The notes under the pieces were generated by a model. The model had not been told where the DNA came from. It saw only the letters and a program-made list of their open reading frames with translations, and searched no databases. A stretch of 64,000 bases of DNA from Mesostigma viride. Taxonomy: Eukaryota > Streptophyta > Mesostigmatophyceae > Mesostigmatales > Mesostigmataceae. The stretch covers positions 2,454,202 to 2,518,201 of the forward strand of contig RPFO01000027.1 in NCBI GenBank assembly GCA_009746045.1, in the 5' to 3' direction. Position numbers and translations under genes: made by a program. Position 1 is the stretch's first letter. Each line of letters starts with the position of its first letter. Of the stretch, positions 1 to 64,000 are shown piece by piece.

Positions 1-653
1 TACGATATACATACACTGGGGCAGCAAGCAGTTGCTGGATGGCCGATGTTGGTGTCTGCCGCGGGCCGCAACAATCCATTGCTGACCATCGTGGGATGGT
101 CCGTTGCGGACCATAATTTCCTCCGTCACTGGGTGGGGGGCTGCACAGGTCACAGCGCAATTTTGGGGAGTACAGCATCTACAGCGAGCGCACGTCGTGC
201 GATGGAATTCATGCGTAGTAGTCTGCAAATTGCGCGTTGTGGTAGCGATGTGGTGGTGACGTGGTGGCGACGTGATGGTGACGTGATATTTTGACAGTGT
301 TCACCTTGCCATTTTTGCAAACTGAAATTGTGTGCGCCCTCACCGCCACATCTCTTGCCGCTAGCACCAAACAGACGGTGCCTTTGGGGTGACGTGGCAC
401 AAGCGATCTTTTGTGCCCATGGGTAATAAAACCATCAAAATGTGTTGGCTTCTTTTCATGAGCACTGGTGTAGCGCGTGGCTATCGGGACGCGCTATATC
501 TATTGGGAGCACGTGGTGCACATGACCAATCTAGATGCGATGATGATAAACAAGCAATTCCATGCACTTCTGGATTTCCATGCACATACACTAGTAGCTA
601 CAATTTTAAGTCTGCCCCTCTACCCTAAGTCAATAAGGTAGGAAATTAAGTAA
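1..653. other. No gene recognised
   Basis: Only short frames without recognisable domains are present. A small open frame near the start of the window and another at 389-628 show no family signature and no conserved partner elsewhere in the window. I see no repeat unit here that recurs in the rest of the window. Confidence 0.5.
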
Positions 654-1300
654 GGGGACTCGGCGCGGCGAATTTTTTCCGTGCCGAAAAAATTTCCGCG
701 GTACCTTCCATACCGTGAAAAGTTGGTGCACGGTGCGCGCACACCTCAGGGAAGTGGCCATGGCGATAGTTACTTTTAGGCGAAATGTGACAAACTTGGC
801 ATCCTGAAGGCAGAAAATATGCTCGAATGTTGCACAAGATTAGTTACTGATTCTATTTTATTGCGGGATGGCTGTGATCTACAAAATCGCTTGATTTCTT
901 TCTTTACCATCGGCAGGGGGGAGCCGACCAGAAATTTCTATCGGGATTAATAAAGTAAAATGGATGCATGGGGCTGTGATTGTCGAGTTTTATAAGCTTC
1001 AATGGTCATAAGGGAAGCTCCTGGATCGATTATTTTTGAATCCGGAAAAAAAAAATCCCCGATGCTTTCTTTACCTTTTGCGTCATTTACGGTAAGATCG
1101 CAATTAGGCCTGCGCAATGTGCTAGCCTCTTCATGACGAGCTACTGGCCTCTTTTGCGCTCTTGGGCATACAAAAATGCCGGCTATGGTACACACGTCTT
1201 TTGTAAGCATTTTCAGGACTGGTTTCTTAGCTCGTTAAACGAAATATATTTGCCTTCTTTCCGGCCAGGTGCTGCCATTATATTGTGGGTCGTGGCGCTG
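654..1300 (+). mobile_element. Terminal part of an NTAA-target DNA transposon (third copy)
   Basis: The stretch begins GGGGACTCGGCGCGGCGAAT directly after GTAA. Its first ~110 bases match the left end of the transposon at 40455 and, in reverse complement, the right end of the one ending at 35161. All three share a GGCGC/GCGCC-rich fold, then TACCGTGAAA, GTGGTGCAC and TGGCCATGGCGA. Further in, scattered short matches persist in the same order (for example GATTGTC...TTTTAT, then ATGCCGG.AATGGTAC). No transposase is visible and the other end was not found; the copy appears truncated before the DIRS-like element that starts near 1397. Confidence 0.6.
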
Positions 1301-1396
1301 CATGGTTAGATTCCTAGATGGTTTTTTAGCGGCCTCGTTTAGGTCGTGGCTAGCCTGCTACAACGCGCGGCCTGTGGGGAAGGAGCCTTGCTTGGT

Positions 1397-3030
1397 TGAT
1401 CTTACGATCTGTTTTGCGACTACTAAGGGGAGCGGAGTGTGAGTGGGTGCCGCTGCCTCATGGCTGCCGTGCGAGATATGCTTCTGGAAAGGGTGAAAGT
1501 CCGTGCAAATGACCTTTGGACTACTCAAAAGTATTGGGACGTAGTTCTAAGTACTTCATTGGTAGGGCAATCTACTCCAAACTAGTTCAAACTAGGTGAA
1601 ACTAGTGTAGACTCGTTTAGGTGTAGCATAACCTGCCCAAGAGGCGGTCACTAAACACCTTGGTTGATGTACATTGTGGCTAAATGTAGTACAATGTCAA
1701 AAGAATCAGTACAAATGGGTCCTTTGTAGTACAACTGGTCAATGGCACCTGGGCGCCACGCCAGTACTGTACCGGACTTGCATCCGTCATCGTGCACATG
1801 CAATGCAGCCAATTTATTCAGGTAGCGAATGCAACACATGCTTTATTATCAGTTTTCAGAAAACTGATAATAAACCCTTCGTGGGTCATTCACTCGTTCT
1901 TTTTGCGCTCATCAAGCACAATATTTTCCGCATCATATTAAGTGATTCCGCAGCAAGGAATGGCGTGAAATAGACCCATTCCGAGGGCTTTCGCGCAAAC
2001 TGCACAAAATCTTTATTTTGCAACAAATAGGGATAGCACTGCGTTGGCCACTTTGATAGTGGGTTCCCTCGGTCCTGCCTACAAGGCAAGACTTGCAGCT
2101 TCTTCTAAAAATCCCCTAGACTCATTAGCACGCTATTTAGTGAGTGTGGGATATGAAATCGCAGCTAGCAGCGAGCCAGCACGATTCGGAAAGTATATCG
2201 CGTTTTCCTTGGAGCACAAACTGCCAGAGGGGTTCCTGGCCGAAATGGGGGCTGAGGGGGGCTTCGAAGGCTCTTAGGTGGGCGAAGATGTGTTGGGGGA
2301 CATGTCTGTGGCCTCGGGAGATGAGTCGGATGACGAGGCACCTCCAGCCGCAAATTTTTCTAACGATTTGGAGAAAATTTCGGCGACCATGGGCAACACC
2401 ACCATGGATGCTCAAAGGTCAAATCTGGAGGCTGGCACAGGTCACCCAAGGGGGTGGGGACTTGGGAGAGAGTGTGGTAGTGCCACACCATTTGTTGGGC
2501 GAGGCAACATATCGGGAGGCATCCCCCTGGTGGTTGGAGGGGTCAGGAGAAAGGGGGTAGGAGGCACGGCCTGAGGAGAGGGGGGGTGGCAAGGCGGCGG
2601 CAAGGGAGGGGCTTGGGGGGGGGGGCCTTTAGCCATGGACCCCACCATGATGGCCCGCATGGGGGCCAAAATGGGAGGGGGCCAACAAGGGAGGCATGGG
2701 AGTGACGGGGGGGGGGGGGGGGCCTACTGGTATGGAGGGAGGAGGGCACACCCATTTGGGCCCTCACAGTGGGTGCCGAGCGGGCTTACCCCTCAAACCC
2801 ACCCTGGGATGGCCCCAATGTGGGCCAGTGCGCTGCACCCCACGGGGGTGCCCCCCCCATGGGGGTACCTCCGCGGGTTTGGGGAAGGAACGGTGCCCGA
2901 GGACGGGGACTGGGTGCCTGCCCTCCCCCCCCCGGGGTATTGGGGAGCCGGGTGGCCAAGGGCTGGGGGCCCAGCCACTGGGCAAGGCCTAGGGGTGGCC
3001 AGGGGGGATGGGTGACGGCCCCCGCGTCCG
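1397..3030 (+). repeat. Left arm of inverted dimer (DIRS-like element D4)
   Basis: This arm holds a DIRS-type terminal region followed by gag-like coding sequence and is matched in reverse complement by 3235-4412. The terminal part starts with GATCTTACGATCTG, then GGGGAGCGGAGTG, an ACTAGT-rich stretch near 1570-1610, TGTAGTACAATGT and a GGCGCCACGCCAG block near 1750. The same order occurs in the D1 and D2 terminal repeats. The left arm carries about 450 bases (2420-2870) that the right arm lacks. Confidence 0.75.
1969..2574 (+). pseudogene. DIRS-like gag fragment, left arm of D4
   Basis: The frame reads through ...LATLIVGSLGPAYKARLAAS near 2040 and then ...GEDVLGDMSVASGDESDDEA from 2278, interrupted by one in-frame TAG at 2275-2277. 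The same TAG is present in the right arm, so it predates the inverted duplication or is tolerated. The acidic serine-rich stretch resembles the linker of other DIRS-like gag proteins here, but there is no diagnostic domain; assignment to gag rests on its position just inside a DIRS-type terminal region. No good ATG is visible, and the region 2580-3010 is low-complexity G/C-rich sequence encoding Gly/Pro. Confidence 0.5.
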
Positions 3031-3234
3031 CGGCGGGAGATGTGGAGCCGGCGGAGGGGTATCCCTTGCGCAGCTCCAACCCAACAGCCCGGGAGGGGTG
3101 CGGGGAGGTGCAACAACCCTCCTAAGTGCCAATCCGGCGGCCCCAGCACCGTCGTGGGCCAAAGCGGCCAAGTCTTAAGTGCCCGCACCGCACGTGCCGT
3201 TGCACCAGCAGCAGCAGCAGGAGCAACGGTCACC
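3031..3234. other. Spacer of D4 inverted dimer
   Basis: This is the non-palindromic centre between the two D4 arms, GC-rich with a short CAG/CTG run (poly-Ser, Gln or Cys depending on frame). No gene of its own is recognised. Confidence 0.5.
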
Positions 3235-4412
3235 CATCCCCCCTAGCCGCCCCCGGCCCCTTTCCCAGTGGCTAGGCCTCCAGCCCCCGGCCACCCCGCT
3301 CCCCAATACCCCGGGGGGGGTGTAGGCACCCAGTCCCCGCCCCCGGGCATCGCTCCTTCCCCCAGCCTGCTGGTGTACCCCCTTTGGCATTGATGGTGGT
3401 GTTGCCCATGGACGCCAAATTTTTCGCCAAATCGTTAGAAAAATTTGCGGCTGGAGGTGCCTCGTCATCCGGCTCATCTCCCGAGGCCACAGACATGTCT
3501 CCCAACACGTCTTCGCCCACCTAAGAGCCTTCGAAGCCCCCCTCAGCCCCCATTTCGGCCAGGAACCCCTCTGGCTGTTTGTGCTCCAAGGAAAACGCGA
3601 TATACTTTCCGAATCGTGCTGGCTCGCTGCTAGCTGCGATTTCATATCCAACACTCACTAAATAGCGTGCTAATGAGCCTAGGGGATTTTTAGAAGAAGC
3701 TGCAAGTCTTGCCTTGTAGGCAGGACCGAGGGACCCCCTATTAAAGTGGCCAACGCAGTGCTATCCCTATTTGCTGCACAATAAAGATTTCGTGCAGTTT
3801 GCGCGAAAGCCCTCAGAATGGGTCTATTTCACGCCATTCCTTGCTGCGGAATCACTTAATATGATGCGGAAAATCTTGTGCTTAATGAGCGCAAAAAGAA
3901 CGATTGATTTTGACTCGGAATCGGCAAAGAAAGTTGATACTGTAAAGCATGAGTCGCCATGGCCACCTCAAAAAATTGGCTGAATTGCATACGCACGGTG
4001 ACGGATGCAAGTCCAATACGGTACAGGCGTGGCGCCCAGGTGCCACTGAACAGTTGTACTACAAAGAACCCATTTCTACTCATTCTTTCGACATTGTACT
4101 ACGTTTAGTCACTGTCTACTTCAACCCAGGTGGTCATACCACCTCCTAAGCAGGTTGTGCTACACCTGAACGAGCCTGCATTGGCCTGAGCCGGTTGGAA
4201 CTTATTTGAAGTAGATTGTTCTACCCCATAGTACCAATGTAAGTACTTGGAAGTGTGTCTAAGAACTTAGAAGCAGTTCTGCGGTCATTTGCAGGGACTT
4301 TCACCCTTTTCAGGAGCATATCTCGCAGGTCAGCCATGAGGCAGCGGCACCGACTCGCACTCCGCTCCCCCTTCGTCGCAAAACAGGGAAACAAGATCTT
4401 AAGATCACCACG
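3235..4412 (-). repeat. Right arm of inverted dimer (DIRS-like element D4)
   Basis: Reverse-complement partner of 1397-3030. The gag-like stretch, the GGCGCC(C)AGGTGCC block, the ACTAG/TGTAGTACAA stretch and the GGGGGAGCGGAGTG(C/T)GAG motif all recur in mirror order. The arm ends at GATCTTAAGATC, directly abutting YR coding sequence on the plus strand at 4413. Identity by eye is clearly below that of the D2 arms, so this is an older duplication. Confidence 0.75.
3272..3740 (-). pseudogene. DIRS-like gag fragment, right arm of D4
   Basis: This mirrors the left-arm gag fragment, including the same in-frame TAG followed by GEDVLGDMSVASGDEPDDEA. It differs by scattered substitutions and a deletion of the G-rich segment. 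The reading frame runs out into Pro/Gly-rich low complexity. Non-functional as it stands. Confidence 0.5.
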
Positions 4413-4559
4413 CTTTTGGTGCGCGATCCCAAGGAGGACACCCAGGCGGTGCACAGACAGTGGTGGTGCAAGACCCCCTCTCGCTTTACCTGCTCGAGCA
4501 CCTGTGTGCTGGGTGGGAGCCCAAGGAGCCCTTGTGTGGGAGCCTCAACTACAGCCAGT
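4413..4559 (+). pseudogene. Tyrosine recombinase fragment, first part (D4)
   Basis: Plus-strand codons give LLVRDPKEDTQAV and, after a frameshift, VVVQDPLSLYLLEHLCAG and NYSQ. These align with the intact D1 recombinase stretch LLLRDPK...QAVVVVEPLSLSLTLL...SYSR. The fragment stops at 4559 and resumes at 11369: removing 4562-11366 and one copy of the TA target joins the two pieces without loss or gain of bases relative to D1. It is the C-terminal half of a DIRS-type YR, split by a nested insertion. Confidence 0.7.
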
Positions 4560-4660
4560 TAAAGTCATTCACGCCTTCAATTGGGTTCGAGGGTTTCTTT
4601 GGGTCAACCTAACTTAAGGCGCGAACCCAACTTAAGGCGTTAAGTTACCATAACTGGCGA

Positions 4661-4834
4661 CCCCCCGCCGTGCTGGTGGACTTTAGGGTGTCTTTTGATA
4701 GCTCTCGTCAAGGCCAAGCGAACTTCACCCGAGAATTCACCCCCAAGGTCGTATTTCGGGTCGTAACCGACTTGGCGGGATGCAAGTCATCAATCCGGCT
4801 CATGTAGGCAGGTGAAGCCCCACACAGCACGGTG
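4661..4834. other. No gene recognised
   Basis: GC-balanced sequence between the MITE end and the 44-base repeat that flanks D2. No coding or structural signal seen. Confidence 0.4.
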
Positions 4835-4878
4835 CTAGCCAAACCTGCCTAACTTGGTGTGCTACATAGTAGGGCATG
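4835..4878 (+). repeat. Left copy of 44-base direct repeat flanking D2
   Basis: The unit starts CTAGCCAAACCTGCC and ends AGGGCATG. It recurs at 8999-9042 with one mismatch, so it brackets the DIRS-like element D2 exactly. Confidence 0.75.
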
Positions 4879-5385
4879 ATTAATCTTACGATCGGGATTC
4901 CCTGATTTTGCCTGGGGGAGCGGAGGGATGGAAGTGCGCCGCTACCTTGGAGGCGCTACACCGTTGCCCAGTGGTGCAAGTCGACATGCGGGAGCCAAAC
5001 GGGGTGGCCACGGCCTCTCTGGAGGGTCTGGCAGCCTTGGATGGGCCTCAGATGTAGTTCAAACTAGTTCAAAGTTAGTACAGGTAGTACAAACAAGTTC
5101 AAACTAGTTCAATCAACTTCAACTAGTATCCAGGGACCCTCAAGATATGCCAGGTGGTTGCTAAACGGTTCAGGCATGACAGAACATGTGTGACATCATA
5201 AAAATGTAGTACAGTGTTGAAAAAAGTAGTATCAGGGCCCTAGATCTGGTACAGTAGTATTCTGAGGTCATTCTTACATGGAGCGCCACGCCAGCGGGGT
5301 ACCGCACTTGCGTTTGTCACGGATGCAACGTTGATGCGATGTATTTCAAGGTGGCTATGGCTGCCAAGCCAGCTTATCAGTTTTC
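4879..5385 (+). repeat. Split direct repeat A1 of D2
   Basis: Starts ATTAATCTTACGATCGGG and ends GCCAAGCCAGCTTATCAG. The same block is A2 at 8102-8606 and, in reverse complement, A2 of D1 (about 52458-52975). It contains an array of TTCAAACTAGTT-type decamers at 5035-5125, paired TGTAGTAC motifs near 5210 and a GGAGCGCC(A/G)CGCCAGCGGGG block near 5280. Confidence 0.75.
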
Positions 5386-5622
5386 AACACAACTAGAGCA
5401 ATACTCGTTTTTGACAAAGTTGGTGTCAAACTAATCGTGAGACAATAGCGGGCAATATTTTGACGGTTTTCGCACCAAGTTTTGACGGGTTTGCGCAAGA
5501 GGAGTAAAATTCCGCAAGGTAGAAACGAGTGACAAATTTTCAGTCCGAAATTTTTCTCAGTCTCCAAGATTGCAGAATATTGAGCCTAGTTGTGAGAAAT
5601 TTCTTCATCTTTGTATTCTATA

Positions 5623-6215
5623 ATGGCTAGTGATCACGAAGACACCACCCTTGAGGCAGTAGACCGAGATTTCTTATTAAATGTGAAAAATCGTATTTTC
5701 AGGGGGGCAAGGAGCTGTTAACGACTTTGAAGTTCTTGACTGAGTATCTCGGTCCAAACTGGGCCCAAAGGCTTATTACTATGTCCGAGGGTCGTTTGAC
5801 ATCATTGGGACAGATTCTCAAGACTGCAGGGCGCCAGATTAGTGAGGGGCCAAGTGATTCCGACATGGGTTCCATGTTGTGCAAGGCCATTACTCTAGAG
5901 ATGAAGGAGCCCCCAGTGGCCACTGCGGGCAAGGGGAAGACTGGTCCAGCCAGGGGCGAAAGGACCCGAAAGGATCCTCCCAGCAACGGCACCGACGAGG
6001 AAGAGGAGGACGCGACAAGCTGTGAGGATTTTTTGGACGCGCGCAAGCAGCTGGCCCCTGCTGCTGCTCGCGCCAAGGGAAAGAAGTCTCAGGGCAGGAA
6101 CCGAAAGCTGGCAGAGAATGCTGCCCTTCTGGCGGGCGTCCGCGAGCTCATCGGGGCGGAGTTGCAAGCCCTGGCGCGGGAGAAGAGGAGGGAAGCGAGG
6201 AAAGGGAAGAGCTAG
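5623..6215 (+). pseudogene. DIRS-like gag, left copy of D2
   Basis: The ATG at 5623 opens MASDHEDTTLEAVDRDFLLN, identical to the gag start of D1 (58330, minus). One A is missing from the run near 5688 compared with the right copy, which frameshifts the protein; the frame resumes with KFLTEYLGPNWAQRL. Downstream come an acidic DEEEEDATS stretch, an Ala/Lys-rich helix and a basic region, then TAG at 6213-6215 where D1 continues into an Arg/Ser region. No zinc knuckle is seen; function as gag is inferred from position. Confidence 0.65.
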
Positions 6216-6348
6216 CGCGAGGACAAGGGGGGCAAGGGCCATCCGAAGAGCAAGCGCTAGGAGAAGAGACGCGCGCGGCGCGGGAGCAGCCCAGGCTCGA
6301 CAGACACCAGTAGTGGGAGCGACGAGAGTCGCGGCAGCAGCGAGCGGG

Positions 6349-6394
<46 letters not shown>

Positions 6395-6397
6395 ACA
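6113..6397. other. Spacer of D2 inverted dimer with CAG run
   Basis: Sequence lying between the two inverted gag copies; it has no mirror partner. It includes an (AGC)n run at 6350-6392 that in the gag frame would encode the start of the Ser/Arg-rich region. The inversion junction lies at about 6398, immediately after CGACAGA. Confidence 0.65.
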
Positions 6398-6884
6398 GCT
6401 TTCGGTTCCTGCCCTGAGACTTCTTTCCCTTGGCGCGAGCAGCAGCAGGGGCCAGCTGCTCGCGCGCGTCCAAAAAATCCTCACAGCTTGTCGCGTCCTC
6501 CTCTTCCTCGTCGGTGCCGTTGCTGGGAGGATCCTTTCGGGTCCTTTCGCCCCTGGCTGGACCAGTCTTCCCCTTGCCCGCAGTGGCCAGTGGGGGCTCC
6601 TTCATCTCTAGAGTAATGGCCTTGCACAACATGGAACCCATGTCGGAATCACTTGGCCCCTCACTATTCTGGCGCCCCGCAGTCTTGAGAAACTGTCCCA
6701 ATGATGTCAAACGACCCTCACACATAGTAATAAGCCTTTGGGCCCAGTTTGGACCGAGATACTCAGTCAAGAACTTCAAAGTCGTTAACAGCTCCTCGCC
6801 CCCCTGAAAATACGATTTTTTCACATTTAATAAGAAATCTCGGTCTACTGCCTCAAGGGTGGTGTCTTCGTGATCACTAGCCAT
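6398..6884 (-). pseudogene. DIRS-like gag, right (inverted) copy of D2
   Basis: From the ATG at 6884 the frame reads MASDHEDTTLEAVDRDFLLN then KKSYFQGGEELLTTLKFLTE, nearly identical to the left copy and to D1. It has the full A run that the left copy lacks, so this copy is open up to the inversion junction at 6398, after which translation runs into antisense of the spacer and left arm (poly-Ala from the CAG run). Arm-to-arm differences are few, indicating a recent duplication. Confidence 0.65.
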
Positions 6885-7438
6885 TATAGAATACAAAGAT
6901 GAAGAAATTTCTCACAACTAGGCTCATTATTCTGCAATCTTGGAGACTGAGAAAAATTTCGGACTGAAAATTTGTCACTCAGTTCCACCTTGCGGACTTT
7001 TACTCCTCTTGCGCAAACCCGTCAAAACTTGGTGCGAAAACCGTCAAAATATTGTCGGCTAATGTCTCACGATTAGTTTGACACCAATCTTGTCAAAAAC
7101 CGTTAAGTATTGCTCTAGTTGTGTTGAAAACTGATCTCATGCCAGAACCGTTCAGCAACCACCTGGCATATCTTGAGGGTCCCTGGATACTAGTTGAACT
7201 AGATTGAACTAGTTTGAACTAGTTTGTACTACCGGTACTAACTTTGAACTAGTTTGAACTACATCTGAGGCCCCTCCAAGGCTGTCAAACCTTCCAGAGA
7301 GGGCGTGACCACCCCGTTTGGCTCCCGCATGTCGACTTGCACCACTGGGCAACGGTGTAGCGCCTCCTAGGTAGCGGCGCACCTCCATCCCTCCGCTCCC
7401 CCAGGCAAAATCAGGGAATCCCGATCGTAAGATCAATC
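6885..7438 (-). repeat. Inverted copy of D2 leader and A repeat
   Basis: Mirror of 4879-5622. About 190 bases of the A repeat (from the TGACAGAACATGTG block to CAAGCCAGCTTATC) are deleted at around 7133. It ends with GATCGTAAGATCAATC, abutting recombinase coding sequence at 7439. Confidence 0.75.
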
Positions 7439-7824
7439 AAGGCCAGGCCCAGGCAGTGGTGATTGTTGAGCCCCTTTCACTCACGTTGCTTGGCGCCCTG
7501 TGTGATGGGCGGGTGCACAACGAGCTGCTCTTTGGCGCACTCAGCTACAGCCGTTTCTTGCGGCGGTGGCACGCCGCGTGGGACCTCCTTGGCTTGCGGG
7601 GAATGTTTTCACCCTACAGCATGCGCCACGGGGGGGCCACTCATGACTACCTGCGCGGGGTACCAATCGCGGACATCCAAAAGCGTGGCCGGTGGCGCCA
7701 GTTTTCGTACGTGGACCATTACGTGGGGCTCCACCGCGCCCCGCAGGTGCGGGTGCCCCAGGTGGTGTGGTACCTCACGGGCAGACTGCCCCCCCGTGAC
7801 TGGCGTCGTCACTTTGGGCCGTAG
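7439..7824 (+). pseudogene. Tyrosine recombinase, C-terminal domain (D2)
   Basis: Open frame AGPGSGD/QAVVIVEPLSLTLLGAL... to GRLPPRDWRRHFGP and TAG at 7822-7824. The catalytic core is present: YSMRHGGATHDY (box II Arg), RGRW (Trp at the usual second His/Trp position) and VDHYVGLHR (nucleophilic Tyr). The N-terminal half with the first catalytic Arg (LRIGEAFKL in D1) is missing because the inverted arm joins within the domain, so it cannot recombine DNA alone. Nearly identical to the D1 C-terminus. Confidence 0.8.
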
Positions 7825-7853
7825 ATTTCGGCCATACTTCGGTGAGGCGCACT

Positions 7854-7869
7854 CTAGCGGACACGCTAG
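7854..7869 (-). promoter_or_regulatory. Hairpin downstream of YR stop (D2)
   Basis: CTAGCG-loop TGTC-CGCTAG on the minus strand, with an outer GGTGA/TCACC stem. The same hairpin lies 3' of the D1 recombinase and in three variant copies at 60.2-60.4 kb. Possible terminator, packaging or processing signal; role unknown. Confidence 0.5.
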
Positions 7870-7958
7870 GGCTTCACCAGCTGGAGGGTAAGGATGTGCC
7901 CTCCCATGGCTCCTGACGCGGTTTCCAGATGTACGGCCTGCGGCCAGGTTGGAGATGC

Positions 7959-8103
7959 GGGTCAAGTGGAAGCGGCGGTCAGGGACTGCCAAAAGATATT
8001 TTATGTCTCTAGGTCTACTAAGTCCGGACGGCATCAACATTTCGTGTAATAAATAAGTTCTGGTGCCCTTCAACCAGAAGTGGACCTAGGCAATGCACAG
8101 TGG
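7959..8103 (+). repeat. Split direct repeat B1 of D2
   Basis: Starts GGGTCAAGTGGAAGCGGCGG, includes AAAAGATATTTTATGTCTCT and ends GGCAATGCACAGTGG just before A2. Matches B2 at 8638-9000 and B1 of D1. Confidence 0.75.
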
Positions 8104-8637
8104 ATGATTGATCTTACGATGGGGATTCCCTGATTTTGCCTGGGGGAGCGGAGGGATGGAGGTGCGCCGCTACCTTGGAGGCGCTACCCAGTGGTGCAAG
8201 TCGACATGCGGGAGCCAAACGGGGTGGCCACGCCCTCTCTGGAGGTTCTGATAGCCTTGGATGGGCCTCAGATGTAGTTCAAACTAGTCCAAAGTTAGTA
8301 CAGGTAGTACAAACAAGTTCAAACTAGTTCAATCTACTTCAACTAGTATCCAGGGACCCTCAAGATATGCCACGTGGTTGCTGAACAGTTCTGGCATGAC
8401 AGAACATGTGTGACATCATAAGAATGTAGTACAATGTTGAAAAAAGTAGTATCAGGGTCCTAGATCTAGTACAGTAGTATTCTGAGGTCATTCTTACATG
8501 GAGCGCCGCGCCAGCGGGGTACCGCACTTGCGTTTGTCACGGATGCAACGTTGATGGGATGTATTTCAAGGTGGTTATGGCTGCCAAGCCAGCTTATCAG
8601 TTTTCCCCACCCACCTACCCTTTTTGTTTTGTCTTGG
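8104..8637 (+). repeat. Split direct repeat A2 of D2
   Basis: Second copy of the A repeat, from ATTGATCTTACGAT to CAGCTTATCAG (about 8606), followed by a short T/C-rich linker (CCCACCCACC...TTTTGTTTTG) also seen in D1. Confidence 0.75.
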
Positions 8638-8998
8638 GGGGTCAAGTGGAAGCGGCGGCCAGGGACTGCCAAAAAATATTTTATGTCTCTCTGTCTACTA
8701 AGTCCGGTCGGCTTCAACATATAAAGTTATTCACGCCTTAAGTTGGGTTCGTGGTTTTTGAGGGGTCAACCCAACTTAAGGCGTGAACCCAACTTAAGGC
8801 GTGAATGACTCTACTAAATTCTACTAATTTGAACTAAAGATACTAAAACATAGTATTCTGAACTACTTTGAACTAAGAACGCCAGAATTCAATTCGACCC
8901 AACTTAAGGCGTGAACCCAACTTAAGCCAACCCAACTTAAGGCGTGAATGACTGTAGTGTAATAAACAAGTTCTGGTGCCCTTCAACCAGAAGTGGAC
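8638..8998 (+). repeat. Split direct repeat B2 of D2, split by a MITE
   Basis: B repeat interrupted after CTTCAACATATA by the 231-base MITE and resumed with GTGTAATAAACAAGTTCTGG. It ends at GTGGACCTAG, where the right 44-base flanking repeat begins. Confidence 0.75.
8724..8954. mobile_element. TA-target MITE inside D2 B2 repeat
   Basis: Inverted ends AAGTTATTCACGCCTTAAGT and (reverse complement) CAGTCATTCACGCCTTAAGT; TA duplicated at 8722-8723 and 8955-8956. The uninterrupted site ...CAACATATAGTGTAAT... occurs in D1 near 53035, which proves the insertion. Inside are repeats of CCCAACTTAAGGCGTGAA and ACTAA/ACTACTTTGAAC motifs. Non-coding. Confidence 0.8.
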
Positions 8999-9042
8999 CT
9001 AGCCAAACCTGCCTAACTTGGTGTGCTACATAATAGGGCATG
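8999..9042 (+). repeat. Right copy of 44-base direct repeat flanking D2
   Basis: One mismatch (A for G) against 4835-4878. See the left copy. Confidence 0.75.
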
Positions 9043-9371
9043 CGCGTTTTATTATGAGTAATCGTAAACAGTGTTGTTAGTTTGATAGCTTGCCCTTGCA
9101 CCACCCGCCTGCCTTCCATCTTGACTAGTGTCAGGTGTCTCGTTTCTGCTTTAGTTTGTTGGACGCTGCCCCGTTGCCCGAATACAATTCGTTCCATTTG
9201 GCCTTATCCGTTTTGCCATTGGGTCGCATTTATCAGTGATGAGTCGGTTCAAATGTGACGAACGCCTTTGAACAACAAGCCGCCATCGATTTGCCCGTAC
9301 ATACGATACAATGATGACTGAATCAGCGGGTAACCAACTGACCAAGATCCGCAGCGTATTCTAGGTTGTAA
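9043..9371. other. No gene recognised
   Basis: No domain or repeat seen. Short open frames on the minus strand have no recognisable signature. Confidence 0.4.
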
Positions 9372-9829
9372 GGCCCGCTCTACACGGAAAGTTGGGAGGC
9401 CCCAAACCCAAAGAACAAAGTTTGGTCGGCGCGGGTCAGCGCATGGAATCCTGTAGAATCTGGGAGCGAGGTACGCATAACGCTCGGATTTGTCTCGATA
9501 GCCGATTTTCGTGAGTTTTCGTGTAGTTGCCCCTGTGTCCAGGATGTCAGAAGTCCGACGTGTTGAACGCAAGTTAACTTTCCTTTTCGGGTTTGGGGGG
9601 GGAAACTAGGTGTCTTGGCGAGACGTCACAAAGAAACTTGAACCCCTAAAAAGCGGGCCGGCAAGGAAAGTTTGGTGTGCGTCGAAAAGACAATTCCAGG
9701 TATCAAGAATCTCTGCTTACAGTTTTTGACGGACGATTTCCCGATTCCTCCGCCGACCCTCCTATCTTCATCTCGGCCCGCACGAACTTTCACTTTTACC
9801 CCCGCCCAACTTTCCGTGTAGAGCGGGCC
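9372..9829. mobile_element. Harbinger-like MITE (TAA target)
   Basis: Perfect inverted ends GGCCCGCTCTACACGGAAAG (continuing TTGGG) flanked by TAA at 9369-9371 and 9830-9832. A three-base TAA duplication with GGCC-starting ends is typical of PIF/Harbinger. The 458-base element has no transposase frame. Confidence 0.8.
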
Positions 9830-9985
9830 TAAGTGTTACGTGGCGCGGGCTGGCGACCACCCACAAGTCGCGGCAGTAAAAAATAGTGCCACTCTGCGCT
9901 AGAAGCTAGTTCACGCCTTAAGTTGGGTTTTTCCTAGTATAGCCTTAATTGGGTTCGCGATGCATGGAACTGCGACCCAACTTAA

Positions 9986-11311
9986 CCCATAGTCCGCTAA
10001 CCCCCCGACTTGTCGGTGGGTTTGACTAACGGTCGAATTTCGCGCCGCGCCACTTGTGACGGAGGACAGTTGTCCGGTGGGTCCGGGAACACTTAGGGAC
10101 GAAGGTGATGCATAGGTTTGGGGGTAATATTCGCCATAGCCTGGTAATGACAACGTGCATTGAGAATGTATTACGTGACTTTGGCGGGAAATTTTCGCTC
10201 GCGCGCGCGCGTAATGAGATATGGCTGCCAACGTGCCGCTGTCACGAAATTTTTTCGTCTCGCGGCTTGAAACGGTTCAAAATGTTGCTCAGAATGACGA
10301 TGCATGATTTTCGTAGGTCAGGCACGGCCAGATTTATAGGGTTGGGAAAATACAGGTAGGAAAATAGAACTTTCCTGGTCGTCAGTTCCAGATGAGTCAT
10401 AGCTTATCATAGGTCGATTTTCTCCCTATGGCCGGGCAATCTGCGCCAGCCCGGGCATCCAGTTTGGGTAAGGGACGTCAGCTGCAGCGTTTGCTGAGAA
10501 TGCGGACTAGTTTAGTGGCCATCTTTGCACTGAACATCAACCTGGTAGTCATGGCGGATCATGCAGTATGCGGCTATGGCGGCCTTTGCCTGTAGAGCAT
10601 CAGTATGTGTGAGATATGAGGGTCCCGGCCAGCGGAATCCGAGTAGGGCATGAACGAGCCAGGTACGAGAGCGTATTTGCGTGTTGTTTGCAGCGGAATA
10701 CGTATCCCATGCATGATAAATGACGATTTTATGCATGCATATTTCATCAAGCTTCCATTCCTGTTGTAAAGAGTGGTATTAGCCCTAAAAGTGCCCAATT
10801 CATGGCATTTCTTTGGAGTTTATCACTCCGTCAATGCAGGTAGGCAACGTGTTTGTATTCCAGCACTTTTGGCAGCCTTTGGTGGCTTGTTATAATGCAT
10901 TACTGTGTTGCATGTCATAGATAGCTGTTTACACGCGCGTAATCCACACACATGTATGATCACGTTATATAGGGGTAATGGGTTATCCGGGTGGTCTGAC
11001 CCAAGGAAACCACCATTGGACTATCCAACTAAGTTGTCCAATGTTGGTATTGAGATTCCCTACCTTCCTGGGAAGTTAGGGGGGGGTAGACTTTTCCTTG
11101 GGAAAAAAGATCGTCTTTTGGCCAACTTTGAGTAGAGCTAACATCCAAATGCTTTGATAAACCCGTGGTATTATTGCTTATTTTGAAAGCCCTTGAAGTG
11201 TAGACACTCCTAGCATCTTGGTTGGGGGTATTTGGAGTTGTGGCCTGTGAGTTATGATTTTTTTCATTTTCAGGGGTATGAAAGTGCCAAAATGGGTCAG
11301 CGGACTATGGG
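9986..11311. mobile_element. piggyBac-like non-autonomous element (TTAA target)
   Basis: Starts CCCATAGTCCGCTAACCC and ends with the reverse complement of CCCATAGTCCGCTGACCC. TTAA flanks both sides (9982-9985, 11312-11315). The target lies in the CCCAACTTAAGGCG repeat of the TA MITE, which reads continuously when the 1326 bases are removed. CCC-ends with TTAA duplication are the piggyBac signature. No transposase domain found; short frames at 10105-10359 and 10905-11135 are unassigned. Confidence 0.75.
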
Positions 11312-11368
11312 TTAAGGCGTGAACCCAACTTAATTAAGCCAACCCAACTTCAGGCGTGAATCACTGTA

Positions 11369-11625
11369 TCGAGTCGGTGGCACGCGGTGTGGGATATTCT
11401 GGGCTTGCGGGGAATGTTTCCGCCATACTCCATGCGGCATGGTGGGGCGACGTATACTACGTGTAGGGCGTTTCATTCCTAGACTTCCAGAATCGCAGTC
11501 GTTGGCGCCAGTTTAAGTCGGTGGACCACTACGTCGCCCTGCACTGTGCTCTTGCGCTCTAAGTGCCGCTTTGGGTGTGCAAGAAAAACATCAGGTGTCG
11601 CCTATTCTATATCCGCGAAGCTCGG
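11369..11625 (+). pseudogene. Tyrosine recombinase fragment, second part (D4)
   Basis: Continues the split recombinase from 4559: SRWHAVWDILGLRGMFPPYS then MRHGGATY, followed by frameshifted remains of the GRW and DHY...LH blocks (TTGGCGCCAGTTTAAGTCGG, GTGGACCACTACGTCGCCCT). It carries stops and frameshifts, so it is dead. Confidence 0.7.
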
Positions 11626-11942
11626 CTGTGAATGCCCTAAAATGTTATGGCGTAGCTCAGAAAACAAGTTACAAAACTTGGCGGTGAAGCTTCGGATCTT
11701 TGTGTTTGACATCAATGGGTATGACTCTCGCGAGGAGCTGGCGCAAAATATTTTAGCCCAGGTTGCGCAAATGTTACCTGAAGGTAAATAGGCATTACAA
11801 ACGATGAGGAACCAAACGGGGAGTCCTCAGAGGTGGACATTGAGGTCGGGGGCCAAGGAGGAGGAGGCGCAAGGATTTCGGCCCCCGGGAGCTGGGGCAT
11901 CTGCTTGCGCACAACGTGCCGTTTTTTCTGCCCTTTTGGTTC
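11626..11942 (+). pseudogene. Possible gag N-terminal remnant of D3
   Basis: A frame ending LAQNILAQVAQMLPEGK at 11791 is followed by an acidic/Gly stretch. Its resemblance to the D4 gag segment before its conserved TAG is weak. It lies just outside the mirrored part of D3 and could be the start of its gag. Confidence 0.3.
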
Positions 11943-12171
11943 TACGGCGCCTGCCGTAGCATAGGATGGCAGGAAACAACCTGCGCACATGCCGAGAGGG
12001 GCGTGGCAAGCGCGGTTGGCGCTAGTTTTGGGGGTGGGAGTGTCCGCAGTGCCGCGCTCAGACACTTTAAAAGTGGGTGTGCGCAGGGGGGGGTAGAAGG
12101 CTGATCTCCCGCGCAGTTCCAAGGGAGACGGGGCGATCGGAATGAAAATGTGCCCAGAAATGATGGCGTAG

Positions 12172-13213
12172 ATGAATGCCATCATGGGCAGCCTCCAGCA
12201 ACTGGGCATGGGCGGCGCCCAGGGGTTGGGAGCCGCAATACAGGAGCCAGCACCAAGCGTGCAGGATGCAGGCGAATGGGGGGGGGGCGGGGGCAGCAAG
12301 GCCCAGCCACGCCGGGTGGACAAGCGGGCCCCAGGCCGGGATCGAGGCGTACCCGGGCACAACGCCATGCGTGGGGAGGACAACCGGCCAAGCGTTCGGC
12401 TACTCGACGCAGGTGCGTGCAGCCTGGCCGCAGCCCTACCCACCATTGGACACTGCGCACGGGGCCGGGTTGCCAGCAGCAGGGACCCCGTACCATATGG
12501 GTTTTGCGCCGGCCCAAGGGGGGCAGAGGAACCGGGAAGGCAAGCGGCCCAAGTGCCGCGAGTGCAGGCATCGGCACTGCCGTTGCATGTCCAACGACAG
12601 CAAGATCAGCGACTCGGACGGGAGCGGGCGAGGGCGTGCGGGGGGCCGGGGCACGGGGAGGAGGTTGACCAACGTGCCAGTTACCCGCGGGTTCAACCTG
12701 CTCGAGAACCTGCCGCGGGGGCGAGCGCTCAACGTGGTGTGGGACGTGGAGGACCACAAGTACCACCGACGCACGGCCCCCAAGCACATGGAGACCATTC
12801 CGGGCCACAATGGCAACATGGTGGCCTGGCTGAATGTGCCAAGGGCCCCCGTGCTGCGCCAGCAGAAGGAGGGGACGGGACTTGGGTGGGCATCCAAGGA
12901 GAGGATGGAGCTGGCCTAGAAACTGTGCCATGTCTGGGATACGCTCAACAAGGATCTCGGTCCCAACGTGTGCAGCGAGCTGGCGGGCGCAGAGTACTTG
13001 GCGCTCTGCATGGAGGCTCTCCTGCTGGTGGAGACCATCGAGTCTTGGAACGCATCCGGGTACATGCTGCCCTACCGGCCGGCAAGAGGTGTCTGCACGC
13101 GGGCGGCCCGACGAGCGTTGCGGGCGCACAAGGAGCGCGATGCCTCGGCGTTGGCGCGAGGAAAGGAGGACAAGGCGGAGGGAGGAGCGGCGGGCTCTTC
13201 CCATAAGAAGTGA
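12172..13213 (+). pseudogene. DIRS-like gag, left copy of D3
   Basis: From MNAIMGSLQQLGMGGAQ the product passes a Gly/Pro-rich region, a basic Cys/His cluster KCRECRHRHCRC near 12550-12590, an SDSDGSGRGRAGGRG stretch, then a conserved block GRRLTNVPVTRGFNLLENLP ... DVEDHKYHRRTAPKHMETI ... VCSELAGAEYLALCMEALLL and ends at GSSHKK. Frameshifts and an in-frame TAG near 12917 break it. The C-terminal block is shared with D1 gag (VTELACFEYLARVVEAFLMV), which supports the gag call. Confidence 0.6.
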
Positions 13214-13216
13214 GAG

Positions 13217-14736
13217 GGCGCGGTGTATTCCCCCTCCCAGAGGTGGCCATCAAGCCCCTCGACTGCGCGCGCCTACGGTCCCAACGTACGTATCAGTGGG
13301 CCATGCGGCAGCGGGCCCTGCTTCTGCGCAGCGCGCGGACCGTGGATGGCCTCAACAAGTTGTAGAGGGGCGCACATGAACCGCATGTAACAGGTCCTGT
13401 TGGTGGCATGCGGATGGCTTTGCATGCCCCTGTTGCCCAGGAGCTCGCGGGTTGCGGTACCAGCGGGGTGTCCTTAGTGACTCTCTGCACTGCAGCCCAG
13501 CACGCGACCCTACAAGGGGCGGAGATTGCCGCCCAAGTCCATGAGCTCCGGCTGAGAGCCGTAGAGGCAGAGGACCTAGTGCACGACGTTGAGTCAAGGC
13601 CCGATGGGCAATATGAAATAATTGTCCCAGAGAGGCTTGCGCTACCCGCGGGTGGAGCGGCGGGAAGCGGACCGCTAATGGACTGCCTCCCCCCCCCCAG
13701 TGGAGGGAGGTATATGGCAACATCAAAAACTTTTTTTTTTTTTTTGAGGTAGGAGGGGGTAGTCGGCGAGTGACGCATGGCTGCGCGAGCGATACCGAGT
13801 AGGCGTAATTGCGTGCGGCCGGCGGAGACCGGGATGACAGAGTATAGCAAGGAGGAGCCACCGGTCACCAACGGCCTGTTCGGCCTGCCCAAGCGCTATT
13901 CAGGGGTGGTGGACCCGTCAGCATGGCAGCGCCAACGACTCATCGACAACATGGTGCAGAGCAACGACAAGTTCCTCACCCCTGGCGGCTGTTACCTGCC
14001 AGATGTGGGGGTGGTGGCAGAGATGGCCGGGGCGCGTCAGCTACTCGAGCAAAACGGACTTGGAGACGTACTACTACCGCTTCTCCGTGCCAACGGAGTG
14101 GCGGAAGTGGTTCGCGCTGCCCCCGGTCTGGTCGGACGAGGTCGGCCAGCCGGGGGAGCGCCGCCGGCTCAATCCCAGGTTCCGTGTTCTGGTGATCGGG
14201 TGGTCCCAGTTGGTCGTGCAGGCGTTGGTGGCGCACATGTAGACCCCGTTCGGGCCTGGGAAGCTGAACCCCGGATTGAGTGTGAGCATCCCGATGCATC
14301 AGCTCGGGGTGCGCACAGTGCGTGAGGGAGGACGGGAGTGGATGGAGTTGGTGGGGGCCGCCGAGCTTGACTGGCAGCTGCTGCCCGAGGACCCTCCTCG
14401 ACCGGCGCATTTGGTCATGATCGACAACTTGGGCACCACACACGCGCGCAGCGCAGCGGAGGTGAACGCGCTGCTTGACCGCGCTTGCACCGAGTGCTAC
14501 GCGCGAGCTGGCCTGGTGGAATGAGAAAAAGGTCGAGCGGGCGCGGGAGGGACACGCGGTGGAGATCGTGGGCATCGAGCTTCACCAAGATGGGAGCTTG
14601 TGGCCGTCGGCGAAGCGGCTGGCCCTCATGGTCCACAACACGGAGGCGGTGTTGGTCCGGGGACGCGCAAGCTACCATGAGTTGGCCTCCCTACTCGGAC
14701 GCTTTGTATGGATCCAACTGATGCGTAGGAGTCTCA
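13217..14736 (+). pseudogene. DIRS-like RT, N-terminal part, left copy of D3
   Basis: Frames contain GQYEIIVPERLALPAGGAAG, EEPPVTNGLFGLPKR, DKFLTPGGCYLPDVG, WSDEVGQPGERRRLNPRFRV, LVIGWSQLVVQ and AHLVMIDNLGTTHARSAAE, collinear with D1. The catalytic xxDD box reads MIDNLG here where D1 has MIDDLG, so one Asp is lost. Several frameshifts and a T-run (about 13730-13745, present only in this arm) add to the decay. Coding breaks off at the inversion point after LASLLGRFVWIQLMRRS. Confidence 0.7.
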
Positions 14737-14920
14737 CGACGGCGGTGTCCCGCGGCTGGTTGCGCTGCGCATGCACCAGGGGAGCCAGGCAGACAGCCGC
14801 CCAGAGCTCCCTGCGCACACTTGCGCAGAGTTGGAAGCGTCCTCCCTTGCGGAGGGCCAGCACTTGGTCGAGCATCTTGTAGGCGTGGAAGCAGATGCTT
14901 AGCATACTCGTGCGAAGCAG
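14737..14920 (-). other. Spacer of D3 inverted dimer (RT/RNase H connection)
   Basis: Unique central segment; on the minus strand it continues RT into the RNase H side (CFHAYKMLDQVLALRKGGRF ... LAPLVHAQRNQP), collinear with D1. Its outer edge turns back into the mirrored GGATCCAACTG. Confidence 0.7.
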
Positions 14921-16420
14921 TTGGATCCATACCTAGCGTCCCAGTAGGGAGGCCAACTCATGGTAGCTTGCACGTCCCCGGGCCAGCACCGCCTCGGTGT
15001 CGTGGACTAGGAAGGCCAGTCGCTTCGCCGACGGCCACAAGCTCCCATCTTGGTGAAACTCAATGCCCAGGATCTCCACCGCTTGGCCCTCCCGCGCCCG
15101 CTCGACCTTTTTCTCATTCACCACCAGGCCAGCTGGCGCGTAGCACTCGGTGCAAGCGCGGTCAAGCAGCGTTCGCCTCCGCTGCGCTGCGCGCGTGTGT
15201 GGTGCCCAGGTTGTCGATCATGACCAAATGCGCCGGTCGAGGAGGGTCCTTGGGCAGCAGCCAGTCAAGCTCGGCGGCCCCCACCAACTCCATCCACTCC
15301 CGTCCTCCCTCACGCACTGTGCGCACCCCGAGCTGATGCATCGGGACGCTCACACTCAGCCCGGGGTTCAGCTTCCCGGGCCCGAACAGGGTCTGCATGT
15401 CGCCACCTGCGCCAGCACGACCAACTGGGACCACCCGATCACCAGAACACGGAATCTGGGATTGAGCCGGCGGCGCTCCCCCGGCTGGCCGACCTCGTCC
15501 GACCAGACCGGGGGCAGCGCGAACCACTCCCGTCACTCCGTTGGCACGGAGAAGCGGTAGTAGTACGTCTCCAGGTCCGTTTTGCTCGAGTAGCTGGGCG
15601 CGCCCCCGGCCATCTCTGCCACCGCTCCCACATAACAGCCGCCAGGGGTGAGGAACTTGTCGTTGCTCTGCACTAGCCATGTTGCTGATGAGTCGCTGGC
15701 GCTGGGCTGACGGGTCCACCACCCCTGGATCGCGCTTGGGCACGCCGAACAGGCCGTTGGTGACCGGTGGCTCCTGCTCGCTATACCCTGTCATTCCGGT
15801 TCCCGCCAGCCGCACGCTCAGGCGCGCGTACTCCGTGTCGCTCGCGCAGCCATGCGTCACTCGCCGTCTACGCCCTGGCTGCGCTACCCCCTCCCTCAAA
15901 ATATTTTGTGTTGCCATATACCTCCCTCCACTAAGGGGGGAGGCAGTCCATCAGCGGCACGGTGCCCGCCACTCCGCCCGCGGGCAGCGCAAGTCTCTCA
16001 GGGACAATTATTTCATATTGCCCATCGTGGCCCATAGGGCTCGGACTCAACGTCATGCACCAGGTCCTCTGCCGCTACGGCTCTCAGCCGGAGCTCATGG
16101 ACCTGGGCGGCAATCTCCTGCCCTTGAAGGGCCGCCTGCTGGGCCGCAGTGCAGGGAGTCACTAAGGGCACCCCGCTGGTACCGCAACCCGCGAGCTCCA
16201 GGGCAACAGGGGCATGCAAAGCCATCCGCACGCCAACCAACAGGACCCGTTACATGCGGTTCCTGTGCCCCCCCCCCCTCCACAACCAGTTGAGGCCATC
16301 CACGGTCCGCGCGCTGCGTAGAAGCAGGGCCCGCCGCCGCATGGCCCACTGATACCTAAGTCGGGACCGTAGGCGCGCGCGGTCGTGGGGCTTGATGGCC
16401 ACCTCTGGGAGGGGGAATAC
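14921..16420 (-). pseudogene. DIRS-like RT, right copy of D3
   Basis: A 251-codon frame (15162-15917) holds EQEPPVTNGLFGVPKRDPGV, the region of WSDEVGQ (in another frame), LSVSVPMHQLGVRTVREGG and PAHLVMIDNLGTTHARSAAE. The MIDNLG change is shared with the left arm, so it predates the duplication. An adjoining frame reads NEKKVERAREGQAVEILGIE (15100 region), the RT thumb-proximal block seen in D1. Frameshifts remain. Confidence 0.7.
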
Positions 16421-16431
16421 ACCGCGCCCTC

Positions 16432-17470
16432 TCACTTCTTATGGGAAGAGCCCGCCGCTCCTCCCTCCGCCTTGTCCTCCTTTCCTCGCGCCAACGCCAA
16501 GGCATCGCGCTCCTTGTGCGCCCGCAACGCTCGTCCGGCCGCCCGCGTGCAGACACCTCCTGCCGGCCGGTAGGGCAGCATGTACCCGGATGCGTTCCAA
16601 GACTCGTTGGTCTCCACCAGCGGGAGAGCCTCCATGCAGAGCGCCAAGTACTCCGCGCCCGCCAGCTCGCTGCACACGTTGGGACCGAGATCCTTGTTGA
16701 GCGTATCCCAGACATGGCACAGTTTCTAGGCCAGCTCCATCCTCTCCTTGGATGCCCACCCAAGTCCCATCCCCTCCTTCTGCTAGCGCAGCACGGGGGC
16801 CCTTGGCACATTCAGCCAGGCCACCATGTTGCCATTGTGGCCCGGAATGGTCTCCATGTGCTTGGGGGCCGTGCGTCGGTGGTACTTGTGGTCCTCCACG
16901 TCCCACACCACGTTGAGCGCTCGCCCCCGCGGCAGGTTCTCGAGCAGGTTGAACCCGCGGGTAACTGGCAGGTCGGTCAACCTCCCCCCTCTGCCTCGCC
17001 CCCCCGCGCGCCCTTGCCTGCTCCCGTCCGAGTCGCTGCTCTAGCTGTCGCTAGACGTGCACCGGCAGAGCCGATGCCCGCACTCGCGGCACTTGGACCG
17101 CTTGCCCTCCCGTTTCCTCTGCCCCCCTTGGGCCGCTGCGAATGCCATGTGGTACGGGGTCCCAGCCGCAGGCACCCAGGTTCCGTACGCGGTACCCGCT
17201 GGTGGGTAGGGCTGCGGCCAGGCTGCACCCACCTGCCCTGGGTAGGCGTACGCTGGGCCGAACGTTCTCCCCACGCCTGTCGGTGTGCCCGGGTACCCCT
17301 GGGGCCCGCTTGTCCACCCGGCAGGGCTGGGCCCTGCTGCCCCCCCCCCCCCCCAATGCGTCTGCTTCCTGCACGCTGGGTGCTGGCTACTGTATTGCGG
17401 CTCCCAACCCCTGGGCGTCGCCGATCAGTTGTTGGAAGCCCCCCATGACTGCATTCATCTGCCATTTCTG
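16432..17470 (-). pseudogene. DIRS-like gag, right copy of D3
   Basis: Mirrors the left gag: VTRGFNLLENLPRGRALNVV, VCSELAGAEYLALCMEALPL and a C-terminal GSSHKK. The same in-frame TAG after MELA is present. The Cys-rich block reads KCRECGHRLCRC here. Confidence 0.6.
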
Positions 17471-17693
17471 GGCTCATTCCCATTCCGGCCGCCCCGTCGC
17501 CCTTAGCACTGCGCGGGAGACCTGCCTTCTCCTCCTTGCCTCCCCCGCGCGCGCCCGCTTTTAAAGTGCCTGAGCGTAGCACTGCGGACATGCCCTCGCC
17601 CCCCAAAAAACTAGCGCCAGCCGCGCTTGCCAAGCTCCTCACTGCATTCGCAGGTTGCTTCCTGCCATCCCCTCCTACGACAGGCGCCGTATG

Positions 17694-18117
17694 AGAGTTG
17701 GTGGCCAAGAGTTTGCTCAGTTGGCCAAGAGTTTGCTCACTTGATAGCCAGTATTCTAACTTACTGTGAAATCAATGGAGTAATATCACTTACCTCCCCC
17801 CAAGTGTTCCCCAAAGTAAAGTGTCGCCCCCCCCCCGCCCCCCCCGCTGCCTTCCCCTAGCCAGGTATGGTTTAGCCACTTGTGCATGAAGCAAGTGTAG
17901 TTTCCACAGAAAAACGATGCAAGTTGTAGTCATGACATGCACCATAATCATTATAATTCGTTAAGACGGCAGTTCCACTAAAAATCATGATAGTTCATTA
18001 AGACGGCAGCTCCACTACGTTACTTCTTAGCCGTTACAATACCAATGTCACAATCTAACGAAGAACGCCCATGAGATGCAGCCCAACAAGGCGATTGAGG
18101 TTGAAGCTAGGCTCGGC
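17694..18117. other. Non-coding, with two short tandem repeats
   Basis: TGGCCAAGAGTTTGCTCA occurs twice with a 20-base period (17702-17739). A TTAAGACGGCAGYTCCACTA unit occurs twice (about 17960 and 17996). No gene recognised. Confidence 0.5.
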
Positions 18118-19318
<1,201 letters not shown>

Positions 19319-19378
19319 AGTTGGGAGAACGGTTTCCTGATTGGCAATTTGGCAAACACGACCTAAGCAGAGCCATCA

Positions 19379-19758
19379 ATGATAGGCTTATCGCTCTTGC
19401 GGACTCTAATGTTCTTGGCAAGGGCAACAACAGTTTTTGCCATGAAGGCACCCTTGCTTGGAATCACCGAGATTGCCACGAAGGTTGCTTGGGGCAAGCT
19501 TATTGAAAAGACGCAGCCCGGCTGCAAGGTCGGCGTTGACCCCGATGGAAGCGGCTGCTTGTTGATATTGGCCGGCAGCCGTGCATTCCCCATCCCACTG
19601 CCGTGGCTGCTGCCCTTGCCTTCCGTGCCAGCGTTGCCCCCGCCGCCCCCGCCGTCGCCCCCGCCCTCCCCCCCGCCGTCCCCCCCGCCGTCGCCCCCAC
19701 CGCCGCCCCCACGGTCGCCGTCGCCGTCGTCCCTGCCATCGCTGTCGCTATCGCCATC
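19379..19758 (+). other. Possible proline-rich (SPPP)n coding stretch cut by E2
   Basis: A plus-strand frame runs MIGLSLLRTLMFLARATTVF ... CKVGVDPDGSGCLLILAGS and then PPPSPPPSPPPSPPP-type repeats followed by SPSPSSLPSLSLSPS, stopping where the E2 LTR begins at 19759. SPPP linkers are typical of hydroxyproline-rich algal wall proteins. The minus strand is also open here (Asp/Ser/Gly-rich, in the same frame as the Gly-Met array, separated from it by one TAG at 19360-19362). Strand and reality of the gene are undecided. Confidence 0.3.
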
Positions 19759-20484
19759 TGTAACAAGCAAAAATGATTTTGTTATTACATCCTTTGTTTT
19801 GTGAATGTTTGGCTTTTATTCGAGGACCTTTGGATCAGTAATGAGAAAGTTATGAGATTTCTAAGATGGTGGTACTTGGAGCTTGTACTTTATCAACCGA
19901 CTGGTAGAAGCCCTCATTGGTCGTGGCCTGATCCACGTGGGGTTGTAGTTTGTTGGTCAGTAATATCAAGTCTTAAATGCTCCTTTGGGACTTCAGTGCT
20001 TACTACAGATTTAGGATCTCATGTATAGATTCTGCCAGGCTGTTGTAGTGATTGTTCTGTTTTGTGTGACTAGGATGGATACAAAGATCTTGTTTAGAAT
20101 TCCGTGATTCTGATTGGTTCTTTTCCGGCTAAGGTTCTGGCTAAGGTTGAGGCATGCTCGACAAGCACGTGGATTTCAAGGACGTGGGGTCGCCATTGGT
20201 GACACGTTGGTTTTGATCCATCATGGTATAATTAAGCTTGTCTTTGTTGTCCATTCATAAGAGCCCTTTGACACTAGACTACCTTCAGTTCCACAGAGGT
20301 CGTCTAGGCACAAGCTTGTCTTTGTGTCTACAAAGGGTGTGGTTCCCCAAATCACGTGCTGTGGAATCTCCATCTCAACGTTGCTCGGATACTTGAAGAT
20401 CTGTGACTCAAGAAAGCAACCCAGGTAAAAGATCTTTCATATTCAGACTATGGATGATGCTGATGATCATTTTTAGTCGTTACA
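19759..20484 (+). repeat. 5' LTR of E2
   Basis: Begins TGTAACAAGCAAAAATG and ends TTTTTAGTCGTTACA, the reverse-complement form of the E1/E3 LTRs. It shares the CCTCATTGGTCGTGGCCTGA block with them. Divergence from E1/E3 LTRs is obvious by eye, so E2 is a separate, older subfamily. Confidence 0.75.
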
Positions 20485-20502
20485 TTGGTATCGGAGGATC
20501 TC
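20485..20502 (+). promoter_or_regulatory. Primer binding site of E2
   Basis: TTGGTATCGGAGGATCTC directly follows the LTR. TGGTATC(A/G)GAG is the usual initiator-Met tRNA PBS core. E1 and E3 carry the same TTGGTATCGGAGG. Confidence 0.75.
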
Positions 20503-20550
20503 TACTTTGGTGTTTCTCTTGAGTCGTAACCTTCCGGGTAGTACAATCGG

Positions 20551-22035
20551 TTTTCTCTGAATATAGTTTAATTAACGCATGCGGGAAAGATAAGGCCGCT
20601 ATGCCTTGGCCTGGATGTGGAAGGCTGTCTGCGACATGGGCTAACTAATTCGATCTGTACAAAGGGTTTCCTGCTCGCCCGAATTTTAATTGGATGACCC
20701 GGTTGTTTATAAGGGTCGGTGGCTATTAATTAGCGGTCCGAGAAAATTAATTGTAGGTTTTATACGACTTGCTTGCAAAGATTCGTGTTTGGTTGCACCA
20801 GCTGAGGTTAGGTGGGGACCTGTAGGGTCGGCTGGTTGCTTAACGAATCTTTGGCTGATTTGGGTTCTTTAGTGAGTCATGATTAATTATTGTATAGTGG
20901 ATTCGGACCGGCCCAAGGGGTCGATGAGCGAGTTTTATGTTTGTCAGTCTTGGGAACCTTGTACAACTACCTGTACGGTTAACGCACTAGCCTGGGGGTG
21001 CGTGGCCACGTTGTTTGTAGTGGCGTTTTCAGCACTGTTCAGGCCGGCGTGTGACGCATGCCGGTGTTACTTAATTTAGGATGATGTCAGCTTGTGTGTC
21101 GGCGGGCCATGCCTTAAGCAAGCTAGGCAGGCAATGATCCGCAATTGTTTCTTTCACAATGGCGGCAATGGCCGCCTGTGCAAAATTGCACATTCTAGCA
21201 CGGGTTGCATCTGTCTTGTAGCCGAGGCAGATGGTGGCACAACCGCTAAGTTGTCCGACCAAGCATAGTATAGTTGGTCGTGCAACGGAAAGAAAATTGA
21301 AATTTACCCCCATGTCGTTTTTCCCCGGCTGCGGGTCTTTTTGACATGGGCCAAGGATGGGGCGCTACTCCGGCGGTTTGGCCAGCTTCGGCGGAGCTGT
21401 TTATAAGTTTCTAAAACAGCTCTAGTGTCACATCGCAGGCTTGCCACCTTGCGATGGTGCGTGGGACGTGACCTGGACTCAAAAGGTCCTGAACCAGGTT
21501 CCTGTCAGCAACGGCCTGTTTTTTTCATAAATTATTTTTTGTGGCGGCAGGTCAGTTGTCCAGCTGCCCCTGCCGAGGAGGGGTAGTTGGGGACAATAGG
21601 AGCCGCGCGAGAGAGTTGCACTCCGAAGCTAGAAATTTCCCTATTGCGAGACTCGAGTTGGGGAGGGCGTCTTAGGGAGGCGAGGCTACGCCAGACCTTT
21701 GTCGTTCCTTTTCGTCTCAGCACCTGCTGCGCGGCTCACTCTATTATGGTGTCGTAAAACCTCTTTCCTTTTTGGACGGTTCCGGAATTGCGAAATGCTG
21801 GCTCTTTTGGGGGGCTTGCTTTTGGGGTGGTCACCGGCTTGTGTCGCATTGTAACCAGCGGGCCCCATGCGGGGGTTAATATAGCCTAGCGCGGGCGGAG
21901 TCGCCATTTAAGATGTTGCAACACGCTCTTTCGCGCACGGTGGTCATGAGTTTAATCGGCGCAATGGGGTTGGCGCCAAGGGGGGGTAATTGGGTGGAGG
22001 CTTCTTGCTTCCGCGTGCGGATTGAGAAACCTTAA
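20551..22035 (+). repeat. E2 leader unit A
   Basis: Starts CGGTTTTCTCTGAATATAG and continues after the TTAA transposon at 35166-35245 (GGCCACTGCTGCATTTGTGG ... CAGTGATCTTAAT). Unit B repeats the same sequence from 35246. Unit A has about 840 extra bases (21155-21990) that unit B lacks. No coding domain seen. Confidence 0.65.
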
Positions 22036-22116
22036 GGGGATGGGACATATCTTAAGTGCATTTTTCTGGAAAACAGACCTGTGCATGGGATAAAAATCCA
22101 GTTATGCTTGGGAACC

Positions 22117-22149
22117 ATTAATTAATTAATTAATAGACACGTGACTGCG
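22117..22149 (-). mobile_element. 33-base LINE 3'-end stub
   Basis: ATTAATTAATTAATTAAT followed by AGACACGTGACTGCG, flanked by a perfect nine-base duplication TTGGGAACC (22108-22116, 22150-22158). The same sequence is the 3' end of the longer LINE at 32607. It is an extreme 5' truncation. Confidence 0.7.
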
Positions 22150-22227
22150 TTGGGAACCATAAATATGTGAAAAAAAAAATTCCAGCCACTTGGGGGTGGT
22201 ACTACCCCCCAGCATGACCCAGTTATG

Positions 22228-22923
22228 TGTAACGACTAAAAATGTTGTGTTTGCAACAGCCTCAGTATCAACATTGGTGTGAAAAGATCTTTATACCTGG
22301 GTTGGAGTCGCGACAGATAACTTCACGTCCAGAGAAGCAATGAAGATGGATCTTCAACAGTTAAGGGAATGAGTCCCCACCCTTGTTAGACACAACAGAC
22401 AAGCTATATCCAAGTCGACTATCTGTTGAAGTTATAGTTGACTTTTGGCAAGGGTTGTTTGATTGATGAAACAAGGAAACCCTTGAATTACACCATAGCT
22501 TTAGCTCTCACGTACGCACACATGCACGGCCCCCAAACAGGATAAAAGTCATCGTGCACGCAGAGTCGGCTCAACCCTAACCCGGAAGGACCAATCAAAA
22601 GTGAGGATCACTCAAGATAAGATCTTAGCCTCCGAATCCTCAACACAACACAAAGCCAGCACATACGAATCTCCATGACCTGGAACCAGATCCACCAGGT
22701 ACAACGGTATTAAAGAGAATCTATGACTGACTAACAAAACCATGCAAAGTACCCTACGTGGATCAGGCCACGACCAATGAGGGTAGAACAATAATTCGAC
22801 AGATCTCAGCAGGCCCAATATCCATCAGACGTCGAAGCCTCCTAACTTCCAAATAATTGTCCTAAAGAACTCATAATAAGATCAACAGTAGGAAAACTTT
22901 GGATGTAACATTTGGTTGTTACA
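22228..22923 (-). repeat. 3' LTR of E1
   Basis: Plus-strand text TGTAACGACTAAAAATG ... GGTTGTTACA, with TGTAAC/GTTACA ends. On the minus strand it follows the PPT. Confidence 0.9.
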
Positions 22924-22940
22924 TATCTCCCCCTCAAGAC
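22924..22940 (-). promoter_or_regulatory. Polypurine tract of E1
   Basis: Minus-strand TTGAGGGGGAGATA immediately precedes the 3' LTR; E3 has the same tract at 42397-42411. Confidence 0.8.
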
Positions 22941-23303
22941 AGGAACTCCCAGTTCCTAGAAGCCAAGAAGAATAAAACAACAACCTCCACAAAACAACAC
23001 AACAATAAACAGGAAGTCCACCACCTCTTGGGACAAGCAAGTGGGTTTTTACATCCCCAAAGGGCCTCCTATCTCATTATCATCTGATCATGTCAACCCT
23101 GAATAAGACAAATTCACCCACAGATGAAATGTCATCAAGTGACTAACACACAGGCAACCATGCCTGGATAATACAACTGCAAAGACTACCATGAACTCAG
23201 AACTGTCATTGCTGGAAATCTGGACTGGACATCAGAACTGGCCTCCTCCATTCTGGATCCCCACCTCACTCCACAGCCCATCTCCAACCATCCTGGAAAC
23301 CCT

Positions 23304-24549
23304 TCACAGAGTGAACCAATCCCCCTTCTTCGTATCCTTCCCCCTCGTTCCAAACACTGGGAAATGCTCCACCATGGACACCAGATCTGGCCAGTTCCTG
23401 CTGACCTGAATAGCCAAGCAGGTCTCAGCAGCCTTGCCCAACTCAGCTGAAAACCTACTGCACTGGGCAGGGTAGGACAGAGTAACCACAGCCTGTCGGA
23501 GGGGTCGAAGACCCAGCCACTGGCAGTCTTATGGCGACATAGCCAGCTGCTATAGGCCCACCACAGCTGTAGAAAGGCCTTGATAGGCCCCCACCTGGCC
23601 CCAAGATGGGTACCAGCACCCTCAAGGCGTGAGCCTGGCCCTCAGCTCGTTAGGGAACTTTGGTAACTGCAGCCCCACGAAACGTGCTGTCCTTGTGTGG
23701 AAAACAAGACATCACAGAGCAGCTGGACGACGGAGTCATGTCAAACTCTCCCTGCTTGACAGCTTGCTCGTAGCTCAGTGTAGGTCTGGGAATAACCAAC
23801 TGGCTTGAGCCCTGCAAAGGCGAGTCTCAGGTCACTGGGCAGAGCCATCAAGTCCTGGCCCTCCACCGGCCTCATGTCAAACGAAGGCCACGGGTACACT
23901 GCAAAGACGGTGTGCATAATGTAAGCCACCATGGGTGACCAATCTCACAAAGACTGGGGGGCAGACAGTCCAGGGCCAACTCTACCATACCCTCAGGTAC
24001 TAGTTCACCCTCCTCCACCACTGTCTGGTCCAGGGCCTGCATGGCTGTGTACAAGGATTTACACCACTCGCACTGTCAGGACACATTACGGTGGTCCAAG
24101 TACTGCTCCACCTGTTTTGTTGGGACAACAGACCTGGGCAAGTGTACCACCACCTTAGGGGGTGGAGGAGCCTCCGTAGGGAGGGACTGAGGCCACCGGG
24201 GTGGGGATAGCCTCCTGAGCTACCTGGAGCCTCAGAGGCTGCAGGCACAGCAGAACCCACAGTGGAAGGTGCCCAGCCCTCAAGTGTTCTGCCATCTGAG
24301 TAACCAGACCCTCCACATGATCAACCTGGTTATCAAGGCCCCGTGACGCTGCTCGTGCCGTTGCTGATCATGTACCATACGCTGGAACAGGTTGAGAAAA
24401 TGGGCTTCCACAAACCCAGCGTCTTCCTGGATCGAAGGGCCTGTGGCTCTGGGGCCAGCGTAGTCGTGCTGAAAGACATACGTAGCCCTCACGTCCTCTT
24501 GGAGTTGGGCAGGTGGCCTGGGTGTCCCCTCAGGATGGGAGTCTGCCAT
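23304..24549 (-). pseudogene. Extra ORF downstream of integrase in E1 (unknown function)
   Basis: From the ATG at 24549 (MADSHPEGTPRPPAQLQEDV), just 3' of the integrase stop, the product can be followed through frameshifts: VEAHFLNLFQRMVHDQQRHE (helical), a Pro/Ala linker, a block with GVNPCTQP, VVEEGELVPEGMVELALDCL, and AELGKAAETCLAIQVSRNWP before a stop at 23304. E3 carries the collinear ORF. The family is not recognised; position is that of accessory or envelope-like ORFs in other Ty3/gypsy elements, but I see no signal peptide or membrane segment. Confidence 0.6.
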
Positions 24550-24585
24550 GGCTGGCAACCACAGACACACAGCACCAAAAAGGTG

Positions 24586-26899
24586 TTAGCAGTGCTCACT
24601 GGGAGCTATGAAGGGGAGCACACCGCTCAGAGCCCATGACATACCACTCAGGCAAGGTGATCCCATGACGCTGACAATATCTAGTACAGCAGAGTGACTG
24701 TTGGTGAGATCAGACAACCACAGCCACGTAGCAGTCACCTCTAGCTCTCCCTTCCAGTGTACCTTAAACTGCAGCTGTTTAGTACGACCTTTCCCCTTCA
24801 CCCTGTGAGCCAACAACCGCTCCACTTCATAGATCTTCTCCCCCTCAGAATCCAACTCATAAGGCAAAGGGGCAGACAATCTGCCTGGTAAGGTGTTACG
24901 CCTGTACAGCTTCAGCTGGGCTAGGTGAAAAATATTATTCCTGAGCTTCCAGTGAGAAGGCACTGGACCTGGACCACTGTACCATAGTGGAAGGTGGCCA
25001 ACACTGGGTAAGGACCCAACCAGAGTGGTTGCAGTTTCCTGCATTGCTCCTTCTCAGGCAGCACTCTGTTGGCTTCCAACAACACCAAGTCCCCAGGAGC
25101 TACAAAGGAATGACTGGCCACCGTTTGCTGCCAGGCGTTAGTCAGGTACTTGTCCTGTGTCCTCAACAGCTGGGTAGCCACAATGCTGTGAGCCTCCTGG
25201 AAGGAAGCCAACAACTGCTGGACTGAACCAAGACGTCGCTGGAAAGGGCCTTCAGCGTCTCTGTCAGGCAGTTCCAAGTCGAATGGTGTCAAGGGACACT
25301 GGCCATTGCAGATCACGAAGGGGGACATCTGGTGAGGAGCCAGAGGAGAGTTGTTGATTGCGAACTCTATGAAAGGTATCTTCTTGTCCCAGTCCTTGTT
25401 GTCGTGGGTACAATAGTGCTTTTGACACTCCCTGACAATTCTGTTCATCCTCTCCACCGCCCCAGTACTGGCACACCTGTATGCCACACCGAATGCCAGC
25501 TTAGTGTCTAGGATGTCAAAGAATGACTTCCAAAACCCTGACAGCCAAAGGGGGTCCTGATCAGTGATGATCACTCTAGGCATGCCGTGCAGACGGTAGA
25601 TCTCCTTCATAAACAAATCCACACACTGTGCAGCGGTGAGATGAGTATTGCAAGGAATCAGATGGCACATCCTGGAAGCCTGTCCATGACCACAAGGATC
25701 CTGTCATTGCCACCATCTGACATGGGAAGACCACAGATAAAATCCATAGTCACACTGATCCAAGGGCGCAGGGGAATGGGCATAGCCATGGGAAAGATGG
25801 GCGTGGCTTGGTTCCTGACCTTATTTCTCTGGCAGGAGTCACAGGAATCCACATAGGCCTTAACATCCTGATAAAGGCCAGGCCACCAAAACCTCTGCTG
25901 CACCTCATGAAGTAGCTTAGCATAACCAGGATGACACGCAGTCACATCGTCATGGAAACAATGTAACACTGTGGGAATGGCCATCTCAGGCACATACACT
26001 TTTCTAGTCACCGTGTGCTCTGCATCATGAGTGTGAACATACAGAACGCCCTCCCAGTATTCTACAGGTCTATTGCCAAAGTTGCCCCTCTGGATAGCTG
26101 CAGTAGCCATGTCCTCCGTCTTGGTGAAGGCCTTGATGACGTCCAGCAGGGAAATATTTAAAGGATTAGGCAACACCAGGTCCTTGTCAGGTCCCAGGGG
26201 CTGCATCTGCATCTCCTCTTCCTGCCCAGGGCTAGCCACCAACTGCTTGGATGAGACAGTAGTAGCTATAGGCCCTTTTGACCTTGCCATCACCTGAGAG
26301 GCCAACACCTTGGACCGGCCTACCAACACAGGGTCCATGACCCACTTCCTGGGCCTACCTCTGCTGCGCCTAGCAGGGCCTCCCTCACCTGGCTGCACTG
26401 TGGGAGTGGGCACCACACCTTCAGGACTTCTCCTAAGACTGTCAGACAGTGACTGGACACCCTCCTGGACGCCTGTCAACTCTGGGACAGAGCCCTGGTC
26501 GATGAGCATCACGGGACCACCGTTATTCCCTACAGGTGGTGTCAACAGTTGAGAAACCTTCTGGTTGTTGGCCTGAGCTCTAGTCAAGGCTCCACACTCT
26601 ACCACAGAAATCAGGGCAGCACAGATGTCCAAGTCCTCATGAAAACTTCCCATCAAATCCCTCCTCCTGGACAGGGCGTCAGGCACCACATTCTGCGTAC
26701 CAGGAATGTACCTCACAGAGAAAGGTCCAAACCCCCCCAGGAACTCCATCCATCCAGCCATCCTCTTACTCATCCGGGTCTGTTCCAACACATGTACCAA
26801 GGGCCTGTGGTCAGTCATCAGGGTAATAGACTCGTTGCCCTGCCCATCCTGGCGCTGCTGGCCACAGAAAACTGAGCCCCCTTCAGTAGGTGTTCCCAC
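24586..26899 (-). pseudogene. Integrase with C-terminal chromodomain, and end of RNase H (E1)
   Basis: The end of RNase H gives LMTDHRPLVHVLEQTRMSKR and PGTQNVVPDALSRR. A long linker is followed by the zinc-binding HHCC domain (HPGYAKLLHEVQQRFWWPGL ... CDSCQRNK) and the catalytic core with the three acidic residues in MDFICG, ITDQDPLW and GAVERMNR. The last ~60 residues (KIYEVERLLAHR ... LQFKVHWKG ... TWLWLSDLTN) form a chromodomain, which in chromoviruses directs integration to marked chromatin. A frameshift near 25665 splits the core (LPGCAI versus LSRMCH in E3) and another near 24960-25040 precedes the chromodomain. Confidence 0.9.
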
Positions 26900-28033
26900 T
26901 TGTGACAGGCCACCACCAATCCCAGCAGCTCCTGCTCATGAACAGGGTAGTTACGTTCTGCAGACGTCATACTCCTGGACATGTATTCCACTGGTTGAGG
27001 GCCCTTACCATGATCTTGCATTAGTACTGCACCAATAGCACCCTGTGAGGCATCAGACCTAACCTGGTATGGCAAGTCTGGGTTGGGGCCCACCAACAAG
27101 GGAGCAGTGGTAAGCTTCTGCTTCAACACATCAAAAGCTTGCTGGCATGCTGCAGTCCACTCAAAGGGAACATCCTTCTTGAGCAGGGCTAACAGGGGAC
27201 CAGAGATGGCCGCCATGTCAGGGATGAACCGTCGGTACCAGCCCACCAGGCCCAGAAAGGATCTGACATCCTGAGCTGACTTCAACACAGGCCACTCCAA
27301 AACAGCAGAGACCTTGCTGGCCTCAGGAGTCATACCTGCAGCGCTCAGCTGGTAGCCCAGAAACTTCACCTCTTGGCCCCACTCCACCTTGGACCTCTTC
27401 ACCGACAGATGATACTGATGGATCACCTTAAGGACCTCCTCCACGTTCTCCAGTGCTCCCTGAAGGTACGAGAGTGTACCAGAATGTCGTCCAGGTAGAC
27501 GACCACACAAGTCCTGAAGACCACCCTGGTAGTGTCACACAAGTGGGCAATGTCCTTGAACCTGGGGTTGCGAAGGTCAGGTGAGATCTGGGGCAGGGCA
27601 TTTCCAGTCAGGTGGCCAAAGATGGCATTGACAAACATCTGCATAGTGGCAGGACTGTTAGAGGCACCCATGGGCATTACTGTCCACTGGAACTGTCCCC
27701 ATGGGTAGAAAAGGCCGTCTTGGGGATGTCCTCAGTAGCCACCCTGATCTGCCAGAAAGCATGCCTGAGGTCAAACTTGGTAAAGAAGGCAGCTCCTGCA
27801 GTCCTCTCCAGCAACTCATCAATTCTGGGCAGAGGGTACCTGGACTTGACAGTCACCTTGTTCAGTCCCCTCAGGTCAATGCACAACCTCCACCCCCCAT
27901 CATGCTTGGGTACAAGCAAACACCCAGAACTGAAAGGACTGTTAGCTGGGAGGATCAGACCAGCCTCCAACAGGCCAATAAGTATGGTCTTCAGCTCTGC
28001 CATCTCTGCAGGGCCCATCCTGTACATAGGCAC
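26818..28033 (-). pseudogene. Reverse transcriptase and RNase H (E1)
   Basis: RT begins GPAEMAELKTILIGLLEAGL and has CLLVPKHDGGWRLCIDLRGL, FTKFDLRHAFWQIRV (motif A Asp), MPMGASNSPATMQ, and VVVYLDDILVHS (motif C, YLDD). The connection ENVEEVLKVIHQYHL...KFLGYQLS and FLGLVGWYRRFIP follow, then RNase H with RSDASQGAIGAVL. Frameshifts near 27677, 27500 and 26850 break the frame. Domain order and residues are typical Ty3/gypsy. Confidence 0.9.
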
Positions 28034-28840
28034 AAAGGAGGACGAGCACCCTCTACCAACTTGATGACATGTGTGATGGGTCCCTCAGGAGGATACTGGG
28101 GCATCTTGTCCTCAAAGATGGCTCCATACCTGTCCAACAAGGCATCATGCTGCTGTTGTTGCTCAGTGGTGACAGTAGAACTGACAGCATTGACAGAATG
28201 ACCACTAGCAGACTCAGGTTCATTAGGCACCAAATGCAGGAAAAAGATGTGTTCCACTGGATAGGTGGCCAAATAAGACAGAGTATGCTTGGCAGACCAC
28301 ACATGCTTCAGTAGGGCAGCCCGTTTCTCCTCCAAAGTCGGCTCTTGATCCACCCCTTTCGCACCTGCTTCCCCTCCCTTGCCATCATTGACAGCTGTCT
28401 GTGTGGAACAGCACTCAGTGGCTGTTCTTCTCCCCCCTGGCAACACACAGGTAGCATCCCACACTGTCCCATCCTTGAACTGGACCACCCTGTCAGGCCA
28501 AGAAATAGCAGGATTGGTGTCAGACAACCATGGGATCCCCAAAATCACATCTGCTGCCGTGAGGGGAATGACATCTGCTGTCACTTCCAAAGTCTGGGAT
28601 GAACAAACTTGGAAGATGAGCTGCACATAGCCAGGTGAGCAGCTTCTCCTGCCATCAGAATACTGCACCATGACAGGTGTGGGGTGGGCCAACACAGGCA
28701 ACTTCAACTCCTGCACCAAGGATGCAGCAATATAATTACTGCCAGCACCAGAATCAATCATAAACAAGCAAGCTGGCTGAGCCAAGGGACTGGCACGTTG
28801 AGGAGCCTAGCCTGAAACTTGAGTAAGTGACCTGGTACAG
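27991..28840 (-). pseudogene. Aspartic protease (E1)
   Basis: LFMIDSGAGSNYI carries the D-S-G catalytic triad, and ADVILGIPWL is the distal flap-region motif of retroviral-type proteases. It would process the gag-pol polyprotein. One T is missing near 28790 relative to E2, shifting the N-terminal part. The segment runs into RT after a frameshift near 28035. Confidence 0.85.
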
Positions 28841-28964
28841 GAGGACCCACAGGGACAGCAGGGTCAGAAGCACCCACAGTGTTCACTGGCCTAACGTCAA
28901 CAGCAGGCAGGTCAGACCTGGCCATGACAGAAGGATGACCTGGGGACCCAACTAGTTTTTTGAC

Positions 28965-30697
28965 TCAGGTGGGTCTGGGAGTGCTCCACTGCCGATGGTG
29001 GAAGCTGCTCAGGTGGTGCTGGAGGCTCATCCTCGTCCCCCCATCCTCCTCATCTGCCAGCAGCTGCATGAGAGCGTTCACCATCCTACGCTTATCCTGT
29101 CTGCTGAAGGGCCGAGCGCGGGACTGGAACCTCCCAGAGGGCTGGAAGTTGGGCTGGAACCCTGGCTGCATCCGGTGATCGCCAGCAGGAACGCCAGGAG
29201 GTAGGCTGGGTGGCCTGGGAGATGGCAGGGCGCCAAAAGGTCCTCTCGTGGCAGGGGGAAACTGGTCCCGTCTAGGGCAGTCCCGTGCAAAGTGACCTGG
29301 CTGGTTGCAGATAAAACAGTTACCCTGGGTGGGATCCAAGGCATTGAGCTCCCCCAGGAGGTCATCCAGCTGGTTCAGGGACTTCTTGATGGGTGGCACT
29401 GGCGTGGCCACAGGCTCCCACTTGACAGAAAAAGCAGGCACACGACAGAGGGTAGCACATAAGACAACACCTTGTCCCATTGCCAATCCACGTAGTCGAA
29501 CTGGGAGAAGTGCTTGTCCACATCCAGTCGCACGTGTGGAGCCATGCCATGCAGTAGTCTGTGAAGCGCCTCTGCGTCAGAGCATTGGGGAATCTTGGCT
29601 CTAAGGTTGGTGAATTGCTCCACGAACTGTGGCAGCGTCAAACCAGCCTGCGTACAGTTAGCCAGTGCGTCCCGATCCATGCGAAGCTGATCCTGGGGTA
29701 ACAGAAACCGGCGAAAGCCCAATAGGAGAGAGGGGAGGTCGGTACACGCACGTCCAGCCACAGAACGCAAAAACTCATCAAAACGGTCGCTGGCACTGTC
29801 GCTCATCCGCTGCCTAACCATTCTCTTCTGGATGTCCATCGTGAGACGTTCCTCTGCCTTGGGCCCATAGTTGGCGAAGTGGATAGCGAAGACATCCTGA
29901 AACTTGGTGGAGAAATGGTCGAAGCTGCGATGGGTAAGGTTGGTCAGCGATAGCTTGTCTACCGACTCCACCTTGGGAAAAGGAACAGTACGAGGATACA
30001 AAGACGTGAGCTCCATCACTGGGGCGTGTGGTGCATTCTGACTCTCCGGCATTGTCGCAGCCACCGAGAGCCGTGGAGGCTCATGCCCCTGTGCATCTGT
30101 CCCTTCATCAACAAAAGGAGCGTCAACCGCATATACCCTTCGTGTACCCAGTGTTGGAGACGGTTGATCCACGAAAACAGACTCTCCATCGCCCGCCTGC
30201 CCTTGCGACTCAAGTTGCTGCACACGCGCAATAGTCCTACCCACACTCTTCTCCAGCGCTTCCGCCACACTTCTAGCTCTCGCAGCTTCCTCACGTTCAT
30301 GTTGTAATCGAATTTTCTCCGCTGTCAGCTCGTCAGCCGCTAGCCGAGTGCCGTCTCGCCCCGGCACCGTGTTGTAGCCAAAACGAATAGCCGAACCGTA
30401 TTCGGGTGCTGGCGAACGCGTATCCTCCACGCTGGGGAACCGTGGTCCACCTCTACCAGCGCCACGCAGGGAGGGCTCGCCTGGTTGCACACCGAGGGGC
30501 AAGATGGAGAACTTTGGGCCGACCGACAGCGAATATCTGCGGGAAGCAGACATTAAGGTGGTATCTCCAAATAGTTGACGTCTGGGAGTAGATGATGAAA
30601 CCCTTTCATCACCGGTCGTCCGCGGAGCTGCTAAAGATGTGGTTGCATCTTCAACTCTCTTACTTGATAACGGTGGTTGTGTCTCCGGGTTACTCAT
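28965..30697 (-). pseudogene. Gag with CCHC zinc knuckle (E1)
   Basis: ATG at 30697 opens MSNPETQPPLSSKRVEDATT. A Ser/Thr/Arg-rich N-terminus (RRYSLSVGPKFSILPLGVQP) is followed by a Glu/Arg-rich coiled coil (LTAEKIRLQHEREEAARARS) and the gag core KLSLTNLTHRSFDHFSTKFQ ... LHRLLHGMAPHVRLDVDKHF. One base is missing near 29460, so the nucleocapsid part with CFICNQPGHFARDC (CCHC) lies in another frame. Confidence 0.85.
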
Positions 30698-30832
30698 CAC
30701 TCCATGGGTCGCGCATGCCGGACTGGGGAGACGTTACAAACTTGTGAGCTCAAAGCAGCTCTCAGAGCAAGACTGTCACATAAGGATGAGTCACACTCAA
30801 AAAACTGTCCGAACACACAGCATAACGTACCC

Positions 30833-31418
30833 GGGTGGTCCCACGCCGAATGGGGTAGTTTTTCGCGCATTTTGCAAGAAAAAAACGCTGTTTTCGACTT
30901 TCTGTTTCGAAATTTTTTCTGGCGATTTGAGAACGCCAGCAAAATTTTGCACAATTTCGCGTGATTTTCGCACGATTTTCGCACAATTTCACACAATTTC
31001 ACACGATTTCACAGGATTTGGCATAATTTTACACGAAGGGTCTAGCTGCAGAGAGACCCTTTGAAAATTTTCGCATGAATTCACGCATTTTTTACATGTC
31101 GTAATTTTTTTACAATCGAACTTTTTTGCATGAATTCGCACTTTTTTGGTCGGTTTTTGGTCAATTTCAGCAAAATTTTCAAGATTTTGCATGATTTTAC
31201 ACTTTTTTGGCCTGGTTTTGGTCAATTTCAGCAAATTTTGCGCGATTTCGCACGATTTGCGAAGGGTCTAGCTGCAGAGAGACCCTTTCCGGCCGGCGGA
31301 AAATTCGCTCGGCTGCAAATTTTTCGGCAAGAATTTCGGCGCAATGTCCGTTTTTCGGACGATTGAAACTAGCGTTTTTTTCTTGCAAAAATCTACCCCA
31401 TTCCGCGTGGGACCACCC
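30833..31418. mobile_element. 586-base MITE with ACCC target in E1 leader
   Basis: Inverted ends of about 50 bases begin GGGTGGTCCCACGC; ACCC is duplicated at 30829-30832 and 31419-31422. E3 keeps the empty site CATAACGTACCCTCTCTGG at 50919, so insertion after the family diverged is certain. It contains two copies of GGGTCTAGCTGCAGAGAGAC(CC) (31042 and 31265), each able to fold as a short hairpin, and many GCACGATTT/CACAATTTC repeats. Superfamily unknown; non-coding. Confidence 0.85.
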
Positions 31419-31497
31419 ACCCTCTCTGGGTCGGGCATGAATTCCATTGTTAACCGTGAACTAATACTATCAAGACCACCAACACCTAGGTAGAAAC

Positions 31498-31509
31498 CTC
31501 CGATACCAA
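31498..31509 (-). promoter_or_regulatory. Primer binding site of E1
   Basis: Minus strand TTGGTATCGGAGG immediately inside the 5' LTR, initiator-Met tRNA-like. Confidence 0.75.
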
Positions 31510-32211
31510 TGTAACGACTTAAAATGTTGTGTTTGCAACAGCCTCAGTTTCAACATTGGTGTGAAAAGATCTTTATACCTGGGTTGGAGTCGCGACAGAT
31601 AACTTCACGTCCAGAGAAGCAATGAAGATGGATCTTCAACAGTTAAGGGAATGAGTCCCCACCCTTGTTAGACACAACAGACAAGTTATATCCAAGTCGA
31701 CTATCTGTTGAAGTTATAGTTGACTTTTGGCAAGGGTTGTTTGCTTGATGAAACAAGGAAATCCTTGAATTACACCATAGATTCAGTTCTCACGTACGCA
31801 CACATGCACGACCACCACAAACAGGATAAAAGTCATCGTGTTCGCAGAGTCGGCTCAACCCTAACCCGGAAGGACCAATCAAAAGTGAGGATCACTCAAG
31901 ATAAGATCTTATCCTCCGAATCCTCAACACAACACAAGGCCAGCACATACTGAATCTCCATGACCTGGAACCAGATCCACCAGGTACAACAGTATTAAAG
32001 AGAATCTATGACTGACTGAACAAAACCATGCAAAGTACCCTACGTGGATCAGGCCACGACCAATGAGGGTAGAACAATAAATTCGACAGATCTCAGCAGG
32101 CCCAATATCCATTAGACGTCGAAGCCTCCTAACTTCCCAAATAATTGTCCTCAAGAACTCATAATAAGATCAACAGTAGGAAAACTTTGGATGTAACATT
32201 TGGTTGTTACA
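31510..32211 (-). repeat. 5' LTR of E1
   Basis: Same ends as 22228-22923. Differences such as TCATCGTGTTCGC versus TCATCGTGCACGC and an extra A in GACTTAAAATG show moderate divergence between the two LTRs. Confidence 0.9.
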
Positions 32212-32606
32212 TTATGAGCTAAAATGAGAAAAAGACGCTATTTTTTGCTGATTTTTCCTAGGAGCCTGGGCAAACAAAATGTGACCAAACCACATATTTT
32301 CCTAAAATCCCCACCCTTGCAAATAAATCTGGCTACTCAGGACCACAAAATAAGCACGTTTAGACTATTTAATGGGGGTTAGCCCAAAACACATATTTTT
32401 TGGTCCTAAAAAATTAAATCAAATGGTAGACACATGCAACTGGGTCAGTGATGATATTTATACTAGGCCTAGGGTGGGAATTTCACTCTCACAAAGTTTG
32501 AGCTCATTCTGAGCACGTTTACTCATGTTGATGGGTGTAAACATGCAAAAAAAAAAATGACAGAAAATCCCGGTTATGAGCACAAACAACAGACCTATTA
32601 CACCAT

Positions 32607-33659
32607 TAATTAATTAATTAATTAATTAATTAATTAATTAATAGACACGTGACTGCGTCACGTGAGCATAAGTCCTCAGTGGGAGGGGAACATGGGATGG
32701 AATGGATGGTATAAGCTATCTAGGTCCTAGTTACAGGGGTGTGGGCACCGCGGCCCGAATCGCTATGAATGCCATACTTGGTCACACGCGGAGCCCCCAC
32801 AGGCTTGGGGGTGGTCTCCTTCATCACTACTTGCCATCTATCCTTGCGCACCATCTGCCTCCATATTACAGACAAACCAGGAGGTTGCCCGGGGGTGAGC
32901 CCGTCACGTCTAGTGTAGCACATGTCCATGCCGAGTCTATCACGAAAAGTCCACGGGTGGCGGCCCTGCCGCGCGCGGCCTGGGGCACGCCAGGTGAGGA
33001 CATATCGCCCAGGCTGGGCGGGCTTGGTGCCAGCTAGTCTATCTGATGTATCTACCTGATCTGTGCGGGCCAGGTGCCCGGCTAGGCCCAGGCGCCTGTG
33101 CCTAATAATGTGGGAAACATAGGGCAAATCAGCGTACAAATCCTCATTACTAATGTGCAAACCAAAGGGGATGTTAAGGGCCTTGCGCAACATCTTGGTG
33201 ACGGCGCCGTCGAGTCGTTGCTCAAGCTCCTGCATCAGTGTCCACGTCTCGGCGCCGTAGGTCACGATCGTCAGAATGACGACCTTGAAGAGGTCACGCT
33301 TGACGATCCGGGGTGGGGCGGGGTTGCTCCACCAGCGGCGGTGGTCATGGAGGTGCGCCCATGCCATGCCGATCCGTGTCGTCATGTCGTCCTCGCAGTC
33401 GGAAAGCCAACTGCCGAGCAGCTTGAAGCGGCCTGAAGGAGGGTAGTTGACCTCGGCATCGTCTAAGAGGCGGAGTGTGGGTGGGGGCCCTGCCATGCCG
33501 AGGGCCAGGGCCTCCGTTTTGGGGCTGATTTCTAGACCAACCGCCCGAGCCTCGAGCGCCAGGCAGTCCAGCCAAAGTTGGGCAGACTCCGGCTTCTCGA
33601 TGAGCGTGATGTCGTCGGCATAAATGAGGTCAGCTAGTAAATTCTGCTTGTTAGTCGGT
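32607..33659 (-). mobile_element. 5'-truncated LINE with (TTAA)n tail
   Basis: Flanked by a perfect 11-base duplication TATTACACCAT (32596-32606, 33660-33670). On the minus strand it ends in CACGTGTCTATTAATTAATT-type repeats, a microsatellite-like tail in place of poly(A). Only the distal RT region is kept. Confidence 0.85.
32720..33657 (-). pseudogene. LINE reverse transcriptase, C-terminal part
   Basis: The minus-strand frame is open from the truncation point: LADLIYADDITLIEKPESAQ contains the catalytic YADD, followed by KTEALALGMAGPP, YPPSGRFKLLGSWLSDCEDD, RIVKRDLFKVVILTIVTYGA ETWTL-type thumb sequence and RHRRLGLAGHLARTDQVDTS, ending at 32720. This order is typical of non-LTR RT C-termini. 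N-terminal RT motifs and endonuclease are missing through 5' truncation. Confidence 0.85.
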
Positions 33660-33670
33660 TATTACACCAT

Positions 33671-34560
33671 AGCCCACCACCAACTGGGCCAAACCAAGTC
33701 AAATTAATTCATTTATGATGTTAAAAAGCTTGCCACAAAATCCCAGGTCATTCTGAGCTAGTTTGCCCTTAGTACATCATGTTATAGCTGCTACCCTGCA
33801 TGCTTGGTATATTGTGGCATGAGGGACACAATAAGCACATTCCTAAGCTTGCCCCCTGCTAATTGGGCAGAAGCACGTAAAGCAAATGCTAGATGCTTGA
33901 AGAAGACATCCACCGACGCAAGCAGGCATGACCACTTGCGGGAATCACCTCATAGCTAATACCCAGTCATGATGCTAAAGGATAAAAGGGATAATATTGT
34001 CATATATAATAAGCACCTGATCCTTATCATCTAGGAAGCCCCAGCCATGTTTAATGGAAGCAAAACATATAGGAAGGAGATAACTATATCACACATGCTC
34101 ACCTTCCCTACAACTTCACACCTTGTTTTCCAGCAGGCTGAAGAGCCAAGACAAGCGTTTATGAGCTCGCCAGCTCCTTGCAACGTTGATGCCGCTCCCA
34201 GGCATCTAGGGTCCTTGACTACGCAATATACAATGTCTACCATATGAAAAACTCCATAAAACAAAGTGTAGCAGAGCCGCAAAACTGCCCGATCAACTCT
34301 TGCTAGCTTGAAGCATGGCATACGCAGCATTGTTGTACATCCTCCACCTGCAGGTTGTAGCCCTGATTGTATTACAAACCCATAGATGCCCCTTTCTCAG
34401 GGCTATGTGTTACATATGCTCCCAACGGAGCTATGATTTTAATTAATTAATTAATTAATACGCAGCATAAGGCAAAACATTGAAACCTGGGGAAAATCAG
34501 ATAGCGCAACTGCAACAAGTGGCGAACAAAATAGCAAGAACACCCGGAATCGGCGCCAAA
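33671..34560. other. Interior of TTAA transposon b, no gene
   Basis: AT-rich, with a short (AATT)n run at 34436-34461. Small frames have no recognisable domain. Confidence 0.5.
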
Positions 34561-35161
34561 GCTTCATGCCATGAACATTTAGAGCGCAAGCAGACTGGGC
34601 GGTGACATGCGGCAAATGAAAGTACCACGGCCGGCTTTATTTCCTACCCAGGCGCACGAGACAGCCAGCCAACCATGGATGGCTTGACCGCGGATCGCGC
34701 AGGCCTGAACGATATCATTTCAGAAATGACGGGAAATGGCCGCAGATCGAAGCCGCTTAGGATGTTTTCACGGTTTCCATTACTAAACGCTTCTTCCTGC
34801 ATCAATATAACCCACAAATCTTAAATTCTACCGTCGCAGGCACGCATTCTAATTTAATATATGCGGCCAGATTTTCGGATTAGACCCCCGTGCAAATCTG
34901 GATTAAGAAAGGCAGCGACTTTTCAAATTGTGCATATCTGGCTATGAAACATCATACTATTACATCGTTTGAAACCACCGGCGTACATTTTTCGCTTGTC
35001 GCCCGGCCGATTAGGCAAATTTTTACGAAACGCACGTCGCCATGGCCACCTCCGCACGAGGTGTGCGCATTGTGCACCACAAAATATTTCACGGTCCGGG
35101 GGTACCGACGGTACCGGCGCGAATTTTTTGGCGCGAAAAAATTCCGATATGTCCCGTCCCC
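34560..35161 (-). repeat. Right terminal region of transposon b, homologous to 654-1300 and 40455-41200
   Basis: In reverse complement it reads GGGGACGGGACATATCGG, AATTTTTTCGCGCC, a GTACC-rich block, CCGTGAAA, GTGGTGCAC, TGGCCATGGCGACGTG, then diverges with conserved islands. Confidence 0.7.
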
Positions 35162-35165
35162 TTAA

Positions 35166-35546
35166 GGCCACTGCTGCATTTGTGGCAGGGCTCCACTTAT
35201 TGTATTCAATCAAATGCTGTTCTTCTTGGGAGCTCAGTGATCTTAATCGGTTTTCTCTGAATATAGTTTAATTAACGCATGCGGGAAAGATAAGGCCGCT
35301 ATGCCTTGGCATGGATGTGGAAGGCTGTCTGCGACATGATGGGCTGACTAATTCGATCTGTACAAAGGGTTTCCTGCTCGCCCGAATTTTCCTTGGATGA
35401 CCCGGTTGTTTATAAGGGTCGGTGGCTATTAACTAGCGGTCCGAGAAAGTTAGTTGTAGGTTTTATACGACTTGCTTGCAAAGATTCGTGTTTGGTTGCA
35501 CCAGCTGAGGTTAGGTGGGGACCTGTAGGGTCGGCTGGTTGCTTAA
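35166..35546 (+). repeat. End of E2 leader unit A and start of unit B
   Basis: Unit B starts at 35246 with CGGTTTTCTCTGAATATAG, runs to GCTTAAC at 35547, and resumes after the piggyBac-like insert at about 37282 through 37740. Confidence 0.65.
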
Positions 35547-37281
35547 CCCTTCAATTGTGTCAACTGAAACCACCAGAACGGACTGAGTATGGGCATCTTA
35601 GTAAGTATGAGAGTATCTAGCCAAATAACATTTTCTGGCCCACCCTTGGAACCATGGATGCTTTTATATCAAATAACTTTGGGGTCATGTCATTGGTCAC
35701 ATATCTATGCCCCACAGCTGCTATAAATAGCACCCCCCCCAAGGGGGTACGGTGCAGATGGGGTTCAAGAGATATATAATGCAATATGGACCATTTCTCA
35801 AAATCTGCTGACCCTGGCCCTTTGAGGGGAGTTTAAGATAATCACAAGCATGCCATAGATGCATTCACAACATGACATGCCATAGAACTGCACAGGCTAG
35901 CTAGCATACAGCCCAAAATAGCTCAGACCGTTATAACGGGTGCAGTTATTTTGGGGTGTTTTGGTAGCACTACCGTATAGGCATTCGATTCCAACGTGGC
36001 ACAAAACATCATAGATGGCCACACATGGATTCCCAGACACATTTCCAGCTTAAAAATCACAACAGCATGCTATACAACAAGTATAAAGCTTGCGCCAAGG
36101 CCCAAAACCAAGCGTATAACGGGTTCACAAGGAGCTACATTATCAATGCATCCAACACACTATAAAGCAATTCCAATGATTGGCAATGATAGAGAAAACA
36201 AAAGAACTCACCTGGTTGTGCTTCCATGCAAGCAGGCCCTGGCCATTCATGTTTCTTGCATGCATGCACTATGGACGCACAAGCAGAAGGATAACTTGGG
36301 CCAGCAAACCAAGAAGCAATGCCTAGAGCTGGCCAGAAAACCAATTGTCTCGCTATGTCTGTGCAGGGAAAGCATCCCGTTATCAAGCCCACCATGTTAA
36401 GAGACAATACCAAACGCTACTTCACTGGTTTCGTTGAAGCCTTAGCTAATAGCAATCAAATCTGGTCCAAAATCTGCGTGACATAGTGGTATTCCCCAAC
36501 CATCACAAGCAAACGCGTACAAGCACTAAAGCAACAAAACGACAAGTAAAAACCATCGATTACATGTCTACAACTAGTTTATAAACGATAGGACGACTTG
36601 GTACTGTAATGTATACACGCTAACATGTTAATACGTACCAGGTCGAAACCGCAGATTACCTGCTGTGCGGGAGCCATCACTCCCACCTCACGGACATAGC
36701 CTCGAACCTTTCCTGGCCGTCATCGCTAATAAAAAATGTCAAGAATAACGTAACAAGTCTATCCACGCGCAAATATATGGACGTTTGCTGCCGAACAACA
36801 GGTAGCATACGCACTGTCACCGCCTGGCCGCTGACAGGATCTGCTGCACCGATTAGAACCTAGAGACATACTTGCGCACATCCAGACGCTTCACGGCCAG
36901 AGATATAACCTTTATAACACTCAAGGATAATTACTACAAAATTTGAGTTCAAAATTCCAAGCCATGCTCTCGTACCAGTCATTTGCCTGCACCGCCATAG
37001 CCGCGGACGTCAATTATTTTCATTCACGTCGGTCCCGTTTGACCATGGTACCCCCCCAACTTTGATTAAGTATATCTCCCTGGCCAGTTGTCCAAAGTAC
37101 GGTCTGAATAGTGCCAGGCATAGCTTACGTCTAGATCTTTCGATCCCCCCAGGTATGACCGTTGAATTATTTTTGGCGCGGCGCCTGGTTCTGCCACAAA
37201 CTCAGTCCGTTAGAGTGGCGCGAGTTTAACTGGCGCCACGAAAACGGACTCAGTACAAACCCGAATCTCAGTGGGACCCGA
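35547..37281. mobile_element. piggyBac-like insert in E2 leader, right end damaged
   Basis: Follows TTAA (35543-35546) with CCCTTCAATTGTGTCAAC. About 175 bases in, CTATAAATAGCACCCCCCCC then GGGGGTACGGTG resembles the piggyBac element at 47789 at the same distance from its end. AACGGACTGAGT (35577-35588) is mirrored at 37200-37211. The expected right TIR and TTAA are missing; the junction with unit B is at about 37281. No transposase visible. Confidence 0.6.
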
Positions 37282-37925
37282 ATCTTTGGCTGATTTGGGT
37301 TCTTTAGTGAGTCGTGATTAATTATTGCATAGTGGATTCGGACCGGCCCAAGGGGTCGATGGGCGAGTTTTATGTTTGTCAGTCTTGGGAACCTTGTACA
37401 AGTTTACTACCTGTACGGTTAACGCACTAGCCTGGGGGTGCGTGGCCACGTTGTTTGTAGTGGCGTTTTTCAGCACTGTTCAGGCCGGCGTGTGACGCAT
37501 GCCGGTGTTAATTAATTTAGGATGATGTCAGCTTGTGTGTCGGCGGGCCATGCCTTAAGCAAGCTAGGCAGGCAATGATCCGCAATTGTTTCTTTCCCCT
37601 CCCTCCCACCCTGGAGGCTTCTTGCTTCCGCGTGCGGATTGAGAAACCTTAAGGCCACTGTTAACTAGCTGCTGCATTTGTGGCAGGGCTCCACTTATTG
37701 TATTCAATCAAATGCTGGTCTTCTTGGGAGCTCAGTGATCTTAATGTTGAAAAGATCAAGGAGACAACCAGTGTCTGCCATCCGGGAAGAATCATGGAGT
37801 TGCGGAAAACTTATGGTGATATAGAAAGAGACACATGCTTATGTGACTGTCTTGCTCTTTAACATTGGAAGTCAGCCGTAACCGTGGTTTCTACTAGGTA
37901 GACGATCGCGACTTCATGTGGTAGT
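37282..37925 (+). repeat. End of E2 leader unit B and gag 5' flank
   Basis: Resumes CGAATCTTTGGCTGATTTGG, matching unit A at 20846 onward, and ends at the CAGTGATCTTAAT shared with 35233. About 180 bases of ordinary sequence lead to the gag ATG. Confidence 0.6.
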
Positions 37926-39647
37926 ATGAGAAGTTCGAAGACACAATCACCTTTACCCCCTATAGACCCAGGTGCAAGCGATCCATCATCATCTCTTGAA
38001 CCTATTACTAGGGAAGGTGCTGAGACAACTACTACCCATACTCCACGGCGTCGACTTGATTTCAATCGTACTTCTATGTCTGAAGTGAGGCGTGCATCGC
38101 TGTCCGTCGGGCCAAAGTTTTCTGTCATTGCGGCCGGCATTCAACCAGGCGAGCCATCTCTCACTGGCGTGGGTCGAGGACGCGGGTCGCTGTCGCCCAG
38201 GATCCCGAGCGAACGAACTCTGGTGCCTAGTGCATCATCATCGTTTCTTTTTCCTGTTAATACCACGCCAGGACGAGACGGGGCCCGATTAGCAGCAGAT
38301 CGTCTCTCAGCAGCAAATATCAGGCTACAACAAGATGAACAACACGCAGCGATGTATAGAAAGATGGTGGAGGAGGTGGAACAGGATGTGGGAAGATTAC
38401 GTCAGAGGATTACGGATGAGGAGGCGGCCATGCGTGAGATGGTTGCTGGAGTGGGGAGAGAGGCTCCTAGGGTGGGTGACAGAGGGGTTCTATCTTATCA
38501 CGCCACTGTTGCTACGGGGAATGCGACGCAGGATAGTGAGATCCAGGATCCCTCGCAGACGACATCGGTCACTTTCACCACGCCCGCCAGCGACGTCCCC
38601 GTGACCGTCACTCTGCCCCCACATCAAGGTTCAGCTCTGCCTTTTCAAAAAATTGAATTTGTAGACAAGGTTTCGCTTACCAATCTTACTCACCATAGTT
38701 TTGATCACTTCTCTACTCGATTTCAGGATGTGTTCGCTATCCACTTCGCCAACTATGGCAAGAGAGCGGAAGAAAGACTTTCTCTGGATATCCAGAAGAA
38801 AATGGTCCGTCAGCGAATGAGCGACAGTGCAACAGACAGGTTTGACGAGTTTTTACGTTCCCCAGCAGGTAACATTTGCAAGGATTTACCCTCCCTCATG
38901 CTGTCTTTTTGACGCTTCTTGCTTCCCCAGGACCAGCTTCGTCTGGACAGGGATGCTTTAGCCAACTGTACACAGGCGGGTTTGACGTTACCACAATACG
39001 TGGAGACGTTTACCAACCTAAGGGCGAAGATCCCTCAGTGCTCTGACGCTGAAGCTCTGCACAGGTTTCTCCACGGGCTTTCTCCTCAAGTCAGGGTGGA
39101 TATTGACAAGCACTTCTCCCCCCACGACTACGTCGAGTGGAAATGGGACACCGTGCTGTCATATGCTCTCACGCTGTGTCGTATACCCGACTTTTCCCTC
39201 AAGTGGGAGCCCCCTGCAGGTCCCCAAGCATCCTCTGTCAAGAAGCCCTTGAACCAGCTGAACGCTGTGACGGAGGAGCTCAACGCCCTAGAGCAGTCCA
39301 AGGGGGCCTGCTTCACCCGTGGTCAGCTAGGGCATTTTGCACGGGATTACGCCAAGAGGGACCAATTTCCTGCAGACACCAAGGGCCCCCAAGGTGTACT
39401 TCCCTTCACAAGGCCATCCACCCTACCTCCAGGAGTAAGCCAGAGCGACCACAGGATGCAGCCTGGGTTCAAGCCCAACTTTCAGGCGTCGGGCAGGGGA
39501 CCCTTCCAGCCGAAGGCCTTCAGCAGACAAGACAGGCGGAGGATGGTCAACGCCCTTTGGCATCTCCTGGCTGAGGAGGGTGGAGATGGGGAGGAGGACG
39601 ATCCAGATGAGCAGCAGGTGCAGCTTCCAGTCGGGGGCTCGTCTTGA
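37926..39647 (+). pseudogene. Gag (E2), one in-frame TGA and a degenerate zinc knuckle
   Basis: ATG at 37926 opens MRSSKTQSPLPPIDPGASDP. SLSVGPKFSVIAAGIQPGEP and VSLTNLTHHSFDHFSTRFQD align with E1 gag. A TGA at 38910-38912 (between LMLSF and RFLLPQDQLR) replaces a sense codon in E1; the frame is otherwise continuous. The nucleocapsid motif reads CFTRGQLGHFARDY: the second and last Cys of CCHC are lost. The C-terminus is acidic. Confidence 0.8.
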
Positions 39648-39661
39648 GACCACCCCCCTGA

Positions 39662-40351
39662 GCTGCCGAAAAATTAGTGGAGCCCCCAGGACTACGTCCA
39701 GCTGTGGAGTTGACTGGTTTGCCTGCTGTGCTTGTTCGTCCTGTGAACAACCTGTCTGCCTCTGATTCTGTCACCTCTTTGGGCCCTCCTATTCTCAGTC
39801 AGCTTTTGAAGTTTCAAGCTAGGCTGTTGAACGTGCCAGTCCCTTTGGCTCAGCCTCTATGTCTCTTCATGATTGACTCTGGTGTAGGGAGTAACTACAT
39901 CTCTACTTCCCTGGTGCAGGAGCTGCATTTGCCAGTCCTTCCTCACCCTGTACCTGTCAGGGTCCAATATTCTGATGGTAGGCAAAGTAACTCACCTGGC
40001 TACGTGCAACTGATGTTCCAGGTGTGCCCACTTCAAACCTTGTCAGTCACGGCAGACGTCATTCCACTCACTGCTGCTGATGTGATTCTGGGGATGCCAT
40101 GGTTGGAGTCTGCTAATCCTGCTATCTTGTGGTCTGAGAAGGTGGTGCAGTTTCATGATGGGTCAGTGTGGGATGCCACTACGGTGGTAAAGGGGGGAGA
40201 AAGACCAGCCACAGAGTGCTGTTCTACCAATGAGGCTGTCAATGGTGGGAGAGGGGTTGCAGGTGCTAAGGAAGACGTCAAGGTGCCTTCAATGGAGGAG
40301 AAACGTGCTGCATTACTTAAGCATGTATGGTCTGCCATGAAGCACACCCTT
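39662..40351 (+). pseudogene. Aspartic protease (E2), truncated by D1
   Basis: LFMIDSGVGSNYI holds the catalytic D-S-G and ADVILGMPWL the distal motif. The frame differs from gag and has no overlap with it (stop at 39659-39661). Similarity to E1 continues to EEKRAALLKHVWSA and ends abruptly at 40351, where the D1 terminal B repeat starts. Confidence 0.85.
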
Positions 40352-41249
40352 CCACTGTGCATTGCCTAGGTCCACTTCTGGTTGAAGGGCACCAGAACTT
40401 GTTTATTACACTATATGTTGAAGCCGACCGGACTAAGTAGACAGAGAGACATAAGGGGACGGTCCCGGCGCGAATATTTTTGGCGCCGAAAAATTCGCGG
40501 TACCCGTCCGTACCGTGAAAAAGTGGTGCACGGTGCGCGCACCCCTACCGGAGCTGGCCATGGCGACGTGCTTTCAGGCAGAGTAGAAAAAGATAGCTCG
40601 CGGAATGCAGAGAAACTGAGCGAATCTTAAAGACGATGAGTAAATGATACTATTTCGTAGCGGAGTTCGCGTTTTTTGCAGTGTCGATGATTTTATTGAT
40701 GACCATCGCCACGGGGGTCCAATCTGATGTTTTCGTCGAGAGGAATAAATTAGAATGCACGCTGGCGGCGGTGATTGTCAGGTTTTATGGGCTTTACCTA
40801 GCGTCAAGGATGCGTTTAAATTGTTATTGGTAAAGATTTAAAAAATTTGCTGTGTCGGCAAGATTTCCGTCATGATCGGTAAGACACTCTCCAGGCTCGC
40901 GGGATGCGCGTCTTATTATTCCATGGAAGGTTGTTCTTTCTTGCGCCGCTGGGCGAAGGACAATGCCGGTAATGGTACGATCGTGTGATCAACGTGACCC
41001 TATGAATGTTTCGCTTCCTTTATGGGTTATCAACGCAAGTTTTCGGCTTTTTTCCGTGCAGTTAGCGCCAGGTATAATGCCATTCTGTGCTGCGCATCGC
41101 CAGATTCCTGGCACCTTTCAGTGGTTTTCATGTACGTTGCATGGCTGGGACGTGTCAAAGCGTGACCGTGGCATATCGTCAAGTTGTCAGGGATTTGCTG
41201 AGTGGTTTCTTGGAAGGAGATTGCTAACAGCACTCAGTTTTGTGTGAAT

Positions 41250-41690
41250 ATTGACGCGGCCTTTCTTAGCAGAGGCTTCATTGTGGTTAGAGGCTCACAA
41301 GCTTGAGTTTGTTTCTTGCCAAACAATTGCGTTGGAAAGAAAGGTGGCAGTGGTTTTTCTGAGGGGCATACTGCATGGGTGGAACTGCACGTAGGTAGGG
41401 GTTATGGTTGTCTTGTTGGCCTTTCTCCCACTAAAATGGGAGAGCCCTAATTCATATGCTAGCAAGGCAAGGTAACCATGGTGAGAAGCCTTGGCAATCA
41501 GCATGTATGACAATTCTGCTTTCTCTGTGGACTGTCTGTTGTTACCCTTGTTGGGCAATTAGTGGATATGGCTTTCTAGGGTGTGTTTGAGCTTGGTTTT
41601 GGGATGATGCCCACACCATAAACCTGGAATATGCTTTAGAAGTGTCGGCTAGGCATGTAGAGCTACCTGCCTCATTGTTGTGCACACACG
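41250..41690. other. Interior of X, no gene
   Basis: No coding domain recognised between the conserved left end of X and the E3 LTR. Confidence 0.5.
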
Positions 41691-42396
41691 TGTAACGACT
41701 AAAAATGTTGTGTTTGCAACAGCCTCAGTTTCAACATTGATGTGAAAAGATCTTTATACCTGGGTTGGAGTCGCGACGGATAACTTCACGTCCAGAGAAG
41801 CAATGAAGATGTCCAGATCTTCAACAGTTAAGGGAATGAGTCCCCACCCTTGTTAGACACAACAGACAATGTTATATCCAAGTCGACTATCTGTTGAAGT
41901 TATAGTTGACTTTTAGCGAGGGTTGTTGGTTGATGAAACAAGGAAACCCTTGAATTACACCATAGCTTTAGCTTCTTACACGCACACGTCTCCAGCCGCC
42001 ACAAACTGGATAAAAGTCATCATGCACGCAGGGTCGGCTCAGCCCTAACTCGGAAGGACCAATCAAAAGTGAGGATCACTCAAGATAAGATCTTAGCTTC
42101 CAAATCCTCAACACAACACAAAGCCAGCACATACGGAATCTCCATGACCTGGAACCAAATCCACCAGGTACAACGGTATTAAAGAGAATCTATGACTGAC
42201 TGAACAAAACCATGCAAAGTACCCTACGTGGATCAGGCCACGACCAATGAGGGTAGAACAATAATCTCTGCAGATCTCAGCAGGCCCAATATCCATCAGA
42301 CGTCGAAGCCTCCTAACTTCCCAAATAATTGTCCTAAAGAACTCATAATCAGATCAATCAGTAGGAAAACTTTGGATGTAACATTTGGTTGTTACA
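41691..42396 (-). repeat. 3' LTR of E3
   Basis: Ends TGTAACGACT / GTTGTTACA; differs from 51015-51717 mainly by a few-base insertion near 41812 and a one-base indel near 41972. Confidence 0.9.
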
Positions 42397-42776
42397 TATC
42401 TCCCCCTCAAAACAGGAACTCCCAGTTCCTAGAAGCCAAGAAGAATAAAACAACAACCTCACAAAACAACACAACAATAAACAGGAAGTCCACCACCTCT
42501 TGGGACAAGCAAGTGGGTTTTTACATCCCCAAAGGGCCTCCTATCTCAATATCATCTGATCATGGTCAACCCTGAATAAGACAATTTCACCCACTGATGA
42601 AATGTCATCAAGTGACTAACACACAGGCAACCATGCCTGGATAATACAACTGCAAGACTGTCAGGAACTCAGAACTGTCATTACTGGAAATCTGGACTGG
42701 ACATCAGAACTGGCCTCCTCCATTCTGGATCCCCACCTCACTCCACAGCCCCATCTCCAACCATCCTGGAAACCCT

Positions 42777-44033
42777 TCACAAAGTGAACCAATCCCCCTT
42801 CTTCGTGTCCTTCCCCCTCGTTCCAAACACTGGGAAATGCTCCACCATGGACACCAGATCTGGCCAGTTCCTGCTGACCTGAATAGCCATGCAGGTCTCA
42901 GCAGCCTTGCCCAACTCAGCTGAAAACCTACTGCACTGGGCAGGATAGGACAGAGTAACCACAGCCTGTCGGAGGGGGTCGAAGACCCAGCCACTGGCAG
43001 TCTTATGGCGACATAGCCAGCTGCTATAGGCCCACCACAGCTGTAGAAAGGCCTTGATAGGCCCCCACCTGGCCCCAAGATGGGTACCAGCACTCTCAAG
43101 GGCGTGAGCCTGGCTCTCAGCTCGTTAGGGAACTTTGGTAACTGCAGCCCCACGAAGACCGTGCTGTCCTTGTGTGGAAAACATGACATCACAGAGCAGC
43201 TGGACGACGGAGTCATGTCAAACTCTCCCTGCTGACAGCTTGCTCTAGCAGCTCAGTATAGGTCTGGGAATAACCAACTGGCTGGAGCTCTGCAAAGGCG
43301 AGTCTCAGATCACTGGGCAGAGCTGCCATCAGTCCTGGCCCTCCACCGGCCTCATGTCAAACGAAGGCCACGGGTACACTGCAAAGACGGTGTGCATAAT
43401 ATAGCCACCATGGGTGAACCAATCTCACAAAGACTGGGGGGCAGACAGTCCAGGGCCAACTCTACCATACCCTCAGGTACTAGTTCACCCTCCTCCACCA
43501 CTGTCTGGTCGAGGGCCTTCATGGCTGTGTACAAGGATTTACACCACTCGCACTGTTCAGGGCACATTTACGGTGGTCCAAGTACTGCTCCACCTGTTTT
43601 GTTGGGACAACGGACCTGGGCAAGTGTACCACCACCTTAGGGGGTGGAGGAGCCTCCGTAGAGGAGGGAACTGAGGCCACCATGGTGGGGATAGCCTCCT
43701 GAGCTACCTGGGCCTCCGAGGCTGCAGGCACAGCAGAACCCACAAGTGGAAGGTGCCCAGCCCTCAAATGTTCTGCCATCTGAGTAACCAAACCCTCCAC
43801 ATGAGCCAACCTTGATATCAGGGCCCCGTGACGCTGCTCGTGCCGCTGCTGATCATGTACCATACGCTGGAACAGGTTGAGAAAATGGGCTTCCACGAAC
43901 CCAGCGTCTTCCTGGAGCGAAGTACCTGGGCTCTGGGGCCAGCGTAGTCGTGCTGAAAGACATACGTAGCCCTCACGTCCTCTTGGAGTTGGGCAGGTGG
44001 CCTGGGTGTCCCCTCAGGATGGGAGTCTGCCAT
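42777..44033 (-). pseudogene. Extra ORF downstream of integrase in E3 (unknown function)
   Basis: The ATG at 44033 lies 38 bases past the integrase stop. MADSHPEGTPRPPAQLQEDV, then (after a frameshift) VEAHFLNLFQRMVHDQQRHE, HVEGLVTQMAEHLRAGHLPL, a Pro-rich linker, PRSVVPTKQVEQYLDHRKCA, VVEEGELVPEGMVELALDCL, and finally AELGKAAETCMAIQVSRNWP. About 418 codons if frames are joined. Collinear with E1, so it belongs to the family. Not recognised; the helical first third suggests oligomerisation. Confidence 0.6.
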
Positions 44034-44071
44034 GGCTGGCAACCACAGACACACAGCACCAAAAAGAGGCG

Positions 44072-45826
44072 TTAGCAGTGCTCACTGGGAGCTATGAAGG
44101 GGAGCACCTGCTCAGAGCCCATGACATACCACTCAGGCAAGGTGATCCCATGACGCTGACAATAATCTAGTACAGCAGAGTGACTGTTGGTGAGATCAGA
44201 CAACCACAGCCACGTAGCAGTCACCTCTAGCTCTCCCTTCCAGTGTACCTTAAACTGCAGCTGTTTAGTACGACCTTTCCCCTTCACCCTGTGAGCCAAC
44301 AACCGCTCCACTTCATAGATCTTCTCCCCCTCTGAATCCAACTCATAAGGCAAGGGGGCAGACAATCTGCCTGGCAAGGTGTTACGCCTGTACAGCTTCA
44401 GCTGTGCTAGGTGAAAAATATTATTCCTGAGCTTCCAGTGAGAAGGCACCTGGACCTGGACCACGGTACCATAGTGAAAGGTGGCCAACACTGGGTAAGG
44501 ACCCAACCAGAGTGGTTGCAGTTTCCTGCATTGCTCCTTCTCAGGCAGCACTCTGTTGGCTTCCAACAACACCAAGTCCCCAGGAGCTACAAAGGAATGA
44601 CTGGCCACCGTTTGCTGCCAGGCGTTAGTCAGGTACTTGTCCTGTGTCCTCAACAGCTGGGTAGCCACAATGCTGTGAGCCTCCTGGAAGGAAGCCAACA
44701 ACTGCTGGACTGAACCAAGACGTCGCTGGAAAGGGCCTTCAGCGTCTCTGTCAGGCAGTTCCAAGTCGAATGGTGTCAAGGGACACTGGCCATTGCAGAT
44801 CACGAAGGGGGACATCTGGTGAGGAGCCAGAGGAGAGTTGTTGATTGCGAACTCTATGAAAGGTATCTTCTTGTCCCAGTCCTTGTTGTCGTGTGTACAA
44901 TAGTGCTTTTGACACTCCCTGACAATTCTGTTCATCCTCTCCACCGCCCCAGTACTGGCACACCTGTATGCCACACCGAATGCCAGCTTAGTGTCTAGGA
45001 TGTCAAAGAATGACTTCCAAAACCCTGACAGCCAAAGGGGGTCCTGATCAGTGATGATCACTCTAGGCATGCCGTGCAGACGGTAGATCTCCTTCATAAA
45101 CAAATCCACACACTGTGCAGCGGTGAGATGAGTATTGCAAGGAATCAGATGGCACATCCTGGACAGCCTGTCCATGACCACAAGGATCCTGTCATTGCCA
45201 CCATCTGACATGGGAAGACCACAGATAAAATCCATAGTCACACTGATCCAAGGGCGCAGGGGAATGGGCATAGCCATGGGAAAGATGGGCGTGGCTTGGT
45301 TCCTGACCTTATTTCTCTGGCAGGAGTCACAGGAATCCACATAGGCCTTAACATCCTGATAAAGGCCAGGCCACCAAAACCTCTGCTGCACCTCATGAAG
45401 TAGCTTAGCATAACCAGGATGACACGCAGTCACATCGTCATGGAAACAATGTAACACTGTGGGAATGGCCATCTCAGGCACATACACTTTTCTAGTCACC
45501 GTGTGCTCTGCATCATGAGTGTGAACATACAGAACGCCCTCCCAGTATTCTACAGGTCTATTGCCAAAGTTGCCCCTCTGGATAGCTGCAGTAGCCATGT
45601 CCTCCGTCTTGGTGAAGGCCTTGATGACGTCCAGCAGGGAAATATTTAAAGGGTTAGGCAACACCAGGTCCTTGTCAGGTCCCAGGGGCTGCATCTGCAT
45701 CTCCTCTTCCTGCCCAGGGCTAGCCACCAACTGCTTGGATGAGACAGTAGTAGCTATAGGCCCTTTTGACCTTGCCATCACCTGAGAGGCCAACACCTTG
45801 GACCGGCCTACCAACACAGGGTCCAT
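44072..45826 (-). CDS. Integrase with C-terminal chromodomain (E3, open)
   Basis: A continuous 584-codon frame. From the N-terminus: a basic linker, zinc-binding HHCC (HPGYAKLLHEVQQRFWWPGL, CDSCQRNKVR), catalytic core with Asp in MDFICGLP, Asp in ITDQDPLWLS and Glu in GAVERMNRIV (DDE), a GPY/F-like module (LQPLWLGPYPVLATF), and a chromodomain (KIYEVERLLAHR, FKVHWKG, TWLWLSDLTN, VLDYCQRHGI). It would insert the cDNA, with the chromodomain guiding site choice. In the intact element it is the end of pol; a one-base deletion near 45865 separates it from the upstream frame. Confidence 0.85.
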   Translation of the reverse strand: MDPVLVGRSKVLASQVMARSKGPIATTVSSKQLVASPGQEEEMQMQPLGPDKDLVLPNPLNISLLDVIKAFTKTEDMATAAIQRGNFGNRPVEYWEGVLYVHTHDAEHTVTRKVYVPEMAIPTVLHCFHDDVTACHPGYAKLLHEVQQRFWWPGLYQDVKAYVDSCDSCQRNKVRNQATPIFPMAMPIPLRPWISVTMDFICGLPMSDGGNDRILVVMDRLSRMCHLIPCNTHLTAAQCVDLFMKEIYRLHGMPRVIITDQDPLWLSGFWKSFFDILDTKLAFGVAYRCASTGAVERMNRIVRECQKHYCTHDNKDWDKKIPFIEFAINNSPLAPHQMSPFVICNGQCPLTPFDLELPDRDAEGPFQRRLGSVQQLLASFQEAHSIVATQLLRTQDKYLTNAWQQTVASHSFVAPGDLVLLEANRVLPEKEQCRKLQPLWLGPYPVLATFHYGTVVQVQVPSHWKLRNNIFHLAQLKLYRRNTLPGRLSAPLPYELDSEGEKIYEVERLLAHRVKGKGRTKQLQFKVHWKGELEVTATWLWLSDLTNSHSAVLDYCQRHGITLPEWYVMGSEQVLPFIAPSEHC

Positions 45827-47043
45827 GACCCACTTCCTGGGCCTACCTCTGCTGCGCCTAGCAGGGCTCCCTCACCTGGCTGCTCTGTGGGAGTGGGCAC
45901 CACACCTTCAGGACTTCTCCTAAGACTGTCAGACAGTGACTGGACACCCTCCTGGACGCCTGTCAACTCTGGGACAGAGCCCTGGTCGATGAGCATCACG
46001 GGACCACCGTTATTCCCTACAGGTGGTGTCAACAGTTGAGAAACCTTCTGGTTGTTGGCCTGAGCTCTAGTCAAGGCTCCACACTCTACCACAGAAATCA
46101 GGGCAGCACAGATGTCCAAGTCCTCATGAAAACTTCCCATCAAATCCCTCCTCCTGGACAGGGCGTCAGGCACCACATTCTGCGTACCAGGAATGTACCT
46201 CACAGAGAAAGGTCCAAACCCCCCCAGGAACTCCATCCATCCAGCCATCCTCTTACTCATCCGGGTCTGTTCCAACACATGTACCAAGGGCCTGTGGTCA
46301 GTCATCAGGGTAATAGACTCGTTGCCCTGCCCATCCCTGGCGCTGCTGGCCACAGAAAACTGGCCCCCTTCAGTAGGTGTTCCCACTTGTGACAGGCCAC
46401 CACCAATCCCAACAGCTCTGCTCATGAACAGGGTAGTTACGTTCTGCAGACGTCATACTCCTGGACATGTATTCCACTGGTTGAGGGCCCTTACCATGAT
46501 CTTGCATTAGTACTGCACCAATAGCACCCTGTGAGGCGTCAGACCTAACCTGGTATGGCAAGTCTGGGTTGGGGCCCACCAACAAGGGAGCAGTGGTAAG
46601 CTTCTGCTTCAACACATCAAAAGCTTGCTGGCATGCTGCAGTCCATTCAAAGGGACATCCTTCTTGAGCAGGGCTAACAGGGGACCAGAGATGGCCGCCA
46701 TGTCAGGGAATGAACCGTCGGTACCAGCCCACCAGGCCCAGAAAGGATCTGACATCCTGAGCTGACTTCAACACAGGCCACTCCAAAACAGCAGAGACCT
46801 TGCTGGCCTCAGGAGTCATACCTGCAGCGCTCAGCTGGTAGCCCAGAAACTTCACCTCTTGGCCCCACTCCACCTTGGACCTCTTCACCGACAGATGATA
46901 CTGATGGATCACCTTAAGGACCTCCTCCACGTTCTCCAGTGCTCCCTGAAGGTACGAGAGTGTACCAGAATGTCGTCCAGGTAGACGACCACACAAGTCC
47001 TGAAGACCACCCTGGTAGTGTCACACAAGTGGGCAATGTCCTT
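45808..47043 (-). pseudogene. RT C-terminal part and RNase H (E3)
   Basis: VVVYLDDILVHS, FLGLVGWYRRFIP, RSDASQGAIGAVL and LMTDHRPLVHVLEQTRMSKR are present in three frames. Upstream RT is missing because the internal deletion joins codons just before the YLDD block to gag at 47043. Confidence 0.85.
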
Positions 47044-47788
47044 GCCTAACCATTCTCTTCTGGATGTCCAGCGTGAGACGTTCCTCTGCCTTGGGCCCGT
47101 AGTTGGCGAAGTGGATAGCGAGGACATCCTGAAACTTGGTGGAGAAATGGTCGAAGCTGCGATGGGTAAGGTTGGTCAGCGATAGCTTGTCTACCGACTC
47201 CACCTTGGGAAAAGGAACAGTACGAGGATACAAAGACGTGAGCTCCATCACTGGGGCGTGTGGTGCATTCTGATTCTCCGGCAATGTCGCAGCCACCGAG
47301 AGCCGTGGAGGCTCATGCCCCTGTGCATCTGTCCCTTCATCAACAAGAGGAGCGTCAACCGCATATACCCCTCGTATACCCAGTGTTGGAGACGGTTGAT
47401 CCACGAAAACAGACTCTCCATCGCCCGCCTGCCCTTGTGACTCAAGTTGCTGCACACGCGCAATAGTCCTACCCACACTCTTCTCCAGCGCTTCCGCCAC
47501 ACTTCTAGCTCTCGCAGCTTCCTCACGTTCATGTTGTAATCGAATTTTCTCCGCTGTCAGCTCGTCAGCCGCTAGCCGAGTGCCGCCTCGCCCCGGCACC
47601 GTGTTGTAGCCAAAACGAATAGCCGAACCGTATTCGGGTGCTGGCGAACGCGTGTCCTCCACGTTGGAGAACCGTGGTCCACCTCTACCAGTGCCACGCA
47701 AGGAGGGCTCGCCTGGTTGCACACCGAGGGGCAAGATGGAGAACTTTGGGCCGACCGACAGCGAATATCTGCGGGAAGCAGACATTAA
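47044..47788 (-). pseudogene. Gag middle part (E3)
   Basis: SASRRYSLSVGPKFSILPLG to the gag core DRLTRSF-type segment (KLSLTNLTHRSFDHFSTKFQ) and QKRMVRQ, ending at the internal deletion. The N-terminal codons lie on the other side of the piggyBac insert (50652-50792). Confidence 0.8.
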
Positions 47789-47801
47789 CCCCTCAACCGT
47801 C

Positions 47802-48760
47802 TTTGACTCGTGACTAAAATGAGTCACGAGTTGCACAGTATGCCACAGGTGCCCCCATTCAGCCTAATTATTTTTTCTAGACCATACTAGGAACCAAGCA
47901 TAACCATATTAGGGCCCACCTGGGGGTATAGTGGGTGGTCCCAGTGCTAGCCCCCCCTGCTCTATAAATAGCCCCCCCCTCAGGGGGGTACGGTGAGTGT
48001 GCGCGGTGACACCCTTATAATGGATGATAGACCCCTTTCCTCAATGAGTTGACCCTGGGGTTGGTTTTGTAGATAGATTTTTTAGTTAGGATGGGATACA
48101 AACACTAAAAATTGTAACTCCCCCAGGGACCCATCAGCTGGTGCTAAAAATAACTGGTGACTATTTCGAGTCGCGAGTTTTTGGGGGGCTAAAATAGGCA
48201 TCCTAGTGCAGTTTTGAACATGGAAACGATATGCAAGCATGGAGTATGGGCAAACATGCATGCTAACACTTATTCCAACCTGTGTGCCACCAATACCTGC
48301 CATAACCACTACAGGTCCCTGCCGGATATGATTGGAGACGACTACGCGCGGGCCGCGAGTACGGGGTTCACAACCTTATCATACATGATGGAGCACGTAT
48401 ACCTTGGATTTCACCCTAGTATTTCAGGGGGGACTGCAACTGTACCCAAGCACTACATCCAAACACTTACATGTCTTGTTTCACCCAGGGACCCACAAGA
48501 TAATGCTAAAAATAGCTGGTGACTATTCTGAGTGACCAGTTTGGGGGGGCTAGAATAAACATCCTAGTGCAGTTTTGAACATGGAAATGATAGGTAAGCA
48601 TGAAACATGCATGATTATGTTTATTCCAGCTCCTATGTGGCACAAATATATGCCACAATAAGCGTAAATGCTTGCAGACCCGCTGATACTGTGGTACTTA
48701 TTTTTACATGCATGATGGACCTTGCACACAAAGTCAAAACATCCCAGCACTCCTAGATAA
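47802..48760. other. piggyBac element 3' non-coding part
   Basis: TATAAATAGCCCCCCCC then GGGGGGTACGGTG (47960-47995), and two related segments with GACCCATCAGCTGGTGCTAA / GACCCACAAGATAATGCTAA followed by AATA..TGGTGACTATT (about 48130 and 48490). No gene. Confidence 0.5.
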
Positions 48761-49149
48761 ATTAGTGACCAAGGGACCATGCATGCAGTAACACTGAAAA
48801 TTGCCAACTAGAAATAGGTGGCACTGTGACCATCACGGAGCAGATTTTCAAACTGCACAAGTTATGCATAAACATGAAAGCTAATAAGACATGACCATGA
48901 AACAATAACCCATGCAGGCTAACAACATGAAACCAAATAACACATGCACAGGTGGGTCCATGAAACAATAACACACACTTCAAACCATGCCGGCCCATGG
49001 TGATACACGGCGCGCATGAGCGCGGGCAGGAAAGGCCAAACGCCATGCCACGTAGGCAACAAATGCTAGCATTCTTAGTCAGCCTCCGTAGGACTATATC
49101 CCAGGCGGACATGCTCCGCCCTGAGATGGCGGCGCCGCGCCACCCCCTT

Positions 49150-50336
49150 GAGCTTCCGGGTGGTGGCTGCTGACCCCTCGTGGTAGTGGCGCCCTTGAAA
49201 TTCTTGGCGCATTCGCCACGCTGGGAGAGGCGCTGCCATACCCGCTGCTTCGTCACGTTGAAGTCCAGCCCCTCCACCTGCCCGGAGTGGAAGAGGCCGA
49301 AGCAGTTCCGCTCGCTGTTGCTGCAGAACGCCATGTCACAGTGCTCGCACATGACCGAGGTCTTGTGCTTCCTGCCTTGCGCGCAGCACAGTTGGCACAG
49401 CACCTGCTCCACCCAGAAATTTGCCCATCTCATGCATTGTTAAGGGGTGCCACTCACGCTCACCTGGCTTGCCCGCCCCCTTGAGCTCAGCATAGTCGTT
49501 GGTCTCCTTGACAATCTTGGCCACGACATCACGTTGGGACCAGAAAAGGGAGAACAGCCCGAGGGGCCCAAACTCGAGCTGGGCAGGGGAAAGGTTTTGA
49601 TAGCAGGCGGTACCCGTCATCGGCGACAGCACCGGAGTATCGGGAAAAGGAAACACACCTGGCTTGCCGAAACCAGATTTCCAGACAGTCTCGGCTGGCT
49701 CCTCAGTGGCAGGAGTGTCGTTAGGAAAAACGAATCATCGAGCTCAGCCTCACCGCTCGGCACCGGACCCTCCGCACCCTTCTGGTAAACAAAGTCGTCA
49801 TCGGAAGCGTCCGAGACAACGCTCTCGCTGGCCGCCGCCTTGGTCTGACGGCGCCTTTTCGGGGCGTGGCTGATGGCTGGGTTCTTCTTCGGGTTGCCGA
49901 CAGCGCGCTTCCCCGGCTCGCGTCGCTTGACCGGTGTGGGCAGCTCGATATCCTCGGATTTGTCGTCGTCGTCCTCGCCGGCGTCAGAATCGCTATCCTG
50001 GCCCTGCTCGCTATCATCGTCACTGCTACCTGCCGTTGGGACCTTCCTGGCGGCGCATTCTTTCACTAGAGCTTCGTACTCATCTGAGCTGCACGAATAT
50101 ATGAAAATCTGCTCACGGGTGAATGGGTACGTGAGCTTGTCGTCCGGGAAATAGCACCGTGCACCATCTCCGGACCTGTTCACTGTCACTACCTTGCCCG
50201 GCAAACGTACCTCGCTTTGTTTTTCCCCATACTGCTCTATCGCCCAGTCTCGTCCGAATTTTTCCACAGGCACTGCCATGAAAATGCCCTTCTTTACCTT
50301 GAAAGTCCGTATATCTGCCTGCATTTCGTCCGCCAT
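49150..50336 (-). pseudogene. piggyBac transposase, catalytic core deleted
   Basis: MADEMQADIRTFKVKKGIFM at 50336 starts an N-terminal region with acidic stretches and a basic KRREPGKRAVGNPKKN / PKRRRQTK segment (possible nuclear signal). After a frameshift near 49690 comes the N-terminal DDE_Tnp_1_7 signature GLFSLFWSQRDVVAKIVKET NDYA with WHPLTMHEMGKFLG. Immediately after, another frame gives the C-terminal cysteine-rich domain CQLCCAQGRKHKTSVMCEHC ... CSNSERNCFGLFHSG. The whole catalytic Asp triad region is missing, so it cannot transpose but could still bind DNA. Confidence 0.85.
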
Positions 50337-50651
50337 GTCTACGTCCGCGCTCCCCCCTTTTTTCGCATCCTTCGTTTTCGTACGTTTTTGTCAATTTTTT
50401 TTACCGCCCAAACCTGCATGCACCAGGGTACCCTGTTGACTTTGACCAGGGTTTCCACCCTGATACGGTGGTCAAATACGGTCAGACAAGTGTCCTACGG
50501 ATAGAGTGAATCTAGATCTTTTCGGTGGTCTAGTTGGTTCCCGCCAAAACCCTCCCGCCAAATCCCTACAGGGCGCACAAACTCATGCCGAATGTGAGGC
50601 ATGAGAAAAACTCGCAGTCGAAAATCGGCACGAGGACGGTTTAGGGGTTAA

Positions 50652-50792
50652 GGTGGTATCTCCAAATAGTTGACGTCTGGGAGTAGATGATGAAACCCTT
50701 TCATCACCGGTCGTCCGCGGAGCTGCTAAAGATGTGGTTGCATCTTCAACTCTCTTACTTGATAACGGTGGTTGTGTCTCCGGGTTACTCAT
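50652..50792 (-). pseudogene. Gag N-terminus (E3)
   Basis: ATG at 50792, MSNPETQPPLSSKRVEDATT to FGDTTL, where the TTAA insertion interrupts the codons that continue at 47784. Confidence 0.8.
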
Positions 50793-51002
50793 CACTCCAT
50801 GGGTCGCGCATGCCGGACTGGGGAAACGTTAGAGACTTGTAAGCTCAAAGCAGCTCTCAGAGCAAGACTGTCACATAAGGATGAGTCACACTCTAAAAAC
50901 TGTCCGAACACACAGCATAACGTACCCTCTCTGGGTCAGGCAAGAATTCCATTGTTAACCGTGAACTAATACTATCAAGACAACCAACACCGAGGTAGAA
51001 AC

Positions 51003-51014
51003 CTCCGATACCAA
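51003..51014 (-). promoter_or_regulatory. Primer binding site of E3
   Basis: TTGGTATCGGAGG on the minus strand next to the 5' LTR, as in E1 and E2. Confidence 0.75.
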
Positions 51015-51717
51015 TGTAACGACTAAAAATGTTGTGTTTGCAACAGCCTCAGTTTCAACATTGATGTGAAAAGATCTTTATACCTGGGTTGGAGTCGCGA
51101 CGGATAACTTCACGTCCAGAGAAGCAATGAAGATGGATCTTCAACAGTTAAGGGAATGAGTCCCCACCCTTGTTAGACACAACAGACAATGTTATATCCA
51201 AGTCGACTATCTGTTGAAGTTATAGTTGACTTTTAGCGAGGGTTGTTGGTTGATGAAACAAGGAAACCCTTGAATTACACCATAGCTTTAGCTTCCTTAC
51301 ACGCACACGTCTCCAGCCGCCACAAACTGGATAAAAGTCATCATGCACGCAGGGTCGGCTCAGCCCTAACTCGGAAGGACCAATCAAAAGTGAGGATCAC
51401 TCAAGATAAGATCTTAGCTTCCAAATCCTCAACACAACACAAAGCCAGCACATACGGAATCTCCATGACCTGGAACCAAATCCACCAGGTACAACGGTAT
51501 TAAAGAGAATCTATGACTGACTGAACAAAACCATGCAAAGTACCCTACGTGGATCAGGCCACGACCAATGAGGGTAGAACAATAATCTCTGCAGATCTCA
51601 GCAGGCCCAATATCCATCAGACGTCGAAGCCTCCTAACTTCCCAAATAATTGTCCTAAAGAACTCATAATCAGATCAATCAGTAGGAAAACTTTGGATGT
51701 AACATTTGGTTGTTACA
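51015..51717 (-). repeat. 5' LTR of E3
   Basis: Near-identical to 41691-42396. Confidence 0.9.
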
Positions 51718-51722
51718 ACACG

Positions 51723-52378
51723 CAACAGGTTGCCCGTGTCAAGGTAAGGCAAGGGCACATGACGTGCCCAGCCACCTCCTTGTACATTGTGGTCGAATTG
51801 GGCATGGTCAGGAGCCTTTTGGATGGCATAGGAAGTGTTAGTGTGCCTTAATACTCACTAATGCCTTCCTTAGCGTCTGCACAGGTGGCCAACTGCCAAA
51901 ATTAATAACTGCTACAGCTGAGCTCAGAATGCCACCAAACTTTGGTAGTGCCTTTTATGGTCATGACAGAATTCGACTATTACTTTTTAGGCCTAATTGA
52001 TGTGTTATGAGTGTGTATGGGGGCGCCCCGCCTAAAAAAGCGTATTTTTGGCCCAAAAATTAATAACTCAAAGGGATGTGATGATTTTGTTGATCCAATT
52101 AGGTAGAAACCATGTCCCATGACATTTTTATATGGGTATTACTTTTTTCATGCAACTTGTTCTCCCACTGTTCTGGGCAAGATGTGCCCCGGACAGCATT
52201 TTTTTCTATTTTTAGCTCATAGCCGGTGTATGGCTGGGGGTAGTACCCCCAACAAGTGGTGGTATGCATGCCCAAACATCATGTTTATGGTCCCCAAACA
52301 TCATTCAGTGGTTGTCAGTTGCATTTCTGTAGTTATTAGGGGGCTTCAGTTTTGATACAATTCCATGGGACCCTCCCC
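51723..52378. other. Right part of transposon X, no gene
   Basis: AT-rich, with GGGGGTAGTACCCCC (near 52235) and the terminal GGGACCCTCCCC. Short frames only. Confidence 0.5.
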
Positions 52379-52382
52379 ATAA

Positions 52383-53125
52383 AATATTTTTTGGCAGTCC
52401 TTGGCCGCCGCTTCCACTTGACCCCCCAAGACAAAACAAAAAGGGTGGGTGGGTGGGGAAAACTGATAAGCTGGCTTGGCAGCCATCACCACCTTGAAAT
52501 ACATCGCATCAACGTTGCATCCGTGACACACGCAAGTGCGGCGCCCCGCTGGCGCGGCGCTCCATGTAAGAATGACCTCAGAATACTACTGTACTAGATC
52601 TAGGACCCTGATACTACTTTTTTCAACATTGTACTACATTTTTATGATGTCACACATGTTCTGTCATGCCAGAACCGTTCAGCAACCACCTGGCATATCT
52701 TGAGGGTCCCTGGATACTAGTTGAAGTAGATTGAACTAGTTTGAACTAGTTTGAACTAGTTTGTACTACCTGTACTAACTTTGAACTAGTTCGAACTACA
52801 TCTGAGGCCCATCCAAGGCTGTCAGACCCTCCAGAGAGGGCGTGGCCACCCCGTTTGGCTCCCGCATGTCGACTTGCACCACTGGGCAACGGTGTAGCGC
52901 CTCCAAGGTAGCGGCGCACCTCCATCCCTCCGCTCCCCCAGGCAAAATCAGGGAATCCCGATCGTAAGATCAATCATCCACTGTGCATTGCCTAGGTCCA
53001 CTTCTGGTTGAAGGGCACCAGAACTTGTTTATTACACTATATGTTGAAGCCGACCGGACTTAGTAGACAGAGAGACATAAAATATTTTTTGGCAGTCCCT
53101 GGCCGCCGCTTCCACTTGACCCGCA
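52383..53125 (-). repeat. B2 (part), A2 and B1 repeats of D1
   Basis: Minus-strand order B1 (53125-52978), A2 (52975-52458), B2 (52440-52383, then 40450-40352). A2 contains an ACTAGT-centred decamer array at 52720-52800. Sequence matches D2 7959-8998 closely. Confidence 0.8.
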
Positions 53126-53211
53126 TCTCCAACCTGGCCGCAGGCCGTACATCTGGAAACCGCGTCAGGAGCCATGGGAGGGCACATCCTTACCCTCCAG
53201 CTGGTGAAGCC

Positions 53212-53227
53212 CTAGCGTGTCCGCTAG
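53212..53227 (+). promoter_or_regulatory. Hairpin 3' of D1 recombinase
   Basis: CTAGCG-TGTC-CGCTAG with outer GGTGA/TCACC pairing, about 30 bases past the YR stop codon on the element's sense strand. Confidence 0.5.
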
Positions 53228-53256
53228 AGTGCGCCTCACCGAAGTATGGCCGAAAT

Positions 53257-55347
53257 CTACGGCCCAAAGTGACGACGCCAGTCACGGGGGGGCAGTCTGC
53301 CCGCGAGGTCCCACACCACCTGGGGCACCCGCACCTGCAGGGCGCGGTGGAGCCCCACGTAATGGTCCACGGACGAAAACTGGCGCCACCGGCCACGCTT
53401 TTGGATGTCCGCGATTGGTACCCCGCGCAGGTAGTCATGGGTGGCCCCCCCGTGGCGCATGCTGTAGGGTGAAAACATCCCCCGCAAGCCAAGGAGGTCC
53501 CAGGCGGCGTGCCACCGCCGCAAGAAACGGCTGTAGCTGAGTGCGCCAAAGAGCAGCTCCTCGTGCGCCCGCCCAGCACACAGGGCGCCAAGCAACGTGA
53601 GTGAAAGTGAAAGGGGCTCAACAACCACCACTGCCTGGGCCTGGCCCTTGGCTGTCTTGGGGTCGCGTAGCAGCAGCGCACCCTGGTTACTGGGCCCCAG
53701 GCGGAAGTCCCCGCGCAGAGCCACGTCCCCCACGCGAAGCTTGAACGCTTCTCCGATGCGCAAGTATTGCTGAAAAACAATGATGCAGCAGCAGGCAGCT
53801 AATATCGAGCCTTGTGCACGAAGAATGTTTGCCACGAGGTACAGTAGCTGCCACGGGACGGGGTGAGGGCTCTGCACGGGAACTCGTCGCGCCCAGCCGG
53901 CCAGCAAGCGACGCGCCTCGTACCACCCCTTAATCTCGTTGGGGAAGTACAGCTGCAGCCCGCATAATGCGCGCACAACCATGGTCCGGCTTCCCCCTTC
54001 CTCATACACGCTGACCAGCCACTCACAAAAGACGCCTTCCGCCTCCGTCTTGGCCACGGGAGCGAGGGGTTGACCATACTCCACGTACGCCCTCAGCGCT
54101 CGGTGATATGCAGCTAGCGTGCTGGGCTGCACAGTGGCCTCCAGCAATTCCTGCCGCCCATGTGGCCCCGGATTGCTCTCCACGTCGCCATCCGCAGTGA
54201 GGTTGCGCACCCATCGACCACGACTGGGCGCGTCGGCCGGGTTGCGCTCCGACCTCACATACACCCAGTGGTAGCGGGTGTTGCTGGCCAGCCCTAGCGC
54301 GATCGCCCGGCGGCACCAGGCGTTCAGCCGGTAGGACGACGAACGCCCTTTGACGAGCGCACCGACAACTGCCGAATTGTCCACCAGCCGCACGTGACGT
54401 TGCTGCCAGTGAACCTGTGAGCGCAGGCCCCACTCGATCCCTTGCACAGCCGCACGAATCTCCTTCTCGTTGATGTGGGCCGAGGGATCGAGCCACCGGT
54501 GGGCAAGAGCGGTCCGCCACTGCGCCGCTGCCATGGCTCGGTGCTCAATCTCCCCTGTGCGCTCCACGCTGGCCGTCTCAGAGTCCACACAGAGCGTCTT
54601 CCAGCCCTTCCGCTCCCGACAGTTGGACAGGCCACGCACCGCAGGCGCCTCCCACCGGCTGTACACCACCCCAGAACCGTGGGTTGACGCATCAGTGGCC
54701 ACCACGGTGCAGCTCAGGGGCTGGTCGCGCTGCGCATGCACCAGCGGGGCCAAGTCCATTGCAGCCTGGAGCTCTTCCCTTACACTACCCCACAGCCGAT
54801 AGCTCCAGCCCCGCTTGTGCACCAGGACTTGCTGCAGCAAGCGGTAGGCGTGAAACCAGATGGACAGTAGACCCCGACGCAGCAAGTGGACCCACACCCA
54901 CCGTCCCAGCAACGAGGCCAGTTGGTGGTAAGTGGCCCGTCCACGCCCCAGCATTGCCTGCGTGTCGCGCACCAAGGCCGCCATCCGGGCCGCGCTCGGC
55001 CGCATGGACCCGTCCTGGCAGAACTCAATCCCCAAGATTTCCACCGGGCGCCCCTCCTCAGCTCTCTCCACCTTCTTCTCGTTGACCACCAACCCCTTGG
55101 GACCGTAGCTCTCCTCGCACGCCTTGGTGAGCACGGCGTTGGTCTCCTCCGCGCTCCGCCCATGGGTGACCCCCAGATCATCGATCATGACCAGCTGAGC
55201 GGGATGTGGGGGATCCTCCGGCAGCAGCCGCCACGCTGCACTGGCCGCGCTCTCCACCAACTCCAGCCGGTCCATGCCATCCCCGCGCACTGTGCGCACC
55301 CCCATCAAGTGCATGGGATATGACAGCCCTCTCTTGGCATCGAGCAC
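53257..55347 (-). CDS. DIRS-like pol: RT C-terminus, RNase H, 2A-like motif, tyrosine recombinase
   Basis: A 696-codon open frame. RT: AQLVMIDDLGVTHGRS holds the catalytic xxDD; NEKKVERAEEGRPVEILGIE and YHQLASLLGRWVW follow. RNase H: VVATDASTHGSGVV (first Asp), EKEIRAAVQGIEWG (Glu), VRLVDNSAVVGAL (Asp) and SERNPADAPSRG. Then LTADGDVESNPGP, matching the 2A consensus D(V/I)ExNPGP, with the skip point between codons 54166-54168 and 54163-54165. The ~303-residue product after it is a tyrosine recombinase: LRIGEAFKLRVGDV (Arg), YSMRHGGATHDYL (Arg), RGRW (Trp), DHYVGLHR (Tyr). The RT N-terminus is in another frame after a one-base deletion near 55345. Confidence 0.9.
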   Translation of the reverse strand: MLDAKRGLSYPMHLMGVRTVRGDGMDRLELVESAASAAWRLLPEDPPHPAQLVMIDDLGVTHGRSAEETNAVLTKACEESYGPKGLVVNEKKVERAEEGRPVEILGIEFCQDGSMRPSAARMAALVRDTQAMLGRGRATYHQLASLLGRWVWVHLLRRGLLSIWFHAYRLLQQVLVHKRGWSYRLWGSVREELQAAMDLAPLVHAQRDQPLSCTVVATDASTHGSGVVYSRWEAPAVRGLSNCRERKGWKTLCVDSETASVERTGEIEHRAMAAAQWRTALAHRWLDPSAHINEKEIRAAVQGIEWGLRSQVHWQQRHVRLVDNSAVVGALVKGRSSSYRLNAWCRRAIALGLASNTRYHWVYVRSERNPADAPSRGRWVRNLTADGDVESNPGPHGRQELLEATVQPSTLAAYHRALRAYVEYGQPLAPVAKTEAEGVFCEWLVSVYEEGGSRTMVVRALCGLQLYFPNEIKGWYEARRLLAGWARRVPVQSPHPVPWQLLYLVANILRAQGSILAACCCIIVFQQYLRIGEAFKLRVGDVALRGDFRLGPSNQGALLLRDPKTAKGQAQAVVVVEPLSLSLTLLGALCAGRAHEELLFGALSYSRFLRRWHAAWDLLGLRGMFSPYSMRHGGATHDYLRGVPIADIQKRGRWRQFSSVDHYVGLHRALQVRVPQVVWDLAGRLPPRDWRRHFGP
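54163..54189 (-). other. 2A-like ribosome-skipping motif GDVESNPGP
   Basis: Minus-strand codons ggc gac gtg gag agc aat ccg ggg cca. All invariant positions of the 2A consensus (D-V-E-x-N-P-G-P) are present, and it sits in a linker between the RNase H terminus and the YR N-terminal domain. Confidence 0.85.
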
Positions 55348-56343
55348 CCCGCCCCGTAGAGACAGTGCAGGTGGGCAACCTGTGCAAGGACCACCGAGTG
55401 GCTCCAGCCCATGACAAGGACCCGGAACCTGGGGTACAACTTTCGCCGTCGTCCCAGCTGGCCGACCTCATCGGACCACACGGGGGGCAGCGAGAAATAG
55501 GGGCGCCAGCTCTCAGGTACCTCGAACCGGTAATAGTAGGTGTCAAGGTCTGTCTTGCCCGAATAGCATGGCGCCCCCACACTCAGCTCAGCGACCTCGC
55601 CCAAGTTAGGCAGGTAACAGGTAGGCGGCTTGAGGAAGCGCCGGTTGCACGGCACCATATTCCCTATAAACCGCTGCCGTCGTTCGCTGGGCTCCACAAC
55701 CCCGGGGTCTTTCTTGGGGACGGCAAAACAGCCGTTCACCACAGGCGGCGCCTCCTCACTGTACTCGATCATCCGCCTGATGCTCAGTCGTGCGTACGCC
55801 GCATCGCTTGCACAACCATGAGACACCCGGCCCCGCCGCATCCACGCCCCCGCCTCCGCGTCGCATCTTTGTAGAATGTTGTTTATGTCCTCATACGTCC
55901 TCTGCCATGCCTCCGGCAGGCAGTCCAGCAGCTTGACACTACCTGCAGCTCCTCCTTTTGGCAGTGCCAGCCTCTCCGGGTCAATAATTTCGTATTGACC
56001 GCCCGGCCCGTATGGCGCGGGCTCTGCGTCCCCCGTGTCTGTCGCCTCCGCTACGGCGGTAAGCCGGCGGTTGTAGACGCGGGCAGCATCCTCCATCCCT
56101 TGTAGGGCGGCCCTTTGGGCGACGGTGCAGGGGCTCGCAGTAATAGCCTGCTGCTGCACCGCCGGTCCACCGGACCGTTCCCGGGTCCTGCCCCACAGCC
56201 AGTTCAGGCCCCTTGTGGCCCGCTCTTGACACCGCAGCCTTGCTCTGGCACGCAGAGCGCGCTGCAGCCTGCGGTTGGATCGCAGGCGGCTGCGGTCGAG
56301 CGGGGGACCATCTTCACTGGCAGCGGGAGCACACCCCTGCCCC
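55305..56343 (-). pseudogene. DIRS-like RT, N-terminal part (D1)
   Basis: Open frame continuing past the gag stop at 56344: GQYEIIDPERLALPKGGAAG, EEAPPVVNGCFAVPKKDPGV, RFLKPPTCYLPNLGEVAELS, GKTDLDTYYYRFEVPESWRP (motif A region), SLPPVWSDEVGQ and LVMGWSHSVVLAQ (motif B). It leaves the main frame near 55345, where one base is missing against D3. It is joined to 53257-55347 in a functional copy. Confidence 0.8.
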
Positions 56344-57086
56344 TCACTTGTCCTTTTTGGCCGCCGCCGCCGCCGCCGATGCCAGCTCCGCCTCCTGGCG
56401 AGCCGCCTTCCGCGCTGCCCGGGCTGCTGCGCTTCCAATAGTACTGCCCTCCACCAGTGGCAGCAGGTGCATCGCCCCGTTGTTCCAGCCGCTGGTCTTC
56501 TCCACCATGAGGAACGCCTCGACCACACGCGCCAGGTACTCGAAGCAGGCCAGCTCCGTCACCACATCCTCCCCCAGCTCTTGGATGGCCACATCCAGAA
56601 TGTAGGTCAGGTTGTTGCACACCAGATGGTGCGTGCTGTTCTTCCACCCCCGCGGGGGGCTCCCGGTGCAGCCCCAACGCCCTCCTGCTCCTTGCGAAGG
56701 GCCAAGCGGGCCTGCAGGCTCCCGTGCGCGACCTGGCGCGCATCCAGCACCTGCAGCGGCAGCACCCTGTCGTCGCGGTCCTTGACCAACAGGCGCCAGG
56801 CCACTTTGAAAGCTCGCCGGGGGAGACGCACCCCCTTGGTGGTTCGGCGCAGGTCTCTCTCCCTCACACGCTCCCGCGATCGACGCGAGCTCCGCTGGGA
56901 GGAGTCCCGACTCGTGCTCCGGCTGCTGGACCGCTGCCGCTCCTTGCGACGCTCGCGGGAGCGATCCCGACGCCCCTTGGGCTCCGCAGAACGGCCCCTG
57001 CCATGCCCACGTCGCTCCCGGGACTTGTCGCGGCGCGACCGAGCGCCACCCCTGCCCCTGCCACGGCCTCTGCTCTCGCTGTCGGA

Positions 57087-57149
<63 letters not shown>

Positions 57150-58330
57150 GCGACTCTCGTCGCTCCCACTGCTGGTGTCTGTCGAGCCTGGGCTGCTCCC
57201 GCGCCGCGCGCGTCTCTTCTCCTGGCGCTTGCTCTTCGGATGGCCCTTGCCCCCCTTGTCCTCGCGCTGGCTCTTCCCTTTCCTCGCGTCCCTCCTCTTC
57301 CCCCGCGCCAGGGCTTGCAACTCCGCTCCGATGAGCTCGCGGACGCCCGCCAGAAGGGCAGCATTCTCTGCCAGCTTTCGGTTCCTGCCCTGAGACTTCT
57401 TTCCCTTGGCGCGAGCAGCAGCAGGGGCCAGCTGCTCGCGCGCGTCCAAAAAATCCTCAGAGCTCGTCGCGTCCTCCTCTTCCTCGTCGGTGCCGTTGCT
57501 GGGAGGATCCTTTCGGGTCCTTTCGCCCCTGGCTGGACCAGTCTTCCCCTTGCCCCCAGTGGCCACTGGGGGCTTCTTCATCTCTAGAGTAATCACTACA
57601 ATACGGTTCATAGGAGACGCGAAATGAGTGAGAATGTTACCCGAGCTGTACCGAGGATTCGCACCGTCGATTCAACAATTGTTGGTTCGTTTTGCGCCAT
57701 TTGGCGAGCATCGACTGGAGCCTGAACCTAGCGGGGGGAATCATGCGGGGGAATCTTGCGGGGATTAAATTCCGAACCTGACTTTAGCGAAGTCCTACTG
57801 CATTTTGATTGGTTACACGGTACTACATTTTCGTCACTGAAAATTTTCTATAGTTGCGTTTGTGGATCGTGCGTTCCGATGAAAATTTCGTGTTCAGTGA
57901 CCAGATCACAATTTGATCCGGGCGCAAAATGATTGGCTTTACGGTATGAACCAAAAACGAAATTTTAGTATCTAAGCTCCGCAGCGCTTGCTGAATTTGC
58001 CCCGGAAGCCCGGGGGCACTTTCCCCGCTGAAAAAGGTGTCCGCGGAAGCGTATTGTAGTGATGGCCTTGCACAACATGGAACCCATGTCGGAATCACTT
58101 GACCCCTCACTAATCTGGAGCCCTGCAGTCTTGAGAAACTGTCCCAAGGATGTCAAACGACCCTCAGACATAGTAGTAAGCCTTTGGGCCCAGTTTGGAC
58201 CGAGATACTCAGTCAAGAACTTCAAAGTCGTTAACAGCTCCTTGCCCCCCTGAAAATACGATTTTTTCACATTTAATAAGAAATCTCGGTCTACTGCCTC
58301 AAGGGTGGTGTCTTCGTGATCACTAGCCAT
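56344..58330 (-). pseudogene. DIRS-like gag with Arg/Ser-rich region (D1)
   Basis: ATG at 58330 (MASDHEDTTLEAVDRDFLLN; an in-frame upstream ATG at 58342 adds four residues). KFLTEYLGPNWAQRLTTMSE and SDSDMGSMLCKAI run to the CACTA-like insert (57594-58061). Beyond it: LEMKKPPVATGGKGKTGPAR, DEEEEDATSSEDFLDAREQL, an Ala/Lys helix, poly-Ser, and an RS region (SRRDKSRERRGHGRGRSAEP, DRSRERRKERQRSSSRSTSR). A frameshift near 56640 precedes the conserved C-terminal block VTELACFEYLARVVEAFLMV and the Lys-rich end. The RS region probably binds RNA. Confidence 0.75.
57594..58061. mobile_element. CACTA-like MITE in D1 gag
   Basis: Inverted ends CACTACAATACG, AT duplicated at 57592-57593 and 58062-58063. 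D2 has the empty site TCTAGAGTAATGGCCTTGCA. CACTA-starting ends suggest EnSpm/CACTA; a two-base target is unusual but reported for algae-type members as far as I recall, so the superfamily is tentative. Non-coding. Confidence 0.75.
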
Positions 58331-58717
58331 TATAGAATTCAAAGATGAAGAAATTTCTCACAACTAGGCTCAATATTCCGCAATCTTGGAGACTGAGAAA
58401 AATTTCGGACTGAAAATTTGTCACTCAGTTCTACCTTGCGGACTTTTACTCCCGTTGCGCAAACCCGTCAAAACTTGGTGCGAAAACCGTCAAAATATTG
58501 CCCGCTATTGTCTCACGATTAGTTTGACACCAACTTTGTCAAAAACGGTGAAGTATTGCTCTAGTTGTGTTGAAAACTGATAAGCTGGCTTGGCAGCCAT
58601 CACCACCTTGAAATACATCGCATCAACGTTGCATCCGTGACACACGCAAGTGCGGCGCCCCGCTGGCGCGGCGCTCCATGTAAGAATGACCTCAGAATAC
58701 TACTGTACTAGATCTAG
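58331..58717 (-). repeat. D1 leader and inner part of A1
   Basis: Leader matches D2 5386-5622. A1 is present from GATCTAGTACAGTAGTATTC to GCTTATCAG; its outer part is separated by E4, which begins at 58718. Confidence 0.75.
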
Positions 58718-59386
58718 TGTTACGTCCCAGCCCAGACACACCTAGCCTGAGCTACGTAGCGAAAGACCCTTCTTGCCGGAATTAGGAATAATTCAAGGTA
58801 GCCTAACGTAGGTTGCGCTTCACGACGTGAGTCGTGAGATATCTGACATCACGGCTTGATGCCAAGCTAATTATTACACACTTATAATGGCTAGCAACAC
58901 CAAGTACAAATGGATAATTGCCCCGGGTTCAATGTGTAGGCGTATTCGCACTTATCATTCATCAAACCAAGAGGACGAGACTCTCGTCCTCGGACCAATT
59001 TCACCTAGGTCTGCCACTACGCTGGCAAGGGGCGCCGACATGGCGCCGACCTTCCAAAGCATGCAGTCCACACAGGATCCTCGGGTCAACATCGACCCTC
59101 GCCTACAGAATCCACGCATGAGTACAATATCTCAACTAGCTATAAAGTACGCAGCGCGGCGCGACTGCACCGGCCCCTAGAAGATACACGCATACAACAA
59201 CCTAGGCCCAAAATAACTGGTCCGAATCACACAAACTGTCATAGTTCCATACAAAAGTCCTGACCAAGGGACAATTCCCAAATTAAGTCCCGAAATGAGT
59301 CCCAAAGTCCTACGGACCATGACAACAAGTCAAACTACATAATTTATTCCATTGTTACGTCCGTCCAAAAGGGCCGGGACGTAACA
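58718..59386 (-). repeat. 3' LTR of E4
   Basis: Ends TGTTACGTCCC / GGGACGTAACA, an 11-base perfect inverted pair. Confidence 0.75.
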
Positions 59387-59402
59387 CTCCTCCCCCCCCA
59401 CG
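59387..59402 (-). promoter_or_regulatory. Polypurine tract of E4
   Basis: Minus-strand GGGGGGGGAGGAG directly abutting the LTR. Confidence 0.65.
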
Positions 59403-60200
59403 GGGGTCGGTAGTCCCTACCGTACAAGAGATAGAAAGGAAACAAGTAAGCTACTATAAGAGTACTATGTCCCAACCCCGGTTCACCCGCGGGTTAGTAA
59501 TACCAATTCCTCTAGAGGTTGATACACAGGACCAACCCTGACGTAGTAGCATGAAACAGGATGACAGGATAATTCCACTATCCGTCATAAGACTCTCACA
59601 ACCATCTCAGCGACCGCCGTTGTTGGCGCGCCGATCCACTGGTCTGGAACCATCTTAGGGGGCGCCACCGCGTGCCCTATCCCATCCACATAATAATGCA
59701 CAGTCCATGTAATCCCGCGCAACCAGTCCTGAAGTCCTGAGCAGCCTCAAACTTGATGAAATGTTGACCATTGGGGTACTATGTCCCAGCCCTTGTGCAC
59801 CCCAACGGGCTAGTGAAACTCAGGTCCCCCCAGACTTGCCACGCAAGGGCAACTCTTTATATAGCCAATCGGGACTGTCAGCAGGAGGGAATATTTTTCA
59901 TGCATACAACTTGATGATCCGGCCGACGAGGTGGCCAGTCATGTATCCCGTCCAGCCGAAACCCAGCCTTACAGCGCGACTGATGCGCGTAATCACATGA
60001 CGATTAAGAAGTACTACTAGCGTCGACGACGGTGAGGCACAGCATGCAGTGCAGGCCCCATACTCAGAAGCGAGGGCGTGCACTAGAAGAATCTGATCCA
60101 TCGCCTCACTACCGACAGTTGTACGCGTCCTCTCCAATACAGGCGCGCCGTGAGCCAACCGACCATGCAACATGGCCGTCCCTTGGAGTGGCTGTATAGA
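59403..60200. other. E4 interior, no gene
   Basis: Contains two related segments starting TACTATGTCCCA(A/G)CCC (59464 and 59778). No coding domain seen. Confidence 0.4.
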
Positions 60201-60204
60201 TAGA

Positions 60205-60420
60205 GGGGGAAGCCCTAGCGTGGCCGCTAGAGTGCGCCTCCCCTGCACCTGCGAACGCATGCAGGTGCCCGCAAGGCCCTAGTGTGTCCACTAGAGTGCG
60301 CCCCGCCGTCTCTGTCCAGCGCAGGAAACAGTCAAAGTCGATCAACACCGGAAACTTGGATAATATGGCACGTTAAGTGCCCAAAACTAGCAGGGCCCCA
60401 GCGTGTACACTGGAGTGCGC
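60205..60420 (+). repeat. Three variant copies of the DIRS 3' hairpin
   Basis: CTAGCG-TGGC-CGCTAG (60215-60230), CTAGTG-TGTC-CACTAG (60279-60294) and CCAGCG-TGTA-CACTGG (60398-60413), each followed by AGTGCGCC. Stem changes are largely compensated. Confidence 0.65.
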
Positions 60421-60739
60421 CCTGCCAACTCCTCCACGAAGCTGCAGTAAGTTAGGCACACACCACTCCAGCCGACGTGCATAGACCGGAGCAGTCGCCT
60501 GTCCCCGCATTCCTTACTGCCAATGTGCCTGAACTCCACCGCAAGCGGGGGAAAACTCCTCAGCTCGCAGTCACACCCTCCGTGACACTCGCACCGCAAG
60601 AGCACGGTTGATGTTTGCGCAGGCCCATATGCATGTGATGCTCGAGGCCGCCGACGTGGACTGCATAGCGCCCGCAATGCACGCACTTATATAATGCAAT
60701 GGGCAGGTCGGGGAATGACACGCCTTGCAGGAACTGCCG

Positions 60740-61660
60740 TATCAGTAACGTTGCCCCTGCGAGACACCGTGCTGCTCATGGAGTAGGGCCGAAGCAACCC
60801 CGCAGTCCCAAACAAGAGCGCCTCGGGCTTGATCGCGCCCAGCACACAGGTGCTCCAGCACATACAGCGATCGTGGGCCGGGGTCAAACCCGCGCACGAC
60901 CGATCCGCCTGTCCACCCCGCTTGGCTGTCTTGCCCAGGATCCCGAATCCCGCAACAGAAACACGCCCCTATGTATGGAGTCCCCACCGCGCATCGCCAC
61001 ATCCCCCACTCGAAGCTTGAAGACCTCTCACCACCCCTGTACCAGTGCCTGGCCATGGGGTAGAGTACGTTTTGAAGCCCATACAGCCCGCCCGCCATGC
61101 ACATGGAACGCCCTGCTCTGAGTCCCTCATCCATGCAACCTCGTAGGCGCGCGGACACGAGCCACTTGCAAATCACGCTCGATCGGCCTCCACCAGTGGT
61201 GCAAGGGACAACTCCCTACCGAGCTCAGCCCACAGGAGGGACGCGAACACTGCGCGATGGTAGCCATGCACAGGGTCGCGGGCAGTGACTAGGTGCTCAG
61301 ACTCCAGCAGCTCGATCCTGCCTGCCTCTCCGTCTCGGGTCGCCGTTACTACAGTCCCCGTGACTCGCCCTCGACGGCCAGATCCCGCACGTCCCATGTA
61401 CCTCAGTGCTCTGCCATGGCTCAGCGCGCGTCAGCGCTGGGTCCGCTCAGAGCGGATGTACTGGCCCAATGCAGTGATACGGGTGTTACTCGGACACCGG
61501 CAGTCTGCGGGCCGACAGCGCCACATCATGTGGCATCGGCACCATGCACGCGCACAGTTGAGGCGGTGAGACAATGACCGGGCACTGCCACCGGCTTCTG
61601 ATGCAACCACGACCGGCACCAGTGCAACCAGTGCAACCGCGACCGGCTGGGTCATCCACC
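60740..61660 (-). pseudogene. Relic DIRS RNase H end and tyrosine recombinase
   Basis: Scattered minus-strand frames align in order with D1 pol: a RLN..AWCR block and NTR....YIRSER (D1 SNTRYHWVYVRSERNPADAP), GRIELLESEHLVTA...YHRAV (D1 GRQELLEATVQPSTLAAYHR), CKWLVS and ALCGLQ-like (D1 CEWLVS), and RGGERSSSFEWGM (D1 RIGEAFKLRVGDV). The 2A codons are not preserved. Heavily frameshifted. Confidence 0.6.
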
Positions 61661-62456
61661 ACTACTGCTGGCAGTACGTGCTGTCGCCATGCAACTGCAC
61701 CGTGCCCGCATATGCTTGCAGCCCCGGGGACCCTTACTCCCGACAGTCGCGGCGGACGCGGCGCGCCCTGCATGCACGGTTACGCGAGCCCAAGAGTGCT
61801 CTGACCCAGCTAGGCGTCGACTCAATGCCGGGGTAGCCAATTGGTTGGCTACCGACAATTCGACAAGGTGCTGTACATCTGTTTGCCGGCCGACCACGAT
61901 TCAGTACAGGCTCCGCCCTGCCTGATCGCCCAGTCGCATCGGGGTTGCAACAGCCTCCATGCACCGTGCCGTCTCCATGCACCGTGCCGCACTAGTGAAA
62001 TTAATCACGTGCAGGTGCACGAGAAGCCAAGCACGTCCCTCACGCGCTAGGAAGTCAGGGAGCCGTGACTCATAGCCGCCCGCCGGAAGGCTCCCTATAA
62101 TAATACTTGGCCGCGTGCCATGGGACTCCGCGTCCGTTGGTCACGCGGGACGCGACGTGCAGTCAGGCCGTAGTCTGGGGTCGCTGGCACTCGCTGCCGA
62201 ATCCGGCATCCCACGCGGAGATGCCTCGGTACGGACGCCTTAGTAGTAGAATCATCAAGCATCCGGTGAGCCCATGTCCAAAAAGGCTAGGACCATGTGC
62301 ACATGCGGTGCTGAGTGCCTGACGTGGTCCTCTTCGGGACGACCCGTTCAAGCCCACCACCACTTGCGCATTATCCCATAGAGAATATAGCATGGAGAAA
62401 ATATATTATATAGAAAATAGAGAATATCGAAAATATATAATATCCGCACACTGGCG
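61661..62456. other. No gene recognised
   Basis: Only short frames; an AT-rich segment lies at 62385-62450. Confidence 0.4.
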
Positions 62457-62562
62457 CATCGATCCCTGGCATGGCAGTAGAAGGGTCGTCGGATCCACGC
62501 GCGGCTGCGCATCGATCCCTGGCATGGCAGTAGAAGGGTCGTCGGATCCACACGCGGCTGCG
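62457..62562. repeat. 53-base tandem duplication
   Basis: Unit starts CATCGATCCCTGGCATGGCA; second copy at 62510 with one or two differences. Confidence 0.8.
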
Positions 62563-62879
62563 GTGGATTCCTACATAGATGACCGGCTCGATCCAAAGCC
62601 GAACCGTGCCGATCATACAGGAGCTAGATATAATTAAGAAGAGTATGGTATCATAAAGAAGTGTAGTGGACCAGTACAAGTACTTAGTATATAAAAGGTA
62701 GGTATAGTAAAGAAGTATATGGTATTATTAGTAGCCATCTGGTTTCATACGCTCTGCGACCCCTCCCCTTCCCCCGGGGACGACGCGTCCACGCGATCGT
62801 CCAATTACTGCCAAGGAGTCAAGGATGCTGGACCGCCGGGCGCTCGTGTGTAATGCGATATGCCCTATACTCGCGTCAG

Positions 62880-63198
62880 GGCACCAAAAGGAACCATCGG
62901 GAAACCAAACCACTCGCCGGCGCACGCGAATGTCCACATCCTGCGCGTCCAAAGTCGAGCCCAATGATGATGTCCGCTGCGCCCAGCGGTGCGATGGTCG
63001 CAGCCAGGTCGAACGGGGTGCCTTGCAGCACACCTTTGATATCTGCCAGACCGGGCGATTGGTGTTGGCGACCATCCGAGTGGGTCAGATGCACGGCCGT
63101 CCGGTGTGGGGGCTGGGCGTCAGGCCCAGCCGGCGCACCAGTGCCGCGTTGATGAAGGACGTGGAAGCGCCTGTGTCGACCAAAAACTTGACATCCAT
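62880..63198 (-). pseudogene. Aspartic protease (E4)
   Basis: Minus strand: KFLVDTGASTSFINAALVRR (catalytic D-T-G), then after a frameshift VHLTHSDGRQHQSPGLADIK and ADIIIGLDFGR, the distal motif of Ty3/gypsy-type proteases. Truncated after that. Confidence 0.75.
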
Positions 63199-63246
63199 GA
63201 CGGTTGGTTGGCCGTGTCTGAATATATTATTACATTCTCATAATAA

Positions 63247-63490
63247 AATATCCCATTACCGCCAACGGTACCCTATATAAAACCACTAGTGCTAGACGCC
63301 TAATAGTAATTTCCCATTACCGCCAACGGCGTCTATGCATGGGGTCAGTGTATGATTCCAAACACCCCCCTTACTGCTGATAGCATGATAACAGGGTGAC
63401 CTGCTACTGTGCAGGACCAATGCACCCTTCGTACTACTGACATCATGATAACAGGGTGACCTGCTACTGTGCAGGACCAATGCACCCTTG
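63247..63490. repeat. Short direct repeats in E4
   Basis: TCCCATTACCGCCAACGG occurs twice (about 63250 and 63311). A 60-base unit with ATGATAACAGGGTGACCTGC is duplicated at 63370-63429 and 63430-63489. Confidence 0.75.
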
Positions 63491-63729
63491 GTATTTGGTA
63501 CAGATGTGGGGCAAAACAGACCCCCCCCCTTGCCCTACACAGGTGGGCATTCTCAGAATGGCTAAGGTGGCCAGCCACTAGGACTGGAAAAGCGCACCGG
63601 AGTGAACATATTATAAAAATATAATTATTAGTTAAATATACTTATATATATATATTATAGTATACTTCCCAGCGGCAAACTCGTAACCGGCCACTGCTGG
63701 TGACTCAAAGGTCGCACGCTGTCCGGAGG

Positions 63730-64000
63730 CTAGTCGTGAGCCTCGATCTCATTGACCGCGCGCAGCACGCCCTTGGTAGAACTCATCGCTGGCGGCCGCG
63801 GCTGCTGGTGCTGAGTCGTGAACTGCCGGGCCTGCTGGCGCCCGCTCGTCCGCGTTGCGGGGCTTGTCCCTTGGGCCGGAGGAGTCCGGGCGACTGCCGA
63901 ACGCCGGGCCTGAAAACCTGGGCTCGGTCTCCCCCGTGCCACGTCCAGCGTGCCTGCTACGGAGTTTGGGGCAGTCGCGCCTGAGGTGACCCACCTCAAA
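63730..64000 (-). pseudogene. Gag C-terminus with zinc-knuckle end (E4)
   Basis: GHLRRDCPKLR at the window edge is the second half of a CCHC knuckle; an Arg/Pro/Ala-rich tail follows. The rest of gag lies outside the window. Confidence 0.65.

Follow-up and report, generated by a model that had tools for sequence, protein, structure and literature searches.

A general question about retroelements that have no protease is how a single mRNA gives them a separate reverse transcriptase (RT) and integrating enzyme. LTR elements separate their proteins with a protease. Extra open reading frames (ORFs) are used by DIRS1 and many Ngaro elements (PMC3266345, PMC8547959). Ngaro elements, as described, have repeats in the order A1-[ORFs]-B1A2B2 and encode gag, RT with RNase H (RT-RH) and a tyrosine recombinase (YR), with no methyltransferase recognised; the YR occupies a separate ORF3, or lies in the same frame or a shifted one (PMC8547959, PMC3783388). 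The PAT, TOC and Kangaroo elements are YR retroelements with split direct repeats; the YR of PAT elements can be inverted, and six PAT-like families have been reported from chlorophytes (PMC3266345). In DIRS-type pol, a methyltransferase follows RNase H (PMC3266345, PMC3783388).

The core of 2A, or StopGo, sequences has been defined as (D/G/C/N)(V/I)ExNPGP, with classes distinguished by upstream residues (PMC12846837). One of these, motif 4 (DLTxDG), carries the signature WV(R/K)DLTx[acidic]G together with p12 D and p15 S; separation by its representative was almost 100% in reticulocyte lysate, and mutants in characteristic residues showed near-complete loss in almost all cases (PMC12846837). 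StopGo outside viruses is called rare in the same source. The original prediction for this DNA took 2A to be known from viruses and some non-LTR retrotransposons, which agrees with published accounts: 2A is established in L1Tc and APE-type elements (Odon 2013 and Heras 2006, as cited in PMC4981915 and PMC12846837). Those non-LTR elements resemble the one described here in being retroelements with a 2A, which here is predicted to part proteins as it does there; they have an endonuclease-type order, unlike this YR element. In non-LTR elements the 2A is close to the N-terminus of pol and does not precede an integrating enzyme.

The present element, found in a 64-kb stretch of the Mesostigma viride genome (the window), shares its repeats and its gag, RT-RH and YR, without a recognised methyltransferase, with Ngaro elements, and its split direct repeats and YR with PAT, TOC and Kangaroo elements. 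It differs in having RT-RH and YR in one frame with a 2A between them. With StopGo motif 4 of RNA viruses it shares the DVExNPGP core and the upstream signature, which is exact in one of the families found; the viral motif belongs to a polyprotein (PMC12846837), whereas here the motif belongs to a retrotransposon and lies between RNase H and YR. A 2A at this junction would be another answer beside protease and extra ORFs. It also extends StopGo to elements whose integrating enzyme is a recombinase, and provides natural, strongly conserved 2A sequences outside viruses.

The original prediction knew of no 2A that separates RT-RH from YR in DIRS elements, and our search of the open-access literature found, among the papers listed, no report of 2A in tyrosine-recombinase elements. 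In the accessible text, neither NPGP nor '2A peptide' appears in PMC8547959, NPGP does not appear in PMC3266345, and NPGP, '2A peptide' and '2A-like' do not appear in PMC6681497. The novelty is moderate, because Rao 2025, which surveyed viral and cellular proteomes with profiles (as described in PMC12846837), may include such elements; 2A is a known device, and its place here is apparently unreported. Alignment scans for relatives of the element returned 99 stretches in a collection of viral contigs (viral_contigs) and 85 in a collection of prokaryotic contigs (genome_contigs), none of them confirmed.

A tyrosine-recombinase retrotransposon of Ngaro/PAT type

The copy in the window spans positions 52378-58717 (table 1). 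In another copy of the same family (family a, locus L061), A1 (1-491) and A2 (5632-6122) are 99.8% identical and B1 (5468-5613) and B2 (6157-6302) are 99.3% identical; a copy of a second family (family b, locus L062) has the same repeat layout, and the 5′ end of A1 falls beyond the edge of both loci. Both copies have the order A1-[ORFs]-B1-A2-B2, the split direct repeats of Ngaro and of PAT/Kangaroo elements. The inverted YR that is an optional feature of the latter is absent, the YR being in line and fused in the frame of RNase H. The original prediction had called the element DIRS-like; because its repeats are split and direct, it is instead a tyrosine-recombinase retrotransposon of Ngaro/PAT type. 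It is also distinct from 2A-bearing non-LTR retrotransposons, which have an endonuclease-type pol and no recombinase, in that a recombinase domain (PF00589) lies in its frame.

Table 1. Features of the element in the window.
Feature	Position	Strand	Basis
A1 repeat, 5′-truncated, identical to last 146 nt of A2	58572..58717	−	self-comparison
Gag-like region by position, two overlapping frames	56344..57671	−	ORF reading
RT N-terminal part of window copy, in a frame other than that of RNase H/YR	55305..56558	−	by-eye comparison
736-aa open frame with the end of RT (C-terminal part), RNase H, 2A and tyrosine recombinase	53257..55467	−	ORF reading, Pfam
C-terminal part of RT and RNase H; predicted upstream product if skipping occurs	54166..55350	−	motifs by eye; family b homology
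2A/StopGo peptide WVRNLTADGDVESNPGP	54163..54213	−	direct reading; kept in lineages a, b, c, g
Tyrosine recombinase; predicted downstream product, Pro435 to stop	53257..54165	−	PF00589; catalytic boxes by eye
B1 repeat	52977..53122	−	L061 self-comparison and window alignment
A2 repeat	52458..52958	−	self-comparison
B2 repeat, truncated, 47 nt, 98% to B1	52378..52424	−	self-comparison

A DIRS1-like structure was considered and rejected: self-comparison of L061 and L062 gave direct repeats only, with neither inverted terminal repeats nor internal complementary regions. Two inverted pairs were found in the window, and neither connects the ends of the element. No methyltransferase was recognised by Pfam in the family a and b frames, a result to be read with the reservation that Pfam also misses the RT, so that a diverged methyltransferase could escape it. 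The YR comes directly after RNase H and B1 starts 134 nt past the recombinase stop, so no place is seen for a methyltransferase.

In family b, RT, RNase H, 2A and YR follow one another in a single frame of 909 aa (L062), to which the 736-aa frame of the window is homologous from about residue 40. Comparison with the same frame identified the N-terminal part of RT in the window copy, a frame that has no Pfam match. The window copy is damaged, with RT in two frames and with A1 and B2 truncated. An open frame of 734-756 aa, resembling that of the window copy, is present in 33 of the 50 family a places listed; in five of the 50 the frame measures 852-1421 aa, beginning at residue 39, and RT may be continuous there.

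Within the 736-aa frame, VMIDDL (residue 93) is read by us as an RT box, and TDAS (258), HINEKE (331), VDNSAV (362) and NPADAPSR (409) are presumed RNase H signatures. LRIGE (569), YSMRHGG (668) and DHYVGLH (701) were assigned by eye to what we take to be the catalytic boxes of a tyrosine recombinase, and residues 551-705 match PF00589 (Phage_integrase; E 8.5e-7); the family b recombinase matches the same profile at E 3.8e-4, under its curated cut-off. The only Pfam match in the RT/RNase H part is to PF00336 (DNA_pol_viral_C), at E 0.06 and under cut-off. As Pfam misses RT, which it does not recognise in the complete 909-aa family b frame either, RT and RNase H are identified here by their motifs and the weak PF00336 match. 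NCBIfam gave weak Xer matches only (best E 0.03), searches against solved structures gave nothing significant (single matches at E 0.19 and E 0.83), and Rfam had no match within the window. A single-sequence AlphaFold2 model of the recombinase had a mean pLDDT of 39.3, and for this reason gave no support for any claim.

The gag-like region consists of two overlapping frames in family a and in family b (L062 149-1926), a layout that could come from a frameshift, from an intron or from decay common to both. Pfam had no match for its 354-aa frame or for the first gag-region frame of family b.

The 2A sequence at the RNase H/recombinase junction

The original prediction placed GDVESNPGP at 54163-54189, between RNase H and the recombinase in one frame. 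Direct reading of the frame and the PF00589 match downstream bear this out, and the coordinates stand; the strand, which had been left unstated, is minus. The motif is nested in WVRNLTADGDVESNPGP, residues 419-435 of the 736-aa frame, and this block lies in frame, preceded by the end of RNase H (NPADAPSRG) and followed by the tyrosine recombinase, so that a StopGo core is found in frame between two proteins.

Damage to the window copy could be taken as a sign of chance or of an annotation artefact in a decayed repeat, an explanation to which we give next to no credence. NPGP occurs once in the six frames of the whole window, and the back-translated 2A core has 177 exact matches in the genome (439.9 Mb in 2243 contigs, including the window) where the backwards control pattern has none. 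The motif is therefore far beyond chance, and a chance origin is contradicted by these counts; in addition, family a and family b differ in the ten-codon core by synonymous changes only. The pattern DLTxDGDVExNPGP has no match in genome_contigs or viral_contigs, and GDVExNPGP has none in viral_contigs; as the one collection covers prokaryotes and the other viruses, these zeros are hardly informative on other eukaryotes.

Four lineages (a, b, c and g) share W-x-R-(D/N)-L-T-x-DGDVExNPGP at the RNase H/YR junction, which reads WVRNLTADGDVESNPGP in a, WVRDLTADGDVESNPGP in b, WRRDLTSDGDVEANPGP in c (as in L031) and WLRDLTQDGDVEANPGP in g. Family c, 47% identical to a, is longer by 7 residues ahead of the block and by 3 residues behind it, the block itself being retained. 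By codon string, 67 of the 177 core matches are of the family b kind. A further 35 have Ala at x: seven carry the string of a context without YR (family e, below) and 28 do not, and the ten of these 28 that were read are all YR-type, nine belonging to family c and one to lineage g. The loci read were L031, L038, L051, L052, L055, L056, L077, L078 and L079 for family c, and L076 and L080 for lineage g.

Copies missing NPGP were looked for. The core is intact in all 61 family a and b places listed by the protein search (50 a and 11 b; 61 of 2488 candidates were scored), and it is held in the diverged lineages c and g. Of the 61, 30 were read and nine, all family a, were judged from fetched sequence; the other 22 (11 a and 11 b) were judged by the nucleotide position of the core, reading frame aside. 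These places amount to few independent events, because they are mostly near-identical and the query contained the motif; the independent evidence for retention is the four lineages. Variants and broken copies were also found. A b-like copy (L037) has DVERNPGP, in a family a copy (L073) the sequence ahead of the block is out of frame, and in family c the block reads WHRDLTSDG in L055 and DLTNYGDVEANPGP in L078, has a frame change within it in L056 and is rearranged immediately upstream in L079. The broken family c copies (L056, L078 and L079) are as expected for decayed copies, and are no proof of selection.

The recombinase of these diverged copies is itself altered in places. L031, L038 and L052 have a common frame change early in the recombinase, where L051 is in frame, with stops elsewhere; in lineage g copy L080, Ser stands where the recombinase Tyr is presumed to be.

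At the codon level, amino acids are held while codons differ, in the comparison of a with b and in lineage g, which is the conservation that the original prediction had proposed to check. Within the 17-codon block, a and b differ by 8 synonymous changes and 1 nonsynonymous change (pS 0.66, pN 0.026); at equal pS, pN in the flanks is 0.20 (RT-RNase H) and 0.26 (first part of the recombinase). Against family c, pN is 0.13-0.16 in the block and 0.37-0.40 in the flanks. Nonsynonymous changes over the three pairs of a, b and c are equally low in 10 of 471 17-codon windows, identity across all three pairs is as good in 11 of 471, and nonsynonymous changes between a and b alone are equally few in 21 of 471, each count including the block itself and overlapping windows. 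The block ranks with the most constrained stretches and is under purifying selection. Nearby RNase H stretches, such as KGRSSSYRLN, are roughly as conserved, and 2A is therefore not set apart by its conservation alone.

StopGo class and the predicted translation products

The family b sequence WVRDLTADGDVESNPGP fits motif 4 exactly (WV(R/K)DLTx[acidic]G, with G, D and S at p11, p12 and p15), and family a, to which the window copy belongs, deviates at one position, having N for the class D (NLTADG). Family c has R for V and lineage g L for V, and both have A at p15. These assignments to a known active upstream class were made by eye against the class definition in PMC12846837, not by FIMO.

Since the upstream and core residues fit a class that is active in lysate, ribosomes very probably skip the Gly434-Pro435 bond, in full or in part, and release RT-RNase H and a recombinase with Pro as its first residue. 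RT and RNase H, which are written in one frame with the recombinase, would be parted from it during translation by a class-4 2A. Nascent WVR(D/N)LTADGDVESNPG in the ribosome exit tunnel would block formation of the Gly-Pro bond; RT-RNase H would be released carrying a 2A tail, and translation would resume at Pro to yield free recombinase in a near one-to-one ratio. That skipping takes place in this organism, that the element needs free recombinase and that the products have this ratio are what we infer from the sequence.

Instead, RT-RNase H and recombinase might stay fused for good, with no skipping, and the block might be a conserved linker of structural role whose likeness to 2A is convergent. 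In favour of this, the block is part of a single open frame and the adjoining end of RNase H is well conserved too; in fungal Ngaro elements the YR ORF can share the RT-RH frame (PMC3783388), so a fusion without 2A may be workable. The conserved part, however, is the StopGo consensus complete with class-specific upstream residues, whereas the x of DVExNPGP and the linkers on either side vary in sequence and length, and families d, e and f carry a similar peptide elsewhere in the genome. We regard a permanent fusion as improbable.

Skipping as proposed here could also be partial by design, so that fused RT-RH-YR and free YR are both made, to control dosage or to serve a dual function. Such a variant falls within the skipping explanation and is the less likely form of it. 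Sea-urchin proteins with partial separation have two useful forms (PMC4981915, PMC12846837), and family a deviates at one class position; against this, separation by the class representative was almost complete (PMC12846837) and family b matches the class exactly.

Related 2A sequences and the genomic distribution of the elements

Sequences of the form DLT(K/A/R)DGDVE(S/A/P)NPGP are carried by three further families: d (L032, L040, L041, L053, L054 and L064), e (L039 and L065) and f (L066). No YR was seen in the fetched stretches of these families, and the L064 frame, the only one of the three families run against Pfam, had no match. In all three families an in-frame FIN..R..RxW(R)A block stands upstream of the 2A, and the sequence after the 2A resembles a splice donor.

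The family d 2A, KRDLTKDGDVESNPGP, is in an exon-like unit between AG and GTACGT. A 243-nt unit with the 2A is present in tandem copies in L040 and L041, the remainder of which is masked; in L032, L053, L054 and L064 a microsatellite coding for Trp-Leu-Val-Gly comes after the 2A unit. The 2A of family e, which has seven places by codon string, reads WEKDLTADGDVEANPGP, and that of family f WDLTRDGDVEPNPGP.

Families a and b occupy at least 117 places (50 a among the matches listed, and 67 b) on 26 contigs. Two or more of the listed places are held by 23 contigs, and in 22 of these 23, by plain count of the listed places, they form a single stretch of 16-169 kb; the exception is C1690, where one 89% copy lies 0.9 Mb away. 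Examples are C335:2507461-2608705, C1480:2258525-2369310 and C1579:2619511-2732174. Cluster-bearing contigs include long ones (C1, 14.3 Mb; C1106, 12.1 Mb; C1579, 10.1 Mb; C2133, 7.6 Mb), and C2146 is uninformative on clustering because it is only 50 kb long. The 28 Ala places outside family e are scattered over the genome.

The family a and b clusters may be centromere-like. Zepp and ZeppL elements form one cluster per chromosome at algal centromeres, and the likeness lies in a single, highly localised retroelement cluster per chromosome or contig (PMC8226300). The two cases differ in that Zepp and ZeppL are LINEs and families a and b are YR elements, and in that a centromere is here presumed from the clustering.

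Taken across all these contexts, the DLTxDG 2A could be a movable separation module, fixed before the four lineages split, that frees the integrating enzyme and recurs in the exon-like sequences of families d, e and f, with two lineages having taken over one centromere-like cluster per chromosome. We put this forward as a tentative reading, possible but somewhat short of probable.

The window sits at the edge of the element cluster on its contig. At 4876-8723 and 11373-17694 it holds rearranged family a pieces and head-to-head family b pieces, without the 2A region. Within the element itself, about 464 nt at 57592-58063 are missing from L061 and are flanked by 27-nt inverted repeats (81%), and this insert resembles a small TIR element that has landed inside the YR retrotransposon. 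Elsewhere, pieces judged by eye to be Ty3/Gypsy-type gag-pol lie at 24921-30733, 37902-40369 and 44072-47863. Three stretches of them were run against Pfam (44075-45871, 45811-46452 and 47024-47863), and the first encodes an integrase with a C-terminal chromodomain (PF00385, E 3.8e-6).
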